34,152 bases of DNA from Lachnospiraceae bacterium (lineage in GTDB: Bacteria > Bacillota > Clostridia > Lachnospirales > Lachnospiraceae), in the NCBI GenBank assembly GCA_016286035.1, contig JAEERY010000022.1, forward strand, positions 1-34,152. The letters run 5' to 3'. This document shows, one piece after another, positions 1 to 34,152 of this stretch (its first letter is position 1; each line of letters opens with the position of its first letter). The position numbers and the translations under genes are program-made. The notes under the pieces were generated by a model. That model saw nothing but the letters and a program-made list of their open reading frames with translations. It did not search any database and was not told the DNA's origin.

Positions 1-48
1 GGATAGAACAGTTCCACTGTGAAAAGCAGATAAAGAGAAAGACTTGAT

Positions 49-714
49 ATGAGTGATATGGCAGAAAAGCTATATAAAGAAATTCATAAGTTTATACGCT
101 GGGCAGATAAAAACTATCCTGACTGGGGAGAAGAGAATGATAATGGCGAATGGGAATTCGGGTACGGTTCTCATTTTGATGAAATGTACGAAGCAGCGAT
201 GAATATCATATCTGATACAGACAGTAAAGATGCTGATGAAAAGCTTATCGATGCATTGCTGTTTGTTATTGCCAGGGATAATGAGAGCGAGAATCTCGCA
301 GATGTTTTAATTAAACATAAAGAGTGGTTTGATCTGTTAGCCGTGAAAAGTGTCGGCTCAATATATATCAATGCACAGTGGCAGTTTGCAAAGAGACTTG
401 GTAAATGTGATTCCTGTAAGAATCTGATATATGAATTCATAGAGTCTGACGATGAATATACATCCAGAATGGCACTTCAGACTATGGCTGAAATTGATTC
501 TAAAAAGGCTGAGGAATATGCAGTAAAGTTCTGGAACAGAGATAAATATCCGGCTGGATCATATGAGGATGAATATCAGAAAATAATGGTATTGCATGTA
601 CTTAATGCTGTGGGTTCTGATCTGCTGACTGAATATCTTAATAAAGCAAAGTCAATGCCATATAAATGGCTTAAAGAAAATGCTGAAGGAATAATGAACG
701 AGAATTCTCAGTAG
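49..714 (+). CDS. HEAT-like helical-repeat protein of unknown function
   Basis: The 221-residue protein is acidic and appears almost wholly alpha-helical. From about residue 55 it shows successive amphipathic helix pairs resembling degenerate HEAT/ARM repeats, which usually act as protein-binding scaffolds. A CDSC pair sits near residue 118. I see no signal peptide, membrane segment or catalytic motif. The ATG at 49 is preceded by a weak purine-rich site (GAGAAAG); a second ATG at 58 is possible. The macro-domain gene follows 76 bp later and has its own strong ribosome site, so co-transcription is possible but not shown. The reading frame is clearly coding, but the function is not recognised; the HEAT assignment is inference from helix periodicity. 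Confidence 0.7.
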   Translation: MSDMAEKLYKEIHKFIRWADKNYPDWGEENDNGEWEFGYGSHFDEMYEAAMNIISDTDSKDADEKLIDALLFVIARDNESENLADVLIKHKEWFDLLAVKSVGSIYINAQWQFAKRLGKCDSCKNLIYEFIESDDEYTSRMALQTMAEIDSKKAEEYAVKFWNRDKYPAGSYEDEYQKIMVLHVLNAVGSDLLTEYLNKAKSMPYKWLKENAEGIMNENSQ

Positions 715-790
715 AAAACCATATCGCTAATATATTACATATGTATTAAACAAAAAGATACGATCATAACGGTGGTACAGGAGGACAAAC

Positions 791-1855
791 GTGCCGTTTC
801 AAATAATAAGAAATGATATAACAAAGGTAAAAGCAGATGCGATAGTAAATTCTGCAAATCCTAAGCCAACATATGCCTATGGGACCGATGCTGCCATATA
901 TAAGGCAGCAGGCGCAGAAAAACTTCTCAAAGAAAGAGAAAAGATAGGTGATATTGCAAGCGGTGATGTTGCAGTCACACCTGCATTTGCACTTAAGGCT
1001 AAATATATAATCCACACTGTAGGACCGTCATGGGAAGGCGGAAACAAGGGCGAATTTGAGATACTTCGAAAATGTTATGCGAATTCGCTTATGAAAGCAC
1101 AGGAACTTAACTGTAAAAGTATTGCATTCCCTTTGATAGCAACAGGCGTTTACGGCTTTCCCAAAGCGCAGGCTCTTACGATAGCCGTAAATGAGATAAG
1201 TGCTTTTCTTATGAGAGATGATGTTGAGATGATAGTAAAGCTTGTCGTTTTTGATGACAAGGCATTTCGATTATCGGAAAATCTTTTCTTCAGTGTTGAG
1301 TCATTCATAGATGATAAGGAAGTCATAGAGGCACATAGAGAAGAATACGGCCTTAACAATACAGAGTTCGACAGACGAGCCATGGCATCACGGAATGAAC
1401 TCAGGGATCGTGTTCGAGATTTGATCTCATCAAAACCCGACGGTAAACCTTTTGATGAGAATACATATGATAAGGATCTGTATATGAATGACGGAAAGGA
1501 TGAGCATCCGTTTACAGATAAGCTTATCGAGATACTCAACAAGAAGGATATTGATAACATCACGGCATACAAGAGATCCAATGTGACAAAGAAAGCATTT
1601 TCAAAAATACTGTGCGGGGCTACCAAGACTCCCCAGAAGAAAACGGTACTTGCTTTTTGCATAGGATTAGAGCTTTCTTTAGAGGAAAGCGAAGAACTGC
1701 TTGCCAGTGCGGATATGGCATTCAATCCATACAATAAAAGAGATAAACTTGTTGTGGACTGTATAAGAAGAAAACAGTACGATATAGATAAAGTAAATCA
1801 AATGCTTTTTATATGTAATCAGCCGGAACTTGGAAACTATGATGCAGGGCAGTGA
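791..1855 (+). CDS. Macro-domain (ADP-ribose-binding) protein with C-terminal helical domain
   Basis: The first ~165 residues form a macro domain, the fold that binds or hydrolyses ADP-ribose and its derivatives. Visible marks are the ADAIVNSANP start of the first ligand loop, the YGTDAAIYKAAG segment, KYIIHTVGP, and the second loop IATGVYGFPK. The first loop lacks the GGGG run of classical MacroD enzymes, a variation I believe is common in Firmicutes homologues of this architecture. Residues ~190-354 are a charged linker and a helical domain with an HTH-like stretch (NVTKKAFSKILCG) that could bind nucleic acid or a partner. The start is GTG, fixed by AGGAGG at 779-784, six bases upstream. 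The NAD-salvage pair and the ADP-ribosylglycohydrolase downstream fit a role in ADP-ribose metabolism. The exact substrate is unknown. Confidence 0.88.
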   Translation: MPFQIIRNDITKVKADAIVNSANPKPTYAYGTDAAIYKAAGAEKLLKEREKIGDIASGDVAVTPAFALKAKYIIHTVGPSWEGGNKGEFEILRKCYANSLMKAQELNCKSIAFPLIATGVYGFPKAQALTIAVNEISAFLMRDDVEMIVKLVVFDDKAFRLSENLFFSVESFIDDKEVIEAHREEYGLNNTEFDRRAMASRNELRDRVRDLISSKPDGKPFDENTYDKDLYMNDGKDEHPFTDKLIEILNKKDIDNITAYKRSNVTKKAFSKILCGATKTPQKKTVLAFCIGLELSLEESEELLASADMAFNPYNKRDKLVVDCIRRKQYDIDKVNQMLFICNQPELGNYDAGQ

Positions 1856-1865
1856 TAACTGCCCT
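1846..1865 (+). terminator. Hairpin over the macro-gene stop codon
   Basis: A 7-bp perfect stem (AGGGCAG/CTGCCCT) with the loop TGATAA, which contains the macro gene's TGA stop. It is followed by CATTTATT, so a terminator role is possible but the T tract is weak. It lies 8 bases upstream of the conserved motif at 1874-1893, and a similar hairpin precedes the second copy of that motif. It may therefore be part of a regulatory element rather than a plain terminator. Confidence 0.5.
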
Positions 1866-1873
1866 CATTTATT

Positions 1874-1893
1874 GTCTCCCGTTAGGCGACCAT
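1874..1893 (+). promoter_or_regulatory. Conserved intergenic motif, copy 1 (upstream of nadR-pnuC)
   Basis: GTCTCCCGTTAGGCGACCAT matches copy 2 at 3201-3220 at 17 of 20 positions. It can fold as GTC/GAC outer pairs, a small internal loop, CC/GG inner pairs and a GNNA tetraloop (GTTA). It lies 47 bases before the nadR start. It could be an RNA element or a DNA operator; a weak -10-like TATAAC sits at 1912-1917. I do not recognise it as a known riboswitch class. Confidence 0.5.
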
Positions 1894-1940
1894 CCATAAA
1901 CTGATAAGTATTATAACTGTATCAGGCAGGAGGAAAAGAA

Positions 1941-2423
1941 ATGATAAACGGATTTTTCGGAGGAAAGTTCATGCCGCTTCACAAAGGACATCTTTACTGC
2001 ATAGATGTTGCGGCAGCTCAGTGTGACAGGGTAGTGGTCATAATGTTTATCAACGGTGATGAAGAGCTTGAGATATTAAAGACTCATCACGAACCTGAGC
2101 TTAAGGTCGAGAATCGAATAGAACAGTTAAAGAGAGTATGTGAACTGTATGAAAACGTTGAAATTCATATCATTGACGATACCTACTGCCGTACACCTGA
2201 AGGTGTAAATGATTGGAACATGGAGACTCCTCTCGTCAGACAGTATCTGCCTCACATGGATTACGTGTACTCGAGCGAACCGGGTTACGATGCCTACTTT
2301 AGGCAGGCATATCCTGAAGCAAAACACATCATTGTGGATGAGAAGAGGATCACATATCCGATCAGTGCAACAATGATAAGGGCTATGAAAACACTGGAGG
2401 AGAAAAAGTTATGGATGGTTTGA
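1941..2423 (+). CDS. nadR: NadR-like nicotinamide-nucleotide adenylyltransferase
   Basis: This 160-residue cytosolic nucleotidyltransferase has both family signatures: GKFMPLHKGH near the N-terminus (HxGH at residues 14-17, which binds ATP phosphates) and ISATMIR at 141-147. The spacing and surrounding sequence resemble the NMN adenylyltransferase domain of NadR (NMN + ATP to NAD + pyrophosphate). Bifunctional NadR also has a C-terminal nicotinamide riboside kinase domain, which is absent here. AGGAGG at 1928-1933 lies seven bases before the ATG. The end overlaps pnuC by 13 bp, which points to translational coupling and a shared NAD-salvage role. Another nucleotidyltransferase substrate is possible, but the PnuC partner makes NMN the best guess. 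Confidence 0.85.
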   Translation: MINGFFGGKFMPLHKGHLYCIDVAAAQCDRVVVIMFINGDEELEILKTHHEPELKVENRIEQLKRVCELYENVEIHIIDDTYCRTPEGVNDWNMETPLVRQYLPHMDYVYSSEPGYDAYFRQAYPEAKHIIVDEKRITYPISATMIRAMKTLEEKKLWMV

Positions 2424-3163
2424 AAAAGATTGTAAGAGCGGTAAGAAGTCTTAAATGGTATGAAACGATCATGTGCATAGTCATGCTTGCTATATCTGTA
2501 TACTATGCAATAAAGCCAGAGGAGGGATGTCCTCAGTGGCTTGCGATAATAAATCTGATATCAGGTCTTTGCGGAGTGATGTGTGTATTCCTCACAGCAA
2601 AAGCCAACAGGATGAACTTTCCATTTGCAATGGTAAATACGACAGTATTTGTCATCTACCTGTTTTACTTCGGCATATGGGCAACATTCTGGCTTGAGCT
2701 CATAGTATATATGCCGCTAAATGTATTCTCTTGGTGGAAATGGACAAAGCATAAGGATGAGGATGATGAGCTTCTTGCAAAGTCTAAGAAGCTTACCGTG
2801 CTTCAGAATGTAATAGTAACAGCCTCTATAGCAGCGATAGCGATCCTTGTTCATTTCACTCTCTCAGAGCTTGCCGGAGATTCATGGATGAGATTTGCGG
2901 AAAACTATGGCTGGAACATAACGATCATGCAGTGGCTTGATTCTATAATCTTTGCGATAGGAATCGTTGCATCTGTACTTGAACTTTTAAGATACAAGGA
3001 ACAGTATGCATGGTGGATAATCACCGATGTTGTTGCAGTCGCTCAGTATGCTATAAAGAAGGATCCAGTTTATACAACGAAGAAAACAATATATCTAATC
3101 GAAGCGTTCATCGGATATCATAACTGGAACAGGCTTGCAAAGAAAAATACGGATAATGAATAA
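2411..3163 (+). CDS. pnuC: PnuC-type nicotinamide riboside transporter
   Basis: The 250-residue integral membrane protein has about seven hydrophobic segments, the usual PnuC size and topology. Family marks include the aromatic VFSWWKWTKHK segment near the middle and QYAWWIITDVVAV in the C-terminal half. PnuC carriers move nicotinamide riboside down its gradient, and trapping depends on phosphorylation inside the cell. The ATG at 2411 is preceded by GGAGG at 2396-2400 and overlaps the end of the NadR-like gene, so the two are almost certainly co-translated. No nicotinamide riboside kinase is encoded in the window, so that step must be done elsewhere or the substrate differs. A 10-bp hairpin follows the stop codon directly. 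Confidence 0.9.
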   Translation: MDGLKKIVRAVRSLKWYETIMCIVMLAISVYYAIKPEEGCPQWLAIINLISGLCGVMCVFLTAKANRMNFPFAMVNTTVFVIYLFYFGIWATFWLELIVYMPLNVFSWWKWTKHKDEDDELLAKSKKLTVLQNVIVTASIAAIAILVHFTLSELAGDSWMRFAENYGWNITIMQWLDSIIFAIGIVASVLELLRYKEQYAWWIITDVVAVAQYAIKKDPVYTTKKTIYLIEAFIGYHNWNRLAKKNTDNE

Positions 3164-3167
3164 GCTA

Positions 3168-3195
3168 AAGGCAGGGATACAAAAGTCCCTGCCTT
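3168..3195 (+). terminator. Strong hairpin after pnuC
   Basis: A perfect 10-bp stem, AAGGCAGGGA with TCCCTGCCTT, closes an 8-base loop five bases after the pnuC stop. The following sequence is AAATAGTCC with no T tract, so it is not a textbook intrinsic terminator. It lies five bases upstream of motif copy 2, paralleling the layout upstream of nadR, and may be half of a two-stem regulatory structure. Confidence 0.5.
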
Positions 3196-3200
3196 AAATA

Positions 3201-3220
3201 GTCCCCCGACAGGCGACCAT
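3201..3220 (+). promoter_or_regulatory. Conserved intergenic motif, copy 2 (upstream of ADP-ribosylglycohydrolase)
   Basis: GTCCCCCGACAGGCGACCAT repeats the motif of 1874-1893. All differences fall in the predicted internal loop and tetraloop positions (GACA here, GTTA in copy 1), while the putative paired bases GTC/GAC and CC/GG are unchanged. It lies directly upstream of a plausible promoter at 3222-3250, so it could act as a DNA site next to the -35, or as RNA if transcription reads through from pnuC. Confidence 0.5.
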
Positions 3221-3221
3221 A

Positions 3222-3250
3222 ATGACAGTCTTTAGATGTAAGCTTATATC
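3222..3250 (+). promoter_or_regulatory. Possible promoter for the ADP-ribosylglycohydrolase gene
   Basis: ATGACA at 3222-3227 resembles a -35 box and is separated by 17 bases from TATATC at 3245-3250 as a -10. The spacing is ideal but both boxes are imperfect. The gene's ATG lies 26 bases beyond the -10. Confidence 0.35.
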
Positions 3251-3275
3251 ATAAAAAGAAAAGGAGGACTGAAAT

Positions 3276-4085
3276 ATGTACGGAGCGATATTAGGAGATA
3301 TAGTTGGAAGCAGATTTGAGTTTGACAGAGGAGACTTATCAAAGGATTTTGAATTCATAACAAAGAACGATCATTGGACAGATGATACCGTTATGACCAT
3401 TGCTGTTGCGGAGGCGTTACTTGAAGCAGGTAAGGATGCGACAGTAGAGGAAATCGAAGCAGCTTGTACTAGATTTATGCAGAAGTGGGGAAGAAAATAC
3501 CCTAATGCAGGTTATGGATCAAGATTCATTTACTGGTTAAGTGCAAAAGATCCGAAGCCTTACGGAAGCTATGGGAACGGATCAGCAATGAGAGTTTCTG
3601 CGGCAGGATGGCTATATGATTCACTTGAGAGAACAAGAGAGGTGGCGAGAGCTACGGCAAATGTGTCACACAATCATCCTGAAGGGATAAAGGGAGCGGA
3701 ATGTACGGCATCGGTCATATATTTGGCTCGAAATGGATCTTCGTTAAAAGAGATAGAAGACTATGTCATACAAGAATTTGGCTATGATCTATCAGAAACA
3801 CTGGATCAGATGAGAGCAAGACACAGACATGATGAGAGCAGTATGGACACATTACCAAAAGCATTAAAGAGCTTTCTTGAAGGTGAATCTTTTGAAGACG
3901 TGGTAAGAAATGCAATATCTCTTGGAGGAGATACAGATACAATAGCAGCAATAGCAGGAGCTATGGCAGATGCATTCTTTGGAATACCAGAAGAGTATAA
4001 GAAGGTAAGTAGAAAAAGCCTGGATATAGAAATGATGGAAGTCATAGGTAAATTCGATGATAAGCTTGATGGAATTATAATATAA
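3276..4085 (+). CDS. ADP-ribosylglycohydrolase (DraG/ARH family)
   Basis: This 269-residue soluble enzyme belongs to the family that removes ADP-ribose from proteins or other acceptors using two metal ions. Diagnostic motifs appear in order: GAILGDIVGSRFE at the N-terminus, WTDDTVMT (TDDT at residues 35-38, metal ligands), GNGSAMRVS, SHNHPEGIKGA, and SLGGDTDTIAAIAGA near residues 214-228 (GDTDT, metal ligands). All expected acidic metal ligands are present, so it should be active. AAGGAGG at 3261-3267 lies eight bases before the ATG. It shares an upstream motif with the nadR-pnuC operon and lies about 1.4 kb downstream of a macro-domain gene, which suggests one ADP-ribose/NAD regulon. The physiological target is unknown. 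Confidence 0.93.
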   Translation: MYGAILGDIVGSRFEFDRGDLSKDFEFITKNDHWTDDTVMTIAVAEALLEAGKDATVEEIEAACTRFMQKWGRKYPNAGYGSRFIYWLSAKDPKPYGSYGNGSAMRVSAAGWLYDSLERTREVARATANVSHNHPEGIKGAECTASVIYLARNGSSLKEIEDYVIQEFGYDLSETLDQMRARHRHDESSMDTLPKALKSFLEGESFEDVVRNAISLGGDTDTIAAIAGAMADAFFGIPEEYKKVSRKSLDIEMMEVIGKFDDKLDGIII

Positions 4086-4203
4086 AGTTTGGGGAATCAA
4101 AGAAATGATAGGTCATTGATAGATTATATGATAGAATAAAAATGATAGTTTGAGATTTACTTCAACTGTCAATTAACTAGTAAAGAATCAGGAGGAATAG
4201 AAG

Positions 4204-6591
4204 TTGTTTGATAAGCAGATTTTTAATGATGTCTTAGTGAATTATAAGAAAGATTTTGTCCCTTCTGAATGGGAAAAAGAAGACTACAAATGGATAGCGA
4301 TTAAGTGTTTTCAGGATAATTGGGATATTAATGCTGATGATTTTGCAGGTATGCTGACTAAATCTTTATCCAAGACGGAAAACCTTCTTGTTTCTATGAG
4401 TAATTTTCCAGAAAGGATGATAAGGGAATTCGCTGAAAGGTTTCCGGAAGAAGTCCGCTCTATGTTTATTCATCTTTTTGATGAGACAAGAGATGTATTT
4501 GAACGTATGGATGAGTTTAAGACTCAATCGTCTATCATGTTAGATAAACTTGATACAGGTGCTAAACAGCATTATCAGCAAGAAAATGCAATAAGTACTT
4601 ACCTGTGGCTTAAATATCCGGATAAGTATTATATTTATAAATTCAGTGAAGTAAAAGCGGTTGCAACAGTACTAAAAAGTAATTATATATTCAAAAAAGG
4701 ATCTTATGCCGAAAACATCAAGAATTTCTATAAGTTCTATGATGAGATTTGCGAAGAATTAAAGAAAGATAATGAACTGATTAACCTATTAAAAAGCCAG
4801 CTTAATGACTCGTACTATCCAGATGATGAACTGAAAACACTTACAGTAGATGTGGGATTCTATATCAGTAGGTACTACAAAAAGGGAAATAATGGCGAGT
4901 GGTGGCCAGCATTAGAAGATTATTCACCGGGCTTTACGAAAGAACAGTGGGTGGAATTATTAAACAACCCAGAGATTATTGGACCTATATGGGGGAATTC
5001 ACTAGCAGAATACTTTGATATAGGTGGAGAGGCAACGTGTAGTCAAATAGGGGAAAAGTATAATCGAAATCCTTCATCTGTAAGCGGAAATCTAACGAAT
5101 CTGGCTAAGTATATCTATAAGAAAACAAATTGTCCGTTATATGACAACGGCGATGGAAAAAACAGATACTGGCCTATTCTTTTTATTGGAAAGAATGCAG
5201 CAAGTTCAGATGTTGGTAACTGGATATGGAAGCTTAGACCTGAATTATTTGAGGCTTTGACTGAAGTTGACATCTTACGATACCTTAAACCTCAGACAGA
5301 AGAAGTAAGTACTGAAGAGAAAAGATATTGGTGGCTCAATGCCAATCCGAAGATATGGAGCTTTTCAGCATTAGCTGTTGGCGAGTCGATTGATTATTCG
5401 TTATATAACGATAATGGCAACAAGAGAAAGATCTTCCAGAATTTTCTTGATGCAAAACAAGGAGATATGGTCATTGGCTATGAATCCACTCCTGTAAAAA
5501 AGATTGTCGCGATATGTAAGATACAGGCAGAACAGGATGGCGATAGTCTGTATGTTGAAAAGGTAGAAGGATTATCATCGCCTATAGATTATCAAGTTCT
5601 AAAAGATTGTCCCGAGCTTGAGTATATGGAATACTTTGTTAATCCTCAAGGAAGCCTGTTTAAACTGACAGAGGCTGAATATGAATTCATCATGGAACTC
5701 ATTCGTGATGAGAATCCTATCAAAGATGAGACTGTAATTGAAAAATACACAAAGGAAGATTTCCTGAAACAGGTATATATGGATGAGAATAAATATAACA
5801 CTCTTGTTTCAGTCCTGAACAATAAGAAGAATATCATCCTGCAAGGAGCTCCGGGTGTAGGAAAGACTTTTACTGCCAAACGACTTGCTTATTCCATTAT
5901 GAATGAGAAAGATGATGATCGAATCGAGTTTGTTCAGTTTCATCAGAACTATTCTTACGAAGATTTTGTAATGGGATATAAACCTGAAGAAGAAGGTTTT
6001 AAGTTAAAGACAGGTGTATTCTATCAGTTTTGCCAGAAAGCAAGCAATCATCCTGAGAAGAGTTACTTTTTTATCATTGATGAGATAAATAGAGGTAATA
6101 TAAGCAGGATATTCGGTGAACTATTGATGTTGATCGAAAATGAGTATCGTGGAACAAAAGCCACACTGGCGTATAATAACCTTTCATTTACGGTACCTAA
6201 GAATCTGTACATTATCGGTATGATGAATACCGCTGATAGAAGTCTTGCTCTGATTGATTATGCACTTAGAAGAAGATTTGCCTTCTTTGAGATGGAACCC
6301 GGATTTGATTCAGATGGATTCATTGACTATCAAAAGGGACTTAACAGTGAGACATTTGATGAGCTTATTCTGAGAGTTAAAGAGTTAAATAATGAAATTA
6401 AAAGAGATAAGTCACTAGGAAGTGGATTCTGTATAGGACACAGTTACTTCTGTGGAAAGGAAGTCTGTACAGATGAGTGGCTTCACGAGGTTGTTGATTA
6501 TGATTTAATCCCGACACTTAAGGAATACTGGTTTGATGAACCTGAAAAGATAACTCGTTGGGAGAATATTCTTCAGGGAGTATTTCAATGA
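4204..6591 (+). CDS. mcrB: McrB-like AAA+ GTPase with EVE domain
   Basis: The 795-residue protein is the motor subunit of a modification-dependent McrBC-type restriction system. Residues 1-370 are a helical, unrecognised N-terminal region with an HTH-like stretch (TCSQIGEKYNRNPSSVSGNL, about 280-300). From ~373 the RYWWLNANPKIWSF start marks an EVE domain, a PUA-like pocket known to read modified bases in nucleic acids. The C-terminal AAA+ module has Walker A GAPGVGKT (~548-555), Walker B FFIIDEINRGNISRIFGE, and the McrB signature MNTADRS (~674), with RRRFAF after it. The start is TTG with AGGAGG at 4190-4195, eight bases upstream. The stop overlaps the McrC start as ATGA. Replacement of the E. 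coli DNA-binding domain by EVE suggests a different modified-base specificity; that is inference. Confidence 0.92.
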   Translation: MFDKQIFNDVLVNYKKDFVPSEWEKEDYKWIAIKCFQDNWDINADDFAGMLTKSLSKTENLLVSMSNFPERMIREFAERFPEEVRSMFIHLFDETRDVFERMDEFKTQSSIMLDKLDTGAKQHYQQENAISTYLWLKYPDKYYIYKFSEVKAVATVLKSNYIFKKGSYAENIKNFYKFYDEICEELKKDNELINLLKSQLNDSYYPDDELKTLTVDVGFYISRYYKKGNNGEWWPALEDYSPGFTKEQWVELLNNPEIIGPIWGNSLAEYFDIGGEATCSQIGEKYNRNPSSVSGNLTNLAKYIYKKTNCPLYDNGDGKNRYWPILFIGKNAASSDVGNWIWKLRPELFEALTEVDILRYLKPQTEEVSTEEKRYWWLNANPKIWSFSALAVGESIDYSLYNDNGNKRKIFQNFLDAKQGDMVIGYESTPVKKIVAICKIQAEQDGDSLYVEKVEGLSSPIDYQVLKDCPELEYMEYFVNPQGSLFKLTEAEYEFIMELIRDENPIKDETVIEKYTKEDFLKQVYMDENKYNTLVSVLNNKKNIILQGAPGVGKTFTAKRLAYSIMNEKDDDRIEFVQFHQNYSYEDFVMGYKPEEEGFKLKTGVFYQFCQKASNHPEKSYFFIIDEINRGNISRIFGELLMLIENEYRGTKATLAYNNLSFTVPKNLYIIGMMNTADRSLALIDYALRRRFAFFEMEPGFDSDGFIDYQKGLNSETFDELILRVKELNNEIKRDKSLGSGFCIGHSYFCGKEVCTDEWLHEVVDYDLIPTLKEYWFDEPEKITRWENILQGVFQ

Positions 6592-7658
6592 TAAAGGATA
6601 AGTCAATCTTTATTAAGAATATATACTATATGCTGTCTTATGCCTACACGCCTTTAAGCCAGGAAGGTTATGAGAGTGTTGAGAAGGAAGACTTTGAAAA
6701 CATACATAACCTTTTTGCTGCAATCCTCGCAAAAGGAATAAGCAGGCAATTAAAGCAAGGTATTTATCGCGAATACATAGACAGAATAGAAAGTCTGACT
6801 ACTCTTCGTGGAAAGATCGACATGTCAGGAACGATAAAGCATAGATTAGCCAGGCAAAAGGCAATATCATGCGAGTTTGACGAATTGTCCGAAAACAATC
6901 TGTTGAATCAGATCATAAAGACTACAGTTATGCTGTTACTGCGAAACAGAAATGTAAACGCTGAGCACAAGGCAGAATTGAAGAAAGAGATGCTGTTCTT
7001 CTCGAATATTGAGATTATAGATCCGACGATTATCAGATGGTCTGCTATAAGATTTCAAAGAAACAATAATACCTATCGTATGCTTATAGGTATCTGTCAG
7101 TTGATCATAGAAGGCATGCTCCTCACAACTGAAAGCGGAGAGTATAAGCTATCATCATTCATGAAGCCAGATCATATGAATAATCTCTATGAGAGATTTA
7201 TTCTTGAGTACTATCGCAAAGAATATAATGATATTTCTTCTAATGCTCTGCAGATCCCATGGGGAGTTGATGATGGATTTAAGGATTTACTCCCGGTTAT
7301 GCAAACAGATATAACCCTTATTAGAGGGAAAAAGACTCTTATCATTGACGCAAAATATTACACAAATACACTACAGCAACAGTATGATAAGTATTCAGTT
7401 CATTCTAATAATCTCTATCAGATATTTACATATGTAAAGAATAAAGAAGTAGAACTTGCTAATAAAGAACATGAAAAAGTAGCCGGAATGCTGTTATATG
7501 CAAAAACAGATGATGAAGTATATCCGCAACATAAGTACAAGATGAGTGGAAATGATATCGAAGTCAGGACGCTTGATTTAAGTGTTGAGTTTTCACAGAT
7601 AAAAAAGCAGTTAGATGATATAGCAAACGTATATTTAGATGCAGAAAACAGAGCATGA
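6588..7658 (+). CDS. mcrC: McrC-like nuclease subunit of the McrBC system
   Basis: The 356-residue protein pairs with the upstream GTPase. The C-terminal half carries a PD-(D/E)xK nuclease core: TDITLIRGKKTLIIDAKYY, with the D of TDI and the D-x-K of IIDAK as metal-binding and catalytic residues. The N-terminal half (IKNIYYMLSYAY onwards) is the conserved McrC region that contacts the McrB ring. I chose the ATG at 6588 because it overlaps the mcrB TGA (ATGA), the usual sign of translational coupling; an in-frame ATG at 6558 would give ten extra residues inside mcrB. Both subunits appear intact, so the pair should form a functional modification-dependent restriction enzyme. Confidence 0.9.
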   Translation: MIKDKSIFIKNIYYMLSYAYTPLSQEGYESVEKEDFENIHNLFAAILAKGISRQLKQGIYREYIDRIESLTTLRGKIDMSGTIKHRLARQKAISCEFDELSENNLLNQIIKTTVMLLLRNRNVNAEHKAELKKEMLFFSNIEIIDPTIIRWSAIRFQRNNNTYRMLIGICQLIIEGMLLTTESGEYKLSSFMKPDHMNNLYERFILEYYRKEYNDISSNALQIPWGVDDGFKDLLPVMQTDITLIRGKKTLIIDAKYYTNTLQQQYDKYSVHSNNLYQIFTYVKNKEVELANKEHEKVAGMLLYAKTDDEVYPQHKYKMSGNDIEVRTLDLSVEFSQIKKQLDDIANVYLDAENRA

Positions 7659-7718
7659 TTTTTTAGGGAAATCATTAACACAACATATAATGCTAGAAAT
7701 CTATTGATAAAGGGTATA

Positions 7719-7739
7719 CGTTAATAACTATAGTTAACG
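7719..7739. promoter_or_regulatory. Palindromic operator-like site upstream of the helicase operon
   Basis: Two nested symmetries occur here: CGTTAA (7719-7724) repeats inverted as TTAACG (7734-7739), and TAACTATAGTTA (7725-7736) is a perfect 12-bp palindrome. A -35-like TTGATA lies at 7704-7709, so a repressor bound here would cover the -10 region of a putative promoter. The gene starts 39 bases further on. No regulator gene is adjacent, so the protein involved is unknown. Confidence 0.4.
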
Positions 7740-7777
7740 ATAGTTTTACGATTTAGATGAGAGGATATTTGTAATAT

Positions 7778-10738
7778 ATGCTTGAAGATATAAAGAAAGG
7801 TTTTGAGACTGCATATATTGATGGATCAGTTATTTCTAACGAATTATTAAGACCGCAGTTTATATCTAACAATCATAAAGAAGGTAAAAAGGTTATCTCA
7901 TCCATAGAGGATGAGCTTTTGGCGTGCGATGAATTTATGATAAGTGTTGCCTTTATCACCTTAGGTGGTATTACACCTTTATTGCAGACTCTAAAAGAAT
8001 TAGAAAACAAAAAGATACCGGGGAAAATCTTAACGACTAATTATTTGAATTTCAGTGAGCCTTCAGCACTTGAGAAACTAAACGAATTATCCAACATTAC
8101 TCTAAAGATGTACGATTCTGAAGAATCAGGAGCGGGATTTCATACAAAAGGATATATATTTAAAAAAGAAGAGGTTTATAGAATTATTATTGGTAGCTCC
8201 AACATGACAAGTGGGGCATTAAAGAGCAATTATGAGTGGAATACTAAACTTATATCTACTTCTCATGGAGAGATATCAAAACAGATTTTAAATGAATTTG
8301 AAGATCTTTGGAATTCGAATTATGCTAAACCATATGATGTTTTTATAGCTGAATATAGAGAACACTATGAAATTGTTAAAAAGCAGCGAGAAATAGCAAA
8401 ACAAGAGCAGATAGTATCATTAGATAAATATCGTTTACAGCCCAATAGCATGCAAGTTGGCTTTGTTTCAAATTTAAAAGATATTATAACGGCAGGAAAA
8501 AATAGAGCTTTACTTATCTCCGCAACTGGTACAGGAAAAACATTTGCATCTGCATTTGCAATGAGAGAATTAGGATTTAAGCGAGTTTTATTTCTAGTTC
8601 ATAGAGGACAGTTGGCCAGACAAACAAAGATAGCTTACGAAAAGGTATTTGGGAAAACAGTATCGATGGGGCTGGTTGGCGCTGGTAATAAAGAATATGA
8701 TGCAGACTATATATTTGCTACGGTGCAGACTTTAAATCGTGATGAGCATTTGCTTAAGTATTCGGATGATGCTTTTGATGCTATTTGCTTAGATGAGGCA
8801 CATCATGTTCCTGCTGATACATACCAGAAGATAATGAAACACTTCAAGCCTAAGCTTTGGCTTGGAATGACAGCGACGCCTGATAAGCGTGATGATAACA
8901 TAGAAGGGCGTAATGTTTACGAGCTCTTTGATTATCAAATTGCTTATGAGATCAGACTGCAGCAAGCTATGGAGGAGAACTTGCTATGTCCTTTTCATTA
9001 CTTTGGAATTACTGATCTGGCTATCATAGGAGATGATAAGAATCGTGATTTTAATGTATTAACTTGTGACGAGAGAGTAAAGCATATTGTAGAACAAGCA
9101 CATTATTACGGATATAGTGGTGATCGTGTTAAGGGGCTGGTCTTTTGTAGCAGTATTGATGAATCCGAAGTATTATCAGACAAGTTAAATCACACTATTA
9201 ATCCAGCAACTGGAAAGCATTACAGAACAATAGCGCTAAATGGAAGTGCTTCTGAGACAGAACGACAAGATGCTTTTGAGAGATTAGCAGCTGATGAGGA
9301 TTCAGATGATATAGATGTATTGGACTATATACTATCAGTTGAGATCCTTAATGAGGGTGTTGATATAGTTGAGGTGAATCAAGTAATAATGCTTCGCCCA
9401 ACTCAGTCTCCGATTGTATTTATTCAACAGTTGGGAAGAGGTTTAAGGAAAGCACATGATAAAGAGTTTGTTGTTATACTTGATTTTATCGGGAATTACA
9501 ATAATAACTTTATGATTCCCATCGCACTTTCGGGTGACAGAACATATAATAAGGATAATATAAGAAGATTTGTTCTTGAGGGTGGAAAAATAATACCAGG
9601 TGTTTCTACAGTTCATTTCGATGAAATAAGTAGAAAGAGGATTTTTTCGGCTGTTGATAATGCAAATTTCAGCGATATTAAACTGATTAGAGAGAATTAT
9701 ACAAATCTGAAAAATAAACTCGGAAGGATACCAGCGCTAAAAGACTTTGACACTTATGGTGAGATGGATGTATTACGGATATTTGATAATGATAGATTGG
9801 GTTCGTATTACAAGTTTTTAGTGAAGTATGAAAAGGATTATATTATTCGTCTTTCAGATGATCAGGAAGAAATAGTAGAATTTGTATCCAAGAAATTGGC
9901 TAATGGTAAAAGAATTCATGAATTGTTATTACTGAAGCAAATTATTGCATATTCTCGTGGCATTTCAAAGGTGGGATTGTTTAAGGAACTATCAAATGAA
10001 TTAAAAACATATGATAAATCTCTCAATTCAAATCAGAGGGATAATATTATTAATGTTATGACAAATGAATTCTCAGCCGGATCTAGTAAAAATACTTATA
10101 AACAGTGTGTTTTTCTAGATCAAGAAGAAACCGATTATAAACCTTCTGATTCTTTTATGAATATGTTAAATGATAATGATTTTTCTGAGATAATGAAGGA
10201 ACTCGTAGAGTTCGGTATAAGTAGATATCAGAGAGATTATAATAAAGGGTATAATGGATCAGATTTAGTACTTTATCAGAAGTATACATATGAAGATGTA
10301 TGCAGATTATTGAATTGGGAACACAATGAAGTGCCATTAAATATTGGTGGTTATAAGTTTGATAAGAAAACTCGTACATTCCCTGTATTCATTAATTATG
10401 AAAAATCTGAAGACATAAGTGATACAACAAAATATGAGGATCACTTTGTGAATAACCGTATAATGATTGCCATCTCTAAATCTGGACGAAGTCTTAATTC
10501 TGAAGATGTTCAAAATTTTCTAAATGCAAAAGAAAGAGGCATTAGTGTAGAGTTATTTGTGCGTAAAAACAAAGATGATAAAGCTTCTAAGGAGTTTTAT
10601 TATTTGGGCCCCATGAAGGCAAGTGGAAGAACAGAGGAATTCACTATGCCAAACACAAATAAGACTGCTGTAAAAATCGAATGGATATTGGATGAAGCTG
10701 TTCGAGAAGATATATATGACTATATCGTAAGAGAATAA
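7778..10738 (+). CDS. PLD-nuclease / SF2 helicase / DUF3427 protein
   Basis: The 986-residue protein has three parts. Residues ~20-190 form a phospholipase-D-like nuclease domain with one HKD-type motif (FHTKGYIF near 120, then GSSNMTSG near 140), so the active site would need a dimer. Residues ~220-600 are a superfamily 2 helicase: SATGTGKTF (Walker A, ~247), LDEAHHVPADTY (DEAH, ~338), GMTATP, and QQLGRGLRK (motif VI). The C-terminal ~350 residues match the DUF3427 pattern, ending in a YLGPM...IEWILDEAVRED segment. The ATG at 7778 has a GAGAGG site 13 bases upstream, longer than usual. It starts a co-directional group with a NUDIX gene 19 bp downstream. DNA or RNA unwinding plus cleavage in phage defence is inferred from the domains. 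Confidence 0.88.
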   Translation: MLEDIKKGFETAYIDGSVISNELLRPQFISNNHKEGKKVISSIEDELLACDEFMISVAFITLGGITPLLQTLKELENKKIPGKILTTNYLNFSEPSALEKLNELSNITLKMYDSEESGAGFHTKGYIFKKEEVYRIIIGSSNMTSGALKSNYEWNTKLISTSHGEISKQILNEFEDLWNSNYAKPYDVFIAEYREHYEIVKKQREIAKQEQIVSLDKYRLQPNSMQVGFVSNLKDIITAGKNRALLISATGTGKTFASAFAMRELGFKRVLFLVHRGQLARQTKIAYEKVFGKTVSMGLVGAGNKEYDADYIFATVQTLNRDEHLLKYSDDAFDAICLDEAHHVPADTYQKIMKHFKPKLWLGMTATPDKRDDNIEGRNVYELFDYQIAYEIRLQQAMEENLLCPFHYFGITDLAIIGDDKNRDFNVLTCDERVKHIVEQAHYYGYSGDRVKGLVFCSSIDESEVLSDKLNHTINPATGKHYRTIALNGSASETERQDAFERLAADEDSDDIDVLDYILSVEILNEGVDIVEVNQVIMLRPTQSPIVFIQQLGRGLRKAHDKEFVVILDFIGNYNNNFMIPIALSGDRTYNKDNIRRFVLEGGKIIPGVSTVHFDEISRKRIFSAVDNANFSDIKLIRENYTNLKNKLGRIPALKDFDTYGEMDVLRIFDNDRLGSYYKFLVKYEKDYIIRLSDDQEEIVEFVSKKLANGKRIHELLLLKQIIAYSRGISKVGLFKELSNELKTYDKSLNSNQRDNIINVMTNEFSAGSSKNTYKQCVFLDQEETDYKPSDSFMNMLNDNDFSEIMKELVEFGISRYQRDYNKGYNGSDLVLYQKYTYEDVCRLLNWEHNEVPLNIGGYKFDKKTRTFPVFINYEKSEDISDTTKYEDHFVNNRIMIAISKSGRSLNSEDVQNFLNAKERGISVELFVRKNKDDKASKEFYYLGPMKASGRTEEFTMPNTNKTAVKIEWILDEAVREDIYDYIVRE

Positions 10739-10757
10739 TAAGGAGAATTTAGTTGTC

Positions 10758-11156
10758 ATGAAATGTATAAGAGTAGTTGCGGCTGTTATCAAGAAAAAGA
10801 AGGGTAAAGAAGAAAAGATATTCGCAACAGCAAGAGGATATGGAGAATTCAAGGGACAGTGGGAGTTTCCAGGAGGTAAAATAGAAAAAGGAGAAACTCC
10901 TCAGGAGGCTCTTGTACGTGAGATTAAAGAAGAGCTTACTGCCACTATAAAAGTGGGAAATTTGATAAAAACTGTAGAATATGATTATCCTACATTTCAT
11001 TTATCAATGGATTGCTTCTGGGCTGAAATAGTAAGTGGAGAACTGGTACTGAAAGAAGCAGAAGCAGCGAGGTGGTTATCAAAAGAAGATATTGATTCTG
11101 TGAATTGGCTTCCTGCAGATCAGGAGTTGGTGGATCTCATTAAGAGTGTTTGGTAA
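10758..11156 (+). CDS. MutT-like NUDIX (deoxy)nucleoside triphosphate pyrophosphohydrolase
   Basis: The 132-residue protein is the size of a minimal NUDIX enzyme. The NUDIX box starts at G40 with E46 and continues REIKEEL at 54-60, holding the glutamates that bind catalytic magnesium. The final Gly of the classical box is Thr, a change I believe occurs in many MutT relatives. The GQWEFPGGKIEKGE segment is typical of 8-oxo-dGTP-type hydrolases. Its ribosome site AAGGAG (10740-10745) lies just after the helicase stop, so the genes are tightly linked. House-cleaning MutT function is possible, but its position between two nuclease-helicases suggests a dedicated role, perhaps on nucleotides altered during phage infection. 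That role is inference. Confidence 0.9.
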   Translation: MKCIRVVAAVIKKKKGKEEKIFATARGYGEFKGQWEFPGGKIEKGETPQEALVREIKEELTATIKVGNLIKTVEYDYPTFHLSMDCFWAEIVSGELVLKEAEAARWLSKEDIDSVNWLPADQELVDLIKSVW

Positions 11157-11184
11157 TAACGACATAACATTATCGAGGATATAA

Positions 11185-13047
11185 ATGATAGTTTATAACG
11201 CAACAAAAGCCCAATTTAATGACGATGTTAATCTGAATCAGATCTCGGATATTATTCTTAATAACTTAAGAGAAAGAAACCTTACGGGTGGTGGAGTCAG
11301 TGAGTATCATTCATGGCAGAATTCACTTCATTTCATGAGATCAGCAATAGATGATCCTGAGATACCAGATGATGTTGAGGTAGCTATCGAGTATCAGATA
11401 CCAAGAACATCCAAACGTGTTGATTTTATGCTGGCAGGTGCTGATAAAGACGGTAAGGACAATGTCATCGTAGTAGAGCTAAAACAATGGGATAAAGCCG
11501 AGAAGGTTGATGATATAATGCAGCATAGTGTGCGTGCCTTTACTGGTGGAGGAAAAAGAATTGTAAATCATCCGTCATATCAGGCATTTGCTTATGCAAC
11601 CTTCATAAGAAATTCATCAGAACAGGTTCAGGATGCTGATATAGGAATAAAGCCTTGTGCATATCTTCATAACTGTGATCCCAAATCAAGAGAACCCCTG
11701 GATGATGACATATATAAAACCTGGCTTGAAGAGGCACCTCTTTTTGACAAGAGCCAGACACTGCGTCTTAGAAGCTTTATAAAACAGTATGTTACAAAGC
11801 GTTCAGCTTCGGGAAATCTGCTATATAAGATAGATAACGGTCGTATACGTCCATCAAAAGCACTGCAGGATTGCCTTGTTTCACTCATGAAAGGAAATGA
11901 GGAATTCATGCTTCTTGATGATCAGGCAGTGGTCTTTGATATGTGTAAGAAGATCATGGATCAGTGCCTCAAAGACATGAAGAAAAGAAGCATCATAATA
12001 CAGGGAGGCCCGGGAACAGGCAAGTCTGTACTTGCTGTGAATCTTTTGAATGAGTTTATAAAAAAGGGACTTAATGCAAGTTATTGTACAAAGAACAGTG
12101 CTCCGAGAGAAGCGTATCAGAAACTGCTTTCAAAATCCGATCTTAAAGCGCAGGTTAATATCAAACAGCTTTTCAGATCTCCTTTTGGACTGAGCGATGC
12201 ATCGCCTAATTTCTATGACTGTCTGATAGTTGATGAAGCACACAGACTTGTAAAGAAGATGTACGGAGACTGGAACGGAGTCAATCAGGTAAAGGAGTGT
12301 ATAAATGCTTCTTTAGTTACTGTGTTTCTTATAGATGAAGACCAGCAGATCACGACCAAGGATATAGGTTCTATACAGGAGATAAGGAAGTGGGCAGGAG
12401 ATCTTAACAGCGGTATCACCATGAATGAGGATACTGTTCTTAAGTCGCAGTTCAGATGCAACGGAAGTGATCAGTATATCCAGCTGATCAATAACATCCT
12501 GCAGATAGGAGAATCGGTCGATACTGATGTTAAAGAACTGAACTATGACTTAAGAGTATATGATGACCCGAATGAACTCAGAGATGCACTGCGAGAGATA
12601 AACCAGATAAACAATAAGGCAAGGATGGTTGCCGGATACTGTTATGACTGGAATGTAAAGAATAAAAGAGATGATTATGATATATATTTAGAGAATGATT
12701 TCAAAGCCCAGTGGAATCTGGCAACAGATAAGATATGGGCTATTAATCCAAAATCATTTGAACAGGTCGGATGTATCCATACAGCTCAGGGCCTTGAATT
12801 CGATTATATCGGAGTCTTTGTTGGCAAAGATTTGATATATGATAATGAGAGAGGGCTAGTCATTACAGATCGTACTCAGATATCTGGAGATGATAAATCA
12901 TCAGGCATAAGAACCGCTGATGCTGAAACCGCAGAAAGACTGATAAAGAACACATATAAGACATTGCTTACACGAGGCCAGAAGGGCTGCTTTATATATT
13001 GCGAGGATAAAGCACTGGCTTCATACATAAGATCATTTATAGAATAG
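11185..13047 (+). CDS. PD-(D/E)xK nuclease fused to DUF2075 (Schlafen-type) helicase
   Basis: The 620-residue protein begins with a restriction-type nuclease domain: D80 in RVDFMLAG and E98-x-K100 in NVIVVELKQW form a PD-(D/E)xK triad. A P-loop NTPase of the DUF2075 family follows, with IIIQGGPGTGKS (Walker A, ~271-281), CLIVDEAHRL (Walker B), FLIDEDQQI (motif III-like), LKSQFRCNGSDQ (motif IV-like), and HTAQGLEFDYIGV plus TRGQKGCFIY at the C-terminus, typical of superfamily 1-like helicases. A GAGG site lies six bases before the ATG, and the upstream NUDIX gene ends 28 bp away. It would cut and translocate on nucleic acid. A MazG-like gene follows after 15 bp, supporting a single operon. Confidence 0.88.
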   Translation: MIVYNATKAQFNDDVNLNQISDIILNNLRERNLTGGGVSEYHSWQNSLHFMRSAIDDPEIPDDVEVAIEYQIPRTSKRVDFMLAGADKDGKDNVIVVELKQWDKAEKVDDIMQHSVRAFTGGGKRIVNHPSYQAFAYATFIRNSSEQVQDADIGIKPCAYLHNCDPKSREPLDDDIYKTWLEEAPLFDKSQTLRLRSFIKQYVTKRSASGNLLYKIDNGRIRPSKALQDCLVSLMKGNEEFMLLDDQAVVFDMCKKIMDQCLKDMKKRSIIIQGGPGTGKSVLAVNLLNEFIKKGLNASYCTKNSAPREAYQKLLSKSDLKAQVNIKQLFRSPFGLSDASPNFYDCLIVDEAHRLVKKMYGDWNGVNQVKECINASLVTVFLIDEDQQITTKDIGSIQEIRKWAGDLNSGITMNEDTVLKSQFRCNGSDQYIQLINNILQIGESVDTDVKELNYDLRVYDDPNELRDALREINQINNKARMVAGYCYDWNVKNKRDDYDIYLENDFKAQWNLATDKIWAINPKSFEQVGCIHTAQGLEFDYIGVFVGKDLIYDNERGLVITDRTQISGDDKSSGIRTADAETAERLIKNTYKTLLTRGQKGCFIYCEDKALASYIRSFIE

Positions 13048-13062
13048 ATGCGGAGAGGAAAC

Positions 13063-13383
13063 ATGAAACAGGAAACAATAGACAGAATAAGAAAATTCAG
13101 TGAGGACAGAGACTGGGATCAGTTCCATTCTCCAGCCAACCTGGCAAAGTCTATTTCCATTGAAGCGGGTGAATTACTTGAATGCTTCCAGTGGAGTGAT
13201 ACTGATTATGATATAGAGCATGTTAAGGAAGAACTGGCGGATGTAATAGTCTATTGCAGGGATATGCTGGATAAGCTTGGACTTGATGAGGATGAGATCG
13301 TTAATGCAAAGATGGACCAGAATGAAGCCAAGTATCCTGTGGATAGAGCAAAAGGAAAAGCTGACAAATATGACAGACTTTAG
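13063..13383 (+). CDS. MazG-like nucleotide pyrophosphohydrolase
   Basis: This 106-residue all-alpha enzyme carries the MazG metal-binding pattern: EAGE (34-37) and EELAD (56-60), which give the ExxE...ExxD arrangement. Such enzymes hydrolyse nucleoside triphosphates to monophosphates; small relatives act on dCTP, dUTP or alarmone-like substrates. I chose the ATG at 13063 over 13048 because GAGAGGA sits at the right distance before it. The DUF2075 gene ends 15 bp upstream and the HNH gene starts 57 bp downstream. A second, unrelated pyrophosphohydrolase in the same operon as the NUDIX enzyme is unusual and suggests that nucleotide pool control is part of the system. Confidence 0.88.
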   Translation: MKQETIDRIRKFSEDRDWDQFHSPANLAKSISIEAGELLECFQWSDTDYDIEHVKEELADVIVYCRDMLDKLGLDEDEIVNAKMDQNEAKYPVDRAKGKADKYDRL

Positions 13384-13440
13384 AAGCTGTTGAATAAATT
13401 CAGATTGATGTAAAGATATAAGCAATTGAGGTATTAAGAA

Positions 13441-14622
13441 TTGTCCGAACTTAAAACAAATGTGGGATACAGTTTAAGTATCGATGGAAAATATTATAAC
13501 ATGCTGGACATAGAGGGTTTTTCTCATATGATGAAAGATCCTTCTTTTTGCTATAAGTTTTACTGGCTTGAAGCCATAGTGCAACTTATATCTGAAAATG
13601 TTAAGGAAACTACTTTTGATGCGGTTATCAACGAAATGATATGCAACGCATGGTATTCCGTCAGGGAGTTTCATATCCATTTAAGCGGTTTGATAGTGGA
13701 TGCCAACGGAGAGCCCAGAGACGGCTTGGAAAGAGCTGTAAACATACTGACTCAGGTCAGTGATCTGGCTCCAAATGCATCTAAGGTGGAGATAAGAAAT
13801 GCTATCAAAGAGCATGATGCTGAACTGAAAACTGCTAAAGAACAGCTTACCAACATGGTGCCTTATCGTGCACTGGCAGGATTCTTCAAAAACCATGATC
13901 TGACAGTTAACTGGGATTCCATTACAAGATTAACGGCTTATATCGAAGAGATAAACCGTGATATTGTATTGCTGCCTTATACATTGGGACCGTCATCCAA
14001 ATTAAAGAAAGAGATATACTTTCAGGAAGACTGGATTAAGATGATACAGGATAATACTGTATCTATACTGGGATGGATACAGTTTGAAAAGGTAAAATGG
14101 CTGCAGAATAACAATCCTGAAGTTCCGGGGCTTGTATATAAACTGGCACCCATGGATGAAAAGATGCGTAAGCTTAACAATGTCAGAAAACTCTGGGAGG
14201 GAATACTTGAATTGACCGAAGTCAGAGATGTGTTTACGGATAAGGCGTTGACTTCGAAAAAGTATGATGTTGATCATTTTATACCATGGTCTTTTGTTAT
14301 GAATGACGAACTATGGAATCTTATGCCGATGGATTCTTCCCTCAATTCATCAAAGAGTAATTATCTACCAAAATGGGATCCTTTTTTTGAGAGATTCGCA
14401 CAAAATCAGTTCATGATGTATGAGTTGATCCATGCTAAAGAGGGAATTCACAAATTGTTTGAGTCCTGCTATAGAGATAATATTCATTCCATTTGGGCAG
14501 TCCAAGAGCTGTATCGTAAAGGAAACAATAAAGAAGTATTTTGTGGGATTCTGTGTAAAAACATGGAACCTGTCTATGATTCTGCCAGAAGACAGGGGTA
14601 TGAAATCTGGAGCCATATATAG
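13441..14622 (+). CDS. HNH endonuclease-domain protein
   Basis: The 393-residue protein is mostly helical, with an HNH nuclease motif near the C-terminus: YDVDHFIPWSF (residues ~275-285, catalytic D-H pair) followed by ELWNLMPMDSSLNSSKS, which supplies the Asn and the third His-equivalent region. This variant is similar in style to HNH domains in Cas9-like and restriction proteins. The N-terminal ~270 residues are not recognised. The start is TTG with GAGG at 13428-13431, nine bases upstream; the next in-frame ATG is 20 codons later. It is the last gene of the five-gene array starting at 7778 and is probably co-transcribed, though the 57-bp gap leaves room for separate control. Confidence 0.82.
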   Translation: MSELKTNVGYSLSIDGKYYNMLDIEGFSHMMKDPSFCYKFYWLEAIVQLISENVKETTFDAVINEMICNAWYSVREFHIHLSGLIVDANGEPRDGLERAVNILTQVSDLAPNASKVEIRNAIKEHDAELKTAKEQLTNMVPYRALAGFFKNHDLTVNWDSITRLTAYIEEINRDIVLLPYTLGPSSKLKKEIYFQEDWIKMIQDNTVSILGWIQFEKVKWLQNNNPEVPGLVYKLAPMDEKMRKLNNVRKLWEGILELTEVRDVFTDKALTSKKYDVDHFIPWSFVMNDELWNLMPMDSSLNSSKSNYLPKWDPFFERFAQNQFMMYELIHAKEGIHKLFESCYRDNIHSIWAVQELYRKGNNKEVFCGILCKNMEPVYDSARRQGYEIWSHI

Positions 14623-14647
14623 GTTAAATGGAAAGTTACTTTGCTAT

Positions 14648-14676
14648 TTGAACGATTATAAGATTCAATGTATTAT
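14648..14676 (+). promoter_or_regulatory. Sigma-A-type promoter for the paralogous membrane-protein pair
   Basis: TTGAAC (14648-14653) and TATTAT (14671-14676) are separated by exactly 17 bases, one mismatch each from the consensus boxes. It lies just beyond the HNH stop codon and about 70 bases before the GTG start at 14748. It implies that the two membrane-anchored genes form a separate transcription unit from the nuclease operon. Confidence 0.6.
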
Positions 14677-14747
14677 TATATAGTCAGGATAGAGACAGAA
14701 ATCATTTGCTGACAAATGTATGGGATAGTATTGGACAGGAGTATATC

Positions 14748-15347
14748 GTGAAGAAGAAATCATCCAGTTATATTTTGACATCAACAGAAAAAAAGCATAT
14801 CAAACAGAATAAGATAATAAAGATTATTACTACGCTGGTAATAATAAGCGTAATATTCAATATCATATTCTTGGCAGATATAAGAATTCCAGTTATCAAT
14901 CCAAATGGAAGCTTTCATGGTATTCAGGGAGTAAAGATAGAGGTTTCAAATAAGAAACATCCATCTATTATCAAGCTTTTTTTCAAGGACAATACAAAGT
15001 ATGACAGCTTTACGTCAATTACCTTGGATACAAGGAATGGAATCTATTATCTTGAAAAAAAGAGTGATATATGCAGACTCTATGGCGTAGAGGGATTTGA
15101 TTTTGAATACTGTGATTTTGAATTAGCCAAGTGGGAAGAAGCAAAAAATATAGTTCTGAAATATCAGCTTGAAGAGTATGATCCAAACAGGCATGTTGAT
15201 AAGGAAGGACGTATTCAGAATTACGATGTTGATTACGAGTTTTCATTGTGGCTAAACGGTTCAGATATGCAAATGGAAATACCTGAAAACGTTGAAGAGA
15301 TTGAAGAATACATGATCGAACTGACCAATCTGGCCAGAACTAAATAG
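14748..15347 (+). CDS. Single-pass membrane-anchored protein, paralogue A
   Basis: The 199-residue protein has a short basic N-terminus containing LTSTEKKHIKQNK, then one hydrophobic segment (about residues 22-42, IIKIITTLVIISVIFNIIFL), then a soluble acidic region probably outside the cell. I place the start at GTG 14748 because ACAGGAG lies six bases upstream and because this makes the N-terminus align with the next gene (LT-x-x-EK...QxNK, then the membrane segment). A TTG start at 14706 would be longer but lacks a ribosome site. No enzyme motif is visible and the family is not recognised. The soluble part shares features with the downstream protein (YDPNRH/YNPEDY, then an acidic ENVEEIEEY or ENWDSIIEY end), so the pair arose by duplication. 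Confidence 0.75.
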   Translation: MKKKSSSYILTSTEKKHIKQNKIIKIITTLVIISVIFNIIFLADIRIPVINPNGSFHGIQGVKIEVSNKKHPSIIKLFFKDNTKYDSFTSITLDTRNGIYYLEKKSDICRLYGVEGFDFEYCDFELAKWEEAKNIVLKYQLEEYDPNRHVDKEGRIQNYDVDYEFSLWLNGSDMQMEIPENVEEIEEYMIELTNLARTK

Positions 15348-15362
15348 GTGAGGGGTATATAT

Positions 15363-16001
15363 ATGAAAAAGAGTAAAGGGCTTCTGACGCCTGCAGAAAA
15401 ACAGGTTGCCCAGAGAAATAAAAAAATACTTATACTATGCGTAGTATTAGTACTCAGCCTGGTGATAAATGTAATTTATATCTTTGATTTTAAGATATCT
15501 ATCCCTAAGATTAGAGATGTTAAGGCTAATGAGAATGAAACAGTAACGAGGGACATTACTGTATCGGAAGAATCTGAAGTTGCTCAGTCAAATACATCAA
15601 CAGCAAAAGACAGGGCTTTGGAAAAAGCTTTTAACGAGGCTAAGATAATCACTCTTAAAGAGGGAAGTGTTTTCCGTATAGATGTATACTCGAAAAACAA
15701 AAGATATAACGTGGAACTGCAGTCGGATGCGGTATATTTCAGTACATATGGTCTCGACTCGGTTTCGTGCAGTTTCGTTAACGAAAAATTTGATGGGCTT
15801 TTAGATATACTTAATGAAGCTGAACTAAGAGAACTGACTATTAAATCTTATCCTAACGAGGATGGAAAGCTTATAGATTATAATCCGGAAGACTATCTCA
15901 TGATCTATTCCGATAGCGGATTCTATAAAGTATATCCGCCTGAAAATTGGGATTCGATCATTGAATACTGTGAGGAGCTTGAGAGAATAGCAGCCGAATA
16001 A
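15363..16001 (+). CDS. Single-pass membrane-anchored protein, paralogue B
   Basis: The 212-residue protein is a diverged copy of the gene upstream: a short basic start with LTPAEKQVAQRNKK, one hydrophobic segment (about 20-42), a Ser/Thr/Glu-rich linker (~58-85), and a soluble domain that includes VYFSTYGLDSVSCSF and an acidic C-terminus. I chose the ATG at 15363 because GTGAGGGG precedes it; an in-frame GTG at 15348 follows the previous stop directly. The 15-bp gap indicates co-transcription with paralogue A. A strong terminator at 16066 ends the unit. The function is unknown; the layout suits a cell-surface sensor or an immunity-type protein, but nothing decides this. Confidence 0.75.
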   Translation: MKKSKGLLTPAEKQVAQRNKKILILCVVLVLSLVINVIYIFDFKISIPKIRDVKANENETVTRDITVSEESEVAQSNTSTAKDRALEKAFNEAKIITLKEGSVFRIDVYSKNKRYNVELQSDAVYFSTYGLDSVSCSFVNEKFDGLLDILNEAELRELTIKSYPNEDGKLIDYNPEDYLMIYSDSGFYKVYPPENWDSIIEYCEELERIAAE

Positions 16002-16065
16002 TTACTGCTTTTATAACATCAGGGCAATCTTCACATCCGAACAAAACAGTAAAACAACCAACAAA

Positions 16066-16095
16066 AGAGCCACTTCAAAGTGGCTCTAATTTTTT
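16066..16095. terminator. Bidirectional intrinsic terminator
   Basis: Arms AGAGCCACTT and AAGTGGCTCT pair perfectly and are followed by AATTTTTT on the + strand. On the - strand the hairpin is followed by a T-rich run (CTTTTGTTGGTTGTTTT). It lies between the convergent ends of the 15363 gene (+) and the 16349 gene (-), so it can serve both. Confidence 0.9.
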
Positions 16096-16127
16096 AATCT
16101 AAACGTCTGTTTATACAACTGCATATT

Positions 16128-16349
16128 TTATGTTGTTGTCAGTTTCCCGATCAAAGCGACGATACCGATTATAATGAGTGCAGGCAAGATCAGATATACC
16201 AGACCGCCCACTATCGCAAGGATAATGAAAAGCGGTAAGAATATTATCCCCAGGATAAACTTGGTTATTCCCCAGGTTGCCTTAAACAGTATCCACGCTA
16301 TTTTGCATAAGAAACTGAATACAAAAATCATTAGAATAAGTGTAAGCAT
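16128..16349 (-). CDS. Small hydrophobic membrane protein
   Basis: This is the only gene I find on the reverse strand. The 73-residue product is almost entirely hydrophobic, with two to three membrane segments (MLTLILMIFVFSFLCKIAW, ILGIIFLPLFIILAIVGGL, and ILPALIIIGIVALIG). On the reverse strand AAAGGAGGGG lies five bases before the ATG at 16349, which fixes the start; an upstream ATG at 16376 would add nine residues but would sit ahead of that ribosome site. I recall similar small conserved proteins in Lachnospiraceae genomes, without known function. It shares the terminator at 16066 with the convergent operon. Confidence 0.8.
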   Translation of the reverse strand: MLTLILMIFVFSFLCKIAWILFKATWGITKFILGIIFLPLFIILAIVGGLVYLILPALIIIGIVALIGKLTTT

Positions 16350-16491
16350 ATTGTCCCCTCCTTTACCTACATACAACTCCCTATATATAAATCATATATC
16401 AGCTCACACTAAGAAACCATTAACAGAGTATAAACTTTCATAAAATAATTATTTCGTACAGATCAGAATCATGATCTTTAGGCGGATAATT

Positions 16492-16500
16492 TGGTATAAT
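16492..16500 (+). promoter_or_regulatory. Extended -10 promoter for the DUF523 gene
   Basis: TGGTATAAT (16492-16500) is a perfect TGn extended -10, with no clear -35. It lies 51 bases before the ATG at 16552. The same extended form occurs at 17415, 27940, 31613 and 32247, which supports it as the common promoter type here. Confidence 0.6.
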
Positions 16501-16551
16501 TATTTCAGTGAATATGATTGTAAATAAGACAAAAATATTTATGGGTGAAAT

Positions 16552-16968
16552 ATGAAAATAATGGTCAGTGCCTGTCTGTTAGGACACAAGTGCAAATATA
16601 ACGGCAAAGACAACTACAGCGAAAAAGTCATAGAGTATGTAAAAGGTCATGAAGTTATACCGGTATGTCCAGAAGTAGAGGGAGGTCTCCCAGTGCCGAG
16701 ACTTCAATGTGAGATATGTAACGGAGCCGTGATAAATATCAATGGTGAAAGCAAAGACGCTGAATTCAGAAAGGGTGCTGAAATCTGTCTTAAAAAAGCT
16801 CTGGATGAAAAGGTTGATCTTGCAATACTTCAATCAAGGAGTCCTTCCTGTGGTGTAAAGACGGTGTATAACGGCAGATTTGACGGCACTCTTGTTGACG
16901 GCAAGGGTGTATTTGCAAAGATGCTTGATGAAAATGGGATAAAGACCTTTGATGTAGAGGACATATAA
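16552..16968 (+). CDS. DUF523 family protein
   Basis: The 138-residue protein matches DUF523, a widespread small cytosolic family. Hallmarks are VSACLLGHKCKYNG at the N-terminus, VCPEVEGGLPVPR in the middle with CEIC after it, and LQSRSPSCGVK in the second half. The conserved cysteines (SACLLG, CPE, SCG) suggest a metal or iron-sulfur site or thiol chemistry, but no reaction is established that I can state with confidence. A weak GGGTG site precedes the ATG and an extended -10 promoter lies 51 bases upstream. An unknown gene follows one base after the stop, so the two are likely co-expressed. Confidence 0.92.
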   Translation: MKIMVSACLLGHKCKYNGKDNYSEKVIEYVKGHEVIPVCPEVEGGLPVPRLQCEICNGAVININGESKDAEFRKGAEICLKKALDEKVDLAILQSRSPSCGVKTVYNGRFDGTLVDGKGVFAKMLDENGIKTFDVEDI

Positions 16969-16969
16969 G

Positions 16970-17335
16970 ATGAAAGACCTATATCAAAGCATCAAAGATA
17001 AACTGATATCAAGAACAAAACAGATTGAATCGCTGGATGAATGGCTCTTTATAACCGTAAATACCATGAAAGCCATAGTAGATAACTCTAATAAAGATGA
17101 GATTGATATTGTGATTCAGGTGGCTGATATGCAGGATACTGAACAGATACAGAGATTCTATGACTTGATCCAGGGGAAATATGGCGGAGAAGGTTTTTCT
17201 TGCCGGAATGATGAGAGATATTATTATCTGAGTTCAATAGTCGCGAAGTATCCGCCAACAGAGCTTAGCGAAAAAGACAGGGAAAATGTTCGAGGATATA
17301 TAGATTATAATCACTTCTTTTTGTATGAAATATAA
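16970..17335 (+). CDS. Hypothetical protein, co-transcribed with the DUF523 gene
   Basis: The 121-residue acidic protein is not recognised. It starts with an amphipathic basic helix (LYQSIKDKLISRTKQ), then mixed segments including IDIVIQVADMQDT and an aromatic stretch ERYYYLSSIVAKYPP, and ends with YNHFFLYEI. No membrane segment or catalytic motif is visible. The ATG follows the DUF523 stop by one base, and GAGG at 16957-16960 is nine bases upstream, so translation is credible. A fresh promoter for the next gene lies 80 bases downstream. Confidence 0.65.
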   Translation: MKDLYQSIKDKLISRTKQIESLDEWLFITVNTMKAIVDNSNKDEIDIVIQVADMQDTEQIQRFYDLIQGKYGGEGFSCRNDERYYYLSSIVAKYPPTELSEKDRENVRGYIDYNHFFLYEI

Positions 17336-17414
17336 AAGTAAATTGTATGAAGGATATAATGCAGAAGTAAGAACACTGTTGGTTTACATAAATCAAATGC
17401 GTCACAGTATAAAT

Positions 17415-17423
17415 TGGTATAAT
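17415..17423 (+). promoter_or_regulatory. Extended -10 promoter for the membrane pentapeptide-repeat gene
   Basis: TGGTATAAT (17415-17423) is a perfect extended -10 without a good -35. The start codon is about 130 bases downstream, leaving a leader in which I see no further structure. Confidence 0.55.
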
Positions 17424-17551
17424 GATTTGATGAAATATTTACCTGATAGCAAGAGACGTACAAATAGTATTTGTTACGCATGCTTTAGTAAAATATATTA
17501 ATAGCTTTGATAGGTACCAGGCAAGAACATAGATTGACAGAAAGGAAGAAG

Positions 17552-18889
17552 ATGGCAGGTATGAAGCTGAGAAAGACCAGTGCTGCATACAAATACCTTT
17601 TGGTCATACCGATAGTAATGATCATCGATCTAGGCATATTTATGCTTGTATCGAGATTTCTTGGCAAAACAGCAACGATCATCATCTCTGTCGTACTTGG
17701 TCTTTTATCACTAGCCGTCATAGTCTTCTTTGTTCTGGTAGTTATAGTAAAGCTTAGGAATATAAAAGCATATAATGAAAAAGTAAAAAAAGCCATGAAA
17801 GCACAGCAGGCTCAGAAGAAGGCTGAACCTGAAAAGAAAGAACAACCAAAAGAGAAGCCTCAACTTAAGGAGGAAGAGCTTAAAGAGAAGCCTCAGCTAA
17901 AGGCAGAAGAGCCTGTGAAGAATGAACAGCCTAAAGAAGAAAAGACTGTCGAGAAGGCTAAACCAAAGGAAGAACTGGTAGAAGAGAAAGAACCACCTAA
18001 GACAGAAAAGCCTATAGAACACAAAGAGGATAAAAAGCCAAATCTATCTCTTGATGATACACAACCTTTGATAATGCCTGAGATTGATGAATCATTACCT
18101 GAGATAAACTTTGAACCTGTAAAGGTAGCACAGGATGGTAAAGATATAGATAAACTTAAAGATGAGCATGGAAGAGTGAGGACTTCATTTAAGAATGAGA
18201 ATCTTTCAAACATGGACTTCTCAAATGTGGATGCAGCAAACAGTGACTTCTCAGGTGCTGACTTAAGTGGAAGTAACTTCTCCGGAGCAGATCTTAAAAA
18301 GACAAACTTAAGTGGAGCTGACCTTACCGGAGCATGTTTTGAAGGTGCTGATCTTACAAGTGCAAAACTGTCAAAAGCAAATCTTACGGACAGTGTATTT
18401 GACAATGCATGCCTTAACAAAGCAAGAGTTGATAACCTCAAAGCCGCAGGATCAAGCTTTAAACATGCAGATGTATCAAACATGAGCTTTTATAAAGCAG
18501 TACTTAAGAATGCTGACTTCTCAAACAGCAACGGTTATAACAGTGATTTCTCTTTTGCAGATCTTGAAGGAGCTAAGATAAGTTCAGCAAAGATGACCAA
18601 GATGAAGTTCGAGAATGTTAATCTCTCAAGTTCAGATCTTACAGAGACAGAGTTTAATGACTGTAACTTCTGGTGGGCAATACTTAATGGCGCAGATATG
18701 CAAGGCTGTACACTTGAGAACATAGATCTCAGTAACGCAGATCTTACCGATGCCAATGTTACAAATTCTCACCTTAGCGGCCTTGAATTATTCGAAGTAA
18801 CAGCAACAGGAGCAGACTTCAGAGGAAGTGAAATGAGTTCAGCAGACCAGTTCAAACTCTTTGAAAAGGGTGCGAACGTATTTGAATAA
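17552..18889 (+). CDS. Membrane-anchored pentapeptide-repeat protein with Pro/Glu/Lys linker
   Basis: The 445-residue protein has three parts. Two hydrophobic segments lie near the N-terminus (YLLVIPIVMIIDLGIFMLV and TIIISVVLGLLSLAVIVFFV). A highly charged repetitive linker follows (residues ~75-165) with recurring EKPQLK, EEPVK and PKEE units. A pentapeptide-repeat region (~205-440) has the A(D/N)Lxx pattern (SNMDFSNVDAANSDFSG, GADLTGACFEGADL), which folds as a right-handed quadrilateral beta-helix. The ATG at 17552 is chosen because AAAGGAAG precedes it; a TTG at 17507 would add 15 residues without a ribosome site. The linker would hold the beta-helix away from the membrane. Partner and function are unknown; the next gene also ends in pentapeptide repeats. 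Confidence 0.85.
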   Translation: MAGMKLRKTSAAYKYLLVIPIVMIIDLGIFMLVSRFLGKTATIIISVVLGLLSLAVIVFFVLVVIVKLRNIKAYNEKVKKAMKAQQAQKKAEPEKKEQPKEKPQLKEEELKEKPQLKAEEPVKNEQPKEEKTVEKAKPKEELVEEKEPPKTEKPIEHKEDKKPNLSLDDTQPLIMPEIDESLPEINFEPVKVAQDGKDIDKLKDEHGRVRTSFKNENLSNMDFSNVDAANSDFSGADLSGSNFSGADLKKTNLSGADLTGACFEGADLTSAKLSKANLTDSVFDNACLNKARVDNLKAAGSSFKHADVSNMSFYKAVLKNADFSNSNGYNSDFSFADLEGAKISSAKMTKMKFENVNLSSSDLTETEFNDCNFWWAILNGADMQGCTLENIDLSNADLTDANVTNSHLSGLELFEVTATGADFRGSEMSSADQFKLFEKGANVFE

Positions 18890-18928
18890 TCATAAGGATA
18901 CATTTGAATAAACGTATATAACAACGAA

Positions 18929-18953
18929 AAAGGCCGCTCACAACGCGGCCTTT
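18929..18953. terminator. GC-rich hairpin terminator after the pentapeptide-repeat gene
   Basis: Arms AAAGGCCGC (18929-18937) and GCGGCCTTT (18945-18953) pair perfectly around a 7-base loop. The A run before and T run after the GC core support intrinsic termination, although the T tract is short. It separates this gene from the NACHT gene. Confidence 0.75.
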
Positions 18954-19219
18954 AGTCGTACGGAGTATTAAAACTCGCATCTTGCAATGGAAATTGAAAG
19001 AAAAACGCTCTTGTTTTATCCACGAATATATACTAACAGGATAAGTGTAACAGTTGTGTATAATACTTATGAAATATATATTGTGACTGGTTTACAAACA
19101 CACCTGAATCATTTTAAAATCATATAGAAGAGGAATGATTAGACTAAGAGTGTTAAAAGAACTATAAACGTTTTATCGAGATTATCAGTATAAAAGATTT
19201 AGTATAGTTAGGGGGAAGT
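18954..19219 (+). other. Leader region of the NACHT gene
   Basis: No gene is seen in these 266 bases. A TATAAT box lies at 19059-19064 without a convincing -35, which would give a transcript leader of roughly 150 bases. AGGGGG at 19210-19215 is the ribosome site of the next gene. The stretch is very AT-rich and shows no strong hairpin. Confidence 0.4.
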
Positions 19220-22048
19220 ATGAATAAAATAATAACAAACAATCCTTACGTTGACCGTAAGATGATATTAGATACCTTTTGCTCTGGCGCTGTTGCTATG
19301 CAAGCTTTGATTAATCCTGTGGCGGCAATTTCTATGGCAGTAGCGGTAGAAATTATTAAATATGTAGCCAATACATGTCTGGATAATTATGAAAAAGGTA
19401 ATGAAGAAAACAAAAGCATAGAGAGTATATATGAATCATTAAGAAAATGTGAATCAATAAGTGAACTATCATATCCGGAGCGAGATAAGCTGATTGATAG
19501 AGCGTTTAGAATTATAAGTGATCTTGATAAAAATGATTTTGAAAAAATGGAACATGGTAACACAAGAGCTCTGGATAGCAAAATCATGGAAGTTGTAAAA
19601 AGTAAAGGGTTACAAACAAGTGCTGAAAACGAGAAACGTATAAGGGATATTATTGTCTTCGGAATTAATATGGCGTCTTTGTTTGAAGCTAAAGAACTTA
19701 TCTCATTTATCTTGAATGAGAATGATGCACGAAAAAAAGAGATTGATGAATTCAACAATAGATTAAGTAAAGTTGAAAATAATGTTGAAGAAATAAAGAA
19801 TCGTCCGATTCCAAGTGCAGAGCATAGTGAAGTTAGGTATACATATTCTACTGATAACATAAGGACTGAAATTGAGTATTATAAAGATAATTTCACAAAA
19901 CCTTTATATCTTCATAAGGATAATAAAGATGTTACTCTTAAGAATCTATTTGTTATCCCTAAAGTCAAGAAAAATGAGAGCAAAGTAAGTAAGAACTTAA
20001 GGGATTTTTTGATAGACGATTTTAATAATATGGACTCTCCGTTAGTAATGATAGGTGATGGAGGCAGCGGAAAAACTTCTGTTGTATCATGGCTGACTTA
20101 TCTGTATTATGGTAATTCTGGTGATAGTGAAGATGATAGATATAAAAAAGAAGATAGAGAAGCTATATTTGGAGATAGAGAACTCATTATTATAAGACTT
20201 CGCTTCTTGGATGTTCATAAAATTGAGAGTAATGGAATATTTGAAAGTATATGTGATTACATAGGGATACATCCTGACAAAAGAGATTTTTTTACAAATA
20301 AATATATTGTACTTGATGGCTTTGATGAATTGTACTTAAGTGAACTTGTAAAAGATTGGAATTCAAAGTTTGAAGCATTGTTAGGGAAATCTATTAAGAA
20401 TGCGAAACTGATTATTACATCACGCCCTGGCATAATAGAGGTGAATGAAAATGAATCAGATAATAATAGGATAGAGTACATATACATAAATCCATATGAG
20501 AGAAAAGAGAAAGAAAACTGGCTAGGATATTATAAGAAATATACTCGTGAGATAATAGATTGCAAAGTGGAAGAGTTCATTCTAAGCGATGATGAAGAAA
20601 GTGTTTTTGTTTATCCGCAATTATTATATATGGTTGCCGGCCAAAAAGAGAACTCAAATTGGAGAATAGATAATAAATGGTCATTGTATCACCATATCTT
20701 TTACGATGAACTAAGTGGAAAACCATATACTCAAGACTATGACTATTTAGAAGAAAAGAAAGATGATATATATGCATTAACGGAATTAATTGCATATGAT
20801 CTTTATAAGAAAAGATTTGTTAAGGAGTTTGATAACACAGATAACCAGGTTCATACGCTAATAGATGAACTTCAAAAGAATACTCCAAGGAAAATTAGTG
20901 ATGATTTGGTAGAAAGGTGTTTCTCACTTTGCTGTTTTTATAATAATGATATAAGTGAACGTAATAAAATTGAGTTTTTACATAATAATATAAGAGATTT
21001 TTTTATTGCAGAGTATCTTTATCGTAAGCTGAACGAGATTTTTAAAGATGTTGTTACAAACAAAGATTTCGAAAGCTGTTCGAAAGAAGAAATAGCTAAA
21101 AAATTATTTGGTTTATTCCAAGGAGTAGCAATACTAAAAGAAGCAGCAGAGTTTATGGCATTAAGAGCTCGATTCAACCGAGATTCAGAGAGTCCAGATG
21201 TTTTGAGTCAGTTTCTAACCAATAATATACCTGTGGCAAACTTGAGGGAAGAAAATGGGAAAATGCCTATACATGATTTGCTAAACGTGTGCTCAACAAA
21301 CTTAAACGTTTATAGTGAAGATATTAGCAAAAATGATAGAAGTATTGCGACAAAGATAGCCAATTTTCTGAATGATTTGATATCTGTTTTTACAGTGATT
21401 ATCAATTACATAGTAGATATCAAAAAACATGAGTTTATTAGAATGATATCACCATATAGGTTTGAATCTAATTATGTATTAGAAGTGGCATATGGTAATA
21501 GAAACGTGGACCGATATATTAATCTTAATCATGTCTATTTAGAGTATACAAACATGCAAGGTTTAAATCTTCGCGGTGCAAATATGGAAGAAACATACTT
21601 GGAAGGAGCAAGTTTTGATGGAGCCAATCTGATAGCTGCTAGATTAAATGGCGCAGACATGAGAAGTACCAGTATTGGTTTTGCGACGATGATTATTACG
21701 GATTTGTCTGGGGCTAATTTGCAAGAATCCCTTATGACAAAAACAGATTTATTTCATGCAAAACTAGAAAATGCGAATCTAAAGGGGGCCGGTTTAGACA
21801 GAGTTAGCTTGTTTGGGGCAGATTTATATAATGCAGATTTATCTAAGACTTCTTTATGTGGAGCAGAATTTTACCTTAAAGATATAAAAAGAGCTACTCA
21901 TTACGAAGAAGCAATATATAGTAAGAAAAAGGAACTCAATGATAAAATAATAGAATCTATAAAGGACGAAGACGAGGATATGTATATAGAATTACTCGAA
22001 AAAGAGTATAAAAGAACTCTTCAATCTGATATGCGTGAAGTGATGTAA
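19220..22048 (+). CDS. NLR-like NACHT ATPase with C-terminal pentapeptide repeats
   Basis: The 942-residue protein resembles bacterial NACHT defence ATPases. The N-terminus has a hydrophobic helical segment (~20-50, MQALINPVAAISMAVAVEI) and a coiled helical region (~50-200), possibly the effector part. The NACHT core shows VMIGDGGSGKTS (Walker A, ~275-286), YIVLDGFDEL (Walker B, ~360) and LIITSRPG (sensor, ~398), followed by helical subdomains with a conserved-looking FLHNNIRDFFIAEYL segment (~590). Residues ~770-890 are pentapeptide repeats (GLNLRGANMEETYLEG, DLSGANLQES, ADLYNADLSKTSL) in the place usually taken by ligand-sensing repeats. A charged helical tail follows. AGGGGG precedes the ATG. 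By family analogy it would sense a phage product and trigger cell shutdown; sensor and effector identities are inferred. Confidence 0.88.
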   Translation: MNKIITNNPYVDRKMILDTFCSGAVAMQALINPVAAISMAVAVEIIKYVANTCLDNYEKGNEENKSIESIYESLRKCESISELSYPERDKLIDRAFRIISDLDKNDFEKMEHGNTRALDSKIMEVVKSKGLQTSAENEKRIRDIIVFGINMASLFEAKELISFILNENDARKKEIDEFNNRLSKVENNVEEIKNRPIPSAEHSEVRYTYSTDNIRTEIEYYKDNFTKPLYLHKDNKDVTLKNLFVIPKVKKNESKVSKNLRDFLIDDFNNMDSPLVMIGDGGSGKTSVVSWLTYLYYGNSGDSEDDRYKKEDREAIFGDRELIIIRLRFLDVHKIESNGIFESICDYIGIHPDKRDFFTNKYIVLDGFDELYLSELVKDWNSKFEALLGKSIKNAKLIITSRPGIIEVNENESDNNRIEYIYINPYERKEKENWLGYYKKYTREIIDCKVEEFILSDDEESVFVYPQLLYMVAGQKENSNWRIDNKWSLYHHIFYDELSGKPYTQDYDYLEEKKDDIYALTELIAYDLYKKRFVKEFDNTDNQVHTLIDELQKNTPRKISDDLVERCFSLCCFYNNDISERNKIEFLHNNIRDFFIAEYLYRKLNEIFKDVVTNKDFESCSKEEIAKKLFGLFQGVAILKEAAEFMALRARFNRDSESPDVLSQFLTNNIPVANLREENGKMPIHDLLNVCSTNLNVYSEDISKNDRSIATKIANFLNDLISVFTVIINYIVDIKKHEFIRMISPYRFESNYVLEVAYGNRNVDRYINLNHVYLEYTNMQGLNLRGANMEETYLEGASFDGANLIAARLNGADMRSTSIGFATMIITDLSGANLQESLMTKTDLFHAKLENANLKGAGLDRVSLFGADLYNADLSKTSLCGAEFYLKDIKRATHYEEAIYSKKKELNDKIIESIKDEDEDMYIELLEKEYKRTLQSDMREVM

Positions 22049-22189
22049 GGCTTAGGGATAAGAGCAACAGAGAAGCATATTAGAGTAATAATATGATACT
22101 AGCCATAAAACTTTATGAAGAAGAGCTATGTTGAAGAATGAAAAGCATTCATAAAATATAGATATATAATCAAATAAACTGGGGTTCAT

Positions 22190-25100
22190 ATGGATACTAA
22201 AAAACTGGAACGCTGGGCACAGCAATTACTAGATACAGGAAGAAGGAATAACTTAATAAATTTCAAAGATACAAAAGCTTCAACCGCAGAGGTTGTCTTT
22301 CCTGATGCTGAGACATTTTATTCGAAATGTCTCAGTTCGTCGTCTTTCGAGATATATGATCCAAAGATAGCAGATAATGAAGATGACGAAGAAGCTGTAG
22401 TATCAGCTAATACAACAGAAGAATACAGTCAAGAATTAGTATCCGCAGACAAAATGAAAAAGAGCGAGTATATTGATCTGTATTCCTCAAAGATTCGTAA
22501 ATCAGATCAGATACTTATCTATGCAAAGACTCCAAACCCTATTACAGCGATTAAGAATATCGATAAGAAATCAAGAGACTTTCTTGAAGAAACAGGTGTT
22601 AATGTAGCATATATTGCATTCGGATTTGTACATTGGAAAGAAAATGAGAACTCTGAAATCATAAACAGAGCTCCGCTTTTGCTTGTTCCTATAACGCTTA
22701 AGAACGAGTCGGCTGTATCGCCATATTATATAAAGCTTACAGAAGATGATGTTGTAGTAAATCCTACATTCAGTTATCTGTTAGAGGCACAGTATGGCAT
22801 AAAGCTTCCTGAATATGAAGATGATGAATTATTATCTTCGTACCTTGAGAAAGTGCGTGATATTTTAGCTAAACTGCATTGGAAAGTTACTGATGATTGT
22901 AAGATTGGAATATTCTCATTCCTTAAGATAAACATGTACCACGATCTGAAGAATAATTCAGATAAGATACTTCAAAATGACAATGTTCGTATTCTTTTGG
23001 GAGAAAGTATCGAGAATCCTGAATCGACACAGATCGATAATGTTGAACTGGTTGAGAATGAGATAATAGATCTTCATACTGTTGTAGATGCAGACTCCAG
23101 CCAGATAGACGCAATCGAAATGGCTAAATCCGGAAAGAGTTTTGTACTGCAGGGACCTCCCGGTACAGGTAAGAGCCAGACAATCACAAATATTATTGCG
23201 GAGTGTTTGCATGATGGAAAGAGAGTACTGTTCGTATCAGAGAAGCTTGCAGCACTTTCTGTTGTATATGATAAATTGAAACAGGCAGGACTTGAAGAGT
23301 TCTGTCTGGAACTTCACAGTTACAAATCTAGTAAGAAAGAAGTAATAGCCGAACTATGCAAAACTTTAAGAGCAGATAGAAGTGTTGTATCTGCCAGAGC
23401 TGATGCAGAAGTACAGACTAAAGCTAAACTTCAAAAGCAACTTGATGATTATGCTGAAGAACTACATAAACCAATTCCCGGCATAAACAAATCATTATAT
23501 CAACTCTATGAGGCTCACTCTGCTCATAGACAGGCTCCGGAGATTGATCTTCCTATAAATGATATTGCAAAAAAGGATGAGACTTATCTTAATGAAGCTG
23601 TAAATCTCTTAAGCCAATATGAAGATTATATCCCTACTATAGGTGAAGATTACAAGAAAAATGAATGGTACGGATATAAGAGTCAGAATGGTTCATATGA
23701 GGCACAAAACAAGCTTAAACAGGATCTTCAGATAGTTATTAACGGTCTTGATGATTTCATACCAAAGGCAAAAGCATGCAAAGAAGATTATTCATTGGAT
23801 TTGGATACTCTGTTTGGTGCGGATAGATATATTCAGATGTTGAATGTTTTGTCAGCTACAGAGTTTTTGAAACCTAGTATGCTGACAAAAGAAAAGGTAA
23901 ACATCACACTTAACTCAACAAAGAATCTTAAGGAGTTAAGTGATCATGTAATAACTATAAGAGAATACCTTAATGATATCTTTGAAGAAAGCGTATATAA
24001 GATAGACGGTCAGGACTACTATAACAAGATGACAAAACTGTATTCAGGTAGTTTCTCAAGACTTTTCAATGCTGAGTATAAGAGTATGATCTCTGATATC
24101 AGACTGGCATCTAAAACAGGGAAAAAGCCTAACTATGATACAGCTACAGAGTATATGAAAGGCCTTTCTGACTATCAGGATTTCATGAATCGTTTTGATG
24201 AAGAGAAGAAGAACATTCAAGGATTGTTGGATCAAGATAAAATATCTGTCGATACAGACTGGGCTAGATTAAACACAGAACTTGATATAGTGAAAACATG
24301 CTTTGATAATGACCTGACAGCAGGAAGGATCGCAAGCATGTCTGATGATGAGTTTGATTTGGCTAAAGCAAGATTTGGTGAACATGCTAATATCCTGGCA
24401 GGATCGATCAATACATTCAAACAGCCGCTTTTGGATCTACAGAAAGACTTTGATAGTAGTGTTGAGTTTGAAAACATGTCATTGTATGAATTATCTGCAA
24501 AGATACAACGATGCATGAACTCAATAGATAAAGTTGAAAACTGGGTGAGATTCTATACATTACTCAAACAGCTTGAAGAGAGAGATCTACTGTCATTTGT
24601 AGACTGTGCAATAGAGAATAATGTTAGTAAAGATCAGATTGCAGACTCTTATCAGAGACTGTTCTTTAAACAGTGGATTAATCATGATATATATGAGAAG
24701 CCTGTAATAGCTGGTTTTACACGTATATCACAGGATAAGATTGTTGAGCAGTTTGCTCAAAAAGACAGACTGCAGTTTGAGATTAGTAAAGCCCAGATCA
24801 AAGCAGAACTATCTGCTAAAAGACCTTCGCTTGATATGATGGCCGGTGGAAGTGCAGTATCCATCTTGTTAAGAGAAGGGGAGAAGAAGCGTAAACAAAA
24901 GAGTATAAGAAAGCTTTTAGAAGAGACAGGAGATCTGGTTCAGCTTATAAAGCCATGCTTTCTTATGTCTCCGCTTAGTGTAAGTACATTCTTAAGTGAA
25001 AACAGTATAACTTTTGATACCGTAGTATTTGATGAAGCATCACAGATATTCCCGCAGGATGCTATTGGTGCTATTTATAGAGCAAAACAGCTTATTGTAG

Positions 25101-26830
25101 TAGGTGATTCAAAACAGATGCCTCCGAGCAACTTCTTCAGTTCATCAGTTGATATTGATGATAATGATGAAGAGACTGGAGATGTTACAGATTTTGAGTC
25201 TATTCTTGATCTGTGCTCGACTACTTTGCCACAGCTTAGGCTCAGGTGGCATTACCGCAGTAAGTTTGAACAGCTTATCACATTCTCTAACAGGAATTTT
25301 TATGATAATTCATTAGTGACATTCCCTTCGTCTACAACAGACAGAAATGGTGTGGGTGTCGATTATTATCATGTTGATGGTCTGTTTGACAGAAAGAGTC
25401 ATACTAACAGAAAAGAAGCAGAATACATTGTAGATCTGATCTATAAGAATATTGATACATATCCCAATAGAAGTCTGGGTGTAGTAGCGTTCAGTGTTGC
25501 ACAGCAAGATCTTATCGATAGGCTTCTTTCAAAGAGAAGACAGGCTGATTCTTCAAAAGAGTGGTTCTTTAAACGTGATGATGATAAAAAGGAGCCGTTC
25601 TTTATCAAGAATCTGGAAACTGTACAGGGTGATGAGAGAGATACCATTATTTTCAGTGTTGCCTATGGAATGGATGAACAAGGTAGACTCTTACATAATT
25701 TCGGACCTTTGAATCGTGTCGGCGGTGAACGAAGATTAAATGTTGCGGTTACAAGAGCAAAAGACAATGTACAGCTTGTATCATCAATGCATTGTACGGA
25801 TATAGATCTTTCTCGTACATCTGCAGAGGGTGCACGTCTTCTTAGAGAATATCTGGACTATGCGGAAAATGGAGATATTGCTTTAGAAAGAACAATATCC
25901 GTTAATCCTTTTGAACAGTTTGATTCAGAGTTTGAAATGGATGTATGTGATTTCTTAAGAGAGCATGGATTTACTGTTGATATGCAGGTTGGTTGTAGCG
26001 GGTTTAGGATTGATATTGGTCTTAAGAAACCTGATAGTTCCGATTATGTATTAGCTATTGAGTGTGATGGTGCAACATATCATTCATCAAAGAACGCCAG
26101 AGATCGTGACAGACTCCGTCAGGAGATTCTGGAGAGAATGGGATGGAGATTTTATCGTATATGGTCTACTGACTGGTTCAGAAATACCACTGTAGAGAAA
26201 GAAAGGCTGTTAAAGGCAGCAACTGAAGCAATCCATCTTGGACCGTATGAAAAGAAAGAAGAACCTCAGGATGAAGAGGAAGAAGAAATTGAGTTTGAGC
26301 AAACCATAGCTCCCAAGCATCTTGCTTTTCCAGAGTTTAAGGAGGCTGATATATACAGTATATGGAGGAATGCATATCGTTCGAGAGTGAGACTTATAAA
26401 AGAAATAGTTGATGTTGAAGCGCCTGTATCAGAAGAGTATCTCTTGAAACGAATCTGTTTTGCGTACAACAGAAAGATGGTCTCAAGTGTTGTTAGGGAT
26501 GAATATGAATATGATATGCGGAGTTGTAGAGGTTTGGGAATGATCAGAAAAAGAGGATTTATCTACAAGGCTGATCAGGATTCATATACGCTTCGAGTTC
26601 CCGGAGACAAACGAGAGATAAAATACATCGCTCCTGAAGAACTGGCAGCCGGACTGATGATCTTATTAAAACAGAATGTCAGAGCAGAAAAAGAGGGGTT
26701 ATATAGAGCGTTAGTAAATCAACTTGGATTTAATCGTCTGGGTGATGCTTCATATGAGAGACTTGATGAAGCCTTGAGATTCTTGAGTGATAAAGTGATA
26801 GTTGAGGGCAACATTATTTCAATCAGGTAG
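22190..26830 (+). CDS. DUF4011 / SF1 helicase / Vsr-like nuclease / DUF3320 defence-type protein
   Basis: This 1546-residue protein has a DUF4011-type N-terminus (RWAQQLLDTGRRNNLINF), then a split superfamily 1 helicase: VLQGPPGTGKSQTITNII (Walker A, ~318-328), a long alpha-helical insertion (~400-900), VVFDEASQIFPQDAIGA (Walker B, ~945), VVGDSKQMPPSNFF, LRWHYRS, TVQGDERD and RRLNVAVTRAKD. A Vsr/MTES_1575-like PD-(D/E)xK nuclease follows (~1240-1335), with D in FRIDIG and AIECDGATYHSS. A DUF3320 region (~1385 on) closes the protein. From memory, the DUF4011-helicase-Vsr architecture is one tested as a stand-alone phage defence gene (called Hhe). A GGGG ribosome site lies five bases before the ATG. 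It lies 141 bp after the NACHT gene, with no visible terminator between them. Confidence 0.9.
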   Translation: MDTKKLERWAQQLLDTGRRNNLINFKDTKASTAEVVFPDAETFYSKCLSSSSFEIYDPKIADNEDDEEAVVSANTTEEYSQELVSADKMKKSEYIDLYSSKIRKSDQILIYAKTPNPITAIKNIDKKSRDFLEETGVNVAYIAFGFVHWKENENSEIINRAPLLLVPITLKNESAVSPYYIKLTEDDVVVNPTFSYLLEAQYGIKLPEYEDDELLSSYLEKVRDILAKLHWKVTDDCKIGIFSFLKINMYHDLKNNSDKILQNDNVRILLGESIENPESTQIDNVELVENEIIDLHTVVDADSSQIDAIEMAKSGKSFVLQGPPGTGKSQTITNIIAECLHDGKRVLFVSEKLAALSVVYDKLKQAGLEEFCLELHSYKSSKKEVIAELCKTLRADRSVVSARADAEVQTKAKLQKQLDDYAEELHKPIPGINKSLYQLYEAHSAHRQAPEIDLPINDIAKKDETYLNEAVNLLSQYEDYIPTIGEDYKKNEWYGYKSQNGSYEAQNKLKQDLQIVINGLDDFIPKAKACKEDYSLDLDTLFGADRYIQMLNVLSATEFLKPSMLTKEKVNITLNSTKNLKELSDHVITIREYLNDIFEESVYKIDGQDYYNKMTKLYSGSFSRLFNAEYKSMISDIRLASKTGKKPNYDTATEYMKGLSDYQDFMNRFDEEKKNIQGLLDQDKISVDTDWARLNTELDIVKTCFDNDLTAGRIASMSDDEFDLAKARFGEHANILAGSINTFKQPLLDLQKDFDSSVEFENMSLYELSAKIQRCMNSIDKVENWVRFYTLLKQLEERDLLSFVDCAIENNVSKDQIADSYQRLFFKQWINHDIYEKPVIAGFTRISQDKIVEQFAQKDRLQFEISKAQIKAELSAKRPSLDMMAGGSAVSILLREGEKKRKQKSIRKLLEETGDLVQLIKPCFLMSPLSVSTFLSENSITFDTVVFDEASQIFPQDAIGAIYRAKQLIVVGDSKQMPPSNFFSSSVDIDDNDEETGDVTDFESILDLCSTTLPQLRLRWHYRSKFEQLITFSNRNFYDNSLVTFPSSTTDRNGVGVDYYHVDGLFDRKSHTNRKEAEYIVDLIYKNIDTYPNRSLGVVAFSVAQQDLIDRLLSKRRQADSSKEWFFKRDDDKKEPFFIKNLETVQGDERDTIIFSVAYGMDEQGRLLHNFGPLNRVGGERRLNVAVTRAKDNVQLVSSMHCTDIDLSRTSAEGARLLREYLDYAENGDIALERTISVNPFEQFDSEFEMDVCDFLREHGFTVDMQVGCSGFRIDIGLKKPDSSDYVLAIECDGATYHSSKNARDRDRLRQEILERMGWRFYRIWSTDWFRNTTVEKERLLKAATEAIHLGPYEKKEEPQDEEEEEIEFEQTIAPKHLAFPEFKEADIYSIWRNAYRSRVRLIKEIVDVEAPVSEEYLLKRICFAYNRKMVSSVVRDEYEYDMRSCRGLGMIRKRGFIYKADQDSYTLRVPGDKREIKYIAPEELAAGLMILLKQNVRAEKEGLYRALVNQLGFNRLGDASYERLDEALRFLSDKVIVEGNIISIR

Positions 26831-26986
26831 GTATCAAGTGTTTCATGTATCATAAAAATGAGTATGAAACATAAATGACTCAATTGGTCAAAATGCTGTT
26901 TTTGAGGTTTTTTGTATAAATCTTATCTCAAAAGTCAGATCGGCCAATCTTCAACAAAGTTAGTAAATATACGGGTTTCAACACCA

Positions 26987-27000
26987 TGACACAAGTGTCA
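26987..27000. repeat. Short inverted repeat TGACAC-AA-GTGTCA
   Basis: Six-base perfect arms around two bases form an operator-like dyad. It lies in the gap before the phosphatase gene. Its size suits a dimeric repressor site, but no regulator is adjacent and chance cannot be excluded. Confidence 0.35.
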
Positions 27001-27076
27001 CGAAGTAAAAGTATGAGAATAAGCTTTATGCAAACTTTCTTTAAGGGAAAGAAGCAGAAAGATAAGTGGTCAGTAC

Positions 27077-27107
27077 GGAGCATATCGTTATAAAACGCAT
27101 ATGCTCC
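27077..27107. repeat. Inverted repeat GGAGCATAT...ATATGCTCC, copy 1
   Basis: Arms GGAGCATAT and ATATGCTCC are perfect complements. The interior CGTT/AACG extends the stem to 13 pairs with one bulged C and an ATAA loop. It ends 38 bases before the phosphatase start. The same arms recur at 32180-32213 with a different interior. Confidence 0.6.
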
Positions 27108-27145
27108 ATTATATTAACAGCAAAGATACGGAGGCATATAAGTAA

Positions 27146-27865
27146 TTGAATTATCTGATGGCGGATATACATGGTGATTACGACAGTTTTTTAACCATGT
27201 TAAAGAAAATACAATTCAATAAAGATAAAGACTTTCTGGTCGTTATCGGAGATGCTCTCGATAGGAATGATAAACCGCTTGAAGTATTATCACTTATTAG
27301 GCAGTATGAATCCACCGGAAACGCTCTAATGATAAAAGGCAATCATGAGCTGTTTGCACAGATGTATCTTGAAGGCAGACTGGAAGGAAGTACGTGGGAC
27401 TACTGGGGAGGAGTTGCCACACGTAAACAGATCGATTCTTTAAGCAAAGAAGAACAGCAAGAACTTTTAGAATATATAAAGAATCTTCCTCTATACAGCT
27501 ATATGAACAGTCCTTTTTACGGGGAGATGATCCTTACACATACCGGCATAGACCATAACTGTGTGATCATGACACCTGACGGTATGGTGGATATTGCAAA
27601 ATCTATCGAATCAGGCTATGAACAGGATGATTTTCATTTCCTTGTAGGAAGTGATCTGCATTTTCTGACTCAGGAATCTCTTGATCTGCTCGATCATTAC
27701 ATTGTCTGCGGTCATGTATGTACTTTTAATATAAATGAAGACAGGAGCAGTAATGCTTATGTTACTCCATATTACATGGATATAGACTGCGGCTGCGGTC
27801 ACAGAGACAGAGGCGGCAAGTTATGTTGCTATTGCGTAGATACGAATGAATTTTATTATGTATGA
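27146..27865 (+). CDS. PPP-family metallophosphatase (serine/threonine-phosphatase-like)
   Basis: The 239-residue protein has the PPP catalytic signatures in order: DIHGDYD (D7, H9), GDALDR (35-40), GNHELF (65-70), THTGID, and CGHV near the C-terminus, all involved in binding two metals. Bacterial relatives dephosphorylate phosphoproteins or dinucleoside polyphosphates. The start is TTG: GGAGG at 27130-27134 lies 11 bases upstream, and the resulting N-terminus MNYLMADIHG fits the usual family start; the ATG at 27158 would remove the first strand. A late cysteine-rich stretch (DCGCGHRDRGGKLCCYC) matches the usual IDCGC region of the family. It is monocistronic in appearance. Substrate is unknown. 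Confidence 0.9.
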   Translation: MNYLMADIHGDYDSFLTMLKKIQFNKDKDFLVVIGDALDRNDKPLEVLSLIRQYESTGNALMIKGNHELFAQMYLEGRLEGSTWDYWGGVATRKQIDSLSKEEQQELLEYIKNLPLYSYMNSPFYGEMILTHTGIDHNCVIMTPDGMVDIAKSIESGYEQDDFHFLVGSDLHFLTQESLDLLDHYIVCGHVCTFNINEDRSSNAYVTPYYMDIDCGCGHRDRGGKLCCYCVDTNEFYYV

Positions 27866-27939
27866 TCAAGATCCTGTACCTGTTACGCCGATGAAAAAAG
27901 GATCGAATAATGAATCCTTTATGATTCCAAAAGCATTGA

Positions 27940-27948
27940 TGGTATAAT
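27940..27948 (+). promoter_or_regulatory. Extended -10 promoter for the SHOCT/FecR unit
   Basis: TGGTATAAT (27940-27948) is a perfect extended -10, 67 bases before the ATG at 28016. No good -35 is seen. Confidence 0.6.
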
Positions 27949-28015
27949 GGTCATATGAAAAGTTACAAGTCTACAGACAGATCTTAAACACGGGAAGGAA
28001 TGATGGAGGTAATTT

Positions 28016-28834
28016 ATGAGAGAGAACCGTACTCAGCTGGGAAATATTACATATGGAATACTGACAGCGATGATGTGCCTTTTTGGCATCAACTGCCTTT
28101 TGGTCATTGTCCAGGTCTTATTAACGGCAAGTATGACCAGGATACCGTTAGGGACTATCTTTATGGGGCTGCTCATGGTATTAGGGGTTTTGGCGTTAGC
28201 TTTTTGGATCTACTACAGGTACTGGAAGGCGTTCAGGTACAATATGCCTTTAATGATAAAGGGAGTGACCAAATTTATGCTCATACTCTCTGCAATAGGA
28301 TTTGTGGTTATGGGAATCTCTGTATCATTCCTATCGAAACATGGTTATCAAAAGAGTGAATATTCCAATGCGATAATCTTATCGACCTTATGGCTGATAT
28401 GCTTTAGCATCCTTAAAATCGAATTAAAAGCATATGAAAACGGTAGGATAAGCTCAGGCGTTGCCAACATGTGGATAGTGGTAGCCGCTATCGCATTAAT
28501 ACTGTTCATATCAGCCCTTGTAAACAAATCCAGTGATCTGACAACCTTAAGTGGGATAACAGGCTTACTTTTGAATCTGTGTTTTGATACAGGTATAACA
28601 CTTATATCATACTGGGTAACAAATCAGGATAAGTTCTACATTCCCGAAACTAAAGAGGAATACCACCGTGAGGAATATCACCGAGTAGAAGAAATCCCTG
28701 CAATAGAAACAGATATGCCGAATATAACAGATGATTACTCAAGCCAGCTTCGTGAACTCAAAGAACTGCTTGATGACGGTATCATCACTGAAGAAGACTA
28801 CGAGATCAAGAAAAAAGAGATATTAGGCATATGA
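28016..28834 (+). CDS. Multi-pass membrane protein with C-terminal SHOCT domain
   Basis: The 272-residue protein has about six hydrophobic segments in residues 10-205, then a charged cytoplasmic tail (EEYHREEYHRVEE) and a C-terminal SHOCT motif (LRELKELLDDGIITEEDYE, ~243-261). SHOCT is a short helical module often found at the ends of membrane proteins and thought to mediate oligomer contacts. GGAGG at 28005-28009 lies six bases before the ATG. The stop overlaps the start of the FecR-domain gene (ATGA), so the two are translationally coupled and likely act together at the membrane. A 119-codon frame overlapping the 5' end is a shadow and not a gene. Function is not known. Confidence 0.85.
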   Translation: MRENRTQLGNITYGILTAMMCLFGINCLLVIVQVLLTASMTRIPLGTIFMGLLMVLGVLALAFWIYYRYWKAFRYNMPLMIKGVTKFMLILSAIGFVVMGISVSFLSKHGYQKSEYSNAIILSTLWLICFSILKIELKAYENGRISSGVANMWIVVAAIALILFISALVNKSSDLTTLSGITGLLLNLCFDTGITLISYWVTNQDKFYIPETKEEYHREEYHRVEEIPAIETDMPNITDDYSSQLRELKELLDDGIITEEDYEIKKKEILGI

Positions 28835-30258
28835 ATACCGAAACAATGAAAAATCATAAGAAGCTTTTGATCATCACATCAACAGTGGTTTTACTATGTC
28901 TTATCATAGTGTGTGCATACTTGCTTTTTAAGCCCAGGTATCGTTCCGTTAAACTCGAGGAATATAATGGTACGGTAGCTTTAACAAGACAGGACAAAGA
29001 TGTAGAACCCTACAAAGGAATAATGCTCAAACCGCTAGATACTGTAGAAACAATGCAGGATTCCTTTGCGGCATTAAATGTCGATAATGATAAACATCTG
29101 GGTGTAGAGGAAAATACCAAGCTTTCCATAAATGCGACAGGCAACGAAAACAGTGGCAAGGTCACAATTCGCCTTGAATATGGTTCCACCCTGATCACGA
29201 TAGATGAGAAGCTTCCGGTGGATTCGGATTTTGAAGTCGAGACACCGAATGCGATCTGCGGTGTCAGAGGTACAACCTTTAAGGTGACATATGATAAAGA
29301 TGATCTTTCGACAAGGGTGGATGTCACAGAGGGAATAGTCAATGTCAAGGCATGTGATATCAGCATCGATGTAAATGCCGGTGAATCTGTAGTGATAAAA
29401 GACGATCAGATCTATACAGTAAAGAAAGAAAACGGTACTGAAACGCTTATACCTTATTCACAAGATGGCAGTAATGGCGGCGAGGACGGTGTATCATCAG
29501 ATCTAACTGAACAGGAAGAAGTCTGGGATGAGAATCGTGCATGGACGGATCGTGATGACATTCTTCCGCATGAGGAAAACGGATATATCGTCTTTGGAGC
29601 CTATGAGCAGGACGGTGATCTTACTAACGGTCCTGAACCCATCGAATGGGAAGTATTTAATTCCGACAGTAACGGAACACTTCTGGTAAGCCGTTATGTT
29701 CTCGATGCAAAGCCGTATAATGAGGTGCAATCAAAAGATATAACCTGGGAGACATGTACACTGCGTAAATGGCTTAACGACGATTTTATGAATAAGGCAT
29801 TTACGGCAGACGAACAGGGGAGTATCCGTAGTGCATCTATCTCAACTCCCGCTAATAGAAACAACAGTCGTCCTGCTGGAATTATGACCACAGATCAGAT
29901 ATTTATTCTCAGTGCGGACGAAATGCTAGACCATTACTCATTCGAAGAAGTGGATAATAACTATCTGCATGCATTTGGTCCTGCAACGGTCACACCACCA
30001 ACTGAGTATGCGAAGAATAACGGTGTATACTGGACACATTTCGATCAGACGACGATCAATGAAGGGGAAATTTCAGAAAAGAGTTATAGATTTGATCTTA
30101 TAGGAAAAGAGGGTGCATGGATGTGGTTACGCTCTCCGGGTTCACTTTGGGGTCATGCGTGCATTGTTTCAGCATGTGGTGGTATGGGCTTTAACTGCGA
30201 CCGTCAAGTGGAACTAGCCATAATAGGAGTACGTCCCGCATTATACATAGAACAATAG
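28831..30258 (+). CDS. Membrane-anchored FecR-domain protein with DUF6273 C-terminus
   Basis: The 475-residue protein has one N-terminal membrane segment (about residues 11-33, LLIITSTVVLLCLIIVCAYL), so the rest is probably extracytoplasmic. Residues ~38-195 form a FecR-type domain (YNGTVALTRQ, LNVDNDKHLGVEENTKL, CGVRGTTFKVTY, VNAGESVVIKD). Residues ~250-475 match DUF6273: EPIEWEVFN, DAKPYN, WETCTLRKWLNDDF, WLRSPG and VRPALYI. The DUF6273 part resembles lectin-like or sulfatase-modifying-factor-like surface domains; its ligand is unknown. The ATG overlaps the SHOCT gene stop. Its first ~100 residues are nearly identical to those of the next gene, showing recent duplication or gene conversion. 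Confidence 0.88.
   Translation: MNTETMKNHKKLLIITSTVVLLCLIIVCAYLLFKPRYRSVKLEEYNGTVALTRQDKDVEPYKGIMLKPLDTVETMQDSFAALNVDNDKHLGVEENTKLSINATGNENSGKVTIRLEYGSTLITIDEKLPVDSDFEVETPNAICGVRGTTFKVTYDKDDLSTRVDVTEGIVNVKACDISIDVNAGESVVIKDDQIYTVKKENGTETLIPYSQDGSNGGEDGVSSDLTEQEEVWDENRAWTDRDDILPHEENGYIVFGAYEQDGDLTNGPEPIEWEVFNSDSNGTLLVSRYVLDAKPYNEVQSKDITWETCTLRKWLNDDFMNKAFTADEQGSIRSASISTPANRNNSRPAGIMTTDQIFILSADEMLDHYSFEEVDNNYLHAFGPATVTPPTEYAKNNGVYWTHFDQTTINEGEISEKSYRFDLIGKEGAWMWLRSPGSLWGHACIVSACGGMGFNCDRQVELAIIGVRPALYIEQ
28846..29142 (+). repeat. Intragenic duplication, copy 1
   Basis: This 297-bp stretch encodes 99 residues (MKNHKKLLIIT to SINATG) of which 91 are identical in copy 2 at 30304-30600, with strong nucleotide identity as well. 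Similarity falls sharply just after the SINATG codons. Confidence 0.85.
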
Positions 30259-30303
30259 ATGTTTGTGTCTTTATAAATAAATGCTTACGATATGGAGCAA
30301 AAA

Positions 30304-30600
30304 ATGAAAAGTCATAAGAAACTTCTGATCATCATATCAACAGTGGTTTTACTAAGTATTATCATAGTGTGTGCATATATGCTTTTTAAGCCTCGCTATC
30401 GTTCCGTAAAACTTGAGGAATATGATGGTACAGTAGCTTTAACAAGACAGGACAAAGATGTAGAACCATACAAAGGAATAATGCTTAAGCCTTTAGATAC
30501 TGTAGAAACAATGCGTGATTCCTTTGCTGCATTAAATGTTGATAATGATAAACACTTGGGTGTTAAAGAAAACACAAAGCTTTCCATAAATGCTACAGGT
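30304..30600 (+). repeat. Intragenic duplication, copy 2
   Basis: This is the second copy of the 99-codon segment. The eight amino-acid differences from copy 1 are mostly conservative (L/I, L/M, N/D, N/S, T/I, C/S, Q/R, E/K), and many third-base changes are silent, consistent with selection on the protein after duplication. Confidence 0.85.
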
Positions 30601-31410
30601 ACCGATGAGAGCGGTAAAGTAACCGTAGATCTTCTTTACGGAGAAGCAATATTTGAGATTGAAAACAAATTAAACGCGGACTCATATTTCGAAGTAACTA
30701 CGCAAAATGCAACACTAAGTGTGCGTGGTACCACGTTTGATGTTTCGTATATCAGTGAAGACAATACTTCCACGATCAGTGTTACCGATGGTACGGTTGC
30801 AGTTAATTATGGCAAGGATCTGGAAAAACAGCTCTTGCTTAATGCAGGAGAGAGCGTGATCATAAAAGATGAAGATATCCTAGAGGATACAGAAGAAGCT
30901 GAGGATACTGCTGATGCAAGACCAGACTGGGATTATTATTTCCTGGTTGTCAGAGATTTCGGGTTTCCGTGCGACTTTGATATAAATCAACGCGGAAGAG
31001 TCTATTTAATGGATCAGGGAGTCTCTTATGAAGAGGCTATGGAACTCGGTTATGAAAATGACTATGGTATCTATGATACATATCTGGCACCACACGATGA
31101 AGAGATCAAACAGTTCATCATGGAATCAAAAGCTCATGATGAAGAAACAATATTTACAGACAATCGCGAGACCCTGGATAAGGACATCACTGATTGGTTC
31201 CCTGAAGATTTCATTATGTCTCTCGGAGATAAAGAAATACAGTTAACAAATGTATCCGTTCATGTTTTATATGAATTCTATGGCGGGTCACGTCCGGATG
31301 ATACCTATCAGGAGACATTGATGGCTAATCCCGATCCAAATGCTACTGATAAAAACTATGCACAGGCATATGCAGTGAGTTTTATGTTTCAAGGGATCGA
31401 ACTAAAGTGA
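30304..31410 (+). CDS. Membrane-anchored FecR-domain protein, second paralogue
   Basis: The 368-residue protein repeats the upstream gene's N-terminus: basic start, one membrane segment (LLIIISTVVLLSIIIVCAYM) and a FecR-type domain ending near VNYGKDLEKQLLLNAGESV. The C-terminal ~170 residues differ entirely from DUF6273: an acidic linker (EDTEEAEDTADA), then an unrecognised domain with DYYFLVVRDFGFPCDF and SVHVLYEFYGGSRPDD. I prefer the ATG at 30304 because GGAG at 30294-30297 lies six bases upstream; an ATG at 30292 would add four residues and resemble the first paralogue's longer start. The 45-bp gap to the previous gene suggests one operon. Two sensors sharing an anchor but differing in outer domain is a reasonable inference. 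Confidence 0.85.
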   Translation: MKSHKKLLIIISTVVLLSIIIVCAYMLFKPRYRSVKLEEYDGTVALTRQDKDVEPYKGIMLKPLDTVETMRDSFAALNVDNDKHLGVKENTKLSINATGTDESGKVTVDLLYGEAIFEIENKLNADSYFEVTTQNATLSVRGTTFDVSYISEDNTSTISVTDGTVAVNYGKDLEKQLLLNAGESVIIKDEDILEDTEEAEDTADARPDWDYYFLVVRDFGFPCDFDINQRGRVYLMDQGVSYEEAMELGYENDYGIYDTYLAPHDEEIKQFIMESKAHDEETIFTDNRETLDKDITDWFPEDFIMSLGDKEIQLTNVSVHVLYEFYGGSRPDDTYQETLMANPDPNATDKNYAQAYAVSFMFQGIELK

Positions 31411-31489
31411 TCATATTTTTTAATAACGATTAAGCTAAGTGTGCTTTTAACATTATCACTGTTAAGAGATATCTAAGTATTAATATAAG

Positions 31490-31514
31490 CAGCCGGTGCA
31501 AAACGCATCGGCTG
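31490..31514 (+). terminator. Hairpin after the second FecR gene
   Basis: Arms CAGCCGGTGC and GCATCGGCTG form a 10-bp stem with one G-U pair and an AAAAC loop. No T tract follows (AAATCATATA), so termination is uncertain; it may protect the mRNA 3' end ahead of the stronger terminator at 31540. Confidence 0.45.
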
Positions 31515-31539
31515 AAATCATATACTATAACTAAAAGCC

Positions 31540-31578
31540 GGTAAAGAGTGATCAGTTAAACCTTTTACCAGATTTTTT
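31540..31578 (+). terminator. Intrinsic terminator after the FecR operon
   Basis: GGTAAAG (31540-31546) pairs with CTTTTACC (31562-31569) with one bulged A, and is followed by AGATTTTTT, a six-base T run. The loop is long at 15 bases. The rest of the 31411-31729 gap holds the hairpin at 31490 and the promoter at 31613, and no gene. Confidence 0.6.
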
Positions 31579-31612
31579 AAGTGATTTAGCGATATAAAAT
31601 ATTACAGTTGGA

Positions 31613-31621
31613 TGATATAAT
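31613..31621 (+). promoter_or_regulatory. Extended -10 promoter for the TerB-like gene
   Basis: TGATATAAT (31613-31621) is a perfect extended -10 lying about 108 bases before the ATG at 31730. Confidence 0.55.
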
Positions 31622-31729
31622 GTTATTAAGATATAACAAAGAGGGAGTACCATAAGAATTTCAGGGAGTATATAAGTTGATCGAACAATCGAGATAATCT
31701 GTAAAGAACAGCATAAAGGAGGAAGGCAT

Positions 31730-32125
31730 ATGTTTCTAAAAGAATTAACACCCGAAGAAAAAGAAGTCTTTTTGGGTTTATGTGTTCATGCGGCAAGTGC
31801 AAACAATATTGTGGAAGCAACTGAATTTGAAATGATAGAAGAGTATTGCAAGGAGATGGGTATCGCCTTTTTCAACGTCAATAAAGTTGTTAATTTTGAC
31901 AGAGTGATAAAGGTTTTCTCTGAGTCTGAGCCCAGACATAAAAAAATAGTTTTTAACGGGGTCCTTGGCCTGCTGTACGCAGATGGTTCTTATGATGCGA
32001 AGGAAAAGGAGTTCGTTTTTGATTTTGCATATAAGATAGGACTCACCGAGCATGACGTTATGGTGCAGTCGGATCTGATGGAGAGATATATGAGAATTGT
32101 ACGCAAGATTGATAGCACTCTTTAG
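31730..32125 (+). CDS. TerB-like small helical protein
   Basis: The 131-residue protein is all-helical and resembles the TerB/DjlA-N fold found in tellurite-resistance and stress proteins. The clearest match is GLLYADGSYDAKEKEFVFDFAYKIGL, given here as the paired segments LLYADGSYDAKEKEF (acidic, metal-binding type) and VFDFAYKIGL, with an earlier helix pair in ASANNIVEATEFEMIEEYC. AAAGGAGG at 31715-31722 lies seven bases before the ATG, a strong site. It has its own promoter and no other ter genes nearby. Its role is not known; TerB-like domains are also found in envelope-associated and defence contexts, so a link to the FecR proteins is possible but unproven. Confidence 0.8.
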   Translation: MFLKELTPEEKEVFLGLCVHAASANNIVEATEFEMIEEYCKEMGIAFFNVNKVVNFDRVIKVFSESEPRHKKIVFNGVLGLLYADGSYDAKEKEFVFDFAYKIGLTEHDVMVQSDLMERYMRIVRKIDSTL

Positions 32126-32179
32126 GAACAGTAAAGCTAGTTCTATTATGAAAGAAGTCATAAAAGAAATGATACTTAT

Positions 32180-32213
32180 GGAGCATATTGTGGTTATGAG
32201 CCTCATATGCTCC
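32180..32213. repeat. Inverted repeat GGAGCATAT...ATATGCTCC, copy 2
   Basis: The 9-base arms are identical to those at 27077-27107, but the 16-base interior is different (includes GGTTATGAGCC). It lies between the TerB-like gene and the promoter at 32247. It may be a terminator-like structure or a site for a shared regulator. Confidence 0.6.
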
Positions 32214-32246
32214 ATATGTGTTTAAGACGGTAGGGGCGCCGTATGA

Positions 32247-32255
32247 TGCTATAAT
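32247..32255 (+). promoter_or_regulatory. Extended -10 promoter for the micro-ORF cluster
   Basis: TGCTATAAT (32247-32255) is a perfect extended -10. The micro-ORF string starts 20 bases downstream at 32276, a short leader typical of a small transcript. Confidence 0.6.
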
Positions 32256-32275
32256 ATCAGAGAAGAGGAAAACAG

Positions 32276-32296
32276 ATGGTTAAAAAGAAAAAGTGA
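32276..32296 (+). CDS. Possible leader peptide MVKKKK
   Basis: ATG-GTT followed by four Lys codons and TGA encodes six residues. AGAGGAAAA lies just upstream as a ribosome site. The TGA overlaps the GTG start of the next micro-ORF (GTGA), suggesting translational coupling or a frame-restart device. With so short a frame, chance is a real alternative. Confidence 0.35.
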   Translation: MVKKKK

Positions 32297-32385
32297 AACG
32301 CTTAAAAAAGAGAATACTGTGGTGGCTGACAGTGATAAGCCTGATAGCATCAATGATAGCCCGTCTAGTAAATATCTTTAAATAA
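32293..32385 (+). CDS. Micro-protein 1: 30-residue basic membrane peptide
   Basis: GTG-started frame encoding a basic head (MKRLKKR), one hydrophobic segment (ILWWLTVISLIASMIA) and a basic tail (RLVNIFK). It lacks its own ribosome site and would depend on coupling to the MVKKKK frame it overlaps by four bases. The composition resembles small membrane toxins or regulators of the type I class, but this is only a shape similarity. A promoter lies 38 bases upstream. Confidence 0.5.
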   Translation: MKRLKKRILWWLTVISLIASMIARLVNIFK

Positions 32386-32393
32386 GCGTTTCA

Positions 32394-32435
32394 AATCAAA
32401 AGAGTCGGGTGGCTAGCCACCAACCACTTTTGATT
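32394..32435. other. Stable compound stem-loop between micro-ORFs 1 and 2
   Basis: Outer arms AATCAAAAG (32394-32402) and CTTTTGATT (32427-32435) pair over 9 bp. A 5-by-5 internal loop separates them from an inner perfect 14-base palindrome GGTGGCTAGCCACC (32408-32421). The tail CTTTTGATTATAAG is not a clear T tract, so this may be a terminator, an attenuator or an RNA-level control element of the micro-ORF string. Confidence 0.55.
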
Positions 32436-32460
32436 ATAAGCCATCTGATGAAGATATGCT

Positions 32461-32544
32461 ATGAAAAATAAAAAGATCATTTATGTTCAAATCGCACTAT
32501 TAATATCGCTGATTGTGACAACAATAATATCAGGGATTACCTAG
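32461..32544 (+). CDS. Micro-protein 2: 27-residue membrane peptide
   Basis: ATG-started frame: basic head MKNKK followed by a hydrophobic span (IIYVQIALLISLIVTTIISG). No strong ribosome site is seen. Its TAG stop is immediately followed by the TTG of the next frame. Credible mainly because of the context of neighbouring tiny hydrophobic frames. Confidence 0.4.
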   Translation: MKNKKIIYVQIALLISLIVTTIISGIT

Positions 32545-32619
32545 TTGAATGTTTCGGTATTTATCCTGTTAAGCATATTACTTGCATTGAACGTATGTGA
32601 ATTACGAAAGGAGAAATGA
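32545..32619 (+). CDS. Micro-protein 3: 24-residue hydrophobic peptide
   Basis: TTG-started frame directly abutting the stop of micro-protein 2, with AGGG nine bases upstream. It encodes a hydrophobic core (VSVFILLSILLALNV) and a charged end (CELRKEK). The last codons overlap the ribosome site AAAGGAG of the next gene, and its TGA ends one base before that gene's ATG, consistent with coupling. The evidence is positional; conservation would be needed to confirm it. Confidence 0.35.
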   Translation: MNVSVFILLSILLALNVCELRKEK

Positions 32620-32620
32620 G

Positions 32621-32827
32621 ATGGAAGAGAAGAAGAGACCGCAAGATCGATGGAACGAAAAGAACAACTATATTGCAAAGAGCTTCAAGATGCGCAAGGA
32701 GGTAGCAGATGAATTCAAGGAAGCATGTGATATGGCAGGAGTGAGCCAGTCAGGACAGATTGTTGAGATGATGAAAGAGTTCATCAATAAAACAAAAGTG
32801 GAGCACTCAGGGGACAACAATATGTGA
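32621..32827 (+). CDS. Ribbon-helix-helix-like small protein
   Basis: The 68-residue basic/acidic protein has a short polar head (MEEKKRPQDRW) then KNNYIAKSFKMRKEVADEF, a beta-strand (AKSFKM) followed by two helices (KEVADEFKEACDMAG and SQSGQIVEMMKEFINKT), the pattern of Arc/CopG-type DNA-binding proteins. AAAGGAG at 32607-32613 lies seven bases before the ATG, so I prefer this start over 32597. It could regulate the micro-ORF transcript that leads into it. A terminator follows about 50 bases after the stop. Confidence 0.75.
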   Translation: MEEKKRPQDRWNEKNNYIAKSFKMRKEVADEFKEACDMAGVSQSGQIVEMMKEFINKTKVEHSGDNNM

Positions 32828-32879
32828 TATTGTGATAGGGCAAGAAGTAAAAAGAAAAGTTGCAACGGTGAAACCGGTT

Positions 32880-32907
32880 AAAGAGTCTGTTCAAACAGGC
32901 TCTTTTT
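32880..32907 (+). terminator. Intrinsic terminator after the RHH gene
   Basis: AAAGAGTCTG and CAGGCTCTTT form a 10-bp stem with one G-U pair around the loop TTCAAA, and the T run continues (TTTTTATTTG). It ends the micro-ORF/RHH transcription unit. Confidence 0.88.
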
Positions 32908-33285
32908 ATTTGTATGATTGAATTCTATAAATCAAAACAACGGAAACATAATAGAGAACGCATACAGCGGAGAGATAAATATTTTTGTCAGCCGTCCTTG
33001 AGATATGGCAAAGTAGTTGAGGCAAATAATGTTTTAAAGCAGTACATTATTGAAGTCCTACGAATACTTAATTTGTAGGACTTGTTTTGTGCGAGTTCTG
33101 AAGACACATTTGATGCACTTTATTTTTTACTTACAGCGGGTCGTGAATTATCTATATGGTGTCTTTATAAAATATAACCCAAACCTTACCAAGCAGATGC
33201 TTTGCTCTGGTCCAACAAATGGATTGATAAGTTTTTTTAAATATTGCATAATCTGTATATATAAAGTTTGAAAGGCGATCCTCAT
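32908..33285 (+). other. Intergenic region upstream of the two-component genes
   Basis: No credible gene lies here. Arms AAGTCCTAC (33053-33061) and GTAGGACTT (33075-33083) form a perfect 9-bp hairpin followed by GTTTTGTG, terminator-like. A possible open frame of 73 codons from 33050 runs through this hairpin, has no ribosome site, and I reject it. The AT-rich stretch 33220-33270 (TTTTTTTAAATATTGCAT, TATATATAAA) may hold the promoter of the response regulator, but no box pair is convincing. Confidence 0.5.
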
Positions 33286-34038
33286 ATGGAACAGTACAAG
33301 GTTTTAATTATAGACGATGATGATGTCATAGCTCAGTCTACGGCAGAGTACTTCAACATGTTTGATGTAAAGACTGCATATGTTACAGGCTATGATGAGG
33401 CTGTCTCGTTTCTTGATACAAACACAGTATCTCTTCTTTTGCTTGATATCAATCTTGGTGACAGATCGGGCTTTGATCTTTGCAAGAAGGTAAGAGAAAA
33501 CTATGACATGCCAATCTTATTTATCAGTGCAAGGACCAGTGATGATGATGTACTGATCGCTCTTAACATAGGAGGAGATGATTACATTAAAAAGCCCTAT
33601 ACATTAAGTATCCTGCTCGCAAAGGTAAAGACCATTCTTTCAAGATACGAAAAGGCAAAGGAAATGGCACTCGCATCAAATAAAGATGACGGTAGCGAAC
33701 AGGAATCAGGTATAACAGAGGGCGATATCATAAAGCTTACAGATAAGATATGTCTTGATACCGGGACCCATAAGCTTAAAAGTTTAGACGAACAGATAAG
33801 CCTAAAGGCAATGGAGTACAAGCTGCTTTTCTATCTTATATTAAACTGCGGAAGAGTGGTTACCAAGGATGAGCTTTTAAAGAATGTATGGGATGATGAA
33901 TTCATCGGAGAAGGAACCCTTGCGGTCCATATCAGGCATTTAAGAGAAAAGATAGAGGATGATCCCAAAGAGCCAAAGGTCATAAAGACTATCTGGGGAG
34001 TCGGATATATAATAGAAAGCTATGAAAAACTACAGTAG
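33286..34038 (+). CDS. OmpR/PhoB-family response regulator
   Basis: The 250-residue protein has an N-terminal receiver domain (VLIIDDDD acidic pocket at residues 10-13, phospho-acceptor D54 in LLLLDINL, Thr/Ser site in FISARTSD, and Lys in YIKKPY near 103-105), a linker, and a C-terminal winged-helix DNA-binding domain (ISLKAMEYKLLFYLI, VVTKDELLKNVW, VHIRHLREKIED, TIWGVGYIIE). I prefer the ATG at 33286 over a TTG at 33268 because receiver domains normally begin close to the KVLIIDD strand. Its end overlaps the kinase gene by 17 bp. The controlled genes are not known. Confidence 0.93.
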   Translation: MEQYKVLIIDDDDVIAQSTAEYFNMFDVKTAYVTGYDEAVSFLDTNTVSLLLLDINLGDRSGFDLCKKVRENYDMPILFISARTSDDDVLIALNIGGDDYIKKPYTLSILLAKVKTILSRYEKAKEMALASNKDDGSEQESGITEGDIIKLTDKICLDTGTHKLKSLDEQISLKAMEYKLLFYLILNCGRVVTKDELLKNVWDDEFIGEGTLAVHIRHLREKIEDDPKEPKVIKTIWGVGYIIESYEKLQ

Positions 34039-34152
34039 GTTTGTCATCGTACTTTTTGCCTTATACTTTACCGCAGTGATCATAGTAGCGGTAGTAACAG
34101 GTAAAAAGGGTTATGAGACAAATTCAAGAGATGAAGATGTATTAAAACTGAA
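34022..34152 (+). CDS. Sensor histidine kinase, 5' fragment (cut by window end)
   Basis: The frame opens at ATG 34022, inside the last codons of the response regulator (17-bp overlap), and runs to the window edge. The 43 visible residues start MKNYSRF and continue with one hydrophobic segment (VIVLFALYFTAVIIVAVV), then a charged region, as expected for the first membrane helix of a histidine kinase. No kinase motif is reached. The call rests on the overlap with an OmpR-type regulator and the membrane helix. Confidence 0.7.
   Translation, partial: MKNYSRFVIVLFALYFTAVIIVAVVTGKKGYETNSRDEDVLKL

Follow-up and report, generated by a model that had tools for sequence, protein, structure and literature searches.

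Why would two nucleotide pyrophosphohydrolases of unrelated folds be packed among three nucleases? The question is raised by the window, a stretch of 34,152 nucleotides from a Lachnospiraceae bacterium (contig JAEERY010000022.1), in which five consecutive plus-strand genes are separated by gaps of 19, 28, 15 and 57 bp (Table 1). The original prediction inferred a combination of nucleic-acid destruction with nucleotide-pool sanitation or depletion during infection and held the set worth testing as one system. Its open reading frames, coordinates and gaps are all right, and its domain calls are borne out by Pfam (PLDc_2, ResIII, Helicase_C and DUF3427 in gene 1, then NUDIX, SLFN-g3_helicase, MazG-like and HNH_4). 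SLFN-g3_helicase is the family formerly called DUF2075. The explanation that we tentatively prefer, at a confidence just short of an even chance, is that the array is a modular defence cluster that would cut modified DNA and clear modified dCTP before it is used in host DNA.

Table 1. The five-gene array and flanking features, in window coordinates
Feature	Coordinates	Strand	Assignment and basis
Gene 1, SauUSI-type enzyme	7778..10738	+	PLD nuclease, SF2 ATPase, coupler, DUF3427/SRA target-recognition domain; Pfam, PADLOC, PDB 7clg
NUDIX hydrolase, MutT/NudG group	10758..11156	+	Pfam, NCBIfam, PDB; PADLOC candidate PDC-S07
PD-(D/E)XK-like nuclease with SLFN-g3 (DUF2075) helicase (gene 3)	11185..13047	+	Pfam SLFN-g3_helicase; invariant D80, E98-L99-K100
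MazG-like all-alpha pyrophosphohydrolase	13063..13383	+	Pfam MazG-like; close to DCTPP1/RS21-C6
HNH nuclease (HNH_4 type)	13441..14622	+	Pfam HNH_4; N-terminal part mostly helical
McrB-like GTPase, AAA_5 and EVE-like modified-base-binding domain	4204..6591	+	Pfam AAA_5 and EVE, NCBIfam McrB partial
McrC	6558..7658	+	Overlaps McrB; Pfam McrBC, NCBIfam McrC above cut-off
Best plus-strand terminator-like hairpin	16066..16087	+	3' of two more co-directional ORFs (14706-16001)

The limits of the array had been drawn too narrowly, because the McrB-McrC pair upstream on the same strand was overlooked. This pair ends 119 bp before gene 1 and is, judged from its domains, a neighboring second 5-methylcytosine-dependent restriction system; the EVE match of the McrB-like protein scored 25.0 bits against a Pfam cut-off of 23. 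The terminator scan returned nine terminator-like sites compared with 5.3 expected in shuffles, among them a weaker plus-strand match at 14115-14130 within the HNH gene. The MazG gene starts with the ATG at 13063 behind GGAGAGG (the first ATG of the ORF list is at 13048), and the HNH gene starts with a TTG that has GAGG upstream. Another defence-like gene, PDC-S37/Hhe-like, is present farther along the window (22190-26830).

Gene 1 can be assigned to the SauUSI type of Type IV restriction enzymes, a group known to cut DNA that contains 5-methylcytosine. All four domains of the type are found in one chain; the PADLOC mREase_IV match spans residues 2-983 (E 1.8e-208), and S. aureus SauUSI (PDB 7clg) aligns to residues 2-984 (E 1.1e-201). 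A named defence system thus does fit this gene, where the original prediction had found none for the set. According to a passage of PMC3874153, one SauUSI chain is enough for activity. In the 34-row alignment of the gene 1 family, the PLD HxK...GSSN residues H122, K124, G139 and N142 are each kept in all 31 rows that cover them, the Walker A K254 in 30 of 31 rows (the other has an X) and the DEAH D339 in 33/33. The 5-methylcytosine pocket of SauUSI was modelled as Y831, F841, I842 and W868 (PMC7913695). Three of the four have counterparts in the window (Y859, F871, I872), but W868 is replaced by A and, in the same pocket, M829 by G, so the DNA target of the window's enzyme may differ. Behind the PLD HxK, SauUSI E126 is replaced by K. 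This is the one departure from the earlier claim of intact catalytic motifs; the catalytic residues tested in the NUDIX, MazG, nuclease-helicase and HNH proteins are kept. Of the 15 genomes with the strong SauUSI type, 2 carry C5 methylases, as against 119 of 276 (a single Fisher test without correction, 0.029), an indirect sign that enzymes of this type may cut only DNA with 5-methyl- or 5-hydroxymethylcytosine; for N6 methylases, however, the counts are 12/15 versus 230/276. No such depletion of C5 methylases was seen in genomes with a weaker DUF3427 protein, 7 of 16 of which carry one.

What might the two pyrophosphohydrolases act on? The NUDIX protein keeps the Nudix-box residues E36, G39, G40, E43, R54, E55, E58 and E59 in 25/25 sequences of its family alignment. 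Its placement leans toward NudG rather than MutT, and it is a lean only. In the profile search of the PDB, E. coli NudG (2rrk, 118 bits) scored above E. coli MutT (1mut, 103 bits), and the best single-sequence PDB match was a putative CTP pyrophosphohydrolase (3gwy). However, the top profile match is the MutT-labelled 5x1x (159 bits), several other matches are MutT-labelled too, and the single-sequence search favors MutT (66.7 versus 48.1 bits for NudG). NCBIfam points to MutT as well, its mutt model scoring 93.5 (cut-off 97.9) and its NudG model 72. D121 is invariant (25/25) at a position occupied by N in the aligned MutT, but 5x1x also has D there. NudG (Orf135) is reported to hydrolyse 5-methyl-dCTP.

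The MazG-like protein resembles DCTPP1/RS21-C6-type dCTP pyrophosphatases: dCTP pyrophosphatase 1 and RS21-C6 match it in the PDB (E 2.4e-16), and the key residues of the type are kept. E39, E42, E62 and D65 are kept in 26/26 sequences, and we take these acidic residues to correspond to the metal site of RS21-C6-type enzymes. D65 is the equivalent of RS21-C6 Asp98 (26/26) and N92 that of the deoxy-selecting Asn125 (23/26; PMC2954211). DCTPP1 and RS21-C6 are reported 5-methyl-dCTP hydrolases, and according to PMC4491611 the level of DCTPP1 alters both DNA methylation and the 5-methyl-dCTP content of cells. Orf135 and DCTPP1 accept CTP or dCTP as well, and kinship to them does not by itself define the substrate of the array enzymes.

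The remaining two proteins may be further nucleases. In gene 3, the N-terminal nuclease motif (D80, E98, K100) and the helicase residues K280, D350 and E351 are kept in 41/41 family members. The structure model has a pLDDT of 88.4, and Foldseek matched it to SLFN11 and RecD-type helicases with query TM-scores of about 0.3. The PD-(D/E)XK-like assignment of the N-terminal domain is based on the invariant motif, with no fold match of that domain alone. HNH residues D278, H279 and N302 are kept in 7/7 sequences. The N-terminal part of the HNH protein might be a reader of modified bases; its structure model is poor (mean pLDDT 69.2) and brought up nothing in Foldseek at a threshold of 0.001. In the suggested search of defence-system profiles, run with PADLOC, gene 1 matched mREase_IV and the NUDIX protein PDC-S07 (2e-47), whereas the MazG-like protein matched no model and gene 3 matched parts of models only.

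Do these genes belong together? Co-location was compared with random placement in 2.55-Mb genomes, using listed start positions, ignoring islands and including the window. Two pairs are strongly conserved. A NUDIX gene lies within 5 kb of 20 of the 32 DUF3427 matches versus 0.13 expected, and the nuclease-SLFN-g3 helicase is paired with MazG in 46 of 79 loci. NUDIX is absent nearby at 11 of 31 DUF3427 loci (four of these at a contig end) and MazG at 28 of the 79 helicase loci (five close to a contig end). The HNH protein is a looser partner than either pair, found near DUF3427 in 4/16 cases versus 0.03 expected. The original prediction that such genes co-occur is therefore upheld, the families lying near each other far beyond the random-placement expectation. 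The refuting conditions set with that prediction give a mixed picture. All five families together are rare; the best MazG matches mostly adjoin the helicase (13 of 17 at 144 bits or more; 17 of 35 overall); and the NUDIX family has many members elsewhere, with DUF3427 no more than 5 kb away for 20/100 matches and for 10 of the top 25.

The array has a modular build, made up of two conserved pairs and a more loosely attached HNH gene. Among 111 loci scanned for all five families (79 + 31 + the window), only the window, L046, L063 and L115 contain them all, the three further loci in three other orders and L063 with a distantly related HNH protein (about 19% identity). One fixed or obligate five-gene system is thus rejected, although the pairs recur and four families form a single NUDIX-SauUSI-MazG-helicase operon on a Lactiplantibacillus (Bacilli) plasmid (L247). 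This set of SauUSI, NUDIX, helicase and MazG is tightly packed in L003, L063, L046, L048, L115 and L247, that is, it recurs in unrelated hosts. In L063, the SauUSI-NUDIX pair sits between MazG and the helicase. Judged by accession prefix, L044 and L050 come from the same assembly, so they do not count as independent loci.

Further clues come from other neighborhoods. NUDIX genes accompany C5 methylase-MutH/Sau3AI-like operons (L141, L220) and a McrA-type HNH gene (L221), and one is fused to Vsr (L225). Near a MazG-helicase pair, L060 encodes a fusion of a domain shared with the McrA-type HNH protein of L221, NUDIX and NOV_C. Its N-terminal domain is kin to the N-terminus of that HNH protein, which matches McrA in its HNH part; an SRA assignment was rejected, with no PDB match and an unconvincing E of 0.035 against the window's DUF3427 C-terminus. 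L183 has an HNH-McrB-McrC arrangement. NUDIX genes are also found by Eco57I, near DUF262 genes, as fusions with an N4/N6 methylase or with a glycosidase, or, at some loci, with nothing restriction-like alongside within the stretch examined; some MazG loci likewise have no restriction gene within that stretch. Among the matches listed, MazG lies near a C5-cytosine methylase in at least 4/35 cases versus 0.10 expected, and near an N6-adenine methylase in 0/35. NUDIX lies near a C5 methylase in at least 1/100 of the matches listed, plus L141, and near an N6 methylase in at least 1/100, so it does no better; all these methylase counts (PF00145, PF02384) are lower bounds. Two plasmids, L245 and L251, carry a MazG-helicase pair close to N6 methylase genes of Type I systems. 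A Type I partnership of MazG was rejected for L205 and L202, where the tested neighbors are glycosidase- or heparinase-like; L208 and L212 have genes of similar length and probably resemble them.

How would such a cluster work? SauUSI-type and McrBC enzymes would cut DNA with 5-methyl- or 5-hydroxymethylcytosine. Modified cytosine may come from the breakdown of foreign or phage DNA or from phage synthesis, and two enzymes, the NUDIX of the NudG/MutT group and the DCTPP1-like MazG, would hydrolyse 5-modified dCTP to the monophosphate. In other words, modified cytosine would be barred from new host DNA, which would otherwise be exposed to the Type IV enzymes of the cell itself, and a phage would also be deprived of its modified precursor. 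The nuclease-helicase, whose commonest partner is MazG, and the HNH protein may help to degrade the invader. The analysis itself establishes gene anatomy, family placement, the conserved pairs and their recurrence in varied orders; the 5-modified dCTP substrate, self-protection, phage defence and the parts played by helicase and HNH are inferred. The nucleotide-pool role first proposed for the predicted NUDIX and MazG enzymes remains the best reading, given their NudG/MutT and DCTPP1/RS21-C6 resemblance and their linkage; "sanitation or depletion" was incomplete and can be sharpened to 5-modified dCTP.

Other readings share parts of this evidence. With the same enzyme placements and gene links, the NUDIX and MazG enzymes could chiefly destroy hydroxymethyl-dCTP or another modified dNTP of cytosine-replacing phages, leaving phage DNA either plain and open to ordinary restriction or modified and open to SauUSI and McrBC. 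According to a passage of PMC3874153, hydroxymethylcytosine is inserted at replication after the dCTP pool has been turned into hydroxymethyl-dCTP, and the W to A and M to G replacements in the window's pocket could suit bulkier bases. However, NUDIX genes also accompany Vsr (L225) and the C5-methylase/Sau3AI-like operons of L141 and L220, settings in which the host is expected to make 5-methylcytosine itself. This reading does not account for them, and we consider it unlikely. Decidedly less probable is a general drain, in which both enzymes deplete dCTP/CTP or other NTPs on infection, replication stops abortively and the nucleases destroy the DNA. Nucleotide-depleting defence enzymes are known, and the NudG and DCTPP1 relatives hydrolyse dCTP/CTP too, but Pfam found no sensor or control domain on the window's NUDIX or MazG, and a steady dNTP drain would presumably be costly inside the restriction-modification operons that contain NUDIX.

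It is also conceivable, if improbable, that the pairs are real but were joined in the window by chance packing of a defence island, with NUDIX and MazG serving ordinary mutation avoidance. The PDC-S37/Hhe-like gene, the rarity of the full set and a possibly MutT-like NUDIX would fit. Against it stand the tight gaps in several orders, the nested pair in L063 and the single operon in L247. Moreover, among the matches listed from the same genomes, a C5 or N6 methylase is found at 5 kb or less from DUF3427 in 0/32 cases, so island clustering alone looks weak.

The preferred explanation, a guard on modified cytosine, can be taken further to a two-level immunity, which we regard as a real though doubtful possibility. 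Here one mobile, modular operon type would police the polymer with nucleases and the 5-modified dCTP pool with two separately recruited pyrophosphohydrolases of unrelated fold; with the pool policed, the cell could therefore keep lethal 5-methyl- or 5-hydroxymethylcytosine-dependent nucleases without self-cutting. The usual picture of Type IV restriction is of a nuclease acting alone. If the proposal is true, nucleotide sanitation is part of restriction, which would explain how a cell that destroys modified DNA keeps the modified bases of digested phage out of its own chromosome. A function would also be assigned to two kinds of defence-island genes, the PDC-S07 NUDIX and MazG/SLFN-g3, and the physiological role of 5-methyl-dCTP hydrolases would become open to direct tests.

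How does the array compare with known systems? The SauUSI-MutT adjacency is already known: the legend of Fig. 9 in PMC7641849 (2020) notes small MutT homologs beside SauUSI homologs in Streptococcus, the same two-gene neighborhood as gene 1 and NUDIX, and that legend passage gives it without a proposed function. The main text of that paper contains none of the words MazG, Nudix, dCTP, DUF2075 and Schlafen. Among the literature matches listed, no published source appeared for the four-family set or for its substrate logic. The PADLOC entries matched by the NUDIX protein and gene 1 are, by their names, presumably single-gene entries rather than one system. Nhi and AbiO match gene 3 partially (6e-15 and 8e-16), within residues 239-474; no whole-length Nhi match was found in PADLOC, the match covering residues 255-470 and model positions 188-371 of 470. 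Nhi combines a nuclease and a helicase in one chain, and we know of no MazG partner for either Nhi or AbiO. E. coli NudG (Orf135) and human/mouse DCTPP1 (RS21-C6) are close characterised relatives of the window's NUDIX and MazG, but they are known as free-standing housekeeping enzymes. S. aureus SauUSI (7clg) shares the PLD-SF2-coupler-SRA architecture of gene 1 over 984 residues, and in the S. aureus record NZ_CP077890 a NUDIX gene immediately precedes the SauUSI-like stretch on its upstream side. The window's enzyme differs in that W868, M829 and the PLD E126 are replaced and in that it is accompanied by MazG, helicase and HNH genes.

A check of ORF positions placed the five genes of the block on the forward strand with the same coordinates and gaps as the original prediction. 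They are preceded by McrB-McrC genes, of which McrB carries an EVE-like domain. The HNH gene (gene 5, an HNH_4 protein) is followed by two co-directional ORFs, both lacking a Pfam match, which end at a hairpin. The host genome comprises 3.02 Mb in 95 contigs.

Coordinates and gene orders in the window and compared loci (D, SauUSI type with DUF3427; N, NUDIX; S, helicase; M, MazG; H, HNH)
Stretch	Feature	Position	Remark
Window	Consecutive Macro domain, cytidylyltransferase-like, NMN transporter (PnuC) and ADP-ribosylglycohydrolase genes	791-4085	NAD/ADP-ribose-like set adjoining the restriction block
Window	McrB-McrC	4204-7658	119 bp spacing to gene 1
Window	D-N-S-M-H	7778-14622 (+)	
Window	Terminator-like match, weaker	14115	Within HNH gene
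Window	Terminator-like hairpin, good	16066-16087	Closes stretch of two ORFs 3' of HNH gene
Window	Pentapeptide-repeat proteins (n=2)	17507-22048	Faint PD-T4-6 match in the first
Window	DUF4011-helicase-MTES_1575 nuclease, 1546 aa	22190-26830	PADLOC PDC-S37 match end to end (E 0); Hhe match partial
L046	H-D-N-x-x-M-S		
L063	M-D-N-S-H		H distant, about 19% identity to window HNH
L115	S-M-H-x-D-N		
L003	D-N-S-M		Without H
L048	D-N-x-M-S		Without H
L247	N-D-M-S		Plasmid, another bacterial class; without H; gaps -14, 17, 17 bp
L247	SLFN-g3 helicase	5351-7093	
L251	SLFN-g3 helicase	2744-4483	Plasmid
L060	Fusion of McrA-like-HNH-shared domain, PDC-S07 NUDIX and NOV_C/DUF3883	7495-8868	Upstream of HNH, MazG, helicase
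L225	NUDIX-Vsr fusion	4001-4990	Collinsella plasmid; annotated as Vsr
L143	Open frame fusing NUDIX (A1 profile) and GH32 glycosidase	7852-9576	Sugar context

The original prediction held that no named system could be assigned to the set, which no longer applies to gene 1. The PADLOC model mREase_IV spans gene 1 end to end (E 1.8e-208), and 7clg is the sole solved relative matching it over its full length. This relative was identified as SauUSI by the residue numbering of PMC7913695, in which M829, Y831, F841, I842, and W868 match the printed letters. Gene 1 retains the PLD His and Lys and the ATPase residues. In its pocket, the Tyr, Phe, and Ile of SauUSI are kept, W868 is replaced by Ala and M829 by Gly; E126 of SauUSI is replaced by Lys. 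Because the PLD and ATPase residues are kept and the pocket and E126 are changed, gene 1 is, judged by its sequence, a SauUSI-type (Type IV) restriction enzyme that may recognize a different modification from that of SauUSI. Among 18 aligned stronger-type rows, the W868 place is Ala in 9, Trp in 8, and Ser in 1. The modelled 5mC pocket in the SRA domain differs from group to group among the DUF3427 proteins compared (window and L003-L139), with W or A at W868 and any of Y, V, S, and M at Y831, a variation that suggests differing modification specificities.

The SauUSI-type gene and the NUDIX gene form a conserved pair. PF11907 (DUF3427) was present at 32 places in 31 of 291 genomes of the class, and the NUDIX profile A1 at 100 places in 92 of them. 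An A1 NUDIX lay within 5 kb of DUF3427 in 20 of the 32 places, a count that includes the window, compared to 0.13 expected from random placement. In a profile scan of 31 stretches (L110-L140, window left out), a NUDIX gene was nearby in 20, one of them a weak match of 83 bits (L126), and absent in 11, four of which are cut by a contig end (L135, L137, L138, and L140). The NUDIX gene is usually directly downstream of the SauUSI-type gene and co-directional with it; it lies upstream instead in four stretches (L117, L118, L126, and L127), and three (L116, L121, and L123) have it on the opposite strand. Among seven plasmid records covering at least 80% of gene 1, NUDIX directly adjoins in five (L226, L227, L246, L247, and L229/L248), and none lies directly beside the gene 1 relative in L256 and L257. 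In the Staphylococcus aureus record NZ_CP077890 (L229/L248), the NUDIX gene is directly upstream of a SauUSI-like stretch that matches in pieces and is unannotated in the feature table given.

A second pair is formed by the helicase and MazG. MazG was directly adjacent to and co-directional with the helicase in 46 of 79 helicase loci (37 upstream, 9 downstream) and farther upstream in 5; it was not found in 28, of which 5 are close to a contig end. MazG of the gene 4 family is an accessory gene (35 places in 34 of 291 genomes) that lies next to the helicase in 17 of all 35 places and in 13 of the 17 scoring at least 144 bits. Around the helicase in 7 of 13 plasmid records, MazG adjoins in three (L245, L247, and L251) and was not seen in four (L258-L261). 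The helicase protein itself, gene 3, carries an invariant D80...E98-L99-K100 motif of PD-(D/E)XK type ahead of the SLFN-g3 helicase. Its AlphaFold model is confident (mean pLDDT 88.4), and Foldseek ranked SLFN11 and RecD-type helicases highest, with query TM-scores of about 0.3. In the SLFN-g3 helicases of L247 and L251, a weak GIY-YIG match replaces the PD-(D/E)XK-like motif and MazG still adjoins, so the nuclease part looks exchangeable and the helicase-MazG link constant. The HNH partner is less regular: profile A4 found it at 16 places in 15 of 291 genomes, with DUF3427 within 5 kb in 4, NUDIX in 3, and MazG in 2, the window again being counted. For gene 5, the structure model was poor (mean pLDDT 69.2), and Foldseek gave no match at 0.001 or better by which to assign the N-terminal part. 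The helicase-MazG-HNH order is repeated in L239 and L115, and L183 has an HNH-McrB-McrC arrangement.

How firmly do the five families belong together? They occurred together in only 4 of 111 loci scanned, the window included. The original prediction, in which nuclease attack is joined with nucleotide-pool sanitation or depletion, is partly supported and sharpened: the pairs are conserved and the families rejoin in several orders, but the full set is rare. Elsewhere the restriction gene is replaced. L245 reads N-MrcB_N-M-S, and in L060 a fusion protein with NUDIX and NOV_C is followed by another HNH protein, MazG, and the helicase. In two Lactobacillus amylolyticus plasmids, the same kind of NUDIX is followed by differing restriction genes, Eco57I-type in L231 and DUF262 in L261.

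What do the two pyrophosphohydrolases act on? The gene 2 NUDIX matches PADLOC PDC-S07 (2e-47), and its best single PDB match is the putative CTP pyrophosphohydrolase 3gwy. A family-profile search of the PDB ranked the MutT-labelled 5x1x (159 bits), 3gwy (147), and E. coli NudG 2rrk (118) above E. coli MutT (103). A single-sequence search placed MutT (66.7 bits) above NudG (48.1), and the NCBIfam mutt model scored 93.5, just under its cut-off of 97.9. Given these rankings, the NUDIX leans toward NudG rather than MutT, which is not proof. All 25 NUDIX relatives aligned share Asp121, a place where E. coli MutT has Asn and 5x1x likewise has Asp. Weak 5-methyl-dCTP activity is reported even for E. 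coli MutT (PMC3744803). By alignment, the gene 4 MazG protein belongs with DCTPP1/RS21-C6: the equivalent of RS21-C6 Asp98 is kept in 26 of 26 rows and that of Asn125, described as deoxyribose-selecting in PMC2954211, in 23 of 26. PMC10742078 records 5-methyl-dCTP hydrolysis by E. coli Orf135, mouse RS21-C6, and human DCTPP1. From these relatives, NUDIX and MazG would represent two unrelated folds with recorded 5-methyl-dCTP activity beside two 5mC-dependent systems.

These observations suggest a model of self-protection. 5-modified dCMP or dCTP could arise when modified DNA is digested, through a resident methylase, or from a phage during infection. Built into host DNA, 5-modified bases would expose the chromosome to cutting by SauUSI and McrBC, obscure the methylation marks on which a C5 restriction-modification system relies, or feed a phage. 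NUDIX and MazG would clear the 5-modified triphosphate. An alternative is that they attack phage hydroxymethyl-dCTP, which would account for the Type IV context but not for the C5-methylase context, whereas self-protection would cover both alike. The C5-methylase context comes from a set of 20 orphan NUDIX stretches together with 12 plasmid records examined out of 88. Gene 2-family NUDIX genes lie inside Sau3AI-like C5-methylase/MutH-type operons in L141 and L220, close to a pair of C5 methylases and an Eco47II gene in L224, and beside a McrA-type HNH gene in L221. NUDIX is also fused to Vsr, a repair enzyme linked to C5 methylation. Among the 150 matches listed for each methylase, and with the window counted, MazG had a C5 methylase no more than 5 kb away in at least 4 of 35 places, where 0.10 would be expected, and an N6 methylase in 0 of 35; its neighbors include an Eco47II system (L203) and an ASCH protein with a C5 methylase (L190). 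Of 15 genomes with a strong SauUSI type, 2 carried C5 methylases, compared with 119 of the 276 others (Fisher 0.029, uncorrected), and 12 carried N6 methylases, compared with 230 of 276. The window's host genome had no C5 methylase match among those listed.

Other results point away from a cytosine theme. Among the matches listed, NUDIX showed no enrichment near C5 methylases (at least 1 of 100), and N6 methylases gave likewise at least 1 of 100. Pfam searches on the neighbors of 14 of the 20 orphan NUDIX stretches showed no restriction link for most of them. Several NUDIX and MazG genes likewise lacked a restriction neighbor within the stretches examined, which counts against the theme. In plasmids L245 and L251, MazG-helicase is near Type I N6 methylase genes, contrary to it. 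Genomes with the weaker SauUSI type were not depleted in C5 methylases (7 of 16). That NUDIX and MazG are hitch-hikers, or serve general nucleotide depletion, are readings kept as rivals.

How does the block compare with known systems? Among the matches listed, the literature gave no description of the four-gene set (D, N, S, and M) or its substrate logic, a weak absence because only open-access papers were covered. DefensePredictor (PMC13092281) places MazG among predicted, unvalidated defence domains. The adjacency of SauUSI and MutT has been noted before: the Fig. 9 legend of a 2020 paper (PMC7641849) names MutT homologs as small proteins adjoining SauUSI homologs. The block reads as Type IV restriction accompanied by partners that would act on the nucleotide pool.
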